NCBI RefSeq assembly: GCF_029051685.1
Contig: NZ_JAACFT010000001.1
Location: forward strand, 186,001-250,000
DNA length: 64,000 nt
Direction of reading: 5' to 3'
Origin: Bradyrhizobium sp. CSA207
GTDB taxonomy: Bacteria > Pseudomonadota > Alphaproteobacteria > Rhizobiales > Xanthobacteraceae
In this document: one piece after another, positions 1-64,000 of the stretch
Layout of the letters: every line of letters starts with the position of its first letter
How positions within the stretch are numbered: position 1 is the first letter of the stretch
The notes under the pieces: model-generated
What the model saw: the letters and a program-made list of their open reading frames with translations, nothing else
The model's database searches: none
Told to the model about the DNA's origin: nothing
Position numbers and translations under genes: made by a program

Positions 1-480
1 CGGATATTTCAGCCGGTCGTCCGGATGCAGGCCGACGAGGCTGAGCAGCTCGCCGACGCGTCCCTGGATGTCACGCTCGCCTTGAATGAGGTCGAAGGCG
101 CGGATCGGCTCGGAGATGATGGCGTCGACCCTGAAGCGCGGGTTCAGGCTCGCATAGGGATCCTGAAAGATCATCTGGATGCGGCGGCGCAGCTTTCGCC
201 GTGCCGGCGCCTGCCGCGGGTCGGTCATCGAGACGCCGTCGATCAAGACGTTGCCGGAGCTCGGCGGCAGCAGGCCGACGACCATCCGCGCCGCCGTGGT
301 CTTGCCCGAGCCGGACTCGCCGACCAGCGCAAAGGTCTCGCCTTTCCTGATGTCGAAGGTGACGCCATCGACGGCCTTGAGATATTCGAGGTGGCCGCCT
401 TCCAGCACGCGATTGAGCCACGGTTTCGAGACATCGAACACGCGGCGCAGATTTTTCGCTTCGACGAAGGGGACGCTCAT
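1..480 (-). CDS. Peptide ABC transporter ATP-binding subunit (DppF/OppF type), cut by window edge
   Basis: Second ATPase of a dipeptide/oligopeptide importer; it hydrolyses ATP on the cytoplasmic face to drive uptake. The ATG lies at 478-480 and the frame stays open to base 1, so only the first 160 residues are visible. The Walker A motif GESGSGKTT is at residues 54-62 and the Q-loop region FQDPYASLNPRF near 105-116. The ABC signature and Walker B lie outside the window. The start overlaps the stop of the preceding ATPase gene by 4 bases (ATGA), which implies translational coupling. The family call is secure; the substrate is unknown. Confidence 0.93.
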   Translation of the reverse strand, partial: MSVPFVEAKNLRRVFDVSKPWLNRVLEGGHLEYLKAVDGVTFDIRKGETFALVGESGSGKTTAARMVVGLLPPSSGNVLIDGVSMTDPRQAPARRKLRRRIQMIFQDPYASLNPRFRVDAIISEPIRAFDLIQGERDIQGRVGELLSLVGLHPDDRLKYP

Positions 481-1463
481 GCCGCGCTCTCCGCCGGTAC
501 GCTGTCGTAGAGATGGCAGGCGACGGATTGCGCGCCGCGCGGCAGTGGCTCCGGCCGCTCGACACGGCAGCGATCGAACGCGAAGGCGCAGCGCGGATTG
601 AAGGAGCAACCGCGCGGGATCGCCGACAGCCGCGGCATCGAGCCGGGAATCTGCACCAGGCGCTTGTCGTCGCCCGCGAGCGTCGGGATCGCGCCCATCA
701 GACCTTTGGCATAGGGATGCAGCGGATTCCTGACGACATCCTGCACGGGCCCGATCTCGGCGACGCGGCCGGCATACATGACCGCGACACGGTCAGAGGT
801 TTCCGCAATGACGCCCATGTCGTGGGTCACCAGCATCACGGCGGTGCCGTGGTCGCGCCCAAGCCGTTTGATCAGCGAGATGATTTGCGCCTGTACCGAG
901 ACGTCGAGGGCGGTGGTCGGCTCGTCCGCGATGATCAGTTCCGGCTCGGCACAGATCGCCAGCGCAATCACCACGCGCTGGCGCATGCCGCCGGAGAATT
1001 CGTGCGGATAGCCGTCGATGCGTTTTTCCGGTGCGGGAATGCCGACTTCGGCCAGCAGGTCGATGGCACGGCGGCGTGCGGCCGTCTCAGACAGGTTCAG
1101 ATGTGTTCTGATCGTCTCGATGATCTGCTCGCCGACCCGGTAGAGCGGATTGAGCGAGGTGAGGGGATCCTGGAAGATCATGCCGATGCGCTTGCCGCGG
1201 ACGCGGCGCATCTCCTCCGGCGGCAGATTGTCGATGCGCAGGCCCGACAGGCGGATCTCGCCGCCCGCGATGCGGCCGGGCGGATCGATCAGGCCGATCA
1301 CGGAAAGGCCGGTCACGGATTTGCCGGCGCCGGATTCGCCGACCACGCCCAGCACCTCGCCCTTGGCGATATCGAAGGAGACGCCGTCGATGGCGCGCAG
1401 CGTGCCGCGGCGGGAGGCGAACTCCACCTGGAGATTGCGGACGGAGAGGACGGGTTCGGTCAT
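477..1463 (-). CDS. Peptide ABC transporter ATP-binding subunit (DppD/OppD type)
   Basis: First ATPase of the peptide importer, 328 residues, the usual length for DppD. Walker A GESGAGKS is at 42-49, the signature FSGGMRQ at 156-162 and Walker B LIIADE at 176-181. The C-terminus has the cysteine-containing segment (GCSFNPRCAFAFDRC) typical of the oligopeptide/dipeptide ATPase tail. It follows the DppC-like permease gene by 13 bases and overlaps the next ATPase gene, so the minus-strand order is binding protein, DppB, DppC, DppD, DppF. Peptide specificity cannot be read from the sequence. Confidence 0.95.
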   Translation of the reverse strand: MTEPVLSVRNLQVEFASRRGTLRAIDGVSFDIAKGEVLGVVGESGAGKSVTGLSVIGLIDPPGRIAGGEIRLSGLRIDNLPPEEMRRVRGKRIGMIFQDPLTSLNPLYRVGEQIIETIRTHLNLSETAARRRAIDLLAEVGIPAPEKRIDGYPHEFSGGMRQRVVIALAICAEPELIIADEPTTALDVSVQAQIISLIKRLGRDHGTAVMLVTHDMGVIAETSDRVAVMYAGRVAEIGPVQDVVRNPLHPYAKGLMGAIPTLAGDDKRLVQIPGSMPRLSAIPRGCSFNPRCAFAFDRCRVERPEPLPRGAQSVACHLYDSVPAESAA

Positions 1464-1476
1464 GAGCGAGGCATGG

Positions 1477-2442
1477 TCATCGGAGCTTTGGATTGAGCGC
1501 GTCGCGCAGCCAGTCGCCGAGCAGGTTGATGGACAGGATCAGCGCCGCGAGCGCAAGCCCCGGGAAGGCGACGATCCACCATTCACCCGCGAAGAGATAG
1601 TTGTTGCCGATGCGGATCAGCGTGCCTAGCGACGGCATGGTCTCGGGCATGCCCGAGCCGAGGAAGGACAGCGTCGCCTCGGTGATGATGGCGAGCGCCA
1701 GGTTGATGGTGGCGATCACGAGAATCGGCCCCATCGTGTTCGGCAGCACGTGGCGCAGCATGATCACCGGGGCGGGCAGGCCAATGAGCTGGGCGGCGGC
1801 GACATAGTCCTTGTTCTTCTCGACCATGACGGAGCCGCGCACCGTGCGGGCATATTGCACCCAAAAACTCAACCCGATCGCGAAGACCAGGACGGCCAGC
1901 ATGCTCATCTCGTCGAGCTTGTTGCCGAAAACCGATTTGGCGATGCCGTTGATCAGGAGCGCGATCAGGATCGCCGGGAAGGAGAGCTGCACGTCGGCGA
2001 TGCGCATGATCAGCCCGTCGACGGCACCGCCGAAATAGCCGGCCGTCAGCCCGAGCAGGATGCCGATCGCGCCGGAGAAGACGACGCCGAGCACGCCGAC
2101 GAGGAGCGAGATGCGCATTCCATAGAGGATCGCCGACAGCACGTCGCGGCCCTGCTCGTCGGTGCCGAGCAGGAACGGGCTCTGACCGTCGGCAGTCCAT
2201 AGCGGCGAGATGCGCGAGTTCATCAACTGGAGCTGCGCCGGATCGAAGGGATTTTGGACCGACAGCACCGATGCGAGGATCGCGAGCAGGAAGAACAGCA
2301 GCGTCACCGCCGCTGCGACCATGGTGATTTTGGAGCGGCGGAATGAGTAGAACAGGTCGCTGTCGAGCGCGCGTTTGAACCAGGGCGGCGCGGCGTGCGA
2401 GCCGCGCCCTTCGACTTTGTGCGGAACGACGGCGTCGCTCAT
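1477..2442 (-). CDS. Peptide ABC transporter permease (DppC/OppC type)
   Basis: Inner-membrane permease of 321 residues. The N-terminus is cytoplasmic, the first hydrophobic helix lies around residues 40-62, and a further helix cluster follows. The FLLGTDEQGRDVLS segment after the first helix is typical of the DppC/OppC family. The EAA loop that contacts the ATPase is around GLPAPVIMLRHVLPN. It starts 2 bases after the DppB-type gene and is followed by the ATPase genes, so it forms the second half of the channel. Confidence 0.94.
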   Translation of the reverse strand: MSDAVVPHKVEGRGSHAAPPWFKRALDSDLFYSFRRSKITMVAAAVTLLFFLLAILASVLSVQNPFDPAQLQLMNSRISPLWTADGQSPFLLGTDEQGRDVLSAILYGMRISLLVGVLGVVFSGAIGILLGLTAGYFGGAVDGLIMRIADVQLSFPAILIALLINGIAKSVFGNKLDEMSMLAVLVFAIGLSFWVQYARTVRGSVMVEKNKDYVAAAQLIGLPAPVIMLRHVLPNTMGPILVIATINLALAIITEATLSFLGSGMPETMPSLGTLIRIGNNYLFAGEWWIVAFPGLALAALILSINLLGDWLRDALNPKLR

Positions 2443-2444
2443 CT

Positions 2445-3425
2445 CTAGTGCGCCCGGCTGACCGTCGAGCGCAGACGCGGATCGACGATGGTGTAGAGGA
2501 TATCAACCACGAGATTGATGGTGACGAAGATCAGGGACACCATCATCAGATAGGCGGCCATGATCGGGATATCGACGTTCTGAACGGCCTGCACGAACAG
2601 GAGCCCCATGCCCGGCCACTGGAACACGGTCTCGGTGATGATCGCAAATGCAATTACCGAGCCAAATTGCAGGCCGGCCACGGTGATCACGGGAACCAGC
2701 GTGTTGCGGAGCGCGTGCCCGAAATGGATGGCGCGGGTGGACAGGCCACGTGCCCGGGCGAAGCGGATGTAGTCGGTCCGCATCACCTCGAGCATCTCGG
2801 CGCGGACGAGGCGCATGATCAAGGTCATCTGGAACAGGCCGAGCGTGATCGAGGGCATGATCAGGGCTTTCAATCCCGACAGCGTCAATAGCCCCGTCGT
2901 CCACCAGCCGATACGCACGACATCGCCACGGCCGAAGGAGGGCAGCCAGCCGAGCGTCACCGAGAACAGGTAGATCAGGAGAATGCCGATCAGGAAAGTC
3001 GGTAGCGAAATTCCGATCAGCGAAATCGCCTGGAATAAATGGGCGAGCCAGGTGTCGCGGCGAAGCGCCGAATAGACCCCCATCAGGATGCCACTGAGCA
3101 TCGCGAAGATGGTGGCGCAGATCGCGAGTTCCAGCGTTGCCGGCATCCGCTCCATCAGCAGGTTGCTGACGGGCAGTCGGAACTGGTAGGACACGCCGAA
3201 CTTGAACTGCGCGGCATTGCCGACATAGCGGCCGAACTGCACGATGACGGGATCGTCGAGGCCGAGCGACTTGCGGATCGCGGCGCGTTCGGCGCCCGAG
3301 GTATCCATCCCGACCATCTGGTTCACGGGGTCGCCGGCAAAGCGGAACATCGAGAACGCGATGATCCCGACGGCGATCATGACGCCGACGGCCTGGATGG
3401 CCCGGCGTAGTGTGAAAGCGAGCAT
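2445..3425 (-). CDS. Peptide ABC transporter permease (DppB/OppB type)
   Basis: Inner-membrane permease of 326 residues, beginning with MLAFTLRRAIQAVGVM, a typical DppB-type first helix. The EAA-type loop is near GLSTRAIHFGHALRNTLVPV and the C-terminus ends in DPRLR, as is usual in this family. It pairs with the DppC-type permease encoded 2 bases downstream. It is separated from the binding-protein gene by about 100 bases that contain a strong hairpin, so expression may be lower than that of the binding protein. Confidence 0.94.
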   Translation of the reverse strand: MLAFTLRRAIQAVGVMIAVGIIAFSMFRFAGDPVNQMVGMDTSGAERAAIRKSLGLDDPVIVQFGRYVGNAAQFKFGVSYQFRLPVSNLLMERMPATLELAICATIFAMLSGILMGVYSALRRDTWLAHLFQAISLIGISLPTFLIGILLIYLFSVTLGWLPSFGRGDVVRIGWWTTGLLTLSGLKALIMPSITLGLFQMTLIMRLVRAEMLEVMRTDYIRFARARGLSTRAIHFGHALRNTLVPVITVAGLQFGSVIAFAIITETVFQWPGMGLLFVQAVQNVDIPIMAAYLMMVSLIFVTINLVVDILYTIVDPRLRSTVSRAH

Positions 3426-3480
3426 CTGTTCCTTTCACATCTCTTCAGGGGCGCGCATCATCGCGTTAGCCCGAAACAGC

Positions 3481-3510
3481 AAGTCCCGGAAGCCAGGGCT
3501 TCCGGGACTT
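3481..3510 (-). terminator. Perfect hairpin between binding-protein and permease genes
   Basis: Inverted repeat with 14-base arms (AAGTCCCGGAAGCC / GGCTTCCGGGACTT) and almost no loop. It sits in the gap between the stop of the binding-protein gene and the start of the DppB-type gene. No clear T-run follows on the minus strand, so it is more likely a partial terminator or mRNA-stabilising hairpin that favours the binding protein than a full stop. Confidence 0.6.
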
Positions 3511-3526
3511 CACAACTTGTCGACAC

Positions 3527-5128
3527 CTACTCGTCCTGTTTAGTCGCCCAGTAGAGCAGGACCTGGTTGTCTGCGCGCTGGGTCAGTTTCACCTTCTTCG
3601 ACACGCCCCATGCGAGCGCCTGCTGATGCAGCGGAACGTAGGCGTAGTCCTTGATCGCGAGCTCGTAGGCCTGCTTGATCAGGAGATCGCGCTTGGTCGT
3701 ATCGGGCTCCAGGAGAACCTTGTCCGCGAGCTCGTCGAACTGCTTGTTGCAATAGCCGGCGAGATTGGCTTCGCCGCGGTTGGGATCCTTGGGATCGTCG
3801 CGGCACCCCATGATGTCGTGCATCACGTTGTGGGAGTCCAGCGTGTCGGGGGTCCAGCCCAGCATGAAGAACGAGGTCTTGTAGCCGCCGGGCTTCAGCA
3901 CCTTGGCGAAGTATTGCGCCTTGGGCTGCGCCAGCAGGTTCACCTTGATGCCGATACGGGCGAGCATGCCGACGACCGCCTGGCAGATCGCTGCGTCATT
4001 GACGTAGCGATCGTTCGGGCAGTCCATCGTTACTTCGAAACCGTCGGCATAGCCGGCGTCCGCCAGCAGCTTTTTGGCGCCGTCGGGATCGAGCTTCGGC
4101 CGGGTGAAGTCCTTCGACAGCGCATAGAGCTCCGGTGCGATCATCAGCGCGGACGGCGTCGAGAGGCCGCGCATGACGCGGTTCTTGATCAGGTCGACGT
4201 CGATCGCCTTGTAGACGGCTTCGCGGACGCGAATGTCCTTGAATGGGTTCTTGCCCTTGATGTTCGAGTATAGCAGCTCGTCGCGCGATTGGTCCATGCC
4301 GACGAAGATGGTGCGGAGTTCAGGCCCCGTCAGCACGGTAGCGTTGGGGCTTGAATTGACGCGCTGGATGTCCTGGACCGGAACCGGTTCGATCACGTCG
4401 ACCTCGCCCGACAGCAGTGCCGCGACGCGCGTGGCCTCGGATGCGATCGGCGTGAAGATGATCTCCTTCAGATTATGTTCCGGCTTGCGCCACCAGTTCG
4501 GATTGACCTTGAACACGGTCTTCACGCCCGGCTGATGGCTCTCGATCATGAAGGGGCCGGTGCCGTTTTCATGAAGCGAGGCGTAGCTCGGCGTCGTGGC
4601 GGCTGCCGGCGTCGGCGCCGCCGCATCGTTCGCCTCTGCCCATTTCTTGTCCATAATGTACCAGGTCGCCCACAGCGCCGTCAGGATGGGATTGGGCGCG
4701 GTAAGGATGAAATCGACGGTATAATCGTCGATCTTGACGACCTTCGCGTCGGCGGGGAGGCGGCTGAGGAAGTTCGAGCCTTTCGCCCGCACGCGCTCAG
4801 CCGAGAACACCACATCGTCCGCGGTGAAGGGGTCGCCATTGTGGAATTTCACGCCCTTGCGCAGGTGAAAGCGCCAGCGTGTCGGTTCCGGCGTCTCCCA
4901 GCTTTCGGCCAGCGCCGGGATGATCTTCAAATTCTTGTCGCGGGCGACCAGGCCCTCATAGACATGGCCGAGGTGCGCACTGGTCGTCGACTCGTTCAGC
5001 GTGTAGGGGTCGAGCGATTTCAGCTCACCCTGGTTGGCATAGCGCAGCGTCTGGCTCGACGCCGGCGAGACCGCCAACGCAAGCATACCGGCGAGCGTCG
5101 CCGCAAACAGACTTCGTCCGACTGACAT
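3527..5128 (-). CDS. Peptide ABC transporter substrate-binding protein (family 5)
   Basis: Periplasmic binding protein of the SBP_bac_5 (DppA/OppA) family, 533 residues. The start at 5128 is chosen because it follows a good ribosome site (GAGAGGG, 8-9 bases away) and opens directly into a signal peptide (MSVGRSLFAATLAGMLALA, likely cut near SPASSQ). Upstream in-frame ATGs to 5266 would add residues with no signal-peptide character. Family features include the N-terminal LRYANQGELKSLDPYTLNE and the WRFHLRKGVKFHNGDPFTAD segment. It is the first gene of the importer operon. The ligand is unknown: it could be peptides, glutathione or opine-like compounds. Confidence 0.93.
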   Translation of the reverse strand: MSVGRSLFAATLAGMLALAVSPASSQTLRYANQGELKSLDPYTLNESTTSAHLGHVYEGLVARDKNLKIIPALAESWETPEPTRWRFHLRKGVKFHNGDPFTADDVVFSAERVRAKGSNFLSRLPADAKVVKIDDYTVDFILTAPNPILTALWATWYIMDKKWAEANDAAAPTPAAATTPSYASLHENGTGPFMIESHQPGVKTVFKVNPNWWRKPEHNLKEIIFTPIASEATRVAALLSGEVDVIEPVPVQDIQRVNSSPNATVLTGPELRTIFVGMDQSRDELLYSNIKGKNPFKDIRVREAVYKAIDVDLIKNRVMRGLSTPSALMIAPELYALSKDFTRPKLDPDGAKKLLADAGYADGFEVTMDCPNDRYVNDAAICQAVVGMLARIGIKVNLLAQPKAQYFAKVLKPGGYKTSFFMLGWTPDTLDSHNVMHDIMGCRDDPKDPNRGEANLAGYCNKQFDELADKVLLEPDTTKRDLLIKQAYELAIKDYAYVPLHQQALAWGVSKKVKLTQRADNQVLLYWATKQDE

Positions 5129-5516
5129 TCTTGACCCTCTCCACTCGCCCGCACCGTCATTTTTGATTGTTCGGCGGGGCTGATCGATCCATGTTGCCCA
5201 GAGTTCTCGACCCGTGCAAGCGCCATTCCAGCAAGGAACGCGCCAAGTTGCACCGCTGTGCAGCAATGCTGACCGGCAATTTGGGGGCGAAAGGTCGGCG
5301 GACGATATTCGACTTTTCGACCTGTGAAGTCCCCGGGGGGCAAGGCGGTAACGCCCATGCCGGCCTCGGGCGAGCGCTTTCGCGGCGAAGCGATTTGATT
5401 GACCATACCTGCCGATTGCGGGAGCCGGCGCCCGTCGCCCGGATCAGGTCGCTTGCGTTGCGCACCGTGTCGCGGCGATACTCCGACAGGCCGCTCGAAT
5501 CTTATCCGGAGGGGAC
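5129..5516. other. 388-base divergent intergenic region
   Basis: Gap between the minus-strand peptide importer and the plus-strand DUF6489-like gene; it must hold both promoters. I see no convincing coding frame. A weak sigma70-like pair (TTGCGT at 5453-5458 and GATACT at 5477-5482, spacing 18) could serve the plus-strand gene. A strong ribosome site GGAGGGG lies just before 5517. No repeat of the families found elsewhere in the window is present. Confidence 0.5.
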
Positions 5517-5774
5517 ATGAAAGTTAATATCGAAATCGACTGCACCCCCCTCGAGGCCCGCCAGTTCTTCGGATTGCCGGATGTCTCGCCGATGCAAATT
5601 GCCGTCATGGACAAGCTGCAGCAGCAGGTCTTGAGCAACATCGACAAGATCTCACCGGAATCGCTGATCCAGAGCTGGTTCACCTTCGATCCGAAGATCG
5701 CCGAGCGGTTTCAGGACATGTTCGTCACGATGGCCGGCCTTGGCGGCACGCGCAGCGGCGACAAGAAAAAATAA
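5517..5774 (+). CDS. Small DUF6489-like conserved protein
   Basis: 85-residue acidic protein with no signal peptide or membrane segment. It begins MKVNIEIDCTPLEARQFFGL and has a methionine- and glutamine-rich middle (SPMQIAVMDKLQQQV) and a basic tail ending in KKK. I recognise it as the small alphaproteobacterial family annotated DUF6489; this is from memory and not searched. No function is known. The start follows GGAGGGGAC. Its stop overlaps the start of the alpha/beta hydrolase by one base (TAATG), so the two are translationally coupled and probably work together. Confidence 0.85.
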   Translation: MKVNIEIDCTPLEARQFFGLPDVSPMQIAVMDKLQQQVLSNIDKISPESLIQSWFTFDPKIAERFQDMFVTMAGLGGTRSGDKKK

Positions 5775-6574
5775 TGTCGGGTGCAAAGCACGGGCCACGG
5801 GCGTCGGGTCGGCTTCGTCCGCCGGGCCTTGGCCTCCTGCTTGCCGAAGCCCGCGGCCTGTTAGAATTCAACGCCAGCCTGTTGCTGTCGCCCGTCTTGA
5901 TGCGTGCGCCGAGGGGCGACGGACATCCGGTGCTGGCGCTGCCCGGTTTTCTCGCCAGCGACCTCTCGATGGCGCCGATGCGGCGCTATTTGAGCGAGCT
6001 CGGCTACGATACGCACGCCTGGCGGATGGGACGCAATCTGGGAGGCCTGGGGCGGATGCGGGAGGCGTTGCGCACCCGCCTCGCCGAAATCCATGCTGCA
6101 AGCGGACGGAAGGTCAGCCTGGTCGGATGGAGTCTAGGCGGCGTCTATGCCCGCGATCTGGCGCTTCAGGCGCCCGAGATGGTTCGCTACGTCGTCACGC
6201 TCGGCAGCCCCTTTGCCAACGACGTGCGGGCGACCAATGCGACGCGGCTCTACGAGGCGCTGTCCGGCGAACGGGTTGAGGATTTTGCGGAAGCGCGCGA
6301 AGCGATCGCCGGCGACCTGCCGGTGCCGACCAGCTCGATCTACTCGCGCGCCGACGGCGTTGTGAACTGGCGGACCTGCCTGCTGCGTCCGTCCGAGCGT
6401 GCCGAGAACATCGAGGTGCACCTGGCGAGCCATATCGGGCTCGGGGTAAACCCCGCGGCGTTGTGGGCCGTCGCCGATCGTCTGGCGCAACCGGAAGGGG
6501 AGTTCTGGCCATTTGACCGGGCAGGGCCGTTTGCCATTGCATATGCCCCGCCGGAACGGGCAGTATCGGCCTGA
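5774..6574 (+). CDS. Alpha/beta hydrolase, paralogue of the one at 19340
   Basis: 266-residue serine hydrolase. The nucleophile elbow GWSLGG puts Ser at residue 120, and an oxyanion-side segment HPVLALPGFLASD precedes it. A candidate catalytic Asp is in YSRADGVVNW and a candidate His in VHLASHIGLG. There is no clear signal peptide. It shares long blocks with the hydrolase at 19340 (APRGDGHPVL, LVGWSLGG, VTLGSPFA), so they are paralogues. It is coupled to the DUF6489-like gene and followed 48 bases later by the WS/DGAT gene. A lipase or esterase acting on acyl lipids would fit the context, but that is inference. Confidence 0.88.
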   Translation: MSGAKHGPRASGRLRPPGLGLLLAEARGLLEFNASLLLSPVLMRAPRGDGHPVLALPGFLASDLSMAPMRRYLSELGYDTHAWRMGRNLGGLGRMREALRTRLAEIHAASGRKVSLVGWSLGGVYARDLALQAPEMVRYVVTLGSPFANDVRATNATRLYEALSGERVEDFAEAREAIAGDLPVPTSSIYSRADGVVNWRTCLLRPSERAENIEVHLASHIGLGVNPAALWAVADRLAQPEGEFWPFDRAGPFAIAYAPPERAVSA

Positions 6575-6621
6575 CGAGAAGCGCCGCCCAAGGCGCCCGT
6601 CAAGACGCTCGGGAGGGAACC

Positions 6622-8172
6622 ATGGCTGACGGTAAGAAGCTGTCGTCGCTGGATGCGTCGTTTCTCTATCTGGAAACGCCGGAAATGCCGATGCATGTCG
6701 GGAGCATGGCGATCTTCCGCCTGCCGGACGACTACAAGGGCGACTTCTTCGAAGACTTCAAGGCGATGATCGTCTCGCGCCTGCATATCGCGCCGATCCT
6801 GAAAGCTCGGCTGGAGAAGGCGCCGCTCGACATCGACCATCCCTCCTGGGTCGAGGACGACCAGTTCGACATCGACCGCCACATCTTCCGCGCCAGCCTG
6901 CCCGCGCCGCGCGACCGCGCCACGCTCGAGCGCATCGTCGGCTGGATGCATGCCAAGCTCTTGAACCGCGCCCGCCCGCTCTGGGAGTTTTACGTGTTCG
7001 AGGGCATGAAGGACAACGAGGTCGGGCTCTATTCCAAGATGCACCATGCCGCCATCGACGGCGGCGCCGGCGCGGCATTGACCAACATGATCTACGACAT
7101 CTCGCCGATACCACGAAAGGTCGATCCACCGACCAGTGGTGCCAAGTCCGGACAGGAGCCGCGCGACATCGCGGCGAACCTGCTCGATTCCTATCAGCAG
7201 CTCTTCAGCCAGCCGCTCGATGCCTCTTCCGCCGCCAAGAACCTGCAACTGCCGCGCACCGGCAAGAGCGACATCGGCTCGATCCTGTTCGACAATGCGA
7301 TGTACCAGATCGAGAGCGCGGTGCGTTTTGCCGGAAACATCCCGACCATGGTCAAGAGCGTCTCCGACGTGCTCGGCAAGATCTCCGATCCGAGGTCGCG
7401 CGAGAGCCTCGCCAGCATGGTGTCGCCGCCGACCATGCTGAACAAGACGATCTCGTCCGAGCGCAGTTTTGCCGGTGTCTCGATCCCTTTGTCGCGGGCC
7501 AAGGCGCTCGCCAAGCAAGCCGGCGGCAAGCTCAACGACGTGGTGCTGGCGCTCGCCTCCGGCGTGGTCCGGCGCTACCTCAAGGAGTACAGCACCCTTC
7601 CTGCGAAATCGCTGACCGCAGCGGTGCCGATCTCGCTGCGCGAGGAGGGCAACACCGAGGCCAACAACCAGGTGTTCGGCATGATCTGCTCGATCGCGAC
7701 CAACATCGACGATCCCAAGGCGCGGCTGGAGGCGATCATCGCGCAGTCGACCAAATCCAAGGAGATGTCGCATCCGCTGCGCGCGCTGATGCCGCAGGTC
7801 TCCAACATCTCGATGCTGGGCGCGCCGATGATGGTGCAGATCCTGGCCTTGCTCTACAGCCGGTCGAACCTGTCCGATGTGCTGCCGCCGGCCGCCAACA
7901 TCACCGTCTCCAACGTGCCGGGGCCGCGGCAGACGCTCTATGCCGCCGGCGCCGAGCTGCTGCACATCTTCCCGGTGTCGATCTCGACGCACGGCCAGGC
8001 GCTCAACATCACCGTGCAGAGCTATCGCGACCAGCTCGATTTCGGCTTTATCGTCGGCGCCAACATCATTCCGCACGTGCAAGTGATGTGCGACATGCTG
8101 CCGGACGAGTTTGCCGCGCTGGAGGCGGCCTACGCGCCGCCGGCGGCCGACATCAAGAGTGCCGCTGAGTAG
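6622..8172 (+). CDS. Wax ester synthase / diacylglycerol acyltransferase (WS/DGAT)
   Basis: 516-residue acyltransferase of the bacterial WS/DGAT family, which joins acyl-CoA to a fatty alcohol or diacylglycerol at the membrane and lipid-body surface. The active-site motif HHAAIDG (HHxxxDG) is at residues 141-147, the N-terminus LSSLDASFLYLETP is the family opening, and the conserved NVPGP segment lies near the C-terminal part. A strong ribosome site (GGGAGGG) precedes the ATG. Neighbours are hydrolases, a fatty-acid-type P450 and PHA genes, consistent with neutral-lipid storage. The actual acceptor cannot be told from sequence. Confidence 0.93.
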   Translation: MADGKKLSSLDASFLYLETPEMPMHVGSMAIFRLPDDYKGDFFEDFKAMIVSRLHIAPILKARLEKAPLDIDHPSWVEDDQFDIDRHIFRASLPAPRDRATLERIVGWMHAKLLNRARPLWEFYVFEGMKDNEVGLYSKMHHAAIDGGAGAALTNMIYDISPIPRKVDPPTSGAKSGQEPRDIAANLLDSYQQLFSQPLDASSAAKNLQLPRTGKSDIGSILFDNAMYQIESAVRFAGNIPTMVKSVSDVLGKISDPRSRESLASMVSPPTMLNKTISSERSFAGVSIPLSRAKALAKQAGGKLNDVVLALASGVVRRYLKEYSTLPAKSLTAAVPISLREEGNTEANNQVFGMICSIATNIDDPKARLEAIIAQSTKSKEMSHPLRALMPQVSNISMLGAPMMVQILALLYSRSNLSDVLPPAANITVSNVPGPRQTLYAAGAELLHIFPVSISTHGQALNITVQSYRDQLDFGFIVGANIIPHVQVMCDMLPDEFAALEAAYAPPAADIKSAAE

Positions 8173-8182
8173 GAATGCTGAG

Positions 8183-9178
8183 ATGATTGAAATGCCACCG
8201 CTCAAGTTCGTACAGACGAACGGAATCCGCATGGGCTATTACGAGGCGGGCCCGGTCACCGACAAGCCGCCGATGGTGCTGTGCCACGGCTGGCCGGAGC
8301 TCGCCTTCTCCTGGCGTTACCAGATCAAGGCGCTGAGCGAGGCCGGGATTCGGGTGATCGCGCCGGACCAGCGCGGCTACGGGGCGACCGACCAGCCCGA
8401 GCCGGTCGAGGACTACGACATCGAACATCTGACCGGAGACCTCGTCGGGCTGCTCGATCATCTCCAGATCGACAAGGCGGTCTTCGTCGGACACGACTGG
8501 GGCGGCTTCGTCGTCTGGCAGATGCCGTTGCGGCATATCGACCGGGTTGCCGGGGTGGTCGGTATCAACACGCCTCATACCAATCGTGCATGGGCCGATC
8601 CGATCGAGCTGCTGCGCGCCCGCTTCGGCGACAAGATGTACATCGTGCAATTCCAGGATCCGGCGCGCGAACCCGACAGGATCTTTGGCAGCCGCGTCGA
8701 GCAAACATTCGATGCGTTCATGCGCAAGCCGGCGCCGCGTCCGCCCGACGCACCGGCCGAGGAGGTGGTTGCTGGCGTCGGCGCTTCGCCGCGGGTCAAT
8801 CTGGCGTTTCCGCAGATGATCGCCGGCTATGACGCCAAGCATGATCCGCGTACGCCGATCCTGTCGCCGGAAGAGAAGAAGGTGTTCGTCGACAACTTTA
8901 CCCGGACCGGCTTTACCGGCGGCATCAACTGGTACCGCAACATGTCGCGCAACTGGATGCGCTCCGAAGGGCTCGACCATACGGTGCTCGTGCCGTCGCT
9001 GATGATCATGGCCGAGAACGACGCGGTGCTGCCGCCGTCTTCCGCCGACGGCATGGACAAGCTGATACCCGATCTCGAAAAATACCTGGTCCGCGACAGC
9101 GGCCATTGGACGCAGCAGGAGAAGCCGGAAGAGGTCAGCGCCAAGCTGATCGAATGGCGTAGAAGGCGGTTCGGTTAG
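8183..9178 (+). CDS. Epoxide-hydrolase-like alpha/beta hydrolase
   Basis: 331-residue alpha/beta hydrolase with the features of soluble epoxide hydrolases: HGWPE at 35-39 (oxyanion hole), GHDWGG with nucleophile Asp105, a cap segment FTGGINWYRN with a likely epoxide-polarising Tyr, and a catalytic His in SGHWTQQE. The start at 8183 is chosen because upstream codons read through the end of the WS/DGAT gene. It lies 10 bases after the WS/DGAT stop, so probably in the same transcript. Haloalkane dehalogenases share the Asp nucleophile, but HGWPE and the cap Tyr favour an epoxide hydrolase. Confidence 0.88.
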   Translation: MIEMPPLKFVQTNGIRMGYYEAGPVTDKPPMVLCHGWPELAFSWRYQIKALSEAGIRVIAPDQRGYGATDQPEPVEDYDIEHLTGDLVGLLDHLQIDKAVFVGHDWGGFVVWQMPLRHIDRVAGVVGINTPHTNRAWADPIELLRARFGDKMYIVQFQDPAREPDRIFGSRVEQTFDAFMRKPAPRPPDAPAEEVVAGVGASPRVNLAFPQMIAGYDAKHDPRTPILSPEEKKVFVDNFTRTGFTGGINWYRNMSRNWMRSEGLDHTVLVPSLMIMAENDAVLPPSSADGMDKLIPDLEKYLVRDSGHWTQQEKPEEVSAKLIEWRRRRFG

Positions 9179-9180
9179 CT

Positions 9181-9280
9181 CGTCATTGCGACTCGCCATT
9201 GCGAGGAGTGAAGCCACGAAGCAATCCAGACTGCCTCCGCAGATATATTTCTGGATTGCTTCGCTTCGCTCGCAATGACG
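9181..9280. repeat. Palindromic repeat, family A, copy 1
   Basis: Imperfect long inverted repeat with outer arms CGTCATTGCGA... and ...TCGCAATGACG and inner arms GAAGCAATCCAG / CTGGATTGCTTC. The left arm carries a short internal duplication of the CATTGCGA word. It lies between the epoxide-hydrolase-like gene and the P450 fusion. The same element occurs five more times in the window (23841, 27972, 42792, 51642, 62808). Confidence 0.9.
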
Positions 9281-9307
9281 ACATTGGTGCAGGGGGACTA
9301 CATTTCA

Positions 9308-12300
9308 ATGTCAGCCAAGAACCGACTGGACCCGATTCCGCAGCCGCCGACCAAGCCGGTGGTCGGCAACATGCTGTCGCTGGATTCGGCCGCGCCGGTG
9401 CAGCACCTGACGCGGCTTGCCAAGGAGCTCGGGCCGATCTTCTGGCTCGACATGATGGGCTCGCCGATCGTCGTCGTCTCCGGTCACGATCTCGTCGACG
9501 AGCTCTCCGACGAGAAGCGTTTCGACAAGGCGGTGCGCGGCGCGCTGCGGCGCGTCCGCGCGGTCGGGGGTGACGGCCTGTTCACCGCCGATACCAACGA
9601 GCCGAACTGGACCAAGGCGCACAACATCCTGCTCCAGCCCTTCGGCAACCGTGCCATGCAGTCCTATCACCCGAGCATGGTCGATATCGCCGAGCAGCTT
9701 GTCAAGAAATGGGAACGACTCAACGCCGACGAAGAGATCGACGTCGTCCACGACATGACTGCGCTGACGCTGGATACGATCGGCCTGTGCGGCTTCGACT
9801 ACCGTTTCAACTCATTCTACCGGCGCGACTACCATCCCTTCGTCGAGTCGCTGGTGCGCTCGCTCGAAACCATCATGATGACCCGCGGTTTGCCGTTCGA
9901 GCAGATCTGGATGCAGAAGCGCCGCAAGACCATGGCCGAAGACGTCGCCTTCATGAATGGGATGGTCGACGAGATCATCGCCGAACGGCGCAAGGGCGCA
10001 GAGGCGATCGACGACAAGAAGGACATGCTCGCGGCAATGATGACCGGCGTCGACCGCGCCACCGGCGAGCAGCTCGACGACGTTAACATCCGCTATCAGA
10101 TCAACACCTTCCTGATCGCGGGCCACGAGACAACCAGTGGCCTGCTGTCCTGCACGCTCTATGCGCTGCTCAAGCATCCGGACATTCTGAAGAAGGCCTA
10201 TGACGAGGTCGACCGCGTCTTCGGCCCCGACGTCGACGCCAAGCCGACCTATCAGCAGGTGACGCAGCTCACCTACATCACGCAGATCCTCAAAGAGGCG
10301 CTGCGGCTGTGGCCGCCGGCGCCGGCCTATGGCATCTCGCCCCTCAAGGATGAGACCATCGGCGGCGGCAAATACAAGCTCGGGAAGGGCACCTTCACCA
10401 CGATCCTGGTGACGGCACTGCATCGCGATTCCTCGGTCTGGGGGCCGAACCCGGATGCTTTCGACCCCGAGAATTTCAGCCGCGAGGCGGAGGCCAAGCG
10501 TCCGGTCAACGCGTGGAAGCCGTTCGGCAACGGCCAACGCGCCTGCATCGGCCGCGGCTTTGCCATGCACGAAGCCGCGCTCGCGCTGGGCATGATCCTC
10601 CAGCGCTTCAGGCTGGTCGACCATCAGCGCTACCAGATGCACCTGAAGGAGACCCTGACGATGAAGCCGGAGGGCTTCAAGATCAAGGTTCGTCCGCGCG
10701 CGGATCGTGAGCGCGGCGCCTATGGCGGGCCTGCGGCGGCGGCGACAATTGCGGGCACAACTGCGCCGCGTGCGACGACTCGGCCCGGACACAATACGCC
10801 GCTGCTGGTGCTCTACGGTTCCAACCTTGGCACGGCGGAGGAACTCGCAACCCGCGTCGCCGATCTCGCCGAGGTCAACGGCTTTGCGAGCAGCCTCGGG
10901 CCGCTCGACGACTATGCCGGAAAACTGCCGGAGGAGGGCGGCGTGCTGATCTTCTGCGCGTCCTACAACGGCGCGCCGCCGGACAACGCCACCCGATTCA
11001 TCAAATGGTTGCACGGGGATACGTCGAAGGATGCGCTGTCGAAGGTGCGTTACGCCGTGTTCGGCTGCGGCAACAGCGACTGGGCTGCGACCTATCAATC
11101 AGTACCCCGGTTCATCGACGAGCAGCTTGCAGCCCGTGGTGCGCGCAGTCTCTATGCGCGCGGCGAGGGCGATGCCAGGAGCGATCTCGACGGCCAGTTC
11201 GAAAAATGGTTCGCCGCCGCCGCGCCTGCGGCCATGAAAGAGTGGGGGCTCACCGCGGACTTCAGCCGTAGCACCGACGACGAACCGCTCTACAGGGTCG
11301 AGCCGGTCGCGCCCGGGGCGGTCAACGCGGTCGCGGCCCTCGGCGGCGCTGTGGCGATGAAAGTGCTCGTCAACGACGAGCTCCAGAACAAGAGCGGCCC
11401 CAATCCGTCCGAGCGCTCGACGCGGCATATCGAGGTGCAGTTGCCGCGGGGCGCGAACTACCGCGTCGGCGACCATCTCAGCGTGGTGCCGCGCAACGAT
11501 CCGGCATTGGTCGATGCCGTCGCCCGCCGCTTCGGCTTCCTCCCGGCGGACCAGATCAGGCTGCGGGTCGCCGAGGGGCGCCGCGCGCAACTGCCGGTCG
11601 GCGACAGCGTCTCGGTCGGCCAGCTGCTGACCGATTTCGTCGAGCTTCAGCAGGTCGCGACGCGAAAGCAGATCCAGATCATGTCGGAGCATACACGCTG
11701 CCCGGTGACCAAGCCGAAACTGCTCGGCCTCGTCGGCGACGAGGCCGAGGCTAGCGAGCGCTACCGCGCCGAGATCCTGGCCAAGCGCAAATCGGTGTTC
11801 GATCTTCTCAGCGAGTATCCAGCCTGCGAGCTACCGTTCCACGCTTACCTCGAAATGCTCTCGCTGCTTGCGCCGCGCTATTATTCGATCTCGTCCTCGC
11901 CATCGGTCGATCTCGCCCGTTGCAGCATCACCGTTGGCGTGGTCGGCGGCCCGGCGGCGTCCGGGCGCGGCCTCTACAAGGGCATCTGCTCGAACTATCT
12001 GCGTGATCGCCGCGCGGGCGATACGGTCTACGCGGCGGTGCGGGAAACCAAGGCTGGCTTCCGCCTGCCGGACGATTCAACGGTGCCGATCATCATGATC
12101 GGCCCGGGTACGGGGCTGGCGCCGTTCCGCGGATTCCTCCAGGAGCGCGCCGCCCGGAAGGCGAAGGGCGCCACCCTCGGCCCGGCGATGCTGTTCTTCG
12201 GCTGCCGTCATCCCGACCAGGACTATCTCTATGCGGATGAACTGAAGGGGTTGGCGGCCAGCGGCATCGCCGAACTCTTCACAGCGTTCTCGCGCGCGGG

Positions 12301-12544
12301 CGGGCCGAAGACCTACGTGCAGCACTTGCTTGCCGCGCAGACGGACAAGGTCTGGCCCCTGATCGAGCAGGGCGCCATCATCTATGTCTGCGGCGATGGC
12401 GGCAAGATGGAGCCCGATGTGAAGGCGGCGCTGGTTGCGATCTCGCGCGAGAAGAGCGGCGGGGATGCGGCAGCAGCCGCGCGCTGGATCGAGGAGCTGG
12501 GTGCCAAGAACCGGTATGTGCTGGATGTCTGGGCAGGAGGGTGA
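9308..12544 (+). CDS. CYP102A-type self-sufficient P450: heme domain fused to FMN/FAD reductase
   Basis: 1078-residue soluble fusion of the P450-BM3 class, which hydroxylates or epoxidises fatty acids using NADPH. The start at 9308 follows GGGG; an upstream ATG at 9275 lies inside the repeat. The heme domain has FDKAVRGALRR, I-helix AGHETTSG (Thr275), ExxR in KEALRLWPP and FGNGQRACIG with heme Cys413. The flavodoxin domain begins near residue 496 (LYGSNLGTAEE), FAD binding RYYSISSSP is near 857, and NADPH binding GPGTGLAPFRGF near 932. Residues matching BM3 Arg47 and Tyr51 are Ser52 and Val56; the Phe87 equivalent (Phe92) is kept. It is probably the Bradyrhizobium form that I recall being named CYP102A6. 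Confidence 0.95.
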   Translation: MSAKNRLDPIPQPPTKPVVGNMLSLDSAAPVQHLTRLAKELGPIFWLDMMGSPIVVVSGHDLVDELSDEKRFDKAVRGALRRVRAVGGDGLFTADTNEPNWTKAHNILLQPFGNRAMQSYHPSMVDIAEQLVKKWERLNADEEIDVVHDMTALTLDTIGLCGFDYRFNSFYRRDYHPFVESLVRSLETIMMTRGLPFEQIWMQKRRKTMAEDVAFMNGMVDEIIAERRKGAEAIDDKKDMLAAMMTGVDRATGEQLDDVNIRYQINTFLIAGHETTSGLLSCTLYALLKHPDILKKAYDEVDRVFGPDVDAKPTYQQVTQLTYITQILKEALRLWPPAPAYGISPLKDETIGGGKYKLGKGTFTTILVTALHRDSSVWGPNPDAFDPENFSREAEAKRPVNAWKPFGNGQRACIGRGFAMHEAALALGMILQRFRLVDHQRYQMHLKETLTMKPEGFKIKVRPRADRERGAYGGPAAAATIAGTTAPRATTRPGHNTPLLVLYGSNLGTAEELATRVADLAEVNGFASSLGPLDDYAGKLPEEGGVLIFCASYNGAPPDNATRFIKWLHGDTSKDALSKVRYAVFGCGNSDWAATYQSVPRFIDEQLAARGARSLYARGEGDARSDLDGQFEKWFAAAAPAAMKEWGLTADFSRSTDDEPLYRVEPVAPGAVNAVAALGGAVAMKVLVNDELQNKSGPNPSERSTRHIEVQLPRGANYRVGDHLSVVPRNDPALVDAVARRFGFLPADQIRLRVAEGRRAQLPVGDSVSVGQLLTDFVELQQVATRKQIQIMSEHTRCPVTKPKLLGLVGDEAEASERYRAEILAKRKSVFDLLSEYPACELPFHAYLEMLSLLAPRYYSISSSPSVDLARCSITVGVVGGPAASGRGLYKGICSNYLRDRRAGDTVYAAVRETKAGFRLPDDSTVPIIMIGPGTGLAPFRGFLQERAARKAKGATLGPAMLFFGCRHPDQDYLYADELKGLAASGIAELFTAFSRAGGPKTYVQHLLAAQTDKVWPLIEQGAIIYVCGDGGKMEPDVKAALVAISREKSGGDAAAAARWIEELGAKNRYVLDVWAGG

Positions 12545-12574
12545 CCGTCGGCCCGATCGTGCTAAACCTTACCC

Positions 12575-13249
12575 ATGATTCCCTGGGAAAAAATCGATAC
12601 CGGCCGGATTCCCGGTTCGGACGGCGAGCTGCGCCTGATGCGCCGTGGCAAGGAGTTCTCCATCATGCTCGGCACCAACGAGCTGATGAACAGCCGCCTG
12701 TCGGGCTCGGAGGCGGCCCTCGCGACGCTCGCGGCGAAGAAGATCGAGACGGTCGCCAAGCCGCATGTGCTCATCGGGGGGCTCGGGATGGGCTTTACGT
12801 TGCGTGCGGCACTTGCGGTGCTCGGGAGCCAGGCGAGGATCGTGGTGTCCGAGCTCGTTCCCGCGGTGGTCGCGTGGGCGCGAGGTCCAATGGCACAAGT
12901 CTTTGGCGATAGCCTCGAGGACCCGCGAGCAATCATCCGTGAAACCGATGTCGCCCAAATCATCCGGGAGCACTGGTCGGCGTTCGACGCCATTCTCCTT
13001 GATGTCGACAACGGACCGGAGGGGCTGACCCGGAAGGGCAATGATGCACTCTATAGTTCCACCGGGTTGAAAGCGGCGAGGACCGCGCTGCGGCCGGGGG
13101 GCGTGCTGGCGGTCTGGTCATCGGGGCCCAACCCGGCATTCGCCAAGCGCCTCGGCAGCGCGGGTTTCGACGTCAACGAAGTCAATATCCGCGCCACCGG
13201 CAGAGGCGGTGGATCGCGCCATGTGATCTGGATCGCGACGAAGAATTAG
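12575..13249 (+). CDS. Spermidine-synthase-like methyltransferase-fold protein
   Basis: 224-residue cytoplasmic protein resembling the polyamine-synthase branch of class I SAM-fold enzymes. The nucleotide-binding glycine loop is HVLIGGLGMGFT near residues 65-76. The acidic segment IVVSELVPAVVAW follows, and DAILLDVDNGPEG matches the DxxxDxxxG region of spermidine synthases. It is shorter than true spermidine synthases (about 280-310 residues) and lacks their N-terminal beta domain, so polyamine synthesis is unlikely. The ribosome site is weak. It lies 30 bases after the P450 fusion and probably shares its transcript. Confidence 0.75.
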   Translation: MIPWEKIDTGRIPGSDGELRLMRRGKEFSIMLGTNELMNSRLSGSEAALATLAAKKIETVAKPHVLIGGLGMGFTLRAALAVLGSQARIVVSELVPAVVAWARGPMAQVFGDSLEDPRAIIRETDVAQIIREHWSAFDAILLDVDNGPEGLTRKGNDALYSSTGLKAARTALRPGGVLAVWSSGPNPAFAKRLGSAGFDVNEVNIRATGRGGGSRHVIWIATKN

Positions 13250-13278
13250 CCCGTTTTCCGAGCCTCACGTTCTGTCCG

Positions 13279-13740
13279 TCAGAACATCGTATTGTTATTC
13301 GCGGGAGTTTCGGGAATGGGCTGGACGACGTCCCAGTGCTCGACGATCTTGCCGTTCTCCAGCTTGAAGATATCGACGATGGCGTTGCCCCTTGTGCCGG
13401 GTTCGCGAACCGCGTGAACGTGGAGAATGACGTAGTCGCCGTCGACGAAGGATCGCTTGATCTCGCTGTGCGAGTTCGGAAACTTTTCACGCAGGAAGCC
13501 GATGAATTTGCGAAAGCCTTCGGGACCATCTGCGGCGTTCGGATTGTGCTGGACATAGCGGTCCCCGACATAGGCGAGCGCGGCGTCAGCGTCCTTTTGA
13601 TTGAGACCTTTCTCGTAGAAGGCAAGCACGGCCTTGCGGTTCGCCTCCTGCGCGTCGCCTGCACTTGCGCTGACGTGAGCGGAGAGCACAAAAAGAGCCA
13701 AGGCGGCGATCGTTGCGGCTGACCGGAAGATGAGATGCAT
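13279..13740 (-). CDS. Exported SnoaL/NTF2-like protein
   Basis: 153 residues with a clear signal peptide (MHLIFRSAATIAALALFVLS, cut near SASAGDA) followed by a SnoaL-like fold: ANRKAVLAFYEKGLNQKD helix, ALAYVGDRYVQHNP, and the C-terminal GKIVEHWDVVQPIPE strand typical of the ester-cyclase-like family. Such proteins are often annotated as polyketide-cyclase-like with unknown substrates. It is convergent with the methyltransferase-like gene 29 bases away, and GGAG precedes the ATG. No catalytic role can be assigned. Confidence 0.85.
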   Translation of the reverse strand: MHLIFRSAATIAALALFVLSAHVSASAGDAQEANRKAVLAFYEKGLNQKDADAALAYVGDRYVQHNPNAADGPEGFRKFIGFLREKFPNSHSEIKRSFVDGDYVILHVHAVREPGTRGNAIVDIFKLENGKIVEHWDVVQPIPETPANNNTMF

Positions 13741-13869
13741 GATAACTCCGAGAGGCCGTAGCCTTCTTCTCCTGTAATGGGGAGCGCTGGTATAGCGTCC
13801 GCGCCAGACGGCCGTAAGATGGTATCTGGCAGCTCACATGGTCACCGCGAGGAGACCGGCTGCGTCAGG

Positions 13870-14790
13870 CTACGCCGCCTTCGCCGCCGCGCCATGCGCA
13901 TGGCTGTCGATGGCATCGATGAGTTGTGGCCAGAATCGCATCGGCAAAGCGTGGCCCATGCCCTCGATCATCAACATTCTTGCTCCGGGAATCGATGCCG
14001 CCGTGTCCTTGCCGCCGTCCGGATGCACCAGAGGATCGACGGTGCCGTGGATCACCAGCGTCGGCGTCTTGACGTCTTGCAGGCGTTCCTTGCGGCTGCC
14101 GGAGGCAAGCACGGCGCGGAGCTGCCGGCCGACGCCGGCCGGATTGAGCCCGCGCGCGAAGACGCGCTCGGCGCGGCCGGGATCGAGCGCCTCTTCCTCC
14201 GGAAAGGAGCCCGCGCGCAAGATCTTCCAGGTCTGGCCGTAGCGAACGATGAATTCCTCCTTGCTGCGCGGCGGCGGCGCCATCAGCATCGCGGCGGCCT
14301 CGCGCGTCGGCGGCGGCACGCGTGGATTGCCGGTGGTCGACATGATCGAGGTCAGCGAGCGCACGCGCTCTGGAAACGACAACGCCACTTCCTGCGCGAT
14401 CATGCCGCCCATTGAGGCGCCGACCAGATGTGCGGACTTGATGCCGAGCACGTCCATCAGGCCGATCGTATCCTTGGCCATGTCGATCAGCTTGTAGGTT
14501 GCGGCAACCGGCATCCTGAGAAAGCGCAATTTTAGGAGTTCGAGCGGCGTGAGGCGCTTGCCGCCTGTCAGATGGCTCGACTTGCCAATGTCGCGATTGT
14601 CGAACCGGATAACGCGAAAGCCGCGCAAAGCGAGCTGTTCGCAGAAGGCGTCGTCCCAATGGATCATCTGGGCGCCTAACCCCATGATCAGCAGCAGCGG
14701 CTCGGCATTGTCGTTGCCAAAAATCTCGTAACAGATGTCGATGCCGTTGGCGCTGACGATCTGGGGCGGCTGATGGGCGGAGGCGTTCAC
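13870..14790 (-). CDS. Alpha/beta hydrolase
   Basis: 306-residue hydrolase with GTG start at 14790 (good ribosome site GAGGAG). The nucleophile elbow GASMGG places Ser126, and the HG-like segment is replaced by LLLIMGLGAQMIHWDD. The candidate acid is in HGTVDPLVHPDGG and the candidate His in IEGMGHALP. The oxyanion motif with MGLGAQ and the segment RFDNRDIGKSSHL are typical of a family near the TAP/aclacinomycin-esterase group. It is transcribed away from the PHA synthase genes and shares a roughly 175-base divergent region with them. The substrate is unknown. Confidence 0.88.
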   Translation of the reverse strand: MNASAHQPPQIVSANGIDICYEIFGNDNAEPLLLIMGLGAQMIHWDDAFCEQLALRGFRVIRFDNRDIGKSSHLTGGKRLTPLELLKLRFLRMPVAATYKLIDMAKDTIGLMDVLGIKSAHLVGASMGGMIAQEVALSFPERVRSLTSIMSTTGNPRVPPPTREAAAMLMAPPPRSKEEFIVRYGQTWKILRAGSFPEEEALDPGRAERVFARGLNPAGVGRQLRAVLASGSRKERLQDVKTPTLVIHGTVDPLVHPDGGKDTAASIPGARMLMIEGMGHALPMRFWPQLIDAIDSHAHGAAAKAA

Positions 14791-14889
14791 TGACCGCTCC
14801 TCGGAGTGGGTTGCACGATGTTCGTTCTATCGCATGGTTTGCCGCGGCAAAGAAGCCTGCGGCGCGACGCCAGGGCCGCGTCTCGCAGG

Positions 14890-14918
14890 TTGACCGGCTC
14901 GCGACAACGGTGTGGTAT
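14890..14918 (+). promoter_or_regulatory. Predicted sigma70 promoter for the PHA synthase operon
   Basis: TTGACC at 14890-14895, 17-base spacer, TGGTAT at 14913-14918, leaving a leader of about 40 bases before the ATG at 14966. It lies in the divergent gap between the minus-strand hydrolase and the phaE-like gene. This is the best promoter-like pair I found in this gap; it is unproven. Confidence 0.5.
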
Positions 14919-14965
14919 GGCGAGAAAAGAAGGGCGCCAAAAGCCCTCGCGAGGTGGAGGACGCG

Positions 14966-15349
14966 ATGACGGACAAGATCAACGACCCCGTTGCCATGTG
15001 GCAGAAGATGGTTGGTGAGATGGAGAAGGGATTCAACTCCTTCGCCAATCAAGCCATGGCGTCCCCCGAGTTTTCGCAAGCGATGAACCGGGCCGGCGGC
15101 GTTGCTGCAGGTGCTCAGAAGCAGCTCGGCGAGCTGATGGAGAAATATCTGGTGTCGATGAACCTGCCGAGCCGCGAGCAGGTCACCGGCCTTGCCGAAC
15201 GGCTGCAAGCGATCGAAGGTCAGATCGGCGAGATCAAGTCGATGCTGAGCCAGATGGCGGCGGGTTCCGACGTGTCTCAGGGCTCCGATACCGCATTGCG
15301 ACCGCCGCGCACCAAGCGCCCGCCGTCTGAGGGCGGAGAGGAGACGTGA
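14966..15349 (+). CDS. Short PhaE-like subunit / PHA-granule-associated protein
   Basis: 127-residue helical protein immediately before a class III-type PHA synthase gene. It has WQKMVGEMEKGFNSFANQ, an amphipathic helix, a PHA_synth_III_E-like region (SREQVTGLAERLQAIEGQ), and a proline/arginine-rich tail. True PhaE proteins are about 350 residues, so this resembles only their C-terminal interaction part. The start at 14966 is set by GAGGTGGAGG. Its TGA overlaps the GTG start of phaC. By position it should be the activating partner of PhaC. A short phasin-like role is the alternative. Confidence 0.78.
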   Translation: MTDKINDPVAMWQKMVGEMEKGFNSFANQAMASPEFSQAMNRAGGVAAGAQKQLGELMEKYLVSMNLPSREQVTGLAERLQAIEGQIGEIKSMLSQMAAGSDVSQGSDTALRPPRTKRPPSEGGEET

Positions 15350-16428
15350 ACGCACCCACCGGCTTGGATCTCGCATCGATCCCGGAACGCATCCAGTCCG
15401 AGGTGCAGCGCGCAATCCAGCGCAGCATCAAGGGTGTCGAGTATTTCTCGACCTCGGGCCCCACACTGGGGGCGACTCCGAAGGACGTGCTGCACTCGCG
15501 CGGCACGATGAGCCTCTATCACTACCGGCCGATGTCCGATGAGATCTACCGCGTGCCGGTGCTGATCGTGATGGCGACGACAAACCGCGGCTACATCCTC
15601 GATCTCGTGCCTGGCCAGAGCTTCATCGAGTTCCTGCTCAAGCGCGGCTACGACGTCTACATGCTCGACTGGAGCGCGCCGCGTCCGGAGGAGAAGAGCC
15701 TGCGGATGGAGGACTATGTCCTCGGCTTCATCCCGGATTGCGTGCGCCGCGTGCAGCAGGATTCCGGCGAGCAGGACGTTTCGGTCATCGGCTATTGCTT
15801 CGGCGGCGTGCTGTCGCTGCTCTACGGCTCGATCTTCCCGGATGGGCCGATGAAGAATTTGATCTGCTTCACCACGCCGATCGATTTCCGCGAGATGAAG
15901 CTATTTTCCAATTTTTCCGACCGTCGCTATTTCGACGTTGACCGTCTGGTCGACAGCGTCGGCAACGTGCCTCCGGAGATGATCCTGTCCTCGTTCGAGA
16001 TGCTGCGGCCGGCCTCGCGCACGGTGAGCCAGATCCAGCTCTGGGAAAACATCTGGAACGACGAGTTCGTGAAGTCGTACCGGATGTTCGACCGCTGGGC
16101 GACCGACACGCTGCCGTTGGCGGGCGAATACTTCCGCACCATCACCAAGGATCTGATGTGGGACAACAAACTGTTCAACGACACCATGTCGGTCGGCGGC
16201 CGTGCGGCGAAACTCGAAAACATCAAGGTGCCGTTCCTGCACGCGGTCGCGGAGCACGACCACATCGTGCCCTATGACGCCGCAAAACATCTGATCGTCA
16301 AGATCGGATCCGAGGACAAGGAAGAGGTGATGCTCAAAGGCGGTCACGTCTCGCTGGTCGCAGGCGCCAACGCGGTCAAGCGGCTGTGGCCGAAACTGGA
16401 CTCCTGGCTGGGAAAGAGATCGACATGA
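15346..16428 (+). CDS. phaC: Class III-type poly(3-hydroxyalkanoate) synthase catalytic subunit
   Basis: 360-residue polymerase that joins 3-hydroxyacyl-CoA units into PHA at the granule surface. The lipase-like box carries cysteine, GYCFGG, with nucleophile Cys151; Asp305 (AEHDHIVP) and His334 (KGGHVSLV) complete the triad at spacings close to those of class III enzymes. The length matches class III PhaC (about 355), not class I (about 590). The GTG start overlaps the phaE-like stop, and the stop overlaps the GNAT start by 4 bases, giving tight translational coupling of three genes. Confidence 0.93.
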   Translation: MNAPTGLDLASIPERIQSEVQRAIQRSIKGVEYFSTSGPTLGATPKDVLHSRGTMSLYHYRPMSDEIYRVPVLIVMATTNRGYILDLVPGQSFIEFLLKRGYDVYMLDWSAPRPEEKSLRMEDYVLGFIPDCVRRVQQDSGEQDVSVIGYCFGGVLSLLYGSIFPDGPMKNLICFTTPIDFREMKLFSNFSDRRYFDVDRLVDSVGNVPPEMILSSFEMLRPASRTVSQIQLWENIWNDEFVKSYRMFDRWATDTLPLAGEYFRTITKDLMWDNKLFNDTMSVGGRAAKLENIKVPFLHAVAEHDHIVPYDAAKHLIVKIGSEDKEEVMLKGGHVSLVAGANAVKRLWPKLDSWLGKRST

Positions 16429-17018
16429 ACGAGCAGCGTTCCTATCCGTGTCGGGTCAAGACCGAGGCGGGCGATATCGAGATCCGCCTGATGGCGCCGG
16501 CGGACGAGGCCGCGGTGCTCGCCTTCGGCAAGGGCCTGCCGACCCACGACCTGCTGTTCCTGCCGCGCAACATCAGCGAGCCGAAGGTGCTCTCGGCCTG
16601 GATCAAGGAGATCGGTCGCGGCGCGATCACGAGCCTGCTCGCAGTGACGGACGGCAAGGTCGTCGGCTGCGGCACGCTGGTGCGCGATCCCCACTCCTGG
16701 TCGCCTCATGTCGGCGAGATCCGCATGGTGGTTTCGCCCGATGTCCGCGGGAAGGGGGTCGGGAAGGCGCTGTCGCAGGAGACCTTTGCGCTTGCGCTCG
16801 GCGCCGGCCTCGAAAAGCTTTCGGTCCAGATGACGGTGGATCAGCGGGCGGCGATCGCCCTGTTCGAAAGCCTCGGCTTCAAGGCCGAGGCGCTGCTGCG
16901 GGATCATGTCCGGGACGTCGATGGCAAGACCCACGACATCGTCGTGCTCGGTCACAACATCGCGCAGGTCCAGGTCCAGATGGAGGCCTATGGACTCCCC
17001 GGCGCCGTCCAGCACTAA
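16425..17018 (+). CDS. GNAT family N-acetyltransferase coupled to phaC
   Basis: 197-residue acetyl-CoA-dependent acyltransferase. Motif A is MVVSPDVRGKGVGKAL (R/Q-x-x-G-x-G/A), preceded by the central strand, with the SLGFKAEALLRDH C-terminal motif B. The start at 16425 overlaps phaC (ATGA) and has GGGAAAGAG upstream. An N-terminal extension from 16386 would read into phaC. Being the third gene of the PHA synthase operon suggests it acts on a granule protein or a CoA-linked process; that link is inference. The substrate is unknown. Confidence 0.9.
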   Translation: MNEQRSYPCRVKTEAGDIEIRLMAPADEAAVLAFGKGLPTHDLLFLPRNISEPKVLSAWIKEIGRGAITSLLAVTDGKVVGCGTLVRDPHSWSPHVGEIRMVVSPDVRGKGVGKALSQETFALALGAGLEKLSVQMTVDQRAAIALFESLGFKAEALLRDHVRDVDGKTHDIVVLGHNIAQVQVQMEAYGLPGAVQH

Positions 17019-17084
17019 GCCCATCGCGCCCCGGATTGGAACTGATCGATCAGGAAGGCAGCATGATGCCAGTTTCTAAGGCCG

Positions 17085-17124
17085 ATCACGTTTTCGTGAT
17101 ATCGCACCGCAATATCGATATTGC
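17085..17124. promoter_or_regulatory. Hairpin and 16-base perfect palindrome upstream of phasin
   Basis: ATCACG-TTTT-CGTGAT forms a perfect small hairpin at 17085-17100. Then GCAATATCGATATTGC at 17109-17124 is a perfect 16-base palindrome that runs into the TTGCAC taken as the phasin -35 element. Their position between the GNAT stop and the phasin gene suggests an operator, and possibly a weak terminator for the PHA synthase operon. Confidence 0.55.
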
Positions 17125-17149
17125 ACTGCACAATTAACTATGCCATATA
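17121..17149 (+). promoter_or_regulatory. Predicted phasin promoter with PhaR-type box
   Basis: TTGCAC at 17121-17126, 17-base spacer, CATATA at 17144-17149. The box TGCACTGCACAA at 17122-17133 fits every position of the PhaR-type consensus TGCRNYGCASMA that I recall for Bradyrhizobium. It overlaps the -35, as expected for a repressor displaced when PhaR moves to PHA granules. The consensus is from memory and binding is inferred. Confidence 0.55.
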
Positions 17150-17217
17150 GGCCGTGCCCCGGGCCAAATCGGACGGGGTGAGCCCATAGCTCAAATCAAT
17201 GAGGATGGAGAGACCCA

Positions 17218-17673
17218 ATGACAACCGAAACCAACACCGCTTTCGAGGGCTTCAAGGACGCGTTCAAGAACATCCAGAACATGGAAGTTCCTGAGGCTGC
17301 CCGCGAGTTCGTCAAGAAGTCCGCCAACACCGCCAAGGATCGTGCTGCCGAGGTTTTCGCCGGCTCCGAGCGCGTGACCGCGGTCATCGAGAATGCCGTG
17401 ACCGAATCCGTCACCGAGGCCGGCAAGATCAGCCGCAACATCCAGCAGGCGATCTACGAGGACGCCGAGGCGTTCTTCGCAGGCATCGACAAGCTCGCGT
17501 CGGCCAAGTCGATCAACGAAGCCGTCCAGATCCAGTCGGACCTGCTCCGTGCACGTGGCGAAGCGTTCGTCTCGCGCGCCAAGGCGACCACCGATTATCT
17601 CGGCAAGCTCGCCGCCAACGGCGCGAAGTCCGCTCAGGACAATTTCGCCAAGGCCTACACCAAGACCGCCTGA
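17218..17673 (+). CDS. Phasin family PHA-granule protein
   Basis: 151-residue amphipathic helical protein of the Phasin_2 type. FEGFKDAFKNIQNMEVPEAAREFVKKS at the N-terminus and regular heptad-like Ala/Lys/Glu spacing through the centre are typical; there is no signal or membrane segment. Phasins coat PHA granules and control their size. GGAGAG precedes the ATG. The gene is monocistronic: it has its own promoter region with a PhaR-type box and a rho-independent terminator just after the stop. This fits high-level, PHA-dependent expression. Confidence 0.92.
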   Translation: MTTETNTAFEGFKDAFKNIQNMEVPEAAREFVKKSANTAKDRAAEVFAGSERVTAVIENAVTESVTEAGKISRNIQQAIYEDAEAFFAGIDKLASAKSINEAVQIQSDLLRARGEAFVSRAKATTDYLGKLAANGAKSAQDNFAKAYTKTA

Positions 17674-17703
17674 TTGCGCGTCTGAATCGATAAACTGAAT
17701 TTG

Positions 17704-17732
17704 AGGCCCGCTTCGGCGGGCCTTGTTTTTAT
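17704..17732 (+). terminator. Rho-independent terminator of the phasin gene
   Basis: Stem AGGCCCGC / GCGGGCCT with a TTCG tetraloop followed by TGTTTTTAT, 30 bases after the phasin stop. This is the clearest intrinsic terminator in the window. Confidence 0.9.
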
Positions 17733-17754
17733 CTGAAGCCAGTATACCGCTGCC

Positions 17755-17852
17755 CCTCATGGTGAGGAGGCGCCTAGCGCCGTCTCGAACCATGAGGCCC
17801 AGGCGTGGCTTCATCCTTCGAGACGCCGCTTACGCGGCTCCTCAGGATGAGG
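17755..17852. repeat. Palindromic repeat, family B, copy 1
   Basis: Imperfect inverted repeat with outer arms CCTCATGGTGAGGAGG... and ...CTCCTCAGGATGAGG and inner words CGTCTCGAA / TTCGAGACG. It lies between the phasin terminator and the DUF445 gene and ends only about 14 bases before that gene's ATG. Other copies are at 20116 and 51777. Confidence 0.85.
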
Positions 17853-17865
17853 ACCGAAGGCCATC

Positions 17866-19152
17866 ATGACCGCGCAAGCCACCTTCTCTTTCGATACCCC
17901 CGGCGACACCGAGCGCGCAGCCGAACTGCGGCGCGTCAAAGCGTTGGCCACGTTGGTGCTGGCCTCGACGCTCGGGCTGTTCGTCGTCGCGAAATGGCTC
18001 CTGCCCGTGCATCCAGTATTCGGCTTCATCGCCGCCTTCGCGGAAGCCGCGACCATCGGAGGTATTGCGGACTGGTATGCGGTGGTCGCGCTGTTCAAGC
18101 GGCCCCTCGGCCTGCCGATCCCGCACACCGCGATCATCCAGAGCAACCAGGCCCGCATCGCCGACAAGCTGGGCGAATTCATCCAGGTGCATTTTCTCGA
18201 GGCCGGTCCGGTCGAGGCCAAGTTGAAGGAGATCGACTTCGGCTCCTTTGTTGCCGACTGGCTGCGCGACCGCAAGCGCAGCGACGATCTCGCGCGCTTC
18301 GCGCTCCGCCTGTTGCCGGAGGCATTCTCGGCGACGGAAAGTTCCGGCCTGATGACCTTCATCGTCCGCCGCATGTCCTCGCAGCTGCAGGCGATCGATC
18401 TTGCGCCGCTCGCCGCCGGCACGCTGCGCGGCTTCGTCGCGGAAGGACGGCACCAGATCCTGTTCGACGATCTCCTGCGCGTGATGCACGACACGCTGCA
18501 TCAGAAGGAGACGATGGCGATGATCCGCGACAAGGTCCGCGCGGAATTGCCGACCCTGCTCAGGCTCTACCGCGCCGACAAGTTTCTGGTGAACAAGATC
18601 GTGGCGTCGGCGACGGCCTTCTTCGACGAAGTGCGGGCCGATCCGAAGCACCCGTTCCGCGGCGAGTTCGACCGCATGGTGCTGACCTTCGTCGACCGGC
18701 TCGGCACCGATCGGGCCTATATCGATCGCATCGACGGCCTGAAGCGCGATCTGCTGGCGCGCCCCGAGCTTGCCGATCTGGCCCGCACCGTCTGGGCCAA
18801 CACGCGTTCCTTCATCGAGCGCAGCGCATCGGGCGAGACGCAGGTGTTGCAGCATCATCTCGCCGGCGTGTTCGTCTCCGCCGGTGAAGCCCTGGCTGGC
18901 GATGCCGAGCTGCGCGGCGAGATCAACAAGGGGCTGGTGACGGTGCTGCGCAGCGTCGTCGCCGACCAGAAAAGCGGCGTCTCGACTTTCATCTCCGACC
19001 AGGTCAAGTCGTGGAATATGACGCAGCTGATTTCGCTGATTGAAATCAACATAGGGCGCGACCTGCAATACATCCGATTCAACGGCTCGCTGATCGGTGG
19101 ACTCGCCGGCCTTGCCCTTTACTCCGTAGAATTCCTGCTTCGATTGCTGTGA
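17866..19152 (+). CDS. DUF445 (YjiN-like) membrane protein
   Basis: 428 residues. A membrane-hairpin N-terminus (LATLVLASTLGLFVVAKWLL and a second segment around FGFIAAFAEAATIGG) leads into the hallmark IADWYAVVALFKRPLGLPIP of the DUF445 family. A long helical middle follows, with a C-terminal hydrophobic segment (LIGGLAGLALYSVEFLL) close to the end. The function is unknown; the topology suggests an inner-membrane protein with a large soluble domain. The ribosome site is weak and a family B repeat lies directly upstream, so the promoter may be inside or before the repeat. Confidence 0.9.
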   Translation: MTAQATFSFDTPGDTERAAELRRVKALATLVLASTLGLFVVAKWLLPVHPVFGFIAAFAEAATIGGIADWYAVVALFKRPLGLPIPHTAIIQSNQARIADKLGEFIQVHFLEAGPVEAKLKEIDFGSFVADWLRDRKRSDDLARFALRLLPEAFSATESSGLMTFIVRRMSSQLQAIDLAPLAAGTLRGFVAEGRHQILFDDLLRVMHDTLHQKETMAMIRDKVRAELPTLLRLYRADKFLVNKIVASATAFFDEVRADPKHPFRGEFDRMVLTFVDRLGTDRAYIDRIDGLKRDLLARPELADLARTVWANTRSFIERSASGETQVLQHHLAGVFVSAGEALAGDAELRGEINKGLVTVLRSVVADQKSGVSTFISDQVKSWNMTQLISLIEINIGRDLQYIRFNGSLIGGLAGLALYSVEFLLRLL

Positions 19153-19339
19153 CTTTTGCATCACGGCGGCTGGCATTAACGTGCAGGCCTATTGTCGCCC
19201 CACGCGCCACCGGCTTGAATGTGGGGAACCGGCCGCCTAGCTGATTCATGTTGCGTTGCGGAACGTTCGAGACGCCGGCGTATTGGAATTCATGTCCATT
19301 TTCCGGCATCGCGGCCGGAGCCTTTTCAGAGGAAAATTG

Positions 19340-20110
19340 ATGACCGCTGCTGCCCAGACGCTGCATCCGCCGTCCCGCACCCTGATGTTTCTAGAGGGGC
19401 GCGCGATCCACGAACTCGGCGCATTCCTCGGCGCGTTGCCGCTGCTCAGCCTCGCCCCACGTGGCGACGGGCACCCGGTTCTGGTGCTGCCCGGTCTCGT
19501 GGCCTCCGACACGTCCACGCGCCCGCTGCGTTCGTTCCTGACGAGCAAAGGCTATGTGGCGGCTGGATGGCGTCAGGGTCGCAATTACGGCCTGCGCCCT
19601 GGCGTGCAAAATGCGATGGTCGATCTGGTCCAGGAGCTGAGCAACACCCATGGCCGCAAGATCAGCCTGGTCGGCTGGAGCCTCGGCGGCCTCTATGCGC
19701 GCCAACTCGCCAAGATGATGCCGGAGCGCGTGCGCCAGGTGATCACGCTCGGCAGCCCCTTTGCGGGCGATCCCAAATCGACCAATGCCTGGCGCGTCTA
19801 CGAATGGGCCAGCGGACAACGCGCCGATCAGGTCGATCCGCGCTTTGGCGGCGAACTCGCCGTTCCGCCGCCGGTGCCGACCACGGCGATCTTCAGCCGC
19901 ACCGACGGTGTCTGCGCCTGGCAGGGCTGCATGGAGAAGACTGGCGCCGAGACCGAGAGCATCGAGGTCGAGAGCAGTCATTGCGGCATGGGCCACCATC
20001 CGGCTGCGGTTTATGCTGTCGCCGACCGCCTCGCGCAGAAGGAAGGCACGTGGCGGCCGTTCGACCGTAGCGGCTGGCGCAGCATGGTTTATCCCGATCC
20101 GCACAGGTGA
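19340..20110 (+). CDS. Alpha/beta hydrolase, paralogue of the one at 5774
   Basis: 256-residue hydrolase with elbow GWSLGG (Ser114), candidate Asp in FSRTDGVCAW and candidate His in SHCGMGHHP. The start at 19340 follows AGAGGAAAA; an in-frame ATG at 19292 would add 16 basic residues. It shares the blocks APRGDGHPVL, LVGWSLGG and TLGSPFAGD with the hydrolase at 5774, so the pair brackets the storage-lipid region. No signal peptide. The substrate is unknown; an intracellular lipase or depolymerase-like role is a guess from context. Confidence 0.88.
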   Translation: MTAAAQTLHPPSRTLMFLEGRAIHELGAFLGALPLLSLAPRGDGHPVLVLPGLVASDTSTRPLRSFLTSKGYVAAGWRQGRNYGLRPGVQNAMVDLVQELSNTHGRKISLVGWSLGGLYARQLAKMMPERVRQVITLGSPFAGDPKSTNAWRVYEWASGQRADQVDPRFGGELAVPPPVPTTAIFSRTDGVCAWQGCMEKTGAETESIEVESSHCGMGHHPAAVYAVADRLAQKEGTWRPFDRSGWRSMVYPDPHR

Positions 20111-20115
20111 GCGGG

Positions 20116-20239
20116 CCTGATGGTTCGAGACGCGCGGGTTTGCGGCGCTCCTCACCATGAGGATTGAGAGCAAGTGACGCCGCGCGAAAGCAATTGGACC
20201 TCATCCTGAGGAGGCGCGAAGCGCCGTCTCGAAGGATCG
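20116..20239. repeat. Palindromic repeat, family B, copy 2
   Basis: Contains TGGTTCGAGACGCG and CTCCTCACCATGAGG on one side and CCTCATCCTGAGGAGG and CGTCTCGAAGGATCGA on the other, so the same words as the copy at 17755 but in inverted order. It fills most of the gap between the hydrolase and paaX. Confidence 0.8.
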
Positions 20240-20311
20240 AAGCCCGGCTCTCGCCTCCATCGTTGCACCCATCCATTGTCCCGCCCGCACCAAACGCGCT
20301 ATGGCATCCCG

Positions 20312-21178
20312 ATGGCGCATCCGCTTTCCCGCATCATCGACCAGCTCAAGCGCGAGCCGTCGCGCACCGGCTCCATTGTCATCACCATGTTCGGCGATGC
20401 CATCGTGCCGCGTGGCGGCTCGGTGTGGCTCGGCACGCTGCTTGAGTTCTTCGAGGGCCTCGCGATCGACGGCGGCGTGGTGCGCACCGCGATGTCGCGC
20501 CTCGCGGCCGACGGCTGGCTGACGCGCGAAAAGGTCGGCCGCAACAGTTTTTATCGTCTCGCTGAAAAGGGCCGTCAGACCTTTGAAGCTGCCACGCGCC
20601 ACATCTACGATCCGCCGCCGTCGGACTGGACCGGCCGCTTCGAGCTCCTGCTGATCGGCAACGGCGAGGAACGCGACGCCTCGCGCGAAGCGCTGCGCAA
20701 CGCCGGCTTCGGCAGTCCGCTGCCGGGCGTATGGGTCGCGCCGTCAGGCGTCCCTGTGCCGACAGAGGCTGCCGGCGCCATCCGTCTTGAAGTCTCTGCC
20801 GAGGACGACAGCGGGCGCCGGCTGCTCAGGGCGAGCTGGCCGCTGGACCGCACTGCGGACGCGTATCTGAAGTTCGTGACAATGTTCGAGCCGCTGCGCG
20901 CCGCAATCGGGCGCGGCACGGAGCTGTCCGATGTCGACGCTTTCACCGCGCGTATCCTGCTGATCCACTACTACCGCCGCGTCGTGCTGCGCGATCCGTT
21001 GCTGCCGGATAGCCTGTTGCCGGCGGATTGGCCGGGCAGGGCCGCTCGCGAGCTCTGCGGCGAGATCTATCGCGCACTGCTTGCCCCATCGGAGCAATGG
21101 CTTGACGGCCACGGAACCAACGAGAAAGGGCCATTGCCGCCGGCGCGAAAGCTCCTGGAACGGAGGTTTGGCGCCTGA
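20312..21178 (+). CDS. paaX: PaaX family transcriptional regulator of phenylacetate catabolism
   Basis: 288-residue repressor that in known systems binds phenylacetyl-CoA and releases paa promoters. An N-terminal winged helix (SRTGSIVITMFGDAIVPRGG, then VVRTAMSRLAADGWLTREKVGR) is followed by the PaaX effector region (LPGVWVAPSG, LLIHYYRRVVLRDPLLP) and a C-terminal helical part. The start at 20312 is the first ATG giving the usual MAHPLSRIID-type opening. An upstream in-frame TTG at 20276 falls close to repeat B2. It lies 75 bases before paaA in the same orientation. Confidence 0.9.
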   Translation: MAHPLSRIIDQLKREPSRTGSIVITMFGDAIVPRGGSVWLGTLLEFFEGLAIDGGVVRTAMSRLAADGWLTREKVGRNSFYRLAEKGRQTFEAATRHIYDPPPSDWTGRFELLLIGNGEERDASREALRNAGFGSPLPGVWVAPSGVPVPTEAAGAIRLEVSAEDDSGRRLLRASWPLDRTADAYLKFVTMFEPLRAAIGRGTELSDVDAFTARILLIHYYRRVVLRDPLLPDSLLPADWPGRAARELCGEIYRALLAPSEQWLDGHGTNEKGPLPPARKLLERRFGA

Positions 21179-21198
21179 TTTTATATTACAGAAATATC

Positions 21199-21226
21199 TT
21201 GCATGATCTAATTTATGTTATATATT
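21199..21226 (+). promoter_or_regulatory. AT-rich promoter region of the paa operon
   Basis: The gap after paaX (21179-21240) is strikingly AT-rich for this genome. A possible promoter is TTGCAT at 21199-21204 and TATATT at 21221-21226 with a 16-base spacer. The ribosome site GGGAGG at 21242-21247 follows. PaaX would be expected to bind here; I cannot define its operator. Confidence 0.45.
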
Positions 21227-21253
21227 ATCTCCCAATAATTCGGGAGGATGCGC

Positions 21254-22246
21254 ATGTATACCCAGGCGCTGAATACGGCTGAGGCCGACGACCGCCATGT
21301 CGAGGACGCGGCGCGTGCTGCGCAGTTCCAGGCCCGCATCGATGCCGAGGAACGCATCGAGCCGAATGACTGGATGCCGGCGGCTTACCGCAAGACGCTC
21401 ACACGCCAGATCTCCCAGCACGCCCATTCCGAGATCGTCGGCATGCTCCCCGAAGGCAACTGGATTACGCGTGCGCCGAGCTTGCGCCGCAAGGCCGCGT
21501 TGCTGGCCAAAGTGCAGGATGAGTGCGGCCACGGGCTCTATCTCTACGCCGCCGCCGAGACGCTCGGCACCTCGCGCGAGGAACTGGTCGACGCCATGCT
21601 CGCCGGCAAGGCCAAATATTCTTCGATCTTCAACTACCCGACGCTGACCTGGGCCGACATCGGCACCATCGGCTGGCTGGTCGACGGCGCCGCGATCATG
21701 AACCAGATCCCGCTGTGCCGCTGCTCGTACGGGCCATACGCACGCGCGATGATCCGCGTCTGCAAGGAAGAGTCCTTTCATCAGCGCCAGGGCTACGAGA
21801 TCATGCTGACGCTGTGCCGCGGCTCGACCGAACAGAAGGCGATGGCGCAGGATGCTCTGAATAGGTGGTGGTGGCCGGTGCTGATGATGTTCGGCCCACC
21901 CGATGCCACCAGCCAGCACAGCGACACCTCGACGAAGTGGAAGATCAAGCGCTTCTCCAACGACGAGCTGCGCCAGAAGTTCGTCGACGCCACCGTGCCG
22001 CAGGCGCAATATCTCGGCCTTGCCATTCCCGACCCCGGCATGACGCAGGATGCCGACGGGCATTGGCGCTACAGCGAGATCGATTGGGCCGAGTTCAAGC
22101 AGGTGCTTGCCGGCAACGGCCCCTGCAACCGCGACCGCATGGCCGCACGCCGCAAGGCGCACGAGGACGGCGCCTGGGTGCGCGAGGCGGCCGCCGCGTA
22201 TGCCGCGAAGCGCCAGCATCGTCAGACTGCGCAAGCCGCCGAATAG
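21254..22246 (+). CDS. paaA: 1,2-phenylacetyl-CoA epoxidase, catalytic subunit PaaA
   Basis: 330-residue diiron oxygenase subunit that epoxidises the ring of phenylacetyl-CoA. The ferritin-like iron-ligand motifs DECGH and KEESFH are visible, as is the conserved [19 protein letters not shown] block. The ATG at 21254 is preferred because GGGAGG is 6 bases upstream; the ATG at 21248 touches the ribosome site. It is the first gene of paaABCD. Cytoplasmic; it works in a complex with PaaB, PaaC and reductase PaaE. Confidence 0.96.
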
Positions 22247-22256
22247 GGAGATCGCG

Positions 22257-22544
22257 ATGGCCACGCCGAACACGCCGCTGTGGGAAGTCTTCATTCGCAG
22301 CCGCAACGGGCTCGCGCACAAGCATGTCGGCTCGCTGCATGCGAGCGACGCCACGATGGCGCTCCAGGCCGCCCGTGATATCTACACCCGCCGCGGCGAG
22401 GGCCTCTCGATCTGGGTGGTGCCGTCGACCGCGATCACCGCGAGCGATCCCGCCGAGAAGGGCATGATGTTCGAGCCGGCGGAGACGAAGATCTACCGGC
22501 ACCCGACGTTCTACGAGGTGCCGGACGAAGTGGGGCACATGTGA
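22257..22544 (+). CDS. paaB: 1,2-phenylacetyl-CoA epoxidase subunit PaaB
   Basis: 95-residue small structural subunit of the phenylacetyl-CoA epoxidase complex. TPLWEVFIRSRNGLAHKHVG at the start and the DIYTRRGEGLSIWVVPS segment are the family hallmarks; the length matches PaaB (about 95). It follows paaA by 10 bases with a GGGAG ribosome site. Its TGA overlaps the ATG of paaC. Confidence 0.96.
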   Translation: MATPNTPLWEVFIRSRNGLAHKHVGSLHASDATMALQAARDIYTRRGEGLSIWVVPSTAITASDPAEKGMMFEPAETKIYRHPTFYEVPDEVGHM

Positions 22545-23320
22545 TGCCCGTCGCCAACGTTCAGGTCTCCGAAACGCCGCAGGTGCTCTACGCGTTGCGC
22601 CGCGCCGACGATGCGCTGATCCTCGGCCATCGGCTGTCGGAATGGTGCGGGCATGCGCCGATGCTGGAAGAGGACATGGCGCTCTCCAACATCGCGCTCG
22701 ACCTCATCGGTCAGGCGCGCGAGTTCTACACTTACGCCGCCAAGATCGAAGGCAAGGACAACGACGAGGACAAGCTCGCATACTTGCGCGACGTGCGCCA
22801 GTATCGCAACCTGCTGCTGGTCGAGCAGCCGAACGGTGATTTTGCCCAGACCCTGGTGCGGCAGTTCTTCTATTCCGCCTTCGCCGATCTCTACTGGCGC
22901 GCGATGATGAACTCGCGCGATGCGACGCTTGCCGCCATTGCCGCGAAATCCGAGAAGGAGAGCGCCTATCACCTTCGCCATGCCTCGGAATGGATCATCC
23001 GGCTCGGCGACGGCACGGAAGAGAGCCACGTCCGCGCGCAAGCCGCGATCGATCATCTCTGGGCTTTCACCGGCGAGATGTTTGCCGTCGATGCCGGCGA
23101 GCGCGACCTGATCCGTGCCGGCATCGCAATCGACCCCGAGGGCCTGCGCGGTCGCTGGCTGAACACTGTCTCAGGCGTGATCGGCGAAGCTACGCTCACG
23201 TTTCCGCAAAACGACTGGATGCAGCAGGGCGGCCGTGTCGGCCGGCACAGCGAACATCTCGGCCATCTCCTCAGCGAGCTGCAATCGATGCAGCGCATAT
23301 TCCCGGGGCTGACATGGTGA
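22544..23320 (+). CDS. paaC: 1,2-phenylacetyl-CoA epoxidase, structural subunit PaaC
   Basis: 258-residue ferritin-like partner of PaaA, needed for substrate binding and stability. APMLEEDMALSNIALDLIGQ, the QPNGDFAQTLVRQFF block and the C-terminal RVGRHSEHLGHLLSE are typical. I chose the ATG at 22544, which overlaps the paaB stop (TGATG); a GTG at 22541 would add one residue. The stop overlaps paaD by 7 bases. Confidence 0.96.
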   Translation: MPVANVQVSETPQVLYALRRADDALILGHRLSEWCGHAPMLEEDMALSNIALDLIGQAREFYTYAAKIEGKDNDEDKLAYLRDVRQYRNLLLVEQPNGDFAQTLVRQFFYSAFADLYWRAMMNSRDATLAAIAAKSEKESAYHLRHASEWIIRLGDGTEESHVRAQAAIDHLWAFTGEMFAVDAGERDLIRAGIAIDPEGLRGRWLNTVSGVIGEATLTFPQNDWMQQGGRVGRHSEHLGHLLSELQSMQRIFPGLTW

Positions 23321-23817
23321 CCGTGCTGAACAGGAATGCCGAGCTGCGTCAGCGCGCCTGGGACGCCGCGGCGAGCGTGGTCGATCCCGAGATTCCGGTG
23401 CTGACCATTGCCGATCTCGGCGTGTTGCGCGACGTCGTTGTCGACGAAGATCATGTCGAGGTCGCGATCACCCCAACCTACTCGGGCTGTCCGGCCATGA
23501 ACATGATCGCGCTCGAAATCGAGATCGCATTGGAGCGCGCTGGCTTTCGTCGCCCAAGCGTGCGTACCGTATTGTCGCCGGCCTGGACCACGGACTGGAT
23601 GAGCGAGGAGGGACGCCAGAAGCTGCGCGCGTACGGCATTGCGCCGCCCCAAGCCTCGAACTCGCGCCGCGCGCTGTTCGGCGAGCAGGCGGTCGAATGC
23701 CCGCAATGCGGGTCGGGCAACACCGAGCTGCTGTCCGAGTTCGGCTCGACCTCCTGCAAGGCGCTCTGGCGCTGCAAGGCCTGCCGCGAGCCGTTCGACT
23801 ATTTCAAGTGCCATTGA
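23314..23817 (+). CDS. paaD: Phenylacetate epoxidase assembly factor PaaD
   Basis: 167-residue protein with an N-terminal DUF59/MIP18-like domain (VVDPEIPVLTIADLGVLRDV, then PTYSGCPAM) and a C-terminal zinc-ribbon-like CPQCG...C...CKAC ending in FDYFKCH, the signature tail of PaaD. It is thought to insert or repair the iron centre of the epoxidase. The start at 23314 overlaps paaC by 7 bases. Confidence 0.94.
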   Translation: MVTVLNRNAELRQRAWDAAASVVDPEIPVLTIADLGVLRDVVVDEDHVEVAITPTYSGCPAMNMIALEIEIALERAGFRRPSVRTVLSPAWTTDWMSEEGRQKLRAYGIAPPQASNSRRALFGEQAVECPQCGSGNTELLSEFGSTSCKALWRCKACREPFDYFKCH

Positions 23818-23840
23818 GAAATATGCGATGCCAACCCAGT

Positions 23841-23927
23841 CGTCATTGCGAGCGAAGCGAAGCAATCCAGGCCGCCTCCGCGGCGACAGTCTGGATTGCT
23901 TCGTCGCAAGGGCTCCTCGCAATGACG
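23841..23927. repeat. Palindromic repeat, family A, copy 2
   Basis: CGTCATTGCGAGCGAAGCGA and AGCAATCCAG on the left mirror CTGGATTGCTTCG and CTCGCAATGACG on the right. It sits inside the paa gene set, between paaD and paaE, where it could reduce or process the transcript. Confidence 0.9.
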
Positions 23928-23946
23928 GTTGTGGCTTAAATTTAGA

Positions 23947-25038
23947 ATGCCCGTGATGTCAGCAACCGCACCGCGCTTCCATCGTCTGGCCGTCAACGAT
24001 CTCCGCCGCGAGGCGGCGGACGCCGTGTCGATGACCTTCGCCATTCCATCGGAGCTGAAGAGCGACTACGCCTTCAAGCCCGGCCAATACCTCACGCTCC
24101 GCGCTACCTTCGACGGCGAGGAGGTGCGCCGCTCCTATTCCATCTGCTCCGGCCCCGACGACGGCGAAATCCGCATCGCGGTGAAGAAGGTCGATGGCGG
24201 TGCGTTTTCGAGCTGGGCGGCGGACGAGCTGAAATGCGGCGACGAACTCGACGTGATGACGCCGACCGGTCGTTTCGGTGCGATCCCGCCGGCCGACACC
24301 GCGCGCGTCCATGTCGGCTTTGCCGCAGGCTCCGGCATTACGCCGATCCTGTCGATCGTCAAGGGGGTGCTGGCGCGCGAGCCGGACAGCCGCTTCTTCC
24401 TGTTCTATGGCAATCGCACGACCGACAACATCATGTTCCTCGAAGCGCTCGAGGAATTGAAGGATCGCTTCATCGATCGCATCTCGATCTTCCACGTCAT
24501 CTCGGGCGAGGAACAGGACGTCCCGATCCTGCATGGCCGGCTCGACCGGGAAAAGGTGAGGGTACTGCTGCGCTCGCTGGTGCCGGCAGCGAGCGTCGAT
24601 CATGTCTTCGTGTGCGGGCCGCCAGGGATGAGCGAGGAGGTCGAGGCAACCTGCCGCGAGCTCGGTATTGCCGGGGACCGCATCCATGTCGAACGGTTCG
24701 TCTCCGAGTTCGGCGGCAAGCCGCGGCCGAAGAAGATTGTTGCTCCGGATGCGCCCCCGAAGGCGATCGCATCCCTCATCATCGACGGCAAGCGCCGCGA
24801 GGTTCCCGTCGCCGAGGACGAAGCGATCCTCGACGCTGCACTGCGCGCCGGCATCGATCTGCCGTTCGCTTGCAAGGGCGGCATGTGCTCGACCTGCCGC
24901 GCAAAGCTGGTCGAGGGCGAGGCGCCGATGGATATCAACTATTCCTTGGAGCCCTGGGAGCTGAAGGCCGGATTTGTGCTCACCTGCCAGGCCAAGCCTT
25001 CGTCGAAGCGAGTGGTGGTGGACTACGATCACGTTTGA
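23947..25038 (+). CDS. paaE: Phenylacetyl-CoA epoxidase reductase PaaE
   Basis: 363-residue reductase passing electrons from NADPH to the PaaA diiron site. An N-terminal FAD domain (RRSYSICSGP), NAD(P)-binding (AAGSGITPILSIVKG) and FVCGPPGM are followed by a C-terminal plant-type [2Fe-2S] domain with CKGGMCSTC and a fourth Cys in LTCQA. No strong ribosome site precedes either ATG (23947 or 23956); 23947 is given. Repeat A2 separates it from paaABCD by about 130 bases, so it may have separate transcription. Confidence 0.94.
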   Translation: MPVMSATAPRFHRLAVNDLRREAADAVSMTFAIPSELKSDYAFKPGQYLTLRATFDGEEVRRSYSICSGPDDGEIRIAVKKVDGGAFSSWAADELKCGDELDVMTPTGRFGAIPPADTARVHVGFAAGSGITPILSIVKGVLAREPDSRFFLFYGNRTTDNIMFLEALEELKDRFIDRISIFHVISGEEQDVPILHGRLDREKVRVLLRSLVPAASVDHVFVCGPPGMSEEVEATCRELGIAGDRIHVERFVSEFGGKPRPKKIVAPDAPPKAIASLIIDGKRREVPVAEDEAILDAALRAGIDLPFACKGGMCSTCRAKLVEGEAPMDINYSLEPWELKAGFVLTCQAKPSSKRVVVDYDHV

Positions 25039-25093
25039 CAGCCCTCGGCAACCGGCAGAACATCATGGGAAAACATCCAGCCTGGAGGAGCGA

Positions 25094-25540
25094 GTGAACG
25101 TCAAAGCCGGTCTGTCGCCCGAGGATATTGCCCGCGCCTGCGCCGAGGCGATGTGGACGGAGGACGACGCCTCAAAGGGCCTCGGCATGGAGATAGTCGA
25201 GATCGGTCCTGGCTTTGCGACGCTGGCAATGAATGTGCGGCCGGACATGGTCAACGGCCAGCGTATCGCGCATGGCGGCTTCATCTTCACGCTCGCCGAT
25301 TCCGCCTTTGCGTTCGCCTGCAATTCGCACAATGAGCGCGTGGTCGCGGCGCAAGGGCAGATCACCTTCATCAAGCCGGGCAAGCTCGGCGATCGCCTTG
25401 TTGCGAAGGCGCGGGAGATTACCCGCGGTGGTCGCTCCGGCATCTATGACGTGCAGGTCGCCGCCGGCGACACTGTCATAGCCGAATTCCGCGGGCATTC
25501 GCGTGTCATTCCCGGCACGTGGCTGCCGGCTCAAGACTGA
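25094..25540 (+). CDS. paaI: PaaI thioesterase
   Basis: 148-residue hotdog-fold acyl-CoA thioesterase, thought to release CoA from stalled ring-hydroxylated phenylacetyl-CoA intermediates. The hallmark HGGFIFTLADSAFAFACN carries the catalytic Asp region, and IPGTWLPAQD is near the C-terminus. The GTG start at 25094 is fixed by GGAGGAG and by family length; an upstream in-frame extension reads through the paaE tail. It lies between paaE and paaK in the same orientation. Confidence 0.93.
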   Translation: MNVKAGLSPEDIARACAEAMWTEDDASKGLGMEIVEIGPGFATLAMNVRPDMVNGQRIAHGGFIFTLADSAFAFACNSHNERVVAAQGQITFIKPGKLGDRLVAKAREITRGGRSGIYDVQVAAGDTVIAEFRGHSRVIPGTWLPAQD

Positions 25541-25580
25541 GACAAGACCAACAACGAACCAATGGCGTGGGGAAACCAGG

Positions 25581-26912
25581 ATGGCTCTGACCGGGCTCAA
25601 GGAAGGTGGCAACACCTATCGTGCCGAGATGGACGCGCATGAGCGCGCGTCGCGCGACGAGATCGTGGCGCTCCAAACGCAGCGCCTGGCATGGTCGCTG
25701 AAGCACGCCTGCGACAACGTCGCGCATTATCGCAAAGCCTTCGACAAGGCGGGCGTGCACCCGTCCGGCTTTCGCGAGCTGTCCGACCTCGCGAAATTCC
25801 CGTTCACGGTGAAGACTGATCTGCGCGACAACTATCCCTTCAACATGTTCGCGGTGCCTCGCGAAAGACTGGTGCGCGTGCACGCCTCCTCCGGCACGAC
25901 GGGCAAGCCGATCGTGGTCGGCTACACGCAAGCCGACATCGACACCTGGTCGGAGGTGATGGCACGCTCGATTCGCGCCGCCGGCGGCCGCACCGGCATG
26001 ATCATCCACAATGCCTATGGCTATGGCCTGTTCACCGGTGGGCTCGGCGTGCACTACGGTGCCGAGAAGCTCGGCTGCACGGTGGTGCCGATCTCCGGCG
26101 GCATGACCGAGCGGCAGGTGCAGCTCATCAACGATTTCCGCCCCGATATCATCACGGTGACGCCGAGTTACATGCTGGCGATCCTGGACGAGTTCAAGCG
26201 CCAGAAGCTCGATCCGCGTCAATGCTCGCTGAAGGTCGGCATCTTCGGCGCCGAGCCCTGGACCAATGCGATGCGCGGCGAGATCGAGGAAGCCTTCGAC
26301 ATGGATGCGACCGACATCTATGGCCTCTCCGAAGTGATCGGCCCCGGCGTGGCTCAGGAGTGCATTGAGAGCAAGGACGGCCTGCACATCTGGGAGGATC
26401 ATTTCTATCCCGAGGTGATCGACCCCGAGACTGGTGCGGTGCTGCCGGATGGCGAGAAGGGCGAACTGGTCTTTACCTCGCTGACCAAGGAAGCCTTCCC
26501 GGTGATCCGCTATCGAACCCGCGACCTCACGCGGCTGCTGCCGGGGACGGCGCGGCCGGGCATGCGGCGGATGGAGAAGGTGACGGGCCGCTCGGACGAC
26601 ATGATCATCCTGCGCGGCGTCAATTTGTTCCCGACCCAGATCGAGGAAATCCTGCTCGCGACCGACTGGTGCGGCGGCCACTTCATCCTCGAGCTGACCC
26701 GCGAGGGCCGCATGGACGAGCTGACCATCATTGCCGAGGCGCGGCCCGAAAGCTGGGATGGCCGTGGGCTGGTCGATCATGCCGACCGGATCTCAACCCA
26801 CATCAAGAATACCATCGGCGTCACCGCCAAGGTGCTGGCGGTTGCTCCGGCCACGCTGGAGCGTTCGCTCGGCAAGGCCAAGCGCCTCTATGACAAGCGG
26901 CCGAAGGATTGA
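25581..26912 (+). CDS. paaK: Phenylacetate-CoA ligase
   Basis: 443-residue AMP-forming ligase that makes phenylacetyl-CoA, the first step and the PaaX inducer. The P-loop-like HASSGTTGKPIVVGYT, YGLSEVIGPGVAQEC, and the hinge ITGR-like VTGRSDDMIILRGVNLFP are all present. The length matches PaaK (about 435-440). The start at 25581 follows an AGG next to the ATG. It is the last clear paa gene; the downstream hydratase, isomerase, thiolase and ring-opening genes (paaF, G, H, J, Z) are not in this window. Confidence 0.95.
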   Translation: MALTGLKEGGNTYRAEMDAHERASRDEIVALQTQRLAWSLKHACDNVAHYRKAFDKAGVHPSGFRELSDLAKFPFTVKTDLRDNYPFNMFAVPRERLVRVHASSGTTGKPIVVGYTQADIDTWSEVMARSIRAAGGRTGMIIHNAYGYGLFTGGLGVHYGAEKLGCTVVPISGGMTERQVQLINDFRPDIITVTPSYMLAILDEFKRQKLDPRQCSLKVGIFGAEPWTNAMRGEIEEAFDMDATDIYGLSEVIGPGVAQECIESKDGLHIWEDHFYPEVIDPETGAVLPDGEKGELVFTSLTKEAFPVIRYRTRDLTRLLPGTARPGMRRMEKVTGRSDDMIILRGVNLFPTQIEEILLATDWCGGHFILELTREGRMDELTIIAEARPESWDGRGLVDHADRISTHIKNTIGVTAKVLAVAPATLERSLGKAKRLYDKRPKD

Positions 26913-26962
26913 CTTGACCATCCGCAAAGGCGACAAGGCCCGCGACAAATCGCGGGTCTTCG

Positions 26963-27967
26963 ATGTCAGGAACCGATACCAAAGCCGTTGAAGCACGCTG
27001 CGTGCGCCTCAATGCCAAGTCCGAAAACGCGGCCGCGCTCGCACCTCGCGTCGAGCTTCACGCGCTCGCCCGCAGTGCCAACGACTTCCTGATCGAGCTC
27101 AAGGCGGCCGCCGTCAATCCGTCCGATGTCAAGGCTGCGACCGGGCTGATGCCCTATGCCGTGTTCCCGCGCACGCCCGGCCGCGACTACGCCGGTGTGG
27201 TGATCGATGGGCCGGCCGGCACGGTCGGCCGCGAGGTGTTCGGCTCCTCCGGCGATCTCGGCATCCGGCGCGACGGCACCCATGCCACGCATCTCGTCGT
27301 CGAAGCCGATGCAGTGGTGGAGAAGCCGAAGAACGTGTCCTGGGAAGAGGCCGCCGGCATCGGCGTTCCCTTTGTCACCGCCATGGAAGGCTTTCGCCGC
27401 GCCGGCTTGCCCAAGCAAAGCGAGACCGTGCTGGTGATGGGCGTCAACGGCAAGGTCGGCCAGGCAGCGGTGCAGATCGCGACCTGGCAGGGCGCGCGCG
27501 TCATCGGGGTGGTGCGCAAGGCGGAAGCCTATGAGGGCCACGCCAATGCGCCTGTCGAGGTGATCGATGCGTCCGCTGCGGACGTCGCCGCGCGTGTGCG
27601 CGAAATGACCGGCGGCAAGGGCGTCGATATCGTTTTCAACACGGTGGGCGATCCCTATTTCCAGGCCGCGCACAAATCGCTTGCGCTTCGCGGCCGCCAG
27701 ATCCTGATCGCCGCGATCGACCGCATCGTGCAGTTCAACATCCTCGAATTCTATCGGGGACAGCACACCTATGTCGGCATCGACACGCTTGGCTTGTCCT
27801 CAACGGCGACGGGTGCGGTGCTGCGCGACCTCGCGCCGGGCTTTGCAAATGGGCACCTGAAACCGTTTCCAATCAAGGCAGGTGCCATCTATCCGCTCGA
27901 TCGTGCCAAGGAGGCCTATGTTGCGGTCGCCGGCTCCTCGCGCGATCGGGTGATCCTGAAGCCGTGA
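26963..27967 (+). CDS. Zinc-independent alcohol dehydrogenase / quinone oxidoreductase family protein
   Basis: 334-residue MDR-superfamily oxidoreductase. It has an N-terminal GroES-like domain (AAVNPSDVKAATG, PRTPGRDYAGVV) and a Rossmann domain with VMGVNGKVGQAAVQIA. It lacks the Cys/His zinc ligands of true alcohol dehydrogenases, so it is closer to quinone oxidoreductases or enoyl reductases using NADPH. It begins 50 bases after paaK in the same direction, but no paa role is known for it. The substrate is unknown. Confidence 0.87.
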   Translation: MSGTDTKAVEARCVRLNAKSENAAALAPRVELHALARSANDFLIELKAAAVNPSDVKAATGLMPYAVFPRTPGRDYAGVVIDGPAGTVGREVFGSSGDLGIRRDGTHATHLVVEADAVVEKPKNVSWEEAAGIGVPFVTAMEGFRRAGLPKQSETVLVMGVNGKVGQAAVQIATWQGARVIGVVRKAEAYEGHANAPVEVIDASAADVAARVREMTGGKGVDIVFNTVGDPYFQAAHKSLALRGRQILIAAIDRIVQFNILEFYRGQHTYVGIDTLGLSSTATGAVLRDLAPGFANGHLKPFPIKAGAIYPLDRAKEAYVAVAGSSRDRVILKP

Positions 27968-27971
27968 AACT

Positions 27972-28039
27972 CGTCATTGCGAGCCCAGAAATGTATCCGT
28001 GGAGACAGCCTGGATTGCTTCGCTGCGCTCGCAATGACG
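27972..28039. repeat. Palindromic repeat, family A, copy 3 (short)
   Basis: Left arm CGTCATTGCGAGC, right arm CTGGATTGCTTCGC and GCTCGCAATGACG. The left inner arm (GAAGCAATCCAG) is missing, so this is a shortened copy. It lies between the oxidoreductase and YeeE-type genes. Confidence 0.8.
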
Positions 28040-28068
28040 GAGAATGGCGAGACGTCTGAGAACAATCG

Positions 28069-29148
28069 ATGGAATCCACACAACTCGTCATCATCGCCGG
28101 CTTCGCCATCGGTCTCGTCTACGGCGTCGTCGGCCTGCTCAGCGGCTTCTGCCTGATGAGCAGCATGCGCGGCTTTCTCGCCAAGGGTGACGCCCGGCTG
28201 GTGCGGACCTACGCGCTGGCGATGGCGGTTGCGATCACGGCGAGTCAGTTCCTCGCCGGCAGCGGCACGGTCGACCTCGGCAAATCGATCTACCTGCAAC
28301 AGACGTTTTCGGCGCCGGTGCTGTTCCTTGGGGGCCTGCTGTTCGGCTACGGCATGGTGCTGTCGAACGGTTGCGGCTCGCGCGCGCTGGTGCTGCTCGG
28401 CCGCGGCAATCTCCGCTCCTTCGTCGTCGTGATCGTGCTCGCCATCGCCGCGCAGATGACGCTCAAGGGCCTGTTCGCACCGGCCCGCATCGCGCTGGTT
28501 CAGGCCTCACAAACCACGGTCAATGCGAACTCGCTGCCCTCCTTGCTGGCCGTGCTTGGCCTTGGCGAAGCCGTCTCGCGTGCGCTGGCTTCTGCCGCAA
28601 TCCTCGTCGCCTTGGTCCTCTTTGCCTTCGCCCATCCGGCATATCGCCGCTCGCCGGGCCAGATCGCGGCCGGGATCATCGTCGGCCTCCTCGTCGCTGG
28701 CGGCTGGTTCGTCACCGGCTATCTCGGTGCCGATGATTTCAATCCGGTCCCGGTGACCTCACTCACTTTCATCGCGCCGATCGCGGATGCGCTGCAATAC
28801 GCCATGCTCTCGACCGGCCTGACGCTGAACTTCGGCATCGCGACGGTTGCGGGCGTCTTCGCCGGAAGTCTAGTCACGGCACTCGCAACGGGCCGCTTCC
28901 GCCTCGAAGGCTATTCCTCGCCTCGACACATGCTGCGTTCGGCCGGCGGCGCCGCGCTGATGGGCATCGGCGGCGTGATGGCGTTTGGCTGCTCGATCGG
29001 GCAGGGGCTTACTGGCCTCTCCACGCTTGCGCTTGCGTCCTTCGTCGCGGTCGCCGGCATCCTGCTCGGCACGGCGGCAGGCCTGCGCGGCGCGCTACGT
29101 GTTCAGCCGCTCAAGATTGCGGAAGTGGGCTCAGACCAGCCGAGGTGA
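28069..29148 (+). CDS. YeeE/YedE family sulfur-compound transporter
   Basis: 359-residue inner-membrane protein with about nine or ten hydrophobic helices in two halves. Each half carries a conserved glycine-cysteine motif: SNGCGSRALVLLGRGN in the first, AFGCSIGQGLTGLSTLA in the second, as in the thiosulfate transporter TsuA (YeeE). The cysteines relay thiosulfate or a similar sulfur species. There is no TusA-like partner next door. It converges with the OsmC-fusion operon, which also looks sulfur- or redox-linked. The exact substrate is unproven. Confidence 0.88.
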   Translation: MESTQLVIIAGFAIGLVYGVVGLLSGFCLMSSMRGFLAKGDARLVRTYALAMAVAITASQFLAGSGTVDLGKSIYLQQTFSAPVLFLGGLLFGYGMVLSNGCGSRALVLLGRGNLRSFVVVIVLAIAAQMTLKGLFAPARIALVQASQTTVNANSLPSLLAVLGLGEAVSRALASAAILVALVLFAFAHPAYRRSPGQIAAGIIVGLLVAGGWFVTGYLGADDFNPVPVTSLTFIAPIADALQYAMLSTGLTLNFGIATVAGVFAGSLVTALATGRFRLEGYSSPRHMLRSAGGAALMGIGGVMAFGCSIGQGLTGLSTLALASFVAVAGILLGTAAGLRGALRVQPLKIAEVGSDQPR

Positions 29149-29167
29149 CAAGCGAAGCAGGAAGAGC

Positions 29168-30391
29168 CTAATCCACGGCCTTCGTGACGATGCGGATCTC
29201 GGAGGTCAACGTCCGGTGCACCGGACATTTGTCGGCGATCTCCATCAGCTTCTTGCGCTGCTCGGCATCGAGCGTACCCTCGATCGCGATATCGCGCTCG
29301 ATCTGGTCGAGCATGCCATCGCGCGTCTCGCACTCCTGGCAATCCTTGGCGTAGATCTTGGAGTGCTTCAACGTGACGGTGACGCGGTCGAGCGGCAGCG
29401 CCTTGCGGTCGGCATAGAGGCGCATGGTCATGGAGGTGCAGGCGCCGAGACCGGCGAGCAGGAAATCGTAAGGGCCGGGGCCGGCATCCTCGCCGCCGGC
29501 GGCAACCGGCTCGTCCGCCACCAGGCGATGCGGGCCGACGCTAACGATCTGGTTGAACTTGCTCTTGCGGGTTTCCTGGACCACGACCTGACGCGGCGCT
29601 TCGGGGAGATCCATCGCTTTCGTAGGTTTTGCTGTGTCGACGTATCGGCTGGCCCAGGCCGCGATCACGTCTGCCGCATAGAGCGCATCGGCCGGCCTGG
29701 TCAGGAGATGATCGGCGTGGTCGAGCGAGACGAAGCTCTTGGGATGCTTGGCCGAAACGAAGATCTTGGTCGCGTTGTCGATTCCGACGGTGTCGTCGAC
29801 CGGTGAATGCATCACCAGCAGCGCCTTGTGCAGGCTGGTGACGTCCTTCATCAGCTCATGCTCGACGATGTCGTCGAGGAACTCGCGCTTGATCTTGAAC
29901 GGGCGGCCCGCCAGCGAGACCTCGACTTCCCCGTGCGTGCGGATGTTGTCGATGTGCTCGCTGAACAGGCCGGTGACGTAGACGGGATCGGACGGCGCCG
30001 CGATGGTCGCAACCGCCTTCGCCTCGGGAATTCCTCCGGCCGCGGCGAGGATCGCGGCGCCGCCGAGGCTGTGGCCGATCAGGATCGACGGCGCCTTGCG
30101 CGTCGCACGCAGATGATCGGCGGCGTGAACGAGATCGGCGACGTTGGAGGAGAAAGTCGAATTGGCAAATTCGCCTTCACTGGAGCCGAGACCGGTGAAG
30201 TCGAAGCGCAGCACCGCGATGCCCTTGCTGGCAAGCGCGACCGAGATGCGCTTGGCCGCCAGCGTGTCCTTGCCACAGGTGAAGCAGTGCGCGAAGAGCG
30301 CATAGGCCACAGGCTCGCCGTCTGGCAGTTCCAACGCGGCCGCGAGCTTGTGGCCGTCTTCGCCCGTAAATTGAAAGCGTTCCGTCGGCAT
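29168..30391 (-). CDS. Bifunctional alpha/beta hydrolase - OsmC fusion
   Basis: 407 residues in two domains. Residues 1 to about 255 form an alpha/beta hydrolase with GHSLGG (Ser108), candidate acid in HSPVDDTVG and candidate His in LDHADHLL. The rest is an OsmC-type peroxidase domain with the two reactive cysteines in GLGACTSMTM and DKCPVHRTL. OsmC proteins reduce organic hydroperoxides. The fusion suggests hydrolysis and peroxide removal on one lipid-like substrate, which is inference. GGGGGAG precedes the ATG. It is the last gene of a five-gene operon. Confidence 0.9.
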   Translation of the reverse strand: MPTERFQFTGEDGHKLAAALELPDGEPVAYALFAHCFTCGKDTLAAKRISVALASKGIAVLRFDFTGLGSSEGEFANSTFSSNVADLVHAADHLRATRKAPSILIGHSLGGAAILAAAGGIPEAKAVATIAAPSDPVYVTGLFSEHIDNIRTHGEVEVSLAGRPFKIKREFLDDIVEHELMKDVTSLHKALLVMHSPVDDTVGIDNATKIFVSAKHPKSFVSLDHADHLLTRPADALYAADVIAAWASRYVDTAKPTKAMDLPEAPRQVVVQETRKSKFNQIVSVGPHRLVADEPVAAGGEDAGPGPYDFLLAGLGACTSMTMRLYADRKALPLDRVTVTLKHSKIYAKDCQECETRDGMLDQIERDIAIEGTLDAEQRKKLMEIADKCPVHRTLTSEIRIVTKAVD

Positions 30392-30415
30392 GGGCTCCCC
30401 CGTTTTCGCCTGAAG

Positions 30416-31081
30416 CTAATCGCCTGAGTAGCGCTGTTCGGCCCAGGGATCGCCGCGGTTATGGTAGCCGCGGACTTCCCAGAAGCCCGGCGCGTCCTCG
30501 GTCAGGAATTCGATCGCCTGGAGCCATTTGGCGCTCTTCCAGAAATACAGGTGCGGAACGACCAGTCGCACCGGGCCGCCGTGCTCGTCCGACAGCGGCT
30601 GACCCGACCAGCTATGGGCGAGCAGGGCATCTTTGGCGGCAAAGTCTTCCAGGGCAAGGTTGCTGGTATAGCCGTCATGGGAATGCAGCACGACGAAGCG
30701 GGCGTCGTCACGCGGCTGGCAGGCCGCGAGCAGCTCGCGCGTTGCAAGCCCGTCCCACTGATTGTCGTAGCGCGACCAGGTGGTAACGCAGTGGATGTCG
30801 GAGGTGAATTGCACCTGCTTTTGCGCGGTGAACTCGGCAAAGCTCCAGAACACGGGGTTCTCAATCGCGCCATAGACGTCGAGCCGCCAGCGCTCCCGCG
30901 CGATCGGTGGCACGACACCGAGATCGAGCACCGGCCAGTCCTTGGTGAGGTGCTGGCCGGGCGGCAACCGCTGGTCTTCCGGCCGCGTGATCCGTCCCGT
31001 GAGGAACTGGCCGTCGCGCGCCCATTCTTGCTTGGTGCGCGTCAGTTTGCTGTCGGGTGGCAGCTCGTTGTCGTCGGCCAT
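30416..31081 (-). CDS. Sulfite-oxidase-like molybdopterin oxidoreductase
   Basis: 221-residue single-domain molybdenum protein of the oxidoreductase molybdopterin-binding family. The Mo-ligand Cys98 is in SDIHCVTTWSRYDN, and the block LVVPHLYFWKSAKW near the C-terminus is typical of sulfite-oxidase-like proteins. There is no signal peptide (unlike MsrP/YedY), so it is probably cytoplasmic. No heme or dimerisation domain is present. It starts 3 bases after the MFS stop in an operon with P450, ferredoxin and the OsmC fusion. The true substrate is unknown. Confidence 0.88.
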   Translation of the reverse strand: MADDNELPPDSKLTRTKQEWARDGQFLTGRITRPEDQRLPPGQHLTKDWPVLDLGVVPPIARERWRLDVYGAIENPVFWSFAEFTAQKQVQFTSDIHCVTTWSRYDNQWDGLATRELLAACQPRDDARFVVLHSHDGYTSNLALEDFAAKDALLAHSWSGQPLSDEHGGPVRLVVPHLYFWKSAKWLQAIEFLTEDAPGFWEVRGYHNRGDPWAEQRYSGD

Positions 31082-31084
31082 GGC

Positions 31085-32407
31085 CTACTCGTGGCGGTGC
31101 ATCGCGGAGGCATGCTTGGTGTCGCGCATCGTAGCATAGATGATCAGCGACAGGCAGATCACGCCGGCGAGATAGTAGTAGAACCATTCCTCGTGCCCGA
31201 TGCTCTTGAAGTAGAGAGCGATCGCCGGTGCGGTGCCGCCGAAGACCGAGACCGTGATTGCATAGGGCAGGCCGACGCCGAGCGCGCGGACATTGGTCGG
31301 GAATAGCTCGGCCTTCACCACGGCATTGATCGAGGTGTAGCCAGCGACGAACAGCCAGGCGCAGCAGATCAGGATGAATGCCATGAACGGCGACTTGGTC
31401 TCCTTCAGCGTCATCAGCAGCGGCACGGTCGCGAGGGTGCCGGCGACGCCGAAGAAGATCAGCAGCGGCTTGCGCCCGATCTTGTCGGAGATCGCGCCGT
31501 AGATCGGTTGCAGGATGGTGGCGAAGATCAGCGTGCCGAAGATCACGAAGGTGGTCTGGTCCTCGGTCAGCCCGACCGAGAGTTTTACGAAGGTCTGCAT
31601 GTAGGTGGTGAAGGTGTAGAACGCCGCGGTGCCGCCGGCGGTCAGGCCGACCACCAGCAACAGCTCCCGCGGATACTTCAGCAGATTCGTGATCGAGCCG
31701 GTCGGCTTCACCACCTTCCTGGCTTCCTCGAACGCCTCGGTCTCGTGCAAGCCGCGCCGCATCACCGCGGCAAAGATAGCGAGCATCGCACCGATCGCGA
31801 ATGGGATTCGCCAGCCCCACGCTCTCAATTCTTCGGGCGTGAGGAAGACTTTTTGCAGGAGCAGCAGCACGAGGATCGCGGTGAGCTGGCCGCCGATCAG
31901 CGTGACGTATTGGAAGCTCGAATAGAAGCCACGGTGCTTGGGGTCGGCGACCTCGCTGAGATAGGTCGCGCTGGCGCCATACTCACCGCCGAGGCTCAGG
32001 CCTTCGATGACGCGGGCCAGCGCCAGGATCACCGGCGCGGCGAAGCCGATCGTGGCATAGGTCGGCGTCAGCGCGATGATCAGCGAGCCGAAGCACATGA
32101 AGACGACCGACAGCGTCAGGGAAATGCGCCGCCCGAAATGATCGGCGATATAGCCGAACAACCAGCCGCCCAACGGGCGCATCAGGAACGTCGCCGCGAA
32201 CACGACGGCGACGTTCAATTGCTGCACGACGGGGTCGTTGCCGGGAAAGAAGGCCGGAGCGAAATAGAGCGCGAACGCCGTATAGGCGTAAAAATCGTAC
32301 CATTCGACGAGGTTGCCGATCGAGCCGATGAAGATCGCCTTGATCCGCCGCTCGGCGTCGGCGACGTCAAAATGCTCGGAGGCCGGTTGGGTTGCTTGCT
32401 CAGTCAC
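31085..32407 (-). CDS. MFS metabolite:H+ symporter (MHS family)
   Basis: 440-residue 12-helix major facilitator of the metabolite/H+ symporter group. Signature segments include GSIGNLVEWYDFYAYT, the RPLGGWLFGYIADHFGRR loop 2-3 motif, and SLGGEYGASATYLSEVA. Relatives carry dicarboxylates, shikimate, proline or similar acids. The GTG start at 32407 is supported by GAGAGG upstream. It lies 33 bases after the P450 gene, so it may import the P450 substrate or export the product. Confidence 0.92.
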   Translation of the reverse strand: MTEQATQPASEHFDVADAERRIKAIFIGSIGNLVEWYDFYAYTAFALYFAPAFFPGNDPVVQQLNVAVVFAATFLMRPLGGWLFGYIADHFGRRISLTLSVVFMCFGSLIIALTPTYATIGFAAPVILALARVIEGLSLGGEYGASATYLSEVADPKHRGFYSSFQYVTLIGGQLTAILVLLLLQKVFLTPEELRAWGWRIPFAIGAMLAIFAAVMRRGLHETEAFEEARKVVKPTGSITNLLKYPRELLLVVGLTAGGTAAFYTFTTYMQTFVKLSVGLTEDQTTFVIFGTLIFATILQPIYGAISDKIGRKPLLIFFGVAGTLATVPLLMTLKETKSPFMAFILICCAWLFVAGYTSINAVVKAELFPTNVRALGVGLPYAITVSVFGGTAPAIALYFKSIGHEEWFYYYLAGVICLSLIIYATMRDTKHASAMHRHE

Positions 32408-32440
32408 GTCCGGCCTCTCACTCCGCTGGTTGTGGGAGGC

Positions 32441-33661
32441 CTACATCGCCTTTCCAAACAGAAATGGCAACTGGCGCGGGCCCCTGACGGTTCCCTGAGA
32501 CCAGGTCACGGTGCCGGCCGGATCGAGGCGGAAATCCGGAATCCGCTTCAGCCATTCCTCCAGCGCAACCTGCATCTCCATCCGCGCCAGGTTGGAGCCG
32601 ACGCAGCGGTGAATGCCGAGGCCGAACGCGGCGTGACGATTCTCCCGGCGGTCGATCACGACCTTGTCAGCATCTGGAAACATTTTGGGGTCGCGGTTGG
32701 CAGCCGGGAAGGATAGCAGCACCATGTTGCCCGGCTTCACCGGACAGCCGGAGATCGTGGTCTCCCCGACCACCTCGCGGGCCATCGTCACCGGTGAGTA
32801 GGCGCGCAGCAGCTCCTCCACCGCAGTCGGAATCAGGCCGGGCTCGGCGATCAGGCGCTCGCGGTCGGCCGGTGTCCGGGCGAGGTGCCACAGCGAGGAA
32901 CCGATCGCGCTCCAGGTGGTGTCGATGCCGGCGATCAGGAGCAGCCGCAGCGAGCCCAGCACGTGGGAATCCTCCAGCGGCTGTCCCTCCTTGTCGCGGG
33001 CGTTCATCAGATAGGAGATGAGGTCGTCGGTCGGCTTTTTCTTGCGCGTCTCGATGTGGGCGCTGAAGTAAGCGCTCATCTCGTGCACGGCCTGGAGCAG
33101 CATGTTCTCGTCCTTGATGCCGAGCTCCAGGATCATGTGGATCCAGTTGATGAAGAGGTCGCTGTCGCTCTCGGGAATGCCGAGCATGTGGGCGATCGCC
33201 TGAACCGGAATGTACTTGCTGTAGCGCGCCGCGGCATCAACCCGGCCGTCGGCGATAAAGCCGTCGATCAGCTCGTTGCAGATGGCGCGGACCCGTGGTT
33301 CGAGTTTCTTCATTGCGTCCGGTGTGAAGGGCGGCAGCAGCAATTGCTTGGCCGGCTTGTGCACGGGAGGATCGGACGTGATCGGCGGGGCGGCGTTCCT
33401 GGCAGGCTCGGGCCGCGCGTCACGCACGATGATGCGGCGCGAGGAGAAATGTTCGGTGTCGTTGGCGATCTCGCGCACCGCTTCGTAAGTCGTGGGCAGG
33501 TAGCAGCCGAGGAAGCGCTCGGTGTGCACGATCGGGCTTGCGGCCCGCAGTTCGTCCCAGATCGGAAAGGGATCTTCCGTCCATTGCGGATCGGTGTGGT
33601 CGAAATCGTTGACCCAGTCGGTCACGGGCGGATGGGCGGCGGGTTGGCTGACGTCGGACAT
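32441..33661 (-). CDS. Class I bacterial cytochrome P450
   Basis: 406-residue soluble P450 needing separate redox partners. Heme motif FGLGIHRCVG with Cys353, I-helix AGIDTTWS, ExxR in VEELLRAYSP. The start at 33661 is supported by GAGGGA; an in-frame ATG at 33703 reads an implausible N-terminus. A ferredoxin gene lies 58 bases upstream in the same direction and is the probable electron donor; no ferredoxin reductase gene is nearby. The family number and substrate are not assigned. Confidence 0.93.
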   Translation of the reverse strand: MSDVSQPAAHPPVTDWVNDFDHTDPQWTEDPFPIWDELRAASPIVHTERFLGCYLPTTYEAVREIANDTEHFSSRRIIVRDARPEPARNAAPPITSDPPVHKPAKQLLLPPFTPDAMKKLEPRVRAICNELIDGFIADGRVDAAARYSKYIPVQAIAHMLGIPESDSDLFINWIHMILELGIKDENMLLQAVHEMSAYFSAHIETRKKKPTDDLISYLMNARDKEGQPLEDSHVLGSLRLLLIAGIDTTWSAIGSSLWHLARTPADRERLIAEPGLIPTAVEELLRAYSPVTMAREVVGETTISGCPVKPGNMVLLSFPAANRDPKMFPDADKVVIDRRENRHAAFGLGIHRCVGSNLARMEMQVALEEWLKRIPDFRLDPAGTVTWSQGTVRGPRQLPFLFGKAM

Positions 33662-33719
33662 CTCGGGAATCCCTCGGGGCTCGTGGTCTCTGCAGGCACG
33701 CAAGCGGACGAAAGCCGCG

Positions 33720-33929
33720 CTACTCCTCGATCACATCGATTGCGATTTCCGGGCAATTGGCCTTGGCAAGCCAGGCCTTGTCTTCGAGGCCCGGCGGAAC
33801 CATGCCGTCGCCGGCCTCGTGGGCGTTGCCGTATTCGTCGAGCTCGAACAGCTCCGGCGCGAGCGCCTTGCAGCGCGCGTGGCCCTGGCATTTGTCGGGA
33901 TCGACGTGAACCCTCAGTCGCTCTGTCAT
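33720..33929 (-). CDS. Small P450-type ferredoxin with CxxHxxC motif
   Basis: 69-residue acidic ferredoxin. Iron-binding residues: Cys14, His17, Cys20 (CQGHARC) and Cys59 (NCPEIAI). The His in place of the second cysteine is typical of the small [3Fe-4S]-type ferredoxins next to bacterial P450s. The start at 33929 has GGAAG upstream; the longer frame to 33983 has no ribosome site and a low-quality N-terminus. It is the first gene of the P450/MFS/sulfite-oxidase/OsmC operon, divergent from the TetR gene. Confidence 0.9.
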   Translation of the reverse strand: MTERLRVHVDPDKCQGHARCKALAPELFELDEYGNAHEAGDGMVPPGLEDKAWLAKANCPEIAIDVIEE

Positions 33930-34084
33930 CGCGGCTTCCCTGGTCGTGTGCGCGCCGCGCCCGAAGGCGTGCGCGTTCCTCATGTCAATTTTATCCGCGG
34001 CATTCGCCGCAGCTTTAAGTTATAGCATATTACATTGGCGACGGGCTTCCCCTGTCAAGCGCAAACTTATAGGCTCGGCGCATC

Positions 34085-34732
34085 ATGCGTTCACAACTTG
34101 CCCGCAAGCCAGAGAACACCTACCACCACGGCGATCTCCGCGACGCCTTGATCAAGGCTGCGCTGCGCGAGGCCGAGCAGGGCGGGGCGGAAGCGGTCAG
34201 CATCAAGGCGCTCGCAAAGCGGCTCGGCGTCTCGCAGCCCGCGCCATACCGGCATTTTGCCGATCGCGAGGCGCTGCTTGCGGCGGTGACGGCGGAGGCG
34301 TTCCGGCAGCTCAGCGCGATTTTGCGGACGGCGATGGCAAAGCCCTCGAAGCAGTCGAAGCTGTCGCGGCTGGCCCAGGCCACGCTGGATTTCGGCCTGC
34401 GCCGCAACGGCATCTACCGCTTGATGTTTGCCTCGCGCACGGTGTCGTGCGCAGCCAAGGGCAGCGAGCTGCACGAGGCGACGCGCGAGACTTTTGCGCT
34501 GGTGATCGAAGCCCTCGAAGCGCCCGCGGTTGATTATTTGCGCGAGCGGCAAGCTCTCAAGATCTGGGCGGCGCTACACGGCGTGGTGATGCTGGCCGAG
34601 CAGGGCCTGTTCACCGGCGAGGCGGCCCATGCCACCCGCGAGGACCTGGTCGAGGACTTCGTGAACGAGACCAAGACGGCGCTCGCGGCTGCGATCAAGG
34701 ACGCTCGCCGCAGGGCGAAGGCGGGCGTTTAA
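34085..34732 (+). CDS. TetR family transcriptional regulator
   Basis: 215 residues. The N-terminal helix-turn-helix spans about residues 15-60 (AEAVSIKALAKRLGVSQPA then YRHFADREALLAAV), and the C-terminal domain is of the WHG type (LKIWAALHGVVMLAEQGLF). It is divergent from the ferredoxin-P450 operon across a 155-base gap, so it is the likely local repressor. It is convergent with the racemase-like gene, with which it shares the four bases TTAA as overlapping stop codons. Confidence 0.92.
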   Translation: MRSQLARKPENTYHHGDLRDALIKAALREAEQGGAEAVSIKALAKRLGVSQPAPYRHFADREALLAAVTAEAFRQLSAILRTAMAKPSKQSKLSRLAQATLDFGLRRNGIYRLMFASRTVSCAAKGSELHEATRETFALVIEALEAPAVDYLRERQALKIWAALHGVVMLAEQGLFTGEAAHATREDLVEDFVNETKTALAAAIKDARRRAKAGV

Positions 34733-35379
34733 GCTTTCGCCGCAAGGAGCTTCTTCAGCTTGTGGACGGCGCTGTCCGGCGTGGTCACGACGGGTCGGCC
34801 GGTGGCCTCCGCGACCAGCGGTGCAGTTGCCGCGATGCTGAACTGCGCCAGCGCGACGACGTCGCAATCCCGTAGATCGCGTGAGGCTTCCACGATCAGC
34901 CTGTCGTGCTCGGCACGGTCGCCGCGATCGAGCGCGGCCAGCGCGCCTTCGGCAAGCTTCGGCACGAGCTCGACGGAGGCGGGAAATTCCGGTGGCATCG
35001 AGACCAGCGTCGGCGGGAAGGTCGAGAGCAGGCCGATGCGCTTGCCCATCGTCACCGCCTGCTCGATCATGGCCTCGTTCGGCTTCAGCACCGGCTTCGG
35101 CGCATGCGCTTGGGCGACCGCCTCGATGCAGGGGCCGAACGCCGAGCAGGTGAACAGGATCGCGTCGGCCCCCGTCGCCGCCGCATAATCGCCGAGCGCA
35201 AGGAAGCGCTCGGTCATGGCATCGTTGAGCGTGCCGTCATGGGCCAGGTCCGCGGACAGGCTGTCATCGAGCAGGTTCATCAGCCGCGCCTGCGGCCACG
35301 CCTTCGCGAATGCCGCCTCGATCGGGGCGATGGAATGCTTGAGGGCATGGATCAGGGCGATGCGAGGAGGCGTCGTCAT
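34729..35379 (-). CDS. Aspartate/glutamate racemase family protein
   Basis: 216-residue member of the Asp/Glu/hydantoin racemase superfamily. The N-terminal catalytic cysteine region is intact (LFTCSAFGPCIE). The C-terminal half, where a second Cys normally sits in a GC-T/A motif, reads VVALAQFSIAAT with no cysteine, so a one-base or decarboxylase-like mechanism is possible. It lies downstream of the AapJ-type gene on the same strand, with a family D repeat in between. It may handle D-amino acids or their analogues; this is inference. Confidence 0.82.
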   Translation of the reverse strand: MTTPPRIALIHALKHSIAPIEAAFAKAWPQARLMNLLDDSLSADLAHDGTLNDAMTERFLALGDYAAATGADAILFTCSAFGPCIEAVAQAHAPKPVLKPNEAMIEQAVTMGKRIGLLSTFPPTLVSMPPEFPASVELVPKLAEGALAALDRGDRAEHDRLIVEASRDLRDCDVVALAQFSIAATAPLVAEATGRPVVTTPDSAVHKLKKLLAAKA

Positions 35380-35400
35380 TGGATGTGATTACCTGGTCTC

Positions 35401-35513
35401 GTGCCCCGGACGCAGCGCAATGCGCAGTATTGCGCTGTCGAGCCGGGGCCCATCTTGGCCGCTGGTCCCGGCTCAGCGCAGCGGCGTTACATGCTGCGGC
35501 GCGTCCGGGACAC
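35401..35513. repeat. Palindromic repeat, family D, copy 1
   Basis: Begins GTGCCCCGGACGCAGCGCAA and ends GCGCGTCCGGGACACG, with inner GAGCCGGGGCC / GGTCCCGGCTC. It separates the AapJ-type and racemase-like genes. A second copy is at 61124. Confidence 0.85.
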
Positions 35514-35519
35514 GCGTAC

Positions 35520-36533
35520 TTACTTGAACGGCACCGCGTACATCAAGCCGCCCTTGCTCCAGAGCCCGTTGAGGCCGCGCTCGAGCTTGAGCGGGCTGGC
35601 CTTGCCGACATTGCGCTCGTAGATCTCGCCGTAATTACCGCCTGCCTTGATCGCCGTGGCCAGCCATTTGTTGTCCAGCCCGAGCCGCGAGCCGAGATCG
35701 CCGGAGGTGCCGAGCAGGCGCTGCACCGCGGGCGTCTGCGACTTCGCCATCTCGTCGACATTGCCTTGCGTGACGCCGAGCTCCTCGGCTTCGATCAGCC
35801 CATAGTGCAACCAGGCGATGATGTCGCTCCAGACCTCGTCGCCGTTGCGGGTGAAGGGTCCGAGCGGTTCCTTGCTGATCGTCTGGGGCAGCACGACGTA
35901 GTCGGCCGGATTGGGGGCTGCGGTCGTCACGGCGCCGGCGAGGGCGGAAGCGTCCTGGGTCATGGCATCGCAACGCCCGCCGAAGAAAGTCTGGTACATG
36001 GTGTCGACGCGGTCGAACACCAGCGGCTTCCAGTCGATGCCGTTGGCGCGGCCGTAATCGCCGAGCGTGACCTCATGCGTGGTGCCCTGCGCGACGCAGA
36101 CGGTGGCGCCCTTGAGGTCCTTGATCTCCTTCACGCCGAGGTCCTTCTTCACGACAAAGCCCTGGCCGTCGTAGAAGTTGATTGGGCCCTGCCGCAGGCC
36201 CAGCGTGACGCCGCGCAGATAAGTCTGCGTCGAGTTGCGGTAGAGCACGTCGATCTCGCCCGATTGCAGAGCGGTGAAACGGTTCTGCGCGGTCAGCGAG
36301 ACGTAGCGCACCTTGCTCGGATCGCCGAGCACGGCGGCCGCGAGCGCGCGGCAATAGTCGACGTCAAGGCCCTTGTAGTTGCCTTGCGAGTCGGGCGCGG
36401 AGAAACCGGCAAAGCCGGCACTGACGCCGCACACCAACGTGCCGCGGCTTTTCACCGTGTCGAGCGTCGCGGCCGACGCGACAACCGTCGATGCCGCGAG
36501 CAGGCCTGCCGCGATAACCATTTTCCTCATCAT
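35520..36533 (-). CDS. aapJ: General L-amino-acid ABC transporter binding protein (AapJ type)
   Basis: 337-residue periplasmic binding protein with signal peptide MMRKMVIAAGLLAASTVVAS cut near ASAATL. The AapJ/BztA hallmarks are visible: VKSRGTLVCGVSAGFAGFS, DVDYCRALAAAVLG, and LGLRQGPINFYDGQGFVV. A strong ribosome site (AGGGGAG) precedes it. It follows the aminotransferase gene by 12 bases; the matching permeases are encoded divergently beyond the RpiR gene. The ligand is presumably a broad or special amino acid. Confidence 0.92.
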   Translation of the reverse strand: MMRKMVIAAGLLAASTVVASAATLDTVKSRGTLVCGVSAGFAGFSAPDSQGNYKGLDVDYCRALAAAVLGDPSKVRYVSLTAQNRFTALQSGEIDVLYRNSTQTYLRGVTLGLRQGPINFYDGQGFVVKKDLGVKEIKDLKGATVCVAQGTTHEVTLGDYGRANGIDWKPLVFDRVDTMYQTFFGGRCDAMTQDASALAGAVTTAAPNPADYVVLPQTISKEPLGPFTRNGDEVWSDIIAWLHYGLIEAEELGVTQGNVDEMAKSQTPAVQRLLGTSGDLGSRLGLDNKWLATAIKAGGNYGEIYERNVGKASPLKLERGLNGLWSKGGLMYAVPFK

Positions 36534-36545
36534 GCTAGTCTCCCC

Positions 36546-37895
36546 TCAGTGATTGACACTACGCAATACGTTGTCGACGGCCGTGCCGAGCTTGTCGACG
36601 ATCAGGTCGATCTCCTCAGCCGAAGCGATATAGGGCGGCGCCAGCAGCACGTGGTCGCCGCGGACCCCGTCCACTGTGCCGCCGCCGGGATAGCAGCCGA
36701 GCCCGTTGGCAAAGGCTTCTGCCTTGATCTTCTGGTTGAGCTTGAGCGCCGGATCGAATGATGTGCGACCGGCGCGATCGGCGACGAGCTCGATCGCCCA
36801 GAACAGGCCGCGTCCCCTGATGTCGCCGACATGGCGGTGATTGCCGAAGCGTTCGACGAGGCGCTGCTCGAGCTGCTTGCCGCGCTCCTTGACGCGATCG
36901 AGCAGCCGATCCTCGCGGATCACATCCTGCACCGCGAGCGCGGCCGCGCAGGCGAGGGGGTGCGCCAGATAAGTATGGCCGTGCTGGAACGCGCCCGAAG
37001 CGGCGCGGATGGTGTCGATGATCCTGCCGCTCGCGAGCATCGCGCCGATCGGCTGATAGCCGCCGCCGAGCCCCTTTGCGATGGCCTGGATGTCCGGCGC
37101 GACGCCTTCCTGCTCCCAGGCGTGTGTCGTGCCGGTGCGGCCCATGCCGCACATGACCTCGTCGAGGATGAGCAGCGCGCCGTGGCGGTCGCAAATCTCG
37201 CGGACCGCCTTGAAGTAGCCGTCCGGCGCGGTCACGGCGCCGGCGGTGGCGCCGACGACGGGCTCGGCCAGGAATGCTGCAACGGTATTGGGACCTAGCC
37301 GTTGAAACTCGGCTTCGAGCTCGGCTGCGAGCCGCGCCACGAACTGCGCATCCGACTCGCCGTCGTGCTTCTCATGATAGGCAAAGGCGGGCGTGACATG
37401 GCTGAAGGCGGGCGACAGCAGCGGCGCATAGGGCGCGCGGCGCCAGGCGTTGCCGCCGGCGGCGAGTGCGCCCAGCGTGTTGCCGTGGTAGCTCTGCCGC
37501 CGCGCGATGAAGTGCTGCCGCTGCGGCTCGCCGCGCTCGATGAAATATTGTCGCGCGAGCTTGATGCTGGCTTCGATCGCCTCCGATCCGCCGCTGACGA
37601 AATAGGCGTAGGCGAGACCGCCCGGCTCGTGCCCGACCAGCGTTTCGGCCAGCCCCTCCGCCGGCTCGGACGAGAAGAAGGCGGTGTGGGCATAGGCCAG
37701 CGTCGAGGCCTGCTTCGCTATTGCTGCGATCACGCGCGGGTGCTGGTGGCCGAGGCAGGAGACCGCTGCGCCGCCGGAGGCGTCGATCACGCGGCGCCCG
37801 TCCTCGGCGAAGAGGTAGACGCCTTCGCCGCCGATCGCCTTGGGCGGCGTCTCGCGCAACGAGCGATGTAGCACGCGGCTGATTCGAGCGGCCAT
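36546..37895 (-). CDS. Class III PLP-dependent aminotransferase
   Basis: 449-residue fold-type I aminotransferase. The PLP lysine is Lys274 (AIAKGLGGGY), the cofactor-ring Asp is Asp245 (LLILDEVMCGMGRTG), and SGGSEAIEASIKLARQY forms the phosphate-binding part. Members use omega-amino acids, beta-alanine, putrescine or 2,2-dialkyl substrates, and the sequence does not say which. It is 3 bases after the RpiR stop and 12 bases before the AapJ-type gene, so it likely degrades the amino acid brought in by this transporter. Confidence 0.93.
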   Translation of the reverse strand: MAARISRVLHRSLRETPPKAIGGEGVYLFAEDGRRVIDASGGAAVSCLGHQHPRVIAAIAKQASTLAYAHTAFFSSEPAEGLAETLVGHEPGGLAYAYFVSGGSEAIEASIKLARQYFIERGEPQRQHFIARRQSYHGNTLGALAAGGNAWRRAPYAPLLSPAFSHVTPAFAYHEKHDGESDAQFVARLAAELEAEFQRLGPNTVAAFLAEPVVGATAGAVTAPDGYFKAVREICDRHGALLILDEVMCGMGRTGTTHAWEQEGVAPDIQAIAKGLGGGYQPIGAMLASGRIIDTIRAASGAFQHGHTYLAHPLACAAALAVQDVIREDRLLDRVKERGKQLEQRLVERFGNHRHVGDIRGRGLFWAIELVADRAGRTSFDPALKLNQKIKAEAFANGLGCYPGGGTVDGVRGDHVLLAPPYIASAEEIDLIVDKLGTAVDNVLRSVNH

Positions 37896-37898
37896 GGA

Positions 37899-38771
37899 TC
37901 AACCTTTCTCTGAAACGTAGGTGGAGGCCGCGGCCAGCCGCACCTCGGTATCCTGAAGGCGCTTCTTCGCCGCCGTGCCGCCGAGCGAGAACGTCACCGC
38001 GGCCAGCGACTGCGCAATCGCGATTGCGCCGGTGAGGCTCGGGAAGAAGCCGGGCGAGGATGCCGCTTCGAACAGCAGCACGTGGTCGGCGCCTTCGGCC
38101 ATCGGTGCCGCCACGCTGTCCGCGATCGCGATCAGCGTCGCACCGGCGCGATAGGCAGCCTGCGCGACCCGAACGCTCGCATGCGTATAGGGCAGAAAGC
38201 CGATGACGATGACGGCTTGGCCGGGGCGAAAGGCGCCGAGGTCGAGATCGTCAGGACCGGACCCGCCGACGATCTGCACCTGATCGGGACGGAACAGCCG
38301 CAGCTCGTAGTTCAGCAACTCCGCGACGCTGCGGCAGCTTCGATAGCCGGTGATCCAGATCCGCTTTGCGACGTGCAGTGCACGCGCCGCCTCCGCAATC
38401 GGCTGCGCTGGGATGCGCAGAAGGCCGGCAGACTCGGCGTCGAACTTGTCGGTCACGAGTGCGACATCGGCGTTGGGACCGTGGCGGCGGCTTTTCGCGC
38501 GCACGGAAAAGGGCGCCAGCTGCGACGGTCGCCGCGCTTCCGTCAGCGCGGCGCGCAATTCGTCCCAGCCGGAATAGCCGATCGCTTTCGCAAGCCGCGT
38601 GAACGCGGCGGGATCGGCGCCGGCAACCGCTGCAAGATCGCGCATCGAGCGGGTGGTGGCGTCGTAATCGTTGGCCGCAACGAAGCGTCCGACCTCCTGC
38701 AGCCGCATCGGGAGCGATGGCAATGCAATGCGCAGTTCGCTCAGGGGCGAGAATTTCGCGGGCTCGGCCAT
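37899..38771 (-). CDS. MurR/RpiR family transcriptional regulator
   Basis: 290 residues. The N-terminal HTH_6 domain (RSMRDLAAVAGADPAAFTRL) is followed by a SIS sugar-isomerase-type sensing domain (RIWITGYRSCRSVAELLNYE, then AVIVIGFLPYTHASVRVAQAA). The start at 38771 gives the usual length; no good ribosome site is visible, and long upstream in-frame extensions cover the divergent permease gene. The first gene of the RpiR-aminotransferase-AapJ operon. It probably regulates itself and the divergent permeases through the inverted repeat at 38780. Confidence 0.9.
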   Translation of the reverse strand: MAEPAKFSPLSELRIALPSLPMRLQEVGRFVAANDYDATTRSMRDLAAVAGADPAAFTRLAKAIGYSGWDELRAALTEARRPSQLAPFSVRAKSRRHGPNADVALVTDKFDAESAGLLRIPAQPIAEAARALHVAKRIWITGYRSCRSVAELLNYELRLFRPDQVQIVGGSGPDDLDLGAFRPGQAVIVIGFLPYTHASVRVAQAAYRAGATLIAIADSVAAPMAEGADHVLLFEAASSPGFFPSLTGAIAIAQSLAAVTFSLGGTAAKKRLQDTEVRLAAASTYVSEKG

Positions 38772-38779
38772 GAAACATT

Positions 38780-38808
38780 TGTTGCACGAACTGAAGTTTG
38801 GTGCAACA
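38780..38808. promoter_or_regulatory. Inverted repeat between RpiR and aapQ (candidate operator)
   Basis: TGTTGCAC at 38780-38787 and GTGCAACA at 38801-38808, perfect 8-base arms with a 13-base spacer that itself holds AACT-GA-AGTT. It lies 9 bases upstream of the RpiR start and about 50 bases before the aapQ start, where a shared operator is expected. Confidence 0.6.
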
Positions 38809-38858
38809 GTTGACGTGCGCCGCCGGAAATCGCTGCTTTCGATGAGGATTTTTGTGCT

Positions 38859-40046
38859 GTGACCACCGATGATCCCAGGCCTCCGCCACGTCGCCGTTTG
38901 TCTGTCGCGCTCGGAAGCCGCGAGCTGAAGGGCCTGTTCTGGCAAATTCTGGTGGTCGGGATTGCGGTTGCCGTGATCGCCTTTCTCTGGTCCAACACCG
39001 TCACCAACCTGTCGGCCCGCCGCATCACCACCGGCTTTGCCTTCCTCGGCCGCGAGGCCGGCATGCCCATCGCCGATAGTCTTGTCGCCTACAATCCGAG
39101 AGATACCTACCTCTGGGCCTTCGTCGTCGGCGTCGCCAACACCTTGCGCGTCGCCGTGATCGGTATCGTGCTCGCGACGATGTTGGGCACGCTGATCGGG
39201 ATCTCGCGGCTGTCGGCCAACTGGCTGCTCTCCCACCTTGCCGCCGTCTATGTCGAGGTGCTGCGCGACATCCCGCTGCTGCTCCAGCTGTTGTTCTGGT
39301 ACGTCCTGATGCAGGCGCTGCCGGCCGCGCGCGCGGCGTTTCGGCCGATCGATGGCGTGTTCCTCTCCAACCGCGGCCTGATCCTGCCGGCGATCCCGAT
39401 CGGGACGCCGCAACTTTGGGTGTTCTGCACGGCCGTGCTGGGCGTGGCCGTGTTCTATGGCGTCCGGCGATGGCTGATCGCGCGGCAGATGCGCGACGGC
39501 AAGCCACGGCCGGCCTGGCCTTTTGCGCTTGGTCTGATCGTCGCGCTTCCGGCGCTCGTGTCCGTGCTGCTCGGCGTGCCCTGGACGATCGAATGGCCCG
39601 AATTGCGCGGCTTCAACTTCGTCGGCGGGTTGACGCTCGCGCCGGAATATTTTGCGCTTCTGATCGCGCTCGTTACTTACACTTCCGCCTTCATCGCCGA
39701 GATCGTGCGCAGCGGTATCCAGTCGGTGCCGCGTGGCCAGTGGGATGCCGCCAATGCGCTAGGCCTCCGTCGCAGCTTCATGCTGCGGCAGATCATCTTG
39801 CCGCAGGCCATGCGGGTGATCGTGCCGCCGATGACCAGCCAGTATCTCAACTTGACCAAAAACTCCTCGCTCGCGGTGGCGATCGGCTACCAGGACGTCG
39901 TCTCGATCGCCAACACTACGCTGAACCAGACCGGACAGGCGATCGAGGCGATCGCGCTGATCATGGCGGTGTTCCTGACCATCAGCCTCGGCATCAGCTT
40001 CTTCATGAACTGGTACAATGCGCGCATCGCGCTGGTGGAGCGCTGA
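38859..40046 (+). CDS. aapQ: Amino-acid ABC transporter permease (AapQ type)
   Basis: 395-residue inner-membrane permease of the His/Glu/Gln/Arg group. It has a long N-terminal part before the first TM, an HisM-like core with ANTLRVAVIGIVLATMLG, a large insert (residues about 150-230), and the EAA loop SVPRGQWDAANALGLRRSFM. GTG start at 38859 with GAGG upstream. It forms a heterodimer with the AapM permease encoded 2 bases downstream. It is divergent from the RpiR-aminotransferase-AapJ genes. Confidence 0.92.
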   Translation: MTTDDPRPPPRRRLSVALGSRELKGLFWQILVVGIAVAVIAFLWSNTVTNLSARRITTGFAFLGREAGMPIADSLVAYNPRDTYLWAFVVGVANTLRVAVIGIVLATMLGTLIGISRLSANWLLSHLAAVYVEVLRDIPLLLQLLFWYVLMQALPAARAAFRPIDGVFLSNRGLILPAIPIGTPQLWVFCTAVLGVAVFYGVRRWLIARQMRDGKPRPAWPFALGLIVALPALVSVLLGVPWTIEWPELRGFNFVGGLTLAPEYFALLIALVTYTSAFIAEIVRSGIQSVPRGQWDAANALGLRRSFMLRQIILPQAMRVIVPPMTSQYLNLTKNSSLAVAIGYQDVVSIANTTLNQTGQAIEAIALIMAVFLTISLGISFFMNWYNARIALVER

Positions 40047-40048
40047 GC

Positions 40049-41155
40049 ATGACGGCCATTACCGACATGCCGGACGCGCCGCGCGCAGCTCGCCGCCCGC
40101 AAATGGGAAATCCGGTGCTGCGCTGGCTACGCATCAACCTGTTCTCGTCGATCCCGAACGGCATCCTCTCGGTCGTGCTCCTGGCGGTGCTCGCGAAGGG
40201 CGTCACCGGCTTCGTGCAATGGGGCATCGCCAATGCGGTCTGGCTCACGCCGGCCAACGACTCCAGCGCCTGCCGTGCCGCGCGCGGTCTTGGCGCTTGT
40301 TGGGCGGTCATCCCCGAAAAGTACCGCTTCATCCTGTTCGGCACCTATCCGTTCGACGAGCAGTGGCGGCCGGCGCTGTCGGTCCTGCTGTTCATCGCGC
40401 TGTTCTATCTGTCCTCCCGCCGCACCTTGTGGCGCCGCGAACTGGTCTATCTCTGGATCGTCGTGCTTGGCCTGATCAGCGTGCTGATGTGGGGCGGCGT
40501 GCTCGGCTTGTCGTTCGTTTCGCAGGATCGTTGGGGCGGTTTGCCGGTGACGCTGATCCTCGCCACCTTCGGCCTCGCCTTCGGCTTTCCGCTTGGCATC
40601 CTCGTCGCGCTCGGCCGGCGCTCGAATCTGCCGGCGATCCGTTCGCTCTCGGTGGTCTATGTCGAGCTGATTCGCGGCGTGCCGCTCGTGAGCCTGCTGT
40701 TCATGGCGAGCGTGATGTTTCCGCTGTTCATGCCCAGCGGCTTCAACATCGACAAGCTCCTGCGCGCGCAGATCGCGATCATCCTGTTCGCGGGCGCGTA
40801 CCTTGCCGAAGTCATTCGCGGCGGTCTTCAGGCGGTGCCGCGCGGGCAATATGAGGCGGCTGACGCGCTCGGCCTGTCCTATTGGCGGAAGAACCGGCTG
40901 ATCGTCCTGCCGCAGGCGATCCGCCACGTCATCCCGCCACTGGTCAACACCTTCATCGCGTTCTTCAAGGACACCAGCCTCGTCCTGATCATCGGCATCT
41001 TCGACCTGCTGACCACAGCCAAGACCGCGATCATCGATCCCGCCTGGCAGCAGTTTTCGGTCGAGGTCTACATCTTCGTGGCCGCGATCTATTTTGTCTT
41101 CTGCTTCGCGATGTCGCGCTACAGCCGGAGTCTGGAGGCAACGCGCGGGAGGTGA
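40049..41155 (+). CDS. aapM: Amino-acid ABC transporter permease (AapM type)
   Basis: 368-residue permease partner of AapQ. The start at 40049 follows the aapQ stop by 2 bases; longer in-frame reading lies within aapQ. The core is FGLAFGFPLGILVALGRRS with EAA loop AVPRGQYEAADALGLSYWRK and conserved VYVELIRGVPLVSLLF. The AapP-type ATPase gene that normally follows is absent: the next gene is an amidase on the other strand. The permease pair must use an ATPase encoded elsewhere. Confidence 0.92.
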   Translation: MTAITDMPDAPRAARRPQMGNPVLRWLRINLFSSIPNGILSVVLLAVLAKGVTGFVQWGIANAVWLTPANDSSACRAARGLGACWAVIPEKYRFILFGTYPFDEQWRPALSVLLFIALFYLSSRRTLWRRELVYLWIVVLGLISVLMWGGVLGLSFVSQDRWGGLPVTLILATFGLAFGFPLGILVALGRRSNLPAIRSLSVVYVELIRGVPLVSLLFMASVMFPLFMPSGFNIDKLLRAQIAIILFAGAYLAEVIRGGLQAVPRGQYEAADALGLSYWRKNRLIVLPQAIRHVIPPLVNTFIAFFKDTSLVLIIGIFDLLTTAKTAIIDPAWQQFSVEVYIFVAAIYFVFCFAMSRYSRSLEATRGR

Positions 41156-41165
41156 GGGTCTCTTC

Positions 41166-41317
41166 CTTCTCCCCTTGTGGGAGAAGGTGGCGCGAAGCGC
41201 CGGATGAGGGGTTCTATCGTCGAATTCGGACGGTGAGATTGCCCCTCGCGGAGAGATACCCCTCACCCGTCTCGCCGCTATGCGGCGAGCCACCCTCTCC
41301 CACAAGGGGAGAGGGTG
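41166..41317. repeat. Palindromic repeat, family C, copy 1
   Basis: Outer arms CTTCTCCCCTTGTGGGAGAA / CTCTCCCACAAGGGGAGAG with inner GCGAAGCGCCGGATGAGGGG and CCCCTCACCCGTCTCG. It fills the convergent gap between aapM and the amidase. A second copy is at 44899, in another convergent gap. Confidence 0.88.
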
Positions 41318-41342
41318 CTACCGAGCTCGCGCTTTGAAACGA

Positions 41343-42761
41343 TTACTTCCTCACCCTAGGATCGATCGGCGTGGTCCCGCGCAGGCCCAGAATATCCTCC
41401 AGCACCTTTGCGCCCGCGATGACCTGCGCGTCTGCGCGCGGCGCGCCGACCACCTGCACGCCGACCGGCAGGCCCGATGCCGTGAAGCCGCAGGGCAGCG
41501 ACAGCGCGGGGCAGCAGGCGAGCGTGATCGCATAGACGATGCCGAGCCATTCAATGTAATTGTCGAACCTCTTGCCGGCGCATTCGGCGACATAGCGGTT
41601 CTCGATCGGGAAGGGCGGCACGATCGTCGTCGGCACGAGAAGCAGATCGTAGGTTTGGAAGAACTCGACCGCGCGCGCGGTCATTCCGACGCGCTGCGCC
41701 TCGGCGCGTTCGAGCTTTTCGACCGTGAGCTTGAGCCCTTCCTCGATATTCCAGATCACCTCGGGCTTGAGCAGGTCGCGCTTGGTCCGCAGCAATTGCG
41801 CCTTGCTGATTGCGAAGTCGAACGCGCGCAGCACGTGGAAGCATTCGTGCGCTTCACGCCAGTCGGGATGCGCTTCCTCGACGGTGGCGCCAGCCTCAGT
41901 GAAGCGCTCCGCCGCTTTGCGCGTGATCGCCTTGACTTCGGGATCGACCGGCGTGATGCCGAGATCGGGCGAATAGGCGATGCGCAGCGGTTTCGTGCCC
42001 GATCGCGCCGCCGACAGGAACGAGGTCGAAGGCGCCGGCAGCGACAGCGGATCGGCCGCATAGTCACCGCTCATGGCATCGAGCAGCAGGGCGAGATCCT
42101 CGACGTTGCGGGCCATCGGGCCCTGGACACCGAGATTGCGGTCGATGCCCGCTTTTGGCGTATGTGCGACACGGCCGATGCTCGGCCGCATGCCGACGAT
42201 GCCGCAGAAGCTCGCCGGGCTTCGCAGGCTGCCGCCCATGTCGGAGCCTTGCGCGAGCCAGGCCATGCCGGTTGCAAGCGCCGCGGCGGCGCCGCCTGAA
42301 GAGCCGGCCGCAGATTTGGTCGTGTCCCAGGGATTGAGGGTTGCACCGAACACTTCGTTGAATGTGTTGGCGCCGGCGCCGAACTCCGGCGTGTTGGATT
42401 TGGCGTAGACGACTGCGCCGTTACCTTCGAGATTCTCGACCATGAGGTCGGACTGTTTAGGCACATTGTCCCTGAAGATCGGCGAGCCCTGCGTGTTCAG
42501 CACGCCGGCGACGTCGGTCAGGTCCTTGATCGGCACCGGTAAGCCCGCGAGCAGCCCGCGCGCGCCGGCCGGCTTCTGCATCAGCGCCTTGGCGTTGGTC
42601 CGTGCGCGGTCGAAGCACAGCGTGGGCAGCGCATTGACCTTGCCGTCAACCTCGGCGATGCGCTTCTCCAGCACATCCAGAAGTTCGAGCGGGGAGATAT
42701 CGCCGGAACGCAGCTTGTCGACGACGGTGCAGGCCGTTTCGCGGATCAGGTCTTGAGACAA
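41343..42761 (-). CDS. Amidase signature family enzyme
   Basis: 472-residue amidase with the Ser-cisSer-Lys triad: Lys79 (PVPIKDLTD), cis-Ser154 (AAGSSGG) and nucleophile Ser178 (GSDMGGSLR). The TTG start at 42761 is supported by AGGAG 8 bases upstream. There is no signal peptide. It could hydrolyse amides of amino or organic acids next to the amino-acid importer; the specific substrate is unknown. Family A repeat lies immediately upstream. Confidence 0.93.
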   Translation of the reverse strand: MSQDLIRETACTVVDKLRSGDISPLELLDVLEKRIAEVDGKVNALPTLCFDRARTNAKALMQKPAGARGLLAGLPVPIKDLTDVAGVLNTQGSPIFRDNVPKQSDLMVENLEGNGAVVYAKSNTPEFGAGANTFNEVFGATLNPWDTTKSAAGSSGGAAAALATGMAWLAQGSDMGGSLRSPASFCGIVGMRPSIGRVAHTPKAGIDRNLGVQGPMARNVEDLALLLDAMSGDYAADPLSLPAPSTSFLSAARSGTKPLRIAYSPDLGITPVDPEVKAITRKAAERFTEAGATVEEAHPDWREAHECFHVLRAFDFAISKAQLLRTKRDLLKPEVIWNIEEGLKLTVEKLERAEAQRVGMTARAVEFFQTYDLLLVPTTIVPPFPIENRYVAECAGKRFDNYIEWLGIVYAITLACCPALSLPCGFTASGLPVGVQVVGAPRADAQVIAGAKVLEDILGLRGTTPIDPRVRK

Positions 42762-42791
42762 TTAGTTTACTCCTGTGCTTATTCTAGGCTC

Positions 42792-42872
42792 CGTCATTGC
42801 GAGCGAAGCGAAGCAATCCAGAAATATACCTGCGGTGGCAGTCTGGATTGCTTCGCGTCGCTCGCAATGACG
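42792..42872. repeat. Palindromic repeat, family A, copy 4
   Basis: Left CGTCATTGCGAGCGAAGCGA and AGCAATCCAG, right CTGGATTGCTTCGCG and CTCGCAATGACG. It lies between the SDR gene and the amidase gene, both on the minus strand. Confidence 0.9.
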
Positions 42873-42881
42873 AGGATAGCG

Positions 42882-43658
42882 TTAACCCCATCCCGCGCTG
42901 ATGCCGCCATCCACCGTATAGATGACGCCTGACGTATAGCCGGCGCGATCCGACGCCAGAAACGCCATGAGGTCGCCGATCTCGCGCGCATGCGCAGGCC
43001 TGCCGAGCGGCAGGCTCTTCTGGAATTCCTTGTAGCGGGTCTCGTCGCCGAACTGGTGCTTTGCCCGCGTCTTCAGCAGTGTCACGTGGCGGTCGGTGCC
43101 GACCGGCCCAGGATTGATGCCGACCACGCGGATGTTGTCGGCAAGGCTCTTGCCTCCGAGCGCACGCGTGAAAGCCATCAGTGCGGCATTGCCGGCGCTG
43201 CCGCAGATATAGTTGGCGTCGAATTTCTCGCCGGCTGCGCCGATGTCGTTGACGATCACGCCGCCGCCCTTGGCCTTCATCTGCGCATAGATCATACGGG
43301 TGAGGTTGATGTAGCCGAACACTTTCAAGTCCCAGGCGTGCCGCCAGGTCGCCTCGTCGATCTTGTCGATGGAGCCGCCGGGAATGTCGCCGGCATTGTT
43401 GACGAGCACGTCGATGTCCGCGGCTTCTTTCGCCAGCCGCGCCATGTCCTCGCTCTTGCGCAGATCCACGATGCTTGTCGCGGCGTCGATCTGATGCGCG
43501 GACCGCAGGCGCTCGGCCAGCGCCTTGAGCTGGTCGCCGCTGCGGGCGGCGAGCAGGAGGTGGCAGCCCTCCTCGGCGAACGCTTCGGCGGCGGCTGCAC
43601 CGATGCCCTTGGACGCGCCGGTGATCAGGACGCGCTTGCCACGCAGATGCAGATCCAT
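42882..43658 (-). CDS. Short-chain dehydrogenase-fold protein with atypical active site
   Basis: 258-residue SDR. The cofactor loop TGASKGIG is at 13-20 and VNNAG at 86-90, and the C-terminus GYTSGVIYTVDGG is typical. The usual catalytic set is incomplete: the Ser strand reads VIVNDIGAAG, and after Tyr150 the +4 position, normally Lys, is Ser (YICGSAGNAAL). This GSAGN form belongs to a recognisable SDR subgroup, as far as I recall. It may bind NAD(P) but use another mechanism, or be regulatory. It is divergent from tartrate dehydrogenase. Confidence 0.88.
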   Translation of the reverse strand: MDLHLRGKRVLITGASKGIGAAAAEAFAEEGCHLLLAARSGDQLKALAERLRSAHQIDAATSIVDLRKSEDMARLAKEAADIDVLVNNAGDIPGGSIDKIDEATWRHAWDLKVFGYINLTRMIYAQMKAKGGGVIVNDIGAAGEKFDANYICGSAGNAALMAFTRALGGKSLADNIRVVGINPGPVGTDRHVTLLKTRAKHQFGDETRYKEFQKSLPLGRPAHAREIGDLMAFLASDRAGYTSGVIYTVDGGISAGWG

Positions 43659-43722
43659 GGGAGTTACTCGCAGGAAAGGAACAGGATGAAATCAGTAGGC
43701 GGTCGGCCGCGCCACGGTCAAC

Positions 43723-43770
43723 ATTGCAGTGCAGCGTTGCACTGCCGCTGACTTTGGTCCATTGCAGTGC
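43723..43770. promoter_or_regulatory. TTGCAGTGC repeat cluster between SDR and tartrate dehydrogenase
   Basis: A perfect inverted repeat GCAGTGCA (43726-43733), 4-base spacer GCGT, TGCACTGC (43738-43745), followed by a further ATTGCAGTGC at 43761-43770. The spacing and identical words suggest a multi-site operator for one or both divergent genes. The regulator is not identifiable here. Confidence 0.6.
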
Positions 43771-43814
43771 GATCAAAAAGGCGGCGGTTGCCGGACTAAT
43801 CAGGGACGTTTTCG

Positions 43815-44888
43815 ATGAGCAAGAAGCAATACCGGATCGCGGTCATTCCCGGCGACGGCATCGGCAAGGAAGTGATGCCCGAAGGCCTGCGCGTTTTGGA
43901 AATGGCAGCGAAGAAGCATGGAGTTTCCCTGCATTTCGATCATTTCGACTTCTCGTCCTGGGACTATTACGAGAAGCACGGCCAGATGATGCCGGACGAT
44001 TGGAAGGAAAAGATCGGCAAGCACGACGCGATCTACTTCGGTGCGGTCGGCTGGCCGGCCAAGATTCCCGATCACGTTTCGCTGTGGGGTTCGCTGATCA
44101 AATTCCGCCGCGAATTCGACCAGTATGTGAACTTGCGCCCGGTGAGGCTGATGCCCGGTGTGCCGTCACCGCTGGCGGGCCGCAAGCCCGGCGACATCGA
44201 TTTCTGGGTGGTGCGCGAGAACACGGAAGGCGAATATTCCTCCGTCGGCGGCCGCATGTTTCCGGACACCGACCGGGAATTCGTGACGCAGCAGACCGTG
44301 ATGACTCGCGTCGGTGTCGACCGCATCCTGAAATTCGCCTTCGAGCTTGCGCAGTCGCGGCCGAAGAAGCACCTGACTTCGGCGACCAAGTCCAACGGCA
44401 TCTCCATTACCATGCCCTATTGGGACGAGCGAGTGGAGGCGATGGCGAAGAAGTATCCAAGCGTGAAGTGGGACAAGTACCACATCGATATTCTGACCGC
44501 GAACTTCGTGCTGCATCCGGACTGGTTCGACGTCGTGGTCGGCTCCAACCTGTTCGGTGACATCCTGTCCGACCTTGGCCCCGCCTGCACCGGCACCATC
44601 GGCATTGCGCCGTCCGGCAACATCAATCCCGAGGGCAATTTCCCATCGGTGTTCGAGCCGGTGCATGGCTCGGCGCCCGACATCGCGGGGCAAGGCATCG
44701 CCAACCCGATCGGCGCCATCTGGTCGGGTGCGATGATGCTCGAGCATCTCGGCGAGAAGGAAGCCGGCAAGTCGATCGTCGATGCGATCGAGCGAACGCT
44801 CGCCGAACGCACACTGCGCACCAGGGATCTCGGCGGCAACGCCGACACGACAGCCTGCGGCAAGGCTGTGGCGGAGATGGTGGATTAG
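43815..44888 (+). CDS. ttuC: Tartrate dehydrogenase (beta-decarboxylating family)
   Basis: 357-residue NAD-dependent enzyme of the isocitrate/isopropylmalate dehydrogenase superfamily. The tartrate dehydrogenase form is seen in YRIAVIPGDGIGKEVMPEG, the LWGSLIKFRREFDQYVNLRP block, VRENTEGEYSSVGG, NLFGDILSDLGPA and the NAD motif EPVHGSAPDIAG. It can oxidise tartrate or decarboxylate malate. Its ribosome site is AGGGA. It stands alone on the plus strand between divergent and convergent neighbours, with other hydroxyacid enzymes nearby. Confidence 0.93.
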   Translation: MSKKQYRIAVIPGDGIGKEVMPEGLRVLEMAAKKHGVSLHFDHFDFSSWDYYEKHGQMMPDDWKEKIGKHDAIYFGAVGWPAKIPDHVSLWGSLIKFRREFDQYVNLRPVRLMPGVPSPLAGRKPGDIDFWVVRENTEGEYSSVGGRMFPDTDREFVTQQTVMTRVGVDRILKFAFELAQSRPKKHLTSATKSNGISITMPYWDERVEAMAKKYPSVKWDKYHIDILTANFVLHPDWFDVVVGSNLFGDILSDLGPACTGTIGIAPSGNINPEGNFPSVFEPVHGSAPDIAGQGIANPIGAIWSGAMMLEHLGEKEAGKSIVDAIERTLAERTLRTRDLGGNADTTACGKAVAEMVD

Positions 44889-44898
44889 GATGCTGCTT

Positions 44899-45068
44899 TC
44901 CCTCTCCCCTTGTGGGCCCCCTTGTGGGAGAGGGTGGCTTCGATGCGAAGCATCGAAGACGGGTGAGGGGTCTCTCTCAGCGAGTGAGACTCTCACCATT
45001 GAATTCGCGGATACAACCCCTCATCCGGCGCTTCGCGCCACCTTCTCCCACAAGGGGAGAAGGGAAGA
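44899..45068. repeat. Palindromic repeat, family C, copy 2
   Basis: CCCTCTCCCCTTGTGGG at the left (with a local duplication of CCCCTTGTGGG) pairs with CCTTCTCCCACAAGGGGAGA at the right, with inner GACGGGTGAGGGG and CCCCTCATCCGG. It occupies the convergent gap between tartrate dehydrogenase and the malate/ureidoglycolate-type dehydrogenase. Confidence 0.88.
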
Positions 45069-45095
45069 GTAGCGTCATAGCTGCCCTATCTTCGA

Positions 45096-46169
45096 TCAAC
45101 CCACGATCTTTTCGATCGCCGCCTGATCGAGCCCGAACCGCTTCCCGGCCTTCAAAATCTCCTGCCACGTGGTCGGGTCGACCGGAATGCCTTCAGCCAG
45201 GCGCTTCTTCTTCGTCTCGCGCTCGGGTTCGCCGGCGATCCTCACCTTGTCGACGCCGGGGGCAGGAGGCGAGCCGGTGTGCCAGGCGACGAAGCTCTCG
45301 ACTTCGCGCGCCAAATTGTCGCCCGTGCCGAGTTTGGTCGGGTCGATCAGGATCGAGAGCATGCCGTTGAGGACGCGGCGCTTGCCGTCGGCCGGGCCTT
45401 TGACCACCTCGCCACCGGAGAGTGCGCCGCCGAGCAGTTCGCACACCAGCGCCAGTCCCGAGCCTTTGTGCTCGCCGAACGGGAGGATGGCGCCGTGCGG
45501 GGCAATCACGGTGTAGCGCGGATTGTTGGTGGGTCTGCCCTCGTTGTCGATGATGGTGCCGGGTTCCAGCTCGACGCCCTTGTTGTGGGCGACGCGTGTC
45601 TTGCCCTGCGCGATCTTGCTGGTGGCGAAGTCGAGCACGATCGGCTCCTTGCCGGCGCGCGGGATGCCGACGCAGAACGGGTTGGTGCCGTGGCGTGCAT
45701 CGCTGCCACCCCAGGGCGCCACGATCGGGCGCGAGATCACGTTGACGAAGTGGATCGATACCAGCCCGTGGTCGATGCACTGCTCGGCCCAGTGGCCGAT
45801 GCGTCCGATATGGTGCGAGTTCGACAGGCCGACGACGCAGACACCGTTGCGCTTGGCGCGCTCGGCACCGAGCTCCATCGCTTCATGGCCCATCACCTGG
45901 CCGTAACCGGTGAGGCCGTCAAGGGTGAGCAGGGGGCCCGTGTCCATCACGATCTTGACGTGCTGGTTGATGGCGAGGCCGCCTTCGACGACCGCTTCGA
46001 CATAACGCGGGATCATGCCCACGCCATGGGAGTCGTGGCCCTTCAGGTTTGCCTCGACGAGGTTGGTGGAGACCAACTCGGCTTCGCGGTCCGTGGAGCC
46101 GCCCGCCTTGGCGATGGCGCGGATGGCGTTGGTGAGCGGCTGTGCCTTGATGTTGCGATACTCGGCCAT
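45096..46169 (-). CDS. Malate/L-lactate/ureidoglycolate dehydrogenase family enzyme
   Basis: 357-residue NAD(P)-dependent 2-hydroxyacid dehydrogenase of the Ldh_2 family. Visible hallmarks are NLKGHDSHGVGMIPRY, VGLSNSHHIGRIGHW with the catalytic His, PWGGSDARHGTNPF, and FGEHKGSGLALVCELL. The start at 46169 avoids overlap with the upstream gene; an in-frame ATG at 46214 would overlap it by 34 bases. The family includes ureidoglycolate, sulfolactate and malate dehydrogenases. Its neighbour is an M20 amidohydrolase, so a ureide-type substrate is possible. Confidence 0.9.
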   Translation of the reverse strand: MAEYRNIKAQPLTNAIRAIAKAGGSTDREAELVSTNLVEANLKGHDSHGVGMIPRYVEAVVEGGLAINQHVKIVMDTGPLLTLDGLTGYGQVMGHEAMELGAERAKRNGVCVVGLSNSHHIGRIGHWAEQCIDHGLVSIHFVNVISRPIVAPWGGSDARHGTNPFCVGIPRAGKEPIVLDFATSKIAQGKTRVAHNKGVELEPGTIIDNEGRPTNNPRYTVIAPHGAILPFGEHKGSGLALVCELLGGALSGGEVVKGPADGKRRVLNGMLSILIDPTKLGTGDNLAREVESFVAWHTGSPPAPGVDKVRIAGEPERETKKKRLAEGIPVDPTTWQEILKAGKRFGLDQAAIEKIVG

Positions 46170-46180
46170 TGTTGTTGTTC

Positions 46181-47092
46181 TTATCCCATTGCGATCCGGC
46201 GGCAGTGTTGCCACGCCGCCTCGATTAGATTCTCGCTCGCCTCCGGCGTGCGGAAGGCCGAATGCGCCGACAACGTCACGTTCGGCAGTTTTGTCAGCGG
46301 ATGATCTCCGGGCAGCGGCTCGATGTTAAAGACGTCGAGGCCGGCATGGCGGATATGACCGGATTTCAGCGCGTCGATCATCGCTTGCTCGTCGACCACC
46401 GCGGCGCGGGCGGTGTTGATGAGGATGACCCCCGGTTTCATCGCAAAAATCTTCTCGCGGGTGATCATGCCGCGGGTCTCGTCATTGAACTGCAGATGCA
46501 GCGATACAACGTCGCTTCTCGCCAGTACCGTGTCGAGATCAGTGAACTCCACGCCGGGATGGCTCTTCGGCGAGCGGTTCCAGGCAGTCACCTTCATGCC
46601 GCTGCCCGACGCGATACGCGCGACTTCCGCGGCGATGCCGCCGAAGCCGATGAGGCCGAGCGTCTTGCCGGTGAGCTGCATGCCGTCCTCGCGCAGCCAG
46701 TTGCCGACACGCATCTCGCGATCCATCATCGCGATCCCACGGGCCGACGCCCACATCAGCGCGATCGCGGATTCCGCGACCGCCGTGTCGCCATAACCCT
46801 TGATCAGATGCACGGAGATGCCGAGCTCGGCGAGCTCTTCGGGGTTCATGTAGCTGCGCGCGCCGGTGCCGAGAAACACGACGTGCTTGAGGCCCGTGCA
46901 TTTCTTTGCGACTTCGGTCGGCAACGCGGTGTGATCGACGATCGCGATCTCGGCGCCGTCGAGGATATCTGGATACTGTTCGGGCTTGATGTCGGGATCC
47001 CTGTGGATCCGCACCTTGGCATCGCCGGGCTGCTCCAGCCGCTCCATGATTACGGCCAGGGCTTCGTTGGCGTCGACGAAAACTCCGCGCAT
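46181..47092 (-). CDS. D-2-hydroxyacid dehydrogenase
   Basis: 303-residue D-isomer-specific 2-hydroxyacid dehydrogenase. The NAD loop GLIGFGGIAAE is in the middle, followed by the catalytic Arg in INTARAAVVDE, Glu in VFNIEPLPGDHPL and His in LSAHSAFRTPEA, the full Arg-Glu-His set. GGAGAGAG precedes the ATG. It is 12 bases after the M20 gene and 11 before the Ldh_2 gene, in one operon. It may use glyoxylate, hydroxypyruvate or a phosphoglycerate-like acid. Confidence 0.92.
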   Translation of the reverse strand: MRGVFVDANEALAVIMERLEQPGDAKVRIHRDPDIKPEQYPDILDGAEIAIVDHTALPTEVAKKCTGLKHVVFLGTGARSYMNPEELAELGISVHLIKGYGDTAVAESAIALMWASARGIAMMDREMRVGNWLREDGMQLTGKTLGLIGFGGIAAEVARIASGSGMKVTAWNRSPKSHPGVEFTDLDTVLARSDVVSLHLQFNDETRGMITREKIFAMKPGVILINTARAAVVDEQAMIDALKSGHIRHAGLDVFNIEPLPGDHPLTKLPNVTLSAHSAFRTPEASENLIEAAWQHCRRIAMG

Positions 47093-47104
47093 GGCTCTCT
47101 CCGA

Positions 47105-48355
47105 TCAGGACGCGACGCCGGCGATCGCCAGCACGGTATGCATCAACACATTGGTGCCCGCGGCGCAGTCGGGCTGCGTCGCATCCTCCAGCTCGTTGTG
47201 GCTGATGCCGTCCTTGCAGGGCACGAATACCATGGCGGCCGGCATGATGGTGTTGAGGTTGCAGGCGTCGTGGCCGGCGCCGGAGGTGATGCGGCGCGAG
47301 GAATAGCCGAGCGTCTTCGCCGCATTCTCGACCGCCGCAATGAGCTTGGGATCAAAGTGTGTCGGCGGCTTGCGCCAGACCAGGTCGATGGTCACCTCGA
47401 CCTTGCGGCGCGCGGCGATCTCGGCGATGGCCGCGCGCAGGTCGCGATCGAGCGCATCCATGATTGCGCCATCCGCGCTGCGGCAATCCATCGTGAAGGC
47501 GATCTCGCCGGGAATGACGTTGCGCGAGGGATTTGCGATCACGGCCTCGCCGATGGTGCCGACCGCGTTCGGCCCATGCTTCTTCGCAATGCTCTCCATC
47601 GCCAGCACGATCTCCGACAGCGTCGCCAGCGCATCGCGCCGCAGCGGCATCGGCGTTGAACCTGCGTGGCTCTCGAAGCCGGAAATCTTGCCGTCGTACC
47701 AGAGCACGCCCTGGCCGGAATCGACCACGCCGATGGTCTTACCTTCGGCTTCCAGAATGGGACCCTGCTCGATGTGCAGCTCGACGAAGCAGCCGAGCTT
47801 CTGGAAGCCGACCGGCTTGTCGCCGCGATAGCCGATGCCGTCGAGCGCCTGGCCCACGGTCGTGCCCTCGGCGTCCTTGCGCGACAAAATGTCGTCGGTG
47901 GTGAAGTCGCCGACATAGGCGGCGGAGGCCATCATCGCAGGCGCGAAGCGCGAGCCTTCCTCATTGGTCCAGTTGACGACGCAGATCGGCGCCTCGGTCT
48001 CGATTCCGGCGTCGTTGAGCGTGCGGATCACTTCGAGCGCGCCGAGCGTTCCCAGAATGCCGTCATACTTTCCGCCGGTCGGCTGCGTATCGAGATGCGA
48101 GCCGATGCCGACCGGCAGCTTCGACGTGTTCCGTCCCTTGCGCAAGCCGAACTGAGAGCCGAGCGCATCGACATGCACCTCCAGGCCGGCGTCCTCGCAA
48201 GCCTTGCGAAACCAGTCGCGCACCTGCTTGTCCTCGGCGCTCAAGGTCAGTCGCCGCACGCCGCCTTTAGCTGTCGCGCCGAATTGCGCGGTCTCGTGAA
48301 TGGAGCCCCAGAGGCGGGCGGAATCGATTTGCAGGTTGGTGGCGGCTCGGCTCAT
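47105..48355 (-). CDS. M20 family Zn-dependent amidohydrolase (N-carbamoyl-amino-acid/allantoate type)
   Basis: 416-residue peptidase-family M20 hydrolase of the hydantoinase/carbamoylase group. Metal ligands: His/Asp in GIGSHLDTQPTGGKYDG, Glu pair in WTNEEGSRFAP, His in VELHIEQGPIL and His in TSGAGHDACNL. Members release ammonia or CO2 from N-carbamoyl amino acids, allantoate or ureidoglycine. A strong GAGAGA ribosome site precedes. It lies 32 bases after the LysR gene on the same strand and heads the hydroxyacid-dehydrogenase genes. Confidence 0.92.
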   Translation of the reverse strand: MSRAATNLQIDSARLWGSIHETAQFGATAKGGVRRLTLSAEDKQVRDWFRKACEDAGLEVHVDALGSQFGLRKGRNTSKLPVGIGSHLDTQPTGGKYDGILGTLGALEVIRTLNDAGIETEAPICVVNWTNEEGSRFAPAMMASAAYVGDFTTDDILSRKDAEGTTVGQALDGIGYRGDKPVGFQKLGCFVELHIEQGPILEAEGKTIGVVDSGQGVLWYDGKISGFESHAGSTPMPLRRDALATLSEIVLAMESIAKKHGPNAVGTIGEAVIANPSRNVIPGEIAFTMDCRSADGAIMDALDRDLRAAIAEIAARRKVEVTIDLVWRKPPTHFDPKLIAAVENAAKTLGYSSRRITSGAGHDACNLNTIMPAAMVFVPCKDGISHNELEDATQPDCAAGTNVLMHTVLAIAGVAS

Positions 48356-48387
48356 GCGGTCAGTCTCTCAATTGTCCGGCGTCTTTT

Positions 48388-49305
48388 TCAATGACGCGCT
48401 GGCGCGGGCTCGTCAACCGCGAGGCTGCTCTGCGCAATCTGCCGTGCAAGCTCGGCGACGCGCTCCACCGCCACGACGTCGGGCGAGGCGAGCCAGCTCG
48501 CCGTGAACGTCAGCGGTGCGATGTTCAGATCCGTATCAAGCAGTTGCAGCCGCCCGTCCGCGAGCTCGTTCTCGACGATGGCGTTGGGGATCACGGCGAT
48601 GCCAAGTCCCTCGATCGCCATGTGAATGACGGTCGCAAGCGAAGCGGAGGCGTGCAGGCGGATCGGCGGCAGCTCGGGCCGGTCGAACACCTCGCGCACG
48701 ACCTCGTAGGGCCTGGTCTTGCGCGGGAAGGTGATGATCGGAAACCGCGCCAGCTCCGCCCGAGTGACCGGTCCATCGCCAAGTCCGAGCGAGGGGCTTG
48801 CGAGCAGGCCAATGGGATAATCCGCCAGCACGCGGTTATGTACGCCGGAGGCCGACAGCGGTCCCACCACAAATGCAAGCTCGATCTCCTGCGCGAGCAG
48901 GCGTGCGGTGAGGTTCGGCGTGATGTCGACCTCGATCTCGAGCGACAGGTTGGGATAGACTTCGTTCATGCTCTTGACGAGCCGCGGCAGCCAAGTATGC
49001 ACGATGGTCTCGGCGACGCCGAGCCGCATCACGCCGCGCATCGCCGAGCGATCGCCGACCTCGGCCACCATTGCGGCGCGCAGGCCAATCAGCTTCTCCG
49101 CATAGACCATCATCTGCCGGCCGCTCGGCGTCGGCGAGGCCACGCGATGGTCGCGGTTGAGGAGCTTCACGCCCATCTCGCGCTCCAGTTGGGCGATACG
49201 CTGCGAGATCGCGGGCTGGGTCGTATTGAGCCTTTGTGCAGCGCCACGAAAGCTGCCGAGCTTCACAACCCAGAGGAACGTCTCGATCGATCTGAAGTCC
49301 AGCAT
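48388..49305 (-). CDS. LysR family transcriptional regulator
   Basis: 305 residues with an N-terminal winged HTH (SFRGAAQRLNTTQPAISQRI, residues about 18-37) and a two-lobe effector domain. It is divergent from the DUF1445 hydro-lyase and followed by the M20 and dehydrogenase genes on its own strand. A 23-base inverted repeat of LysR type lies 16 bases before its start. It probably controls both the import/hydro-lyase arm and the catabolic arm; the co-inducer is unknown. Confidence 0.93.
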   Translation of the reverse strand: MLDFRSIETFLWVVKLGSFRGAAQRLNTTQPAISQRIAQLEREMGVKLLNRDHRVASPTPSGRQMMVYAEKLIGLRAAMVAEVGDRSAMRGVMRLGVAETIVHTWLPRLVKSMNEVYPNLSLEIEVDITPNLTARLLAQEIELAFVVGPLSASGVHNRVLADYPIGLLASPSLGLGDGPVTRAELARFPIITFPRKTRPYEVVREVFDRPELPPIRLHASASLATVIHMAIEGLGIAVIPNAIVENELADGRLQLLDTDLNIAPLTFTASWLASPDVVAVERVAELARQIAQSSLAVDEPAPARH

Positions 49306-49321
49306 TGGAAGGATTTTCCCG

Positions 49322-49344
49322 ATCGATAAGGCATATTTATCGAT
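49322..49344. promoter_or_regulatory. LysR-type inverted repeat (T-N11-A)
   Basis: ATCGATAA at 49322-49329 and TTATCGAT at 49337-49344, perfect 8-base arms with 7-base spacer GGCATAT; the centre satisfies T-N11-A (T49327, A49339). It lies in the divergent region between the LysR gene and the hydro-lyase gene. Confidence 0.75.
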
Positions 49345-49424
49345 ATTGATTAGAAACGAAGATTAGACTTTATAGCACGCCTGGTGTTGGCTGTCTTTGT
49401 CGAGTTTGTAGGCAGGTCGATCAC

Positions 49425-50240
49425 ATGACTGTTTTGGTGGCAGCGCAGCAAACTCAAACGCCCGACACCCTCCCGAGCCGCCAGGCGCGGCTTGCTTATC
49501 GAGGTGGTCAGGTCGGCTCGACCGCTGGTGTCGCCCCCGGCTTCGTCCAGGGCAATTTGGCGATCTTGCCGGCGGAATATGCCAGCGCCTTTCACCGTTT
49601 CTGCCAGCTCAATCCGAAACCGTGCCCGATCATCGGTATGTCCGACGTCGGCAGCCCCCACATTCCCTCGCTCGGCGCCGATCTCGACATTCGCACCGAC
49701 GTGCCGCGCTACCGCGTCTGGCGCGACGGCGAGGTCGTCGACGAGCCGACCGACGTGACGAAGCATTGGCGGGACGATCTCGTCACCTTCGTGCTTGGCT
49801 GCTCGTTCTCATTCGAAGAGGCTCTGCTCGACGAGGGCATGCCGATCCGCCACATCGAGCAGAACGTGCGCGTGCCGATGTACCGCACCAACATCGCGTG
49901 CGGCGAGTCCGGTCCGTTCGCCGGTCCGATGGTGGTGTCGATGCGCCCGTTCAAGGCGGCGGATGTGATCCGCGCGGTGCAGATCACCTCTCGCTATCCC
50001 GCCGTGCACGGCGCGCCGGTGCATCTGGGCCATCCCCACCTGATCGGCATCAAGGACATTGCCAAGCCCGACTATGGCGATCCGGTGCCGGTCGCCGACG
50101 ACGAGATTCCGGTGTTCTGGGCGTGCGGCGTCACGCCGCAATCGGTGATTAACGCCGCCAAGCTGCCATTCGCGATCACGCATTCGCCGGGCTTGATGCT
50201 GGTGACGGATCTCAAGAACAGGAACATGGCCGTGATTTAG
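49425..50240 (+). CDS. DUF1445 putative hydro-lyase (D-glutamate cyclase-like family)
   Basis: 271-residue cytoplasmic protein of the DUF1445 family, annotated as putative hydro-lyase and including mammalian D-glutamate cyclase. Characteristic blocks are [53 protein letters not shown], and [23 protein letters not shown] precedes the ATG. It is divergent from LysR and 88 bases before the ABC importer binding protein. It may act on a cyclic or hydroxylated amino acid; the reaction in bacteria is not established. Confidence 0.9.
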
Positions 50241-50328
50241 CGGGCAGGATTTGCTGCTTCTTCGGGCTTTACTGCATCCATCGATCGCTTCATTCGATCA
50301 ATCAAATTAAGTAACAGGGGACTTTGCC

Positions 50329-51573
50329 ATGACGATCTCTCGCCGCGACGTGTTGTTAGGTGCCACCGCCACTGCCGCGCTGGTACCGTTGGCGGCCCGT
50401 GCGCAGACCTCGGAAGTCGTGATCGGCGTCATCTATCCTTTCTCCGGCGGCAGCGCCCAGCAGGGTGTCGACGCGCAGAAGGCCTATGAGACCGCGCTCG
50501 AGGTCATCAACAAGAACACCGATTTCGACCTGCCGCTGGCGAAGGGCGAAGGCCTGCCGGGCCTTGGCGGCGCCAAGATCCGCCTCGTGTTCGCCGACCA
50601 CCAGGCCGATCCGCAGAAGGGCCGCGCCGAGGCCGAACGCCTGATCACGCAGGAGAAGGTTTCCGCCATCATCGGCACCTACCAGAGCGCGGTCGCGGTC
50701 ACCGTCAGCCAGATCTGCGAACGCTACCAGATCCCATTCGTGTCCGCCGACAACTCGTCGCCAAGCCTGCATCGCCGCGGTCTCAAATATTACTTCCGCG
50801 CCTCCCCGCACGACGAGATGTACTCGGCCGCGATGTTCGACTTCTTCGACGCCATGAAGAAGAAGGGCACCAAGATCGAGACGCTATCGCTGTTCCACGA
50901 GGACACCATCTTCGGCACCGATTCCGCCAACGCCCAGGCCAAGATCGCCGGCGAGCGCGGCTACAAGATCGTTACCGACATCAAGTACCGCGCCAACTCG
51001 CCGTCGCTCTCCGCCGAGGTGCAGCAGATCAAGACCTCCAATGCCGACGTGCTGATGCCGTCGAGCTACACCACCGACGGGATCCTGCTGGTCAAGACCA
51101 TGGCCGAGCTCGGCTACAAGCCGAACGCGATCGTGGCGCAGGATGCCGGCTTCTCCGAGAAAGCGCTCTACGACGCCGTCGGCGACAAGCTCGAAGGCGT
51201 GATCTCGCGCGGCACCTTCTCGCTCGACCTCGCGCAGAAGCGCCCGATGGTCGGCAAGATCAACGAGATGTTCAAGGCGAAATCGGGCAAGGATTTCAAC
51301 GATCTCACCTCGCGCCAGTTCATGGGCCTGATCATCCTGGCCGATGCGATCAACCGCGCCAAGTCGGCCGATGGCGAGAAGATCCGCGATGCGCTGGCGG
51401 CGACCGACATCCCGGGCGAGCAGACCATCATGCCCTGGAAGCGCGTCAAGTTCGACGAGACGGGCCAGAACAACGACGCCGATCCGGTGCTGCTGCAATA
51501 TGTCGGCGGCAAGTTCGTCACCATCTTCCCGCCGCAAGCCGCGATCGCCGATGCGATCTGGCCGATGAAGTAA
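50329..51573 (+). CDS. Branched-chain-type ABC transporter substrate-binding protein
   Basis: 414-residue periplasmic binding protein of the Peripla_BP_6 (LivJ-like) family. It has a twin-arginine-like signal (SRRDVLLG...) with a cut near AARAQT, then VVIGVIYPFSGGSAQQGVD. A strong ribosome site (AGGGG) precedes it. The four other transporter genes start 350 bases downstream. The ligand is unknown: relatives bind branched amino acids, amides, urea or aromatic acids. The neighbouring hydro-lyase and LysR suggest a carboxylate or amino-acid derivative. Confidence 0.92.
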   Translation: MTISRRDVLLGATATAALVPLAARAQTSEVVIGVIYPFSGGSAQQGVDAQKAYETALEVINKNTDFDLPLAKGEGLPGLGGAKIRLVFADHQADPQKGRAEAERLITQEKVSAIIGTYQSAVAVTVSQICERYQIPFVSADNSSPSLHRRGLKYYFRASPHDEMYSAAMFDFFDAMKKKGTKIETLSLFHEDTIFGTDSANAQAKIAGERGYKIVTDIKYRANSPSLSAEVQQIKTSNADVLMPSSYTTDGILLVKTMAELGYKPNAIVAQDAGFSEKALYDAVGDKLEGVISRGTFSLDLAQKRPMVGKINEMFKAKSGKDFNDLTSRQFMGLIILADAINRAKSADGEKIRDALAATDIPGEQTIMPWKRVKFDETGQNNDADPVLLQYVGGKFVTIFPPQAAIADAIWPMK

Positions 51574-51641
51574 GCGGCGCGCAGGGCAGGTGGGGGACCA
51601 AATACTGTGACAGCCGAGAGGACCGAACTGCTTCACCGCAT

Positions 51642-51759
51642 CGTCATTGCGAGCGTAGCGAAGCAATCCAGGAATGTATCCGCGGAGACAGTCTGGATTG
51701 CTTCGTCGCATCAGCGCAAAATTGCTTCGCAATTTTGTCGCGAGCTCCTCGCCATGACG
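51642..51759. repeat. Palindromic repeat, family A, copy 5
   Basis: Left CGTCATTGCGAGCGTAGCG, AAGCAATCCAG; right CTGGATTGCTTCGTCGC; then an inserted AAATTGCTTCGCAATTT-like hairpin before GAGCTCCTCGCCATGACG. It is longer than the other copies because of this inserted inner hairpin. Confidence 0.85.
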
Positions 51760-51776
51760 GATGCCGTAGCTCCCGC

Positions 51777-51898
51777 CCTCATCCCTGCGCAACGGCGAAG
51801 CCGTTGTCGCCGGAGGAGCGGGCGCAGCCCGCGTCTCGAAGGACGATGGCGGGCCCATCCTTCGAGACGCGCGCTGGGGCGCGCTCCTCAGGATAAGG
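51777..51898. repeat. Palindromic repeat, family B, copy 3
   Basis: CCTCATCCCTGCGC and GCGTCTCGAAGG on the left mirror CCTTCGAGACGCGC and GCGCTCCTCAGGATAAGG on the right; an extra inner palindrome GGCGAAGCCGTTGTCGCC is present. Confidence 0.8.
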
Positions 51899-51920
51899 GC
51901 GTATTGCGGGGGACAACCTT

Positions 51921-52799
51921 TTGACAGCCCAAGCCATAATCCAAAGTCTCGCGAGTGGCCTGCTGATGGGCCTGCTCTACGGACTGATCGCCGTCGGCCT
52001 CGCGCTGATCTTCGGCCTGATGGACGTCGTGAACTTCGCCCATGGCGAGTTTCTGATGATCGCCATGTACGTCAGCTTCTTCCTGTTTGCGTTCTTCGCC
52101 ATCGACCCGCTGCTGTCGGCGCCGCTGGTCGCCGCGACACTCTTCGTGTTCGGGGCGGTGGTCTATCTGTTGATCGTACGCTTCGCCATGCGGGCAAAGG
52201 CCAATGCCGGCATGGTCCAGATCTTCTCGACCTTCGGCCTGGCCATCGTGATGCGCGGGCTGGCGCAGTTCTTCTTTACGCCGGACTACCGCAGCATTCC
52301 GCAGTCTTGGCTTGGCGGCAAAACCATCTCGGTCGCCGGCGTCTTCCTGCCGGAGCCGCAACTGATCGGCGCGCTGGTCTCGATTCTCGCCTTTGCTGGC
52401 CTCTACTTCTTCATCCACCGCACCGACTTTGGCCGCGCGCTGGAAGCGACGCGTGAAGACCCTGGCGCGGTGGCGCTGGTCGGCATCGACAAGAACCGCG
52501 TATTCGCGCTGGGCTGGGGCCTCGGCGCCGCGCTAGTCGGTCTCGCGGGCGCGATCATGGCGAGCTTCTTCTATATCTATCCCGACGTCGGCGCGTCCTT
52601 TGCGCTGATCGCCTATGTCACGGTTGCGCTCGGCGGCTTCGGCAGCGTGTTCGGCGCCTTCGCCGGCGGCATCGTCGTCGGCCTCGTCGAAGCCACCACC
52701 GCGCTGGTGCTGCCACCCTCGCTGAAATCGGTCGGCATCTACGCCGTGTACCTGCTGGTCGTCTTCATCCGGCCGCGCGGCCTGTTCGGGCAGATGTGA
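51921..52799 (+). CDS. Branched-chain-type ABC transporter permease (LivH type)
   Basis: 292-residue inner-membrane permease. The LivH hallmark GLIAVGLALIFGLMDVVNFAHGEF is near residues 21-44, and the EAA-like EATREDPGAVALVGIDKNRV loop is present. The start is TTG at 51921 with GGGGG 8 bases upstream. The stop overlaps the next ATG (TGATG). It pairs with the LivM-type permease. Confidence 0.93.
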   Translation: MTAQAIIQSLASGLLMGLLYGLIAVGLALIFGLMDVVNFAHGEFLMIAMYVSFFLFAFFAIDPLLSAPLVAATLFVFGAVVYLLIVRFAMRAKANAGMVQIFSTFGLAIVMRGLAQFFFTPDYRSIPQSWLGGKTISVAGVFLPEPQLIGALVSILAFAGLYFFIHRTDFGRALEATREDPGAVALVGIDKNRVFALGWGLGAALVGLAGAIMASFFYIYPDVGASFALIAYVTVALGGFGSVFGAFAGGIVVGLVEATTALVLPPSLKSVGIYAVYLLVVFIRPRGLFGQM

Positions 52800-53782
52800 T
52801 GGACAAGAATTTTGCCGCGCGGCGCCGCCGCGACCTGATCATCGCCGCGGTGCTGGCCGCACTGGCCGCGCTCGCGCCGCTGTTCGTGAAGGACGTCTAC
52901 GTCCAGAATATCCTGATCCTGACCTTGATGTATGCGGCGCTGTCACAGAGCTGGAACGTCCTGTCCGGCTATTGCGGACAGATCTCGCTCGGCCACGCGC
53001 TCTATTTCGGCATCGGCGCCTACACCACCGAGCTCCTGTTCACCAAGTTCGGCGTGCTGCCCTGGTTCGGCATGCTTGGCGGAGGCGTGATTGCGGCCTT
53101 GATCGCAATGGGGCTCGGTTATCCCTTCTTCCGCTTGCGCGGCCATTACTTCGTGATCGCGACTATCGTCATCGCGGAGATCGGGCTGCTCTTGTTCCAG
53201 AACTGGGAATGGGCGGGGGCCGCGATGGGAATTACCATTCCGGTGCGCGGCGACAGCTGGCTGAAATTCCAGTTCATGCGCAGCAAACTGCCGTACTTCT
53301 ATTTCGCGCTGGTGCTGTGTTGTCTCGCCTGGTTCGTTACCTGGTGGCTCGAAGACTCCAAATGGGGTTTTTGGTGGCGCGCGGTGAAGGACAATCCGGA
53401 AGCTGCCGAGAGCCTCGGCGTCGTCGTGTTCAACTCGAAGATGGGCGCGGCTGCCGTCTCAGCTTTTCTCGTTGCCATCGGCGGCGCCTTCTATGCGCAG
53501 TTTCTCGCCTATATCGATCCTGAGAGCGTGATGGGCTTCCAGTTCTCGCTGCTGATGGCGCTGCCGGCCGTGCTCGGCGGCATCGGCACCCTCTGGGGCC
53601 CGGTGCTGGGGGCGGCTATCCTGATCCCGATGACGGAGCTGACGCGCTCCTATATCGGCGGGTCTGGCCGCGGCGTCGATCTCATCGTCTACGGCACGTT
53701 GATCGTGTTGATCTCGCTCGCCTTGCCGCAAGGCCTGGTGAGCCTGTTCTCGCGCGCGAAGTCGAAGGGAGCCACACGATGA
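52799..53782 (+). CDS. Branched-chain-type ABC transporter permease (LivM type)
   Basis: 327-residue permease partner. The family block SWNVLSGYCGQISLGHALYF lies near residues 43-62 and the EAA-like loop around NPEAAESLGVVVFNSKMGA. The ATG at 52799 overlaps the LivH-type stop; a GTG at 52796 would add one residue. Its stop overlaps the start of the LivG-type gene by 4 bases. Confidence 0.93.
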   Translation: MDKNFAARRRRDLIIAAVLAALAALAPLFVKDVYVQNILILTLMYAALSQSWNVLSGYCGQISLGHALYFGIGAYTTELLFTKFGVLPWFGMLGGGVIAALIAMGLGYPFFRLRGHYFVIATIVIAEIGLLLFQNWEWAGAAMGITIPVRGDSWLKFQFMRSKLPYFYFALVLCCLAWFVTWWLEDSKWGFWWRAVKDNPEAAESLGVVVFNSKMGAAAVSAFLVAIGGAFYAQFLAYIDPESVMGFQFSLLMALPAVLGGIGTLWGPVLGAAILIPMTELTRSYIGGSGRGVDLIVYGTLIVLISLALPQGLVSLFSRAKSKGATR

Positions 53783-54510
53783 CCGCGCTCCTTGAAACCC
53801 GCGGCGTCTGGCAGCGCTTCGGCGGCCTTGTCGCCAACAGCGACGTCTCGATCTCGGTCGGGCGCGGCGAAATCGTCGGGCTGATTGGGCCGAACGGCGC
53901 CGGCAAGTCGACGCTGTTCAATCTCATCGCCGGCGTGCTGCCGCCGACCCAGGGCTCGATCTGGTTCGACGGCGAGGATGTCACCAAAATGCCGGCGGCC
54001 GAGCGCTGTCAGCGCGGCGTCGGGCGAACTTTCCAGGTCGTCAAGAGCTTTGAGACCATGACCGTCATCGACAACGTCATCGTCGGCGCACTGGTGCGCA
54101 ACACCGTGATGCGCGAAGCGCGCCGCAAGGCGCACGAGGTGTTGGAGTTCACCGGCCTTGCCGCCCGCGCCGACGTGCTCGCGAGCGACCTCGTGCCGGC
54201 CGAGAAGCGCCGCCTCGAAGTCGCGCGCGCGCTCGCGACCGAACCAAAGTTGCTGCTGCTCGACGAAGTCCTCACCGGCCTGACGCCGACCGAGGCGCAG
54301 ACCGGCGTTGCGCTGGTGCGCAAGGTCCGCGATGCCGGCATCACCGTGCTGATGGTCGAGCATGTCATGGAGATCGTGATGCCGCTGGTCGACCGCGCCA
54401 TCGTGCTCGACCTCGGCAAGGTGCTGGTCGAGGGCAAGCCCACTGAGGTCGTCCGCGATCCCAAGGTGATCAGCGCATATCTGGGAGATCGTCATGCTGT
54501 CGGTGCATGA
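53779..54510 (+). CDS. Branched-chain-type ABC transporter ATPase (LivG type)
   Basis: 243-residue ATPase. Walker A GPNGAGKST is near residues 36-44, and Walker B LLLLDEVLTGLTP is present. The signature region reads LVPAEKRRLEVARALA rather than the usual LSYGQQR/LSGGQ, a departure seen in some LivG-like proteins. AAGGGAG precedes the ATG. It overlaps the next ATPase gene by 17 bases. Confidence 0.93.
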   Translation: MTALLETRGVWQRFGGLVANSDVSISVGRGEIVGLIGPNGAGKSTLFNLIAGVLPPTQGSIWFDGEDVTKMPAAERCQRGVGRTFQVVKSFETMTVIDNVIVGALVRNTVMREARRKAHEVLEFTGLAARADVLASDLVPAEKRRLEVARALATEPKLLLLDEVLTGLTPTEAQTGVALVRKVRDAGITVLMVEHVMEIVMPLVDRAIVLDLGKVLVEGKPTEVVRDPKVISAYLGDRHAVGA

Positions 54511-55198
54511 AGTCACGACTGCCTATCAGGGCCTGGTCGCGATCTCCGCGGTCAGCATCGAGGTCGCCAAGGGCGAGATCGTCTGCGTGGCCGGCGCCAA
54601 CGGCGCAGGCAAGTCGACGCTGCTCAAATCCATCGCGGGGGCCGAGCGTCCGCGCTCGGGCACGGTGACGTTCGACGGCAAACGCCTCGACGGCATGGCG
54701 CAGCATCACGTCACGGCCACCGGCATCGCCTATGTGCCGGAGAACCGCCGCCTGTTCCCGCGTCTCTCCGTGCGCGACAATCTCCGGCTCGGCAGCTATC
54801 TCTACCGTGGCGAGGCGAACCGCGAAGAGCCGCTCGATCTCGTCTTCACGCTGTTTCCGCGCCTGTCCGAGCGCCTGGAGCAACGCGCCGAAACGCTCTC
54901 CGGCGGCGAGCAGCAGATGCTCGCCATCGGTCGCGCCTTGATGACGCGGCCGCGGCTGCTGATGCTGGACGAGCCCTCCCAGGGCATCATGCCAAAGCTG
55001 GTCGACGAGATCTTTCAGGCGGTCAAACGCATCCGCGACGCCGGCATGACCGTGCTGATCGTCGAGCAGCGCATGGCCGAATGCCTCGAGATCGCCGACC
55101 GCGCCTACATCCTGCAAACCGGCCGCGTGCTGATGCAGGGCGCGGCGAGCGAGATCAGGGGCAACCCGGACGTGCGCAAGGCGTATCTGGGGCTGTAG
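54494..55198 (+). CDS. Branched-chain-type ABC transporter ATPase (LivF type)
   Basis: 234-residue ATPase, the last gene of the importer. Walker A GANGAGKST, signature LSGGEQQMLAIGRAL, Walker B LLMLDEPSQGIMP. It starts inside the LivG-type gene with GGGAG upstream. Downstream is a convergent OtnC gene with a family E repeat between. Confidence 0.94.
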   Translation: MLSVHEVTTAYQGLVAISAVSIEVAKGEIVCVAGANGAGKSTLLKSIAGAERPRSGTVTFDGKRLDGMAQHHVTATGIAYVPENRRLFPRLSVRDNLRLGSYLYRGEANREEPLDLVFTLFPRLSERLEQRAETLSGGEQQMLAIGRALMTRPRLLMLDEPSQGIMPKLVDEIFQAVKRIRDAGMTVLIVEQRMAECLEIADRAYILQTGRVLMQGAASEIRGNPDVRKAYLGL

Positions 55199-55234
55199 GC
55201 AAAGTGTTTGGCAGGCGCGCGCCACACTCTCAGT

Positions 55235-55333
55235 GTCATCGCCCGAGAAGGCGGGCGATCCAGTAATCCGAGACGTCAGTGGGACGCGGAGAAGCCGCGG
55301 CGTACTGGATTCCCCGCCTTCGCGGGGAATGAC
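55235..55333. repeat. Palindromic repeat, family E
   Basis: GTCATCGCCCGAGAAGGCGG and CGATCCAGTA at the left mirror TACTGGATTCCCCGCC and GCGGGGAATGAC at the right. Single copy in this window. It fills the convergent gap between the LivF-type gene and otnC. Confidence 0.85.
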
Positions 55334-55375
55334 GGCGGCGAATGGGGCGACTCTATCCCGCCCGTGACCGCGCCG

Positions 55376-56041
55376 CTAATGCCCATGCTCCGGCAGCGCC
55401 ACGCCAAACACCTTCACCAGATCCTTGATTTGCTCAGGCGAAAGATAGCGCGGGTTCAGCCCGCGCAGCAACAGGTACAGCTTCGCCGTCTCCTCCAGCT
55501 CCTCCGTCGCGAACACCGCGGCCTCCAGCGTGTCGCCGGCGACCACCGGGCCGTGATTGGCGAGCAGTACGGATGAGTATTTCCCCGCCAGCCCCTTGAT
55601 CGCATCGGCGACCGCGGGATCACCGGGGCGGTAATAGGGCACGAGCGCTGTCCGCCCGCATTTCATCAGATAGTAGGCCGTCATCGGCGGCAGCGCGGCG
55701 CGCGGGTCAATCTCCGGCAGCATCGAGAGCGCAACCGAATGGGTGGAGTGCAGATGCACGATCGCGCGTGCACTGCCGCGCGTCTCATAGAGCGCGGTGT
55801 GCAGCGGAACTTCCTTGGTCGGGGCATCGCCCGAGATCAGCCGGCCGCACTCGTCTAGCCGCGACAGCCGAGCCGGATCGAGGAAGCCGAACGAGGCGTT
55901 GGTCGGCGTCACCAGCCAGCCGCCGCCCTCCAGCCTGACGCTGATATTGCCGGAGGAGCCAGGCGTCAGCCCGCGCTCGAACAGGGAACGCCCGAAGCGG
56001 CAGATGTCCTCGCGAAGCCGTGTCTCGCTCATGGCCGTCAT
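55376..56041 (-). CDS. otnC: Class II aldolase-type 3-oxo-tetronate 4-phosphate decarboxylase
   Basis: 221-residue class II aldolase/adducin-family enzyme. Zinc-binding histidines are visible in VHLHSTHSVALS and NHGPVVAG, and the phosphate/substrate region is SSGNISVR. With OtnK, OtnI and LtnD next door it is best read as OtnC, which decarboxylates 3-oxo-tetronate 4-phosphate to dihydroxyacetone phosphate. The ATG at 56041 is given; ATG 56032 is possible. It is transcribed divergently from ltnD-otnI-otnK. Confidence 0.88.
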   Translation of the reverse strand: MTAMSETRLREDICRFGRSLFERGLTPGSSGNISVRLEGGGWLVTPTNASFGFLDPARLSRLDECGRLISGDAPTKEVPLHTALYETRGSARAIVHLHSTHSVALSMLPEIDPRAALPPMTAYYLMKCGRTALVPYYRPGDPAVADAIKGLAGKYSSVLLANHGPVVAGDTLEAAVFATEELEETAKLYLLLRGLNPRYLSPEQIKDLVKVFGVALPEHGH

Positions 56042-56146
56042 GCCTGCTTGTCTCACGCTTTGGCAGCGCGGCCAAGCCGTGTTATTCGATGCCACGAGCT
56101 GCCGCAAAGGGCGGCCGTCCGGGAAACGTTCGTAAGGATCAGCCGC

Positions 56147-57064
56147 ATGTCCGCCTCCGCGTCACAAGATCAGCGCATCGCCGTCATCGGGCTCGGCTCG
56201 ATGGGCTTTGGGATGGCGACCTCGCTGAAAAAGACCGGCTTTGCCGTCACCGGCTGTGACGTCTCGACCGATGCGGTGGCGCGCTTCGTCAAGGACGGCG
56301 GTGCCGGCGCCAAAACGCCGGCCGAGGCGGCCAAGGACGCCGACGTCGTGGTCAGCGTCGTCGTGAATGCCGCGCAGACCGAAGCGGTCCTGTTCGGCAA
56401 GGATGGTGCCGCCGAGACCATGCCGAAGGACAGCGTCTTCATTTCCTCTGCCACCATGGATCCCGACGTGGCGCGCCGCCTCGCCAAACAGCTGGAGGCG
56501 ACCGGCCGGCATTACCTCGATGCACCGATCTCCGGCGGCGCGCAGCGCGCCGCGCAGGGCGAGCTGACGATCCTCGCTTCCGGCAGTGCGGCTGCCTTTT
56601 CGAAAGCGCGCCCCGCGCTCGATGCGATGGCAGCCAAGCTCTACGAGCTCGGCGATGCGGCGGGGCAGGGCGCTGCATTCAAGATGATCAATCAGTTGCT
56701 TGCGGGCGTACATATCGCCGCCGCCTCGGAGGCGATCGCCTTCGCCGCCAAGCAGGGTCTCGACATCCGCAAGGTCTATGAGGTGATCACGGCGTCCGCC
56801 GGCAATTCCTGGATGTTCGAGAACCGCATGCCGCACGTGCTCGACGGCGACTATACGCCGCGCAGTGCGGTCGAGATCTTCGTCAAGGACCTCGGCATCA
56901 TCCAGGACATGGCGCGGACAGCCAGATTCCCGGTGCCGGTCTCGGCTGCGGCCCTCCAGATGTTCCTGATGACGTCAGCCGCCGGCATGGGCCGCGATGA
57001 TGACGCGTCCGTGGCGCGGATGTATGCGCAAGTCACCGGCGTCAAGCTGCCCGGCGACAAATAA
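56147..57064 (+). CDS. ltnD: L-threonate-type (tetronate) dehydrogenase
   Basis: 305-residue beta-hydroxyacid dehydrogenase. It has the NAD loop VIGLGSMGFGMA, the substrate loop DAPISGGAQRA and the catalytic Lys in GQGAAFKMINQLLAG. In known pathways LtnD oxidises a four-carbon sugar acid (L-threonate or D-erythronate) to 2-oxo-tetronate. The start at 56147 follows AAGGA. It is the first gene of ltnD-otnI-otnK and divergent from otnC. Confidence 0.9.
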   Translation: MSASASQDQRIAVIGLGSMGFGMATSLKKTGFAVTGCDVSTDAVARFVKDGGAGAKTPAEAAKDADVVVSVVVNAAQTEAVLFGKDGAAETMPKDSVFISSATMDPDVARRLAKQLEATGRHYLDAPISGGAQRAAQGELTILASGSAAAFSKARPALDAMAAKLYELGDAAGQGAAFKMINQLLAGVHIAAASEAIAFAAKQGLDIRKVYEVITASAGNSWMFENRMPHVLDGDYTPRSAVEIFVKDLGIIQDMARTARFPVPVSAAALQMFLMTSAAGMGRDDDASVARMYAQVTGVKLPGDK

Positions 57065-57077
57065 GGAAGAGGATCCA

Positions 57078-57860
57078 ATGCCCCGTTTCGCCGCCAACCT
57101 CTCGATGATGTTCACCGAGGTGCCGTTCCTCGACCGCTTTGATGCAGCAGCCGAAGCCGGCTTCACCGCCGTCGAATTTCTCTTTCCGTACGAGCATCCG
57201 GCCGAGGCGGTCGGCGAGCGGCTGAAGCGCAACGGCCTCACGCAAGCCTTGTTCAACCTGCCGCCGGGCGACTGGAATGCCGGCGAGAAGGGGTTTGCCG
57301 CGCTGCCGGCGCGCTTTTCCGATCTCAAGACGAGCCTCGAGACCGCGCTGCCTTACGCCAAGGCCACCGGGGTCAAGCGCCTGCATCTGATGGCCGGCAT
57401 CGCCAATCGCGGCGAACGCGTCGCGATCGAGGCGTTCTACAAGTCGGTGGCGTGGACCGCAGAGTTCTTCGGACCGCACGGCATCGATATCGTGCTCGAG
57501 CCGATCAATGCGCGCAACGTGCCCGGCTACTTCCTCAACGATTTCGGCTTCGCGCGCGACCTGATCCACGAGCTGAGGCTTCCGAACCTGAAGCTGCAGT
57601 TTGATATCTATCACTGCCAGATCATCCATGGCGATGTCACCATGCGGCTGCGCGAGATGATGCCGATCATCGGCCACATCCAGATCGCCAGCATTCCCTC
57701 GCGCAATGAGCCCGATGGCGAGGAGCTGAACTATCCGTTCCTGTTCGCCGAACTCGACCGGCTCGGCTATGCCGGCTTCGTCGGTTGCGAATACAATCCG
57801 CGCGGCAAGACCACCGATGGTCTTGCCTGGTTCAAGCCGTATGCGGGAGTAAAGCCGTGA
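57078..57860 (+). CDS. otnI: 2-oxo-tetronate isomerase (hydroxypyruvate isomerase family)
   Basis: 260-residue TIM-barrel isomerase of the AP_endonuc_2/Hyi family. Hallmarks are MPRFAANLSMMFTEVPFLDR, VLEPINARNVPGYFL with the metal Glu, and FDIYHCQIIHGD; a second Glu is in FVGCEYNP. It converts 2-oxo-tetronate to 3-oxo-tetronate in the OtnK/OtnC route. GAAGAGGA precedes the ATG. The stop overlaps the GTG of otnK. Confidence 0.92.
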   Translation: MPRFAANLSMMFTEVPFLDRFDAAAEAGFTAVEFLFPYEHPAEAVGERLKRNGLTQALFNLPPGDWNAGEKGFAALPARFSDLKTSLETALPYAKATGVKRLHLMAGIANRGERVAIEAFYKSVAWTAEFFGPHGIDIVLEPINARNVPGYFLNDFGFARDLIHELRLPNLKLQFDIYHCQIIHGDVTMRLREMMPIIGHIQIASIPSRNEPDGEELNYPFLFAELDRLGYAGFVGCEYNPRGKTTDGLAWFKPYAGVKP

Positions 57861-59134
57861 CACTTGCGTTGGGCTGCATCGCCGACGACTACACCGGCGC
57901 TTCCGATCTCGCCAACACGCTGACGCGCGCGGGCCTGCGCACGGTGCAGACCATCGGCGTGCCCGCGGACGATCTCGCGCTGCCCGAGGTCGACGCGGTC
58001 GTCGTTTCGCTCAAGAGCCGCTCGATCGAGGCAGGGCTTGCCGTGTTGCGCTCGCGCGCGGCGGAAACATGGCTGCGCGGTCGCGGCGCGGGCCACGTGC
58101 TGTTCAAGATCTGCTCGACCTTCGATTCCACCGATGCCGGCAACATCGGCCCGGTGATGGACGCGCTGCGCGCCGATTGCGGCGAGGCCATCGTGCTGGT
58201 GACGCCGGCCTTCCCGGAGACCGGCCGCACCGTCTACCAGGGCAATCTGTTCGTCGGCGCGGTGCCGCTGAACGAGAGCCCGCTGAAGGACCATCCGCTC
58301 AACCCGATGCGTGATTCCAATCTGGTGCGCGTGCTGGCTCGGCAGAGCAAGACGCAAATCGGGCTCGTCGACCTCGCGACCGTCACGCGCGGAGCGGCTG
58401 CCGTGCGGGCGCGCCTTGCGGAATTGTCGGGCAAGGGCATCGGCGCCGCCATTATCGACGCCGTGTTCGATCGCGACCTCGAGACCATCGGCCTTGTCGC
58501 GGCCGAGCGCCGGCTGTCTGTCGGCGCTTCCGGCATTGGTTTGGGGCTGGCGCGGGCGCTGGTCTCGACAGGCAAGGTCAAGTCGACAGCGGCAAGCAGC
58601 GGGGCGGGGGCAGCGGTCGGCGGACCGGCGGCCTGCCTTGCCGGAAGCTGCTCGCAGGCCACGCTTCAGCAGATCGCCAATGCCGAACGCGTCATGCCGG
58701 TGCTTCATCTCGATCCGGACGGTATTATTACGGCGCCGGGCGAGGCGCAGCGCGCGCTGGACTGGGCCAGGCCGCGAGTAGTCGATGGTCCGGTCCTGAT
58801 CGCATCGAGTTCGACGCCGGATCAGGTCGCAGCGCTTCAGGCGCGCCACGGCCGCGACGCTGTCGGTCATGCCGTCGAGCAGGCGATGGCTGATATCGCC
58901 GAAGGCCTGGTGCAGGCTGGCGTCAGGCGCCTGATCGTTGCTGGCGGGGAAACGTCCGGTGCGGTGGTCGATCGGCTGAGGATTCCCGGCTTTCTCGTAG
59001 GAGTAGAAATCGCTGCAGGCGTCCCAGTGCTGCGCGTGGTCGGTGCTGAACAAGGCGACATGTTGCTTGCTTTGAAGTCCGGAAATTTCGGTGGCACCGA
59101 TTTCTTTTCGGATGCGCTTACGCTCATGCGCTGA
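57857..59134 (+). CDS. otnK: 3-oxo-tetronate 4-kinase (four-carbon acid sugar kinase family)
   Basis: 425-residue DUF1537-type kinase. N-terminal substrate domain with GCIADDYTGASDLANTL, middle FKICSTFDSTDAGNIGPV, and C-terminal nucleotide domain with LIVAGGETSGAVVD. It phosphorylates 3-oxo-tetronate for OtnC to decarboxylate. The GTG start at 57857 overlaps otnI (GTGA). Followed by a 169-base gap to the chemotaxis receptor. Confidence 0.92.
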   Translation: MTLALGCIADDYTGASDLANTLTRAGLRTVQTIGVPADDLALPEVDAVVVSLKSRSIEAGLAVLRSRAAETWLRGRGAGHVLFKICSTFDSTDAGNIGPVMDALRADCGEAIVLVTPAFPETGRTVYQGNLFVGAVPLNESPLKDHPLNPMRDSNLVRVLARQSKTQIGLVDLATVTRGAAAVRARLAELSGKGIGAAIIDAVFDRDLETIGLVAAERRLSVGASGIGLGLARALVSTGKVKSTAASSGAGAAVGGPAACLAGSCSQATLQQIANAERVMPVLHLDPDGIITAPGEAQRALDWARPRVVDGPVLIASSSTPDQVAALQARHGRDAVGHAVEQAMADIAEGLVQAGVRRLIVAGGETSGAVVDRLRIPGFLVGVEIAAGVPVLRVVGAEQGDMLLALKSGNFGGTDFFSDALTLMR

Positions 59135-59175
59135 GCGCAGAGCATTCTTAGCGCCATGTTCATTTGTTTCGGGCT

Positions 59176-59191
59176 TCCGTACTCGTACGGA
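59176..59191. promoter_or_regulatory. Perfect inverted repeat before the MCP gene
   Basis: TCCGTAC-TC-GTACGGA in the gap between otnK and the MCP gene. Too short of T-run to be an intrinsic terminator; it could be a regulator site for the MCP gene or a weak hairpin after otnK. Confidence 0.4.
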
Positions 59192-59303
59192 GTCGTGGTT
59201 AACATCTGCTCAGGTGCTCTGTTGTCTGATGTCGGCGCTGCTCCCTTTGTTTGATTCGTAAAACTTCCGGACGCGCGCCCGCGCCAGTACAAAGAGACCC
59301 ATT

Positions 59304-60995
59304 ATGCTCTCCCAAATCTCCATCCGCGCCAAGATCATCAGCGTCGTGGCGTTCCTGCTGGTCGCCATGACCGGCATGGGGCTGCTCGCCGTCATGAAGA
59401 TGCGGGCGATCAACGCCAATACGGTCGACATCACCGCGAACTGGATGCCCAGCGTGCGCGTGATCGGCGATCTGCGCGCCGGCGTCATCACCTACCGCAA
59501 CGTCATTCGAGAGCACATGCTGGCGGAAACGCTGGAGGACAAGCTTGCGGCAGAGAAGACGCTCGCGACCGTGGTCGAGGCCAACACCAAGTTTCGCAGG
59601 ACCTATGAGACGATGATTACCTCGCCCGAGGAACGTGCTCTCTACAGCCAGTGGTCCAAGACGTGGGAGGACTACAAGAAAGGCACCCAGGAAGTCATGG
59701 CGCTGTCCCGCCAGGAGGCCGGCAAGATCCCGCACGCGGCGCACGAGTTGAACACCAAGACGGTCAACAAGATCGGGCTCGAGGCCGACGCTATCCTGGC
59801 CAAGGATATCGAGCTCAACACCAAGGGCGGCGATCAGGCCGCCGCGGACGCCTCCGACACCTATTACTCCGCCTTCGTGCTGGTCGCGATCATCCTCGGT
59901 GCTGCCGTTATCGCCGGCATTGGCGTCAGCTTCTACCTCGTCCACGACGTCTCCAACGGTATCAACTCGATCATCGAGCCGATGCAGGCGCTGGGCAAGG
60001 GCGACCTGAGCGCGGAAGTCCCGCACCGCGGCGAGAAGACCGAGATCGGCGCCATGGCCGACGTGCTCCAGATCTTCAAGGAGGCGCTGATCGCCAAGAA
60101 GGCGGCCGATGAAGCCGCTGCCGCCGATGCCGAAGCCAAGATCGAGCGCGGCCGCCGCGTCGACAACGTTACCCGCGAATTCGAAACGATGATCGGCGAG
60201 ATCGTGCAGACCGTATCCTCGGCCTCGACTCAGCTCGAAGCCTCGGCCTCGACCCTGACCTCGAGCGCCGACCGCTCCCAGCGGCTGGCGACCACGGTCG
60301 CGGCGGCTTCGGAAGAGGCTTCGACAAACGTGCAGTCGGTGGCCTCGGCGACGGAGGAGATGGCTTCCTCGGTCGGCGAGATCAGCCGGCAGGTGCAGGA
60401 ATCGGCGCGGATGGCGGGCGACGCCGTCGGCCAGGCGCGCACGACCACCGAGCGCGTCAGCGAGCTGTCCAAGGCGGCCTCGCGCATCGGCGATGTCGTC
60501 GAGCTGATCAACACCATCGCCGGGCAGACCAACCTGCTGGCGCTGAACGCGACCATCGAGGCGGCGCGCGCCGGTGAAGCCGGCCGCGGCTTCGCGGTGG
60601 TGGCTTCCGAGGTGAAGGCGCTCGCCGAGCAGACCGCGAAGGCGACCGGCGAGATCGGCCAGCAGATCTCCGGCATCCAGGCGGCGACCAACGATTCGGT
60701 CGGCGCGATCAAGGAGATCTCCTCGACCATCGAGCGCCTGTCGGAAATCTCCTCGGCCATTGCAGCTGCGGTGGAAGAGCAGGGCGCGGCGACCCAAGAG
60801 ATCGCCCGCAACGTGCAGCAGGCAGCCCAAGGCACCCAGCAGGTCTCCTCCAACATCACCGACGTGCAGCGGGGCGCGACCGAGACCGGCACGGCCTCCT
60901 CGCAGGTGCTGTCGGCGGCGCAGATGCTGTCGAATGATTCGAGCCGGCTGAAGACCGAGGTCAGCAAGTTCCTGATCAACGTCCGCGCGGCGTAA
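59304..60995 (+). CDS. Methyl-accepting chemotaxis protein
   Basis: 563-residue chemoreceptor. TM1 is at about residues 9-32, a four-helix-bundle (4HB_MCP-like) periplasmic sensor at 33-189, TM2 at about 190-212 and HAMP at about 213-270. A long coiled-coil signalling domain ends in the tip [37 protein letters not shown]. No C-terminal CheR-binding pentapeptide is present. No other chemotaxis genes are in the window. The ligand is unknown; a compound used by the neighbouring catabolic genes is possible. Confidence 0.95.
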
Positions 60996-61261
60996 GTCGG
61001 CGGAAACGCGCAATCGCAACGACCGGTGCTCTCGGGCACCGCTCGTTCCGTGCGCGTGGCCGGCGCCAAGGGCAAACCGGCGACCGCGTCGGAGCAGCAG
61101 GCGCCGAAGGGGTAGGTCATTTCGTGCCCCGGACGCTGCGCAGCACGAAGTGATGCGATGCAGAGCCGGGGGCCATCTCACCGCCGCGTACCGTATCGCC
61201 ATCTGAGTCCCTGCTCTGCGGAGCAGCACTGCGTGCTGCACCGCGTCCGGGACACAGGGGC
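60996..61261. other. Gap after the MCP gene with in-frame extension and repeat
   Basis: After the TAA of the MCP gene the same frame stays open for 39 codons to a TAG at 61113-61115. It encodes a basic Ala/Lys/Pro-rich tail. From 61124 a family D repeat fills the rest of this convergent gap. I see no separate gene. Confidence 0.5.
61124..61256. repeat. Palindromic repeat, family D, copy 2
   Basis: GTGCCCCGGACGCTGCGCAG at the left mirrors GCACCGCGTCCGGGACAC at the right, with inner GCACGAAGTGATGC. It lies in the convergent gap between the MCP and thiolase-like genes. Confidence 0.85.
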
Positions 61262-62779
61262 TCACACCACCCGCCATTCCGGCACGCCGTCGGCGGCCAT
61301 CGTGATCTCGCCGAGCGAGCCGACCGGCGTACGTTCCATATCGAGCAGACGCGCCAGCGTCGCTCTGTCGCCCGCCGGAATCCGCGCCAGCGTACGGTGG
61401 TCGTCTTCCGTACGCAGCATCACCGCGCCATGCTCGACATCGCCGCTCCGGCCGTAGAGCACCGTAAAACTCTCGACCTTGCCCTTGCCGCCAGCCTCGG
61501 CGACGAACTCCGGCACGGCGCGCTTGTTGCGGTCGGCGTCGGATTGCACGCTGGTCTCCTGCGCCAGCGCCTCGCGCGGCGGCGTCTTCGAGACCACCAA
61601 TGCATGATGCTTGGTGACGAAGCCGCCCTGTCCGTAGAGCAGGCCGAGCCTTGCGCCGTCGCGCAGGCGCCGCACCATCGCGCAGGCGGCATGCGTCATA
61701 TAGGTATTGAGCGGCGCGCCGAAGAAGGTGAGCCCGCCGGTCACCGTCGGCTGCACGTCGGCGGAAAGGCCCAGCGTCCGCCGCGCCATCTTCGGCACGC
61801 AGGGAAAGCAGCTGTAGAGCTCGATCGCGTCGAACTTCCTGCCGTCGCCGCCCGCGAGATCTATCACCGCTTTCAGCACCGCGTTCTGCGGATGGCTCTC
61901 GTAGAACTGGTCGCGCAAGAGATAGTCGCGCGGCTCTTCCGCCGCTGCTCCACCCAGCGGGTACACCAGCTTGTCCTCCGCGATGCCGGCCGCACGTGCC
62001 TTGGCAAGGCTGGTGAGCAGTAGCGCACCGCCCATGTTGACCATGGGATTGGCCACCATCAGCTTTGTATAGGGCCAGGCGATCAGCCGGTTATCCGTGT
62101 TCGGTGTCGTGATCTCGTCCGGCGCAAAGCGCCGCTGCAGCCATGCGCTCGGATTTTGCGCGGCGGCTTGCGAATAGCGCGACCACAGCGTTCCCGACTC
62201 TTCCATCGCCTCGCGCGGCGTCTGGCCCCAATGTGCCGATGAAGCCGCCTCATAGAACGGATAGACGGTGACGGGACGAAACACGCCGAGCTTCACGGCC
62301 AGCGGCTTCTGGAACGCCGCGCCGCGCTTCGGCTCCTCGACGTCATGCGCGAACGGCGTCCACGGCAGCTTTACGCCGGCACGTTCGGCCTTGGTCGCAG
62401 TCGACTGTGCCTCCGCGCCGCACACCGCAGCGACGCTGCATTCGCCGCGCGCGATGCGCTGCGCCGCCTCGTGAATGTAGCGGATCGGACTCTCGCCGCC
62501 GACCGGGCCGTAGTAGCAATGGGAAGGCGCAATGCCGAGCCGCTGCGCCAGCAGTTTTTCCGGATCGCGATAGCGCCAGCTCAGGAAGTTCACGATGTCG
62601 AGCGACTGCACCTCGCCGAGCAGCTTCGCGCCGGCATCCGCTTCCGCGCGACGCAGCGCCTGTTCGAGCAGATCGAGCGGCTCGAGTCCCTCAGTGATCT
62701 CCTTGGGGCGGTCGACGATCTCGCCGACGCCGACGATGACGGGAATGCGATCTTCAGAGAGGATAGTCTTGTCTGTCAT
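61262..62779 (-). CDS. Acetyl-CoA acetyltransferase / thiolase-like protein
   Basis: 505-residue thiolase-superfamily protein of the SCPx-like group. It opens RIPVIVGVGEIVDRP and has the family block VANPMVNMGGALLLTSLAKA. Aligning the RIARG helix end with that of canonical thiolases, the nucleophilic Cys position falls on Gly95 (GPVGGESPIR). It is therefore a thiolase-like protein that may not do classical Claisen chemistry. The C-terminal 100 residues carry an OB-fold-like extension. The ribosome site is weak. It is followed on the minus strand by no other gene; a nitronate-monooxygenase-like gene lies upstream. Confidence 0.85.
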   Translation of the reverse strand: MTDKTILSEDRIPVIVGVGEIVDRPKEITEGLEPLDLLEQALRRAEADAGAKLLGEVQSLDIVNFLSWRYRDPEKLLAQRLGIAPSHCYYGPVGGESPIRYIHEAAQRIARGECSVAAVCGAEAQSTATKAERAGVKLPWTPFAHDVEEPKRGAAFQKPLAVKLGVFRPVTVYPFYEAASSAHWGQTPREAMEESGTLWSRYSQAAAQNPSAWLQRRFAPDEITTPNTDNRLIAWPYTKLMVANPMVNMGGALLLTSLAKARAAGIAEDKLVYPLGGAAAEEPRDYLLRDQFYESHPQNAVLKAVIDLAGGDGRKFDAIELYSCFPCVPKMARRTLGLSADVQPTVTGGLTFFGAPLNTYMTHAACAMVRRLRDGARLGLLYGQGGFVTKHHALVVSKTPPREALAQETSVQSDADRNKRAVPEFVAEAGGKGKVESFTVLYGRSGDVEHGAVMLRTEDDHRTLARIPAGDRATLARLLDMERTPVGSLGEITMAADGVPEWRVV

Positions 62780-62807
62780 GATTTCAATTCGCGATATCAG
62801 TTGTTTT

Positions 62808-62887
62808 CGTCATTGCGAGCGGAGCGAAGCAATCCAGAATCTTTCCGCGGAGACAGTCTGGATTGCTTCGCTTCGCTCGCAATGACG
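62808..62887. repeat. Palindromic repeat, family A, copy 6
   Basis: CGTCATTGCGAGCGGAGCGA, AGCAATCCAG at the left; CTGGATTGCTTCGCTTCG and CTCGCAATGACG at the right. It lies between the nitronate-monooxygenase-like and thiolase-like genes, both on the minus strand. Confidence 0.9.
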
Positions 62888-62895
62888 AGTGGGGT

Positions 62896-64000
62896 CTACT
62901 CCGCCACCAGCGCATTCATGTGCTCAACGGCTTCGGCAAAGTCTTCCTTGAACTCCTGCACCACGGCGCCGGCCGACTTCACGCTGTCGATCAGGCCGAC
63001 GCCCTGGCCGACGAAATAGCTGACGAGATCGCGCGCCCGTGCGTTGCCGCTCGCCGCCGCGCGGTCGATCGCGTTGAAGGCATCGCGGCTGATGATGCTC
63101 TGAAGCGGCATCGGCAGCGCGCCCGGGCTCTCCGGCGCGCGGTCCCAGGCATCGGTCCAGACCGAACGGAGCTGCCGCGCCGGTTTGCCGGTGCGGCCCT
63201 TCGAGCGCACCGCGTCGCGCGAGGATGCCGCGATCATCTTCTCGCGAAAGATCTCGGTGGTCTCGGCCTCGACGGTCGCAAGCCACACCGAACCGGTCCA
63301 CGCGCCGGCCGCGCCCATGGCCATGCAGGCCGCCATCTGCCGTCCCGTCATGATGCCGCCGGCCGCCAGCACCGGAACGTCGCGGATGCCTTTGATCGCC
63401 TTGATCACCTCGGGCACCAGCACCATGGTCGAGACCTCGCCGCAATGGCCGCCGGCCTCGGTGCCCTGCACCACGAGGATATCGACGCCGGCTGCGACCT
63501 GGCGCAGCGCATGCTCCTTGGCGCCGACGAGGGCCGCCACCGGCACGCCGTGTGTCCTGCCCATTTCGATCATGGCCTTGGGCGGCACACCCAGCGCATT
63601 CGCGATCAACCGGATCGGATGGCGAAAGGAGACTTCCAGCAGCTCCAGCGCGTTCCTGGCGTCGAACGGCTGCGGCTGGTTGTCCGCGACGCTGGTCATT
63701 GTGAGCTCGATGTCATACTTCTTCAGGAGATCGCTTGTGTAGTCGCGGTGCTCCTGCGGCACGCGGGCCTCAAGGCTCTTCCAGGTGACATCCTTCTCGC
63801 CTGCGGTCGACATGTTTTCGGGGATCAGCACGTCGATGCCGTAGGGCTTGCCATCGACGTGCGCGTCGATCCATTTCAGCTCGCGCTCGAGTGTGTCCGG
63901 CGTATGCACGGTGGCGCCGAGCACGCCGAAGCCACCGGCGCGGCTGACGGCGGCAACGACGTCCCGGCAATGGCTGAAGGCAAACAGCGGGAACTCGATC
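62896..64000 (-). CDS. Nitronate monooxygenase-like FMN enzyme, 5' end cut by window edge
   Basis: C-terminal 367 residues of a 2-nitropropane dioxygenase/NMO family TIM-barrel flavoprotein. The frame continues to base 64000 beyond the first in-window start codon: it reads IEFPLFAFSHCRDVVAAV and RAGGFGVLGA, so the true start lies outside. FMN-binding parts are VVQGTEAGGHCG, VLAAGGIMTG and AMGAAGAWTGS. It may oxidise nitronates or act as an enoyl-reductase-like partner of the thiolase-like protein encoded next; neither is proven. Confidence 0.9.
   Translation of the reverse strand, partial: IEFPLFAFSHCRDVVAAVSRAGGFGVLGATVHTPDTLERELKWIDAHVDGKPYGIDVLIPENMSTAGEKDVTWKSLEARVPQEHRDYTSDLLKKYDIELTMTSVADNQPQPFDARNALELLEVSFRHPIRLIANALGVPPKAMIEMGRTHGVPVAALVGAKEHALRQVAAGVDILVVQGTEAGGHCGEVSTMVLVPEVIKAIKGIRDVPVLAAGGIMTGRQMAACMAMGAAGAWTGSVWLATVEAETTEIFREKMIAASSRDAVRSKGRTGKPARQLRSVWTDAWDRAPESPGALPMPLQSIISRDAFNAIDRAAASGNARARDLVSYFVGQGVGLIDSVKSAGAVVQEFKEDFAEAVEHMNALVAE

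Follow-up and report, generated by a model that had tools for sequence, protein, structure and literature searches.

Gene organisation and conservation of the P450 locus

The window, the whole stretch of 64,000 nucleotides of Bradyrhizobium sp. CSA207 DNA analysed here, carries five minus-strand genes arranged head to tail in the order ferredoxin (Fdx), cytochrome P450, MFS transporter, molybdenum (Mo) protein and alpha/beta hydrolase-OsmC fusion (ABH-OsmC), with operon-like intergenic gaps of 58, 33, 3 and 24 bases in that order. The features of the locus are the following:

28069-29148, plus strand: YeeE/TsuA-like sulfur transporter, convergent (Sulf_transp PF04143)
29168-30391, minus strand: ABH-OsmC, fusion esterase, 407 aa (PF12697 and PF02566)
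30416-31081, minus strand: Mo protein, small sulfite oxidase (SO)-family Mo-pterin oxidoreductase, 221 aa (Oxidored_molyb PF00174, E 4e-39)
31085-32407, minus strand: MHS-like (metabolite:H+ symporter) MFS transporter, 440 aa, GTG start (Pfam Sugar_tr/MFS_1)
32441-33661, minus strand: cytochrome P450, 406 aa, ATG start (Pfam p450)
33720-33929, minus strand: Fdx, 69 aa (Pfam Fer4_15)
34017-34072, minus strand: conserved TetR-Fdx intergenic block (conservation)
34053-34058 and 34029-34034, minus strand: hexamers TTGACA and TGTAAT inside this block, with an 18-base spacer
34085-34732, plus strand: TetR-family regulator, 215 aa, divergent (TetR_N PF00440 and PF13305)

These coordinates and Pfam domains agree with the sequence-only reading of the locus, which had described a minus-strand set of five genes with gaps of 3-58 bases, a divergent TetR and a convergent YeeE. 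The reading frame of the P450 has an alternative TTG start upstream, at 33703, in the open reading frame list. The 3' ends of YeeE and ABH-OsmC are 19 bases apart, and YeeE is a neighbour outside the operon. GC and GC3 of the operon are similar to those of neighbouring genes. A search for a terminator-like site at the minus-strand end of the operon found none, and an Rfam search of 26900-36000 gave no match. A search of the open-access literature gave no description of this five-gene operon.

All six genes were found near the P450 in 35 of the 71 named loci with enough flank, and in 58 of the 71 TetR was no more than 6 kb from the P450. In the genus, P450 and ABH-OsmC occurred together in 105 of the 124 genomes compared, among the matches listed and with a weighting to close relatives; genus-wide, the P450 was present in 182 and ABH-OsmC in 190 of 195 genomes. 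Since the same order is found in many genomes, we consider it real and not due to chance. The sequence-only reading had proposed conserved gene order as a check and, as its refutation, a lack of conserved co-occurrence together with separate promoters; the check gave a positive result and, because the gene set is conserved across loci and genus genomes, the co-occurrence half of the refutation fails. The operon is also modular: Fdx-P450-TetR and MFS-Mo-hydrolase-OsmC are found apart as well. The MFS gene was present in 6 neighbourhoods. Of 20 Mo loci separate from the P450, 7 have a gene of an amidase cluster nearby, perhaps a second acid-releasing hydrolase.

The conserved block between TetR and Fdx is probably the promoter and operator of the ferredoxin gene. 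Its reading as TTGACA-N18-TGTAAT was taken from conservation alone, and the hexamers are flanked by CTATAAgTT and CTATAAcTT. This promoter pattern was found in 64 of 69 regions versus 0 of 1380 shuffles, and a 42-base pattern derived from the block matches this genome at a single place when up to 3 mismatches are allowed. A consensus promoter scan, which requires A as the second base of the second hexamer, returned no sites. At the split Mo loci (L177-L196, L043-L067), a search for a shared TetR operator gave nothing above a score of 14, and there is therefore no regulon evidence there.

Predicted functions of the encoded proteins

The CxxHxxC ferredoxin motif has been defined as CXXHXXC(X)nCP (PMC6237146, in the part available). 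The operon ferredoxin carries it as C14, H17, C20 and C59-P60, residues that are unchanged in 15 of 15 aligned rows (chosen out of 32 loci), and has a P450 gene adjacent to it, as is expected of the CxxHxxC [3Fe-4S] ferredoxins. It would bind a [3Fe-4S] cluster. A ferredoxin match was found near the P450 in all 31 family loci, although it was weak and partial in two (L058, L060) and placed after the P450 in one (L066). Its top PDB match is 4id8/4ov1 (E 6.2e-34, 68 of 69 residues aligned, 118 bits); the orthologue in G028 scores slightly higher against 4id8 (124 bits).

For the P450, A244-T248 of the I-helix, E283/R286 and the heme ligand C353 were unchanged in 18 of 18 aligned rows. The heme Cys motif, the acid-alcohol pair of the I-helix and the ferredoxin partner fit class I, in line with the class I P450 and CxxHxxC ferredoxin proposed from the letters alone. 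A class I enzyme requires a reductase, and three Reductase_C matches lie elsewhere in the genome; electrons are predicted to flow from the reductase through Fdx to the P450. By sequence, the top PDB match is P450cin, which we take to be a cineole hydroxylase. The P450 may also be linked to CYP194A, through the ferredoxin match; membership of a CYP subfamily requires more than 55% identity to a named member. The predicted structure is weak (mean pLDDT 59.7). As a separate observation, R239, nine residues ahead of the I-helix Thr, was unchanged in all 18 rows; CYP199A4 presumably has an Arg for carboxylates at the equivalent position, to which we gave no evidential weight.

The transporter had been called a metabolite symporter. 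It does have an MFS Pfam domain and is MHS-like, but both curated MHS-type models stayed under their cut-offs (NF007710, 485 bits versus 550; TIGR00883, MHS subfamily, 406 versus 443). The Mo protein is single, small and without a twin-arginine signal, and with its PF00174 domain it is in keeping with a cytoplasmic Mo-cofactor oxidoreductase. C98 was unchanged in 9 of 9 aligned rows. It scored far below the cut-offs for MsrP (62 versus 207 bits), SoxC (40 versus 420), SorA (35 versus 600) and SorT (28 versus 570), and its predicted structure was unusable (mean pLDDT 34). At 1e-50 it had no match in 15 of 32 P450 genomes, and we therefore regard the Mo enzyme as accessory.

Profile searches with ABH-OsmC matched PDB 9wo1 over both domains and 5cml over the hydrolase domain. 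S108, D199, H228, C36, C39, C318, C351, C354 and C389 were unchanged in 13 of 13 aligned rows, and the protein has the features of OsmC-domain carboxyl esterases, namely a Ser-Asp-His triad, an N-terminal Cys pair and a C-terminal OsmC domain. Members of this family hydrolyse 4-nitrophenyl benzoate, and EstRM is described as an esterase for which neither H2O2 nor cumene hydroperoxide gave significant peroxidase activity (PMC5113044, available part). Of the proposed esterase/peroxidase fusion, the hydrolase/OsmC architecture was retained, whereas a role of the OsmC domain in hydroperoxide reduction was dropped, given the inactivity of this relative as a peroxidase.

The neighbouring phenylacetate operon and possible roles

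A phenylacetate (paa) operon precedes the locus on the plus strand; neither it nor the modularity of the P450 operon appeared in the sequence-only reading. The scan covered PaaX, A, C, E, I and K, and each of the six NCBIfam models was above its cut-off:

20276-26912, plus strand: phenylacetate operon
20276-21178, plus strand: PaaX
21248-22246, plus strand: PaaA
22541-23320, plus strand: PaaC
23929-25038, plus strand: PaaE
ending at 25540, plus strand: PaaI
25581-26912, plus strand: PaaK
26963-27967, plus strand: zinc-type quinone oxidoreductase-like gene, beside paaK (PF00107)

The paa genes run towards the P450 operon. The distance between P450 and paaK is at most 11 kb in 15 of the 23 family genomes having both, across five genus codes (a raw count, compared by hand). 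On a P450 tree of 65 rows, the strand of paaK is opposite to that of the P450 in 50 and the same in 15, with at least four changes of orientation; as proximity was kept through these, the closeness survives inversions. In three genomes the P450 is elsewhere (G105, G138, G122), yet ABH-OsmC is within 3 kb of paaK, and in two with no P450 match ABH-OsmC is within 3 kb (G067) or 6 kb (G125) of paaK. In some genomes it is the MFS-Mo-hydrolase-OsmC module without P450 that adjoins paa. The 31 family neighbourhoods contained paaK in 10, ABH-OsmC in 17 and YeeE in 11 cases; of the neighbours that the window has beyond TetR, AspR was found in 3, an ABC binding protein in 1 and an aminotransferase in 1, each time within the same genus, a rough control since such genes may simply be missing elsewhere.

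We tentatively favour an operon under TetR control that takes up and oxidises a small organic acid, or its ester or amide precursor, and acts as an accessory upper module that often lies beside paa; the five genes may be a side branch in the use of aromatic acids. They would be co-transcribed and repressed by TetR. The MHS-like symporter would import the organic acid, and electrons from NAD(P)H would reach the P450 by way of a reductase, whose gene lies elsewhere, and then the CxxHxxC ferredoxin; the P450 would hydroxylate or dealkylate the substrate. The hydrolase-OsmC enzyme could then cut an ester (or thioester or lactone), with the Mo enzyme carrying out an accessory oxo-transfer, and an aryl-acetate-like product would enter PaaK.

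It is possible, if doubtful, that this is a genuine TetR-regulated P450 operon whose proximity to paa is an accident inherited within a catabolic island, with an unrelated substrate, for example a terpenoid or an alkanoate. In 8 of the 23 genomes P450 and paaK do not lie close together, although 4 of the 8 have them on different contigs and some of the P450s are at contig ends; the region forms an extended island of mixed catabolic genes in some relatives, and P450cin is the nearest solved P450 by sequence. Moreover, at 1e-180 paaK had no match in G061, G083, G102 and G119 (genus code g20), which keep P450-ABH-OsmC, so the operon can do without paa; the ferredoxin match is weak and partial in G061 and G102. 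Against an accident are the repeated orientation changes with proximity retained and the five genomes in which ABH-OsmC is beside paaK with the P450 elsewhere or unmatched.

We consider it unlikely that the P450, Mo enzyme and OsmC fusion form a protective module clearing epoxides, hydroperoxides and S- or N-oxides from aromatic acid breakdown. The module adjoins paa, whose ring-epoxide intermediate is reactive, the CxxC and the Cys pair of the OsmC domain are unchanged among the aligned rows, and the sulfoxide reductase MsrP is among the relatives of the Mo domain; however, a metabolite symporter suits uptake better, 15 of 32 P450 genomes lack the Mo match, and the result for EstRM argues against peroxidase chemistry (PMC5113044, in part). 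A sulfur route, with P450 and Mo enzyme releasing and oxidising sulfite from an organosulfur compound and YeeE moving sulfur species, appears highly improbable. The Mo domain has weak matches to sulfite oxidases, YeeE adjoins the operon and recurs in the family neighbourhoods, and a luciferase-like oxidoreductase cluster is near 6 of the 20 fetched Mo loci, but the luciferase-like protein scanned belongs to the MsnO8 family. A sulfur theme based on YeeE found no support, as this gene is convergent and, in 41 of 80 named loci, separated from ABH-OsmC by over 1.5 kb. YeeE stayed under the cut-offs of the TsuA models. We rank sulfite oxidation low because the equivalog models, including those for sulfite dehydrogenases, are far from cut-off and the Mo protein is missing in those 15 P450 genomes.

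Relation to known systems

We think it quite improbable that, within one TetR operon, a CxxHxxC [3Fe-4S] ferredoxin drives both the P450 and a cytoplasmic group 3 sulfite-oxidase-family molybdoenzyme in an oxidising upper branch leading into phenylacetate breakdown. If true, this would be the first physiological pathway for an orphan molybdoenzyme group and for the OsmC-esterase family. Two parts of the operon resemble orphan families, the cytoplasmic SO-family enzymes and the OsmC esterases, and a conserved operon, often beside paa, is a tractable place to seek the substrates of both.

The closest known ferredoxin, that of Rhodopseudomonas palustris HaA2 (4id8/4ov1), has the same motif and the same Fdx-P450 pairing, with a P450 that we take to be of the CYP194A type; the HaA2 system, in the descriptions available, is a ferredoxin-P450 pair, and these do not cover a transporter, Mo enzyme, esterase or paa neighbourhood. 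Group 3 of the sulfite-oxidase family consists of single-subunit, cytoplasmic, uncharacterised enzymes (PMC7759655, available part). The operon Mo protein likewise is a single small Oxidored_molyb protein with no twin-arginine signal, a likeness of features and not of phylogeny, and differs in having a defined operon context.

In B. diazoefficiens USDA110, the paaABCDEIK operon (blr2891-blr2897) has the same functions as the six paa genes scanned here (PMC8125078, accessible text). High expression of the pathway in nodules of Aeschynomene afraspera is described in the same report. The description is of paa itself; among the genes that come next by number, we found only bll2904, an 'alpha-ketoglutarate permease' (PMC6321122, in part). 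Finally, ABH-OsmC shares full-length homology, the triad, the N-terminal Cys pair and the OsmC cysteines with the EstO/EstRM family (PMC5113044; 5cml, 9wo1), whose members, in the available part of that report, have distinct gene contexts, natural substrates not identified and an OsmC domain described as enigmatic, whereas here the protein is encoded within a P450/Mo operon beside paa.

Layout and conservation of the gene set

The five genes form a real, conserved, TetR-linked catabolic operon made from known families. The assembly containing the window is 8.4 Mb, and the operon genes on the minus strand, as well as TetR (divergent) and YeeE (convergent), all lie where the sequence-only reading had placed them:

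28069-29148, plus strand: YeeE, convergent with the operon
29168-33929, minus strand: operon of a CxxHxxC ferredoxin (Fdx), P450, MHS-like symporter (MFS), small Oxidored_molyb protein (Mo) and hydrolase-OsmC fusion (ABH-OsmC)
34085-34732, plus strand: TetR
34729-37895: Asp/Glu-racemase-like, amino-acid ABC binding protein and aminotransferase genes

Gaps along the operon are 58, 33, 3 and 24 bases, and the ABH-OsmC and YeeE ends are 19 bases apart. This last distance exceeds 1.5 kb in 41 of 80 named P450 loci; in 5/5 such loci inspected (L037:4260-5720, L120, L125, L155 and L161) a MocR-like regulator, scanned in one of them, lies between the two genes, together in two of the five with an EamA-like transporter (one scanned).

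Conservation of the gene set, which had been proposed as a check on the operon, was borne out. Among the 71 named loci with sufficient flank, 35 carry all six genes, TetR included, within 6 kb of the P450 (Fdx 71, TetR 58, ABH-OsmC 56, Mo 55, MFS 45). Genus-wide, the P450 occurs in 182/195 genomes and ABH-OsmC in 190/195; among the matches listed, the two start within 7 kb of each other in 105/124 genomes, that is, in 95/95 at P450 identities of at least 88% and in 10/29 below 88%. Distant members are better represented by the latter figure, since strong matches prevail among the matches listed. Two loci (L146, L147) each contain two P450-Fdx copies.

At the thresholds used, 32 of the 149 family genomes have the P450, 66 Mo and 63 ABH-OsmC, and the P450 and ABH-OsmC are within 3 kb in 18 of the 27 genomes having both (source genome counted, five genera, tables compared by hand). 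The 31 family P450 neighbourhoods surveyed, which exclude that of the window, all contain an Fdx match (two weak and partial, one downstream of the P450). Of these neighbourhoods, 17 also have ABH-OsmC, 8 have Mo, 6 have an MFS gene next to the P450 and 6 have TetR. Other families seldom have the P450: it was found in 11/297 genomes of an order-level sample, one of them from another family. ABH-OsmC is common in this sample (103/297), and outside the genus Mo and ABH-OsmC are both present only in G026 and G367, on different contigs.

Regulatory region and encoded proteins

The TetR-Fdx intergenic region contains TTGACA and TGTAAT, pointing to Fdx and separated by 17-19 bases (18 in the window), in 64/69 regions; AATGTAATA is found in 68/69, and CTATAA-like repeats flank the TTGACA/TGTAAT pattern in 60-61/69. 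A shuffle control (n = 1380) gave 0 and 1 occurrences of TTGACA-spacer-TGTAAT and AATGTAATA, respectively, and a 42-base pattern from the block matches one place in the genome at up to three mismatches. The block thus fits a putative promoter with candidate TetR sites that would serve only this operon. The TTGACA/TGTAAT site was absent from the list of a consensus promoter scan.

Fdx aligns across 68 residues with PDB entries 4id8/4ov1, whose HaA2 ferredoxin we take to be the partner of a CYP194A P450. The P450 of the operon carries the usual motifs, and its closest named relatives are from Bradyrhizobium (identity up to 95%), which makes the source very probably a Bradyrhizobium. The PDB entries are described as an R. 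palustris HaA2 ferredoxin in PMC6237146 and PMC9868604, and PMC8197338 lists ten CYP194 members in Alphaproteobacteria. The transporter is MHS-like, yet below both cut-offs. Mo consists of a single Oxidored_molyb domain in which C98 is invariant (n = 9 sequences), and no twin-arginine signal was found in it. The last gene, ABH-OsmC, encodes a member of the OsmC-domain esterases: a search with its profile matched 9wo1 across both domains and 5cml across the hydrolase domain. It had been called an esterase/peroxidase fusion: the esterase half stands, as this activity is demonstrated within the family, whereas the peroxidase half is not supported, as the same paper reports an assay of the relative EstRM in which peroxidase activity was not found (PMC5113044).

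An apparent joint of two gene sets

The remaining genes can keep together where the P450 sits elsewhere: in G138, PaaE, PaaK, a quinone oxidoreductase-like gene and YeeE are followed on the opposite strand by ABH-OsmC, Mo, MFS and an amidase. An amidase-cluster gene is close to Mo in 7/20 fetched Mo loci (one cluster member scanned). Conversely, 12/80 named loci have TetR-Fdx-P450 without the other query genes. With both patterns seen, the operon of the window appears to join two sets, TetR/Fdx-P450 and MFS-Mo-ABH-OsmC.

Six other loci of the 20 (L182, L189, L191, L192, L195 and L196) have a luciferase-like oxidoreductase cluster by Mo, MsnO8 family in the member scanned (L189), a possible second context for an orphan Mo enzyme. 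In some Bradyrhizobium (L152, L155 and L165) the upstream flank of TetR is a long catabolic island. Scans in L152 identified a hydantoinase/carbamoylase-type amidohydrolase, a D-2-hydroxyacid dehydrogenase and a tartrate dehydrogenase, and scans in L178 an SDR, an HSL-like hydrolase and an amidase; these genes and a LysR-like one, recognised by eye, precede TetR.

A possible link with the phenylacetate genes

Plus-strand genes heading towards the operon are paaX, paaA, paaC, paaE, paaI and paaK, all exceeding curated cut-offs. The P450 and paaK are within 11 kb in 15/23 family genomes having both (five genera, compared by hand) and apart in eight, on different contigs in four of these. In a P450 tree of 112 sequences, paaK is on the opposite strand to the P450 in 50 rows and on the same strand in 15, with at least four changes. 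That this closeness survives inversions argues for a PHENYLACETATE link, a working link with the phenylacetate genes, and is not proof of it; against it, four genomes retain P450-ABH-OsmC and lack a paaK match. A rough comparison of the 31 family neighbourhoods found paaK in 10 and the far-side neighbours of TetR in 3, 1 and 1, all of the same genus. Of the 71 named loci, 33, 29 and 28 have these neighbours (racemase-like, ABC binding protein and aminotransferase genes, respectively) no more than 6 kb from the P450; beyond the genus they are scarcely seen.

In published work, nodules of Aeschynomene afraspera show strong expression of PaaABCDEIK of B. diazoefficiens (blr2891-blr2897; PMC8125078), a table of microoxia-responsive genes includes paa genes (PMC6515984), paaIK decrease in a nasT mutant (PMC6759348), and bll2904 ("alpha-ketoglutarate permease") is among the genes expressed in ageing soybean nodules at 71 and 95 days (PMC6321122). 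Judging from locus number and gene order, bll2904 is probably the counterpart of the MFS gene.

A search of open-access papers did not find this combination of families described in one operon, and the new point is the link between the operon and the phenylacetate genes.
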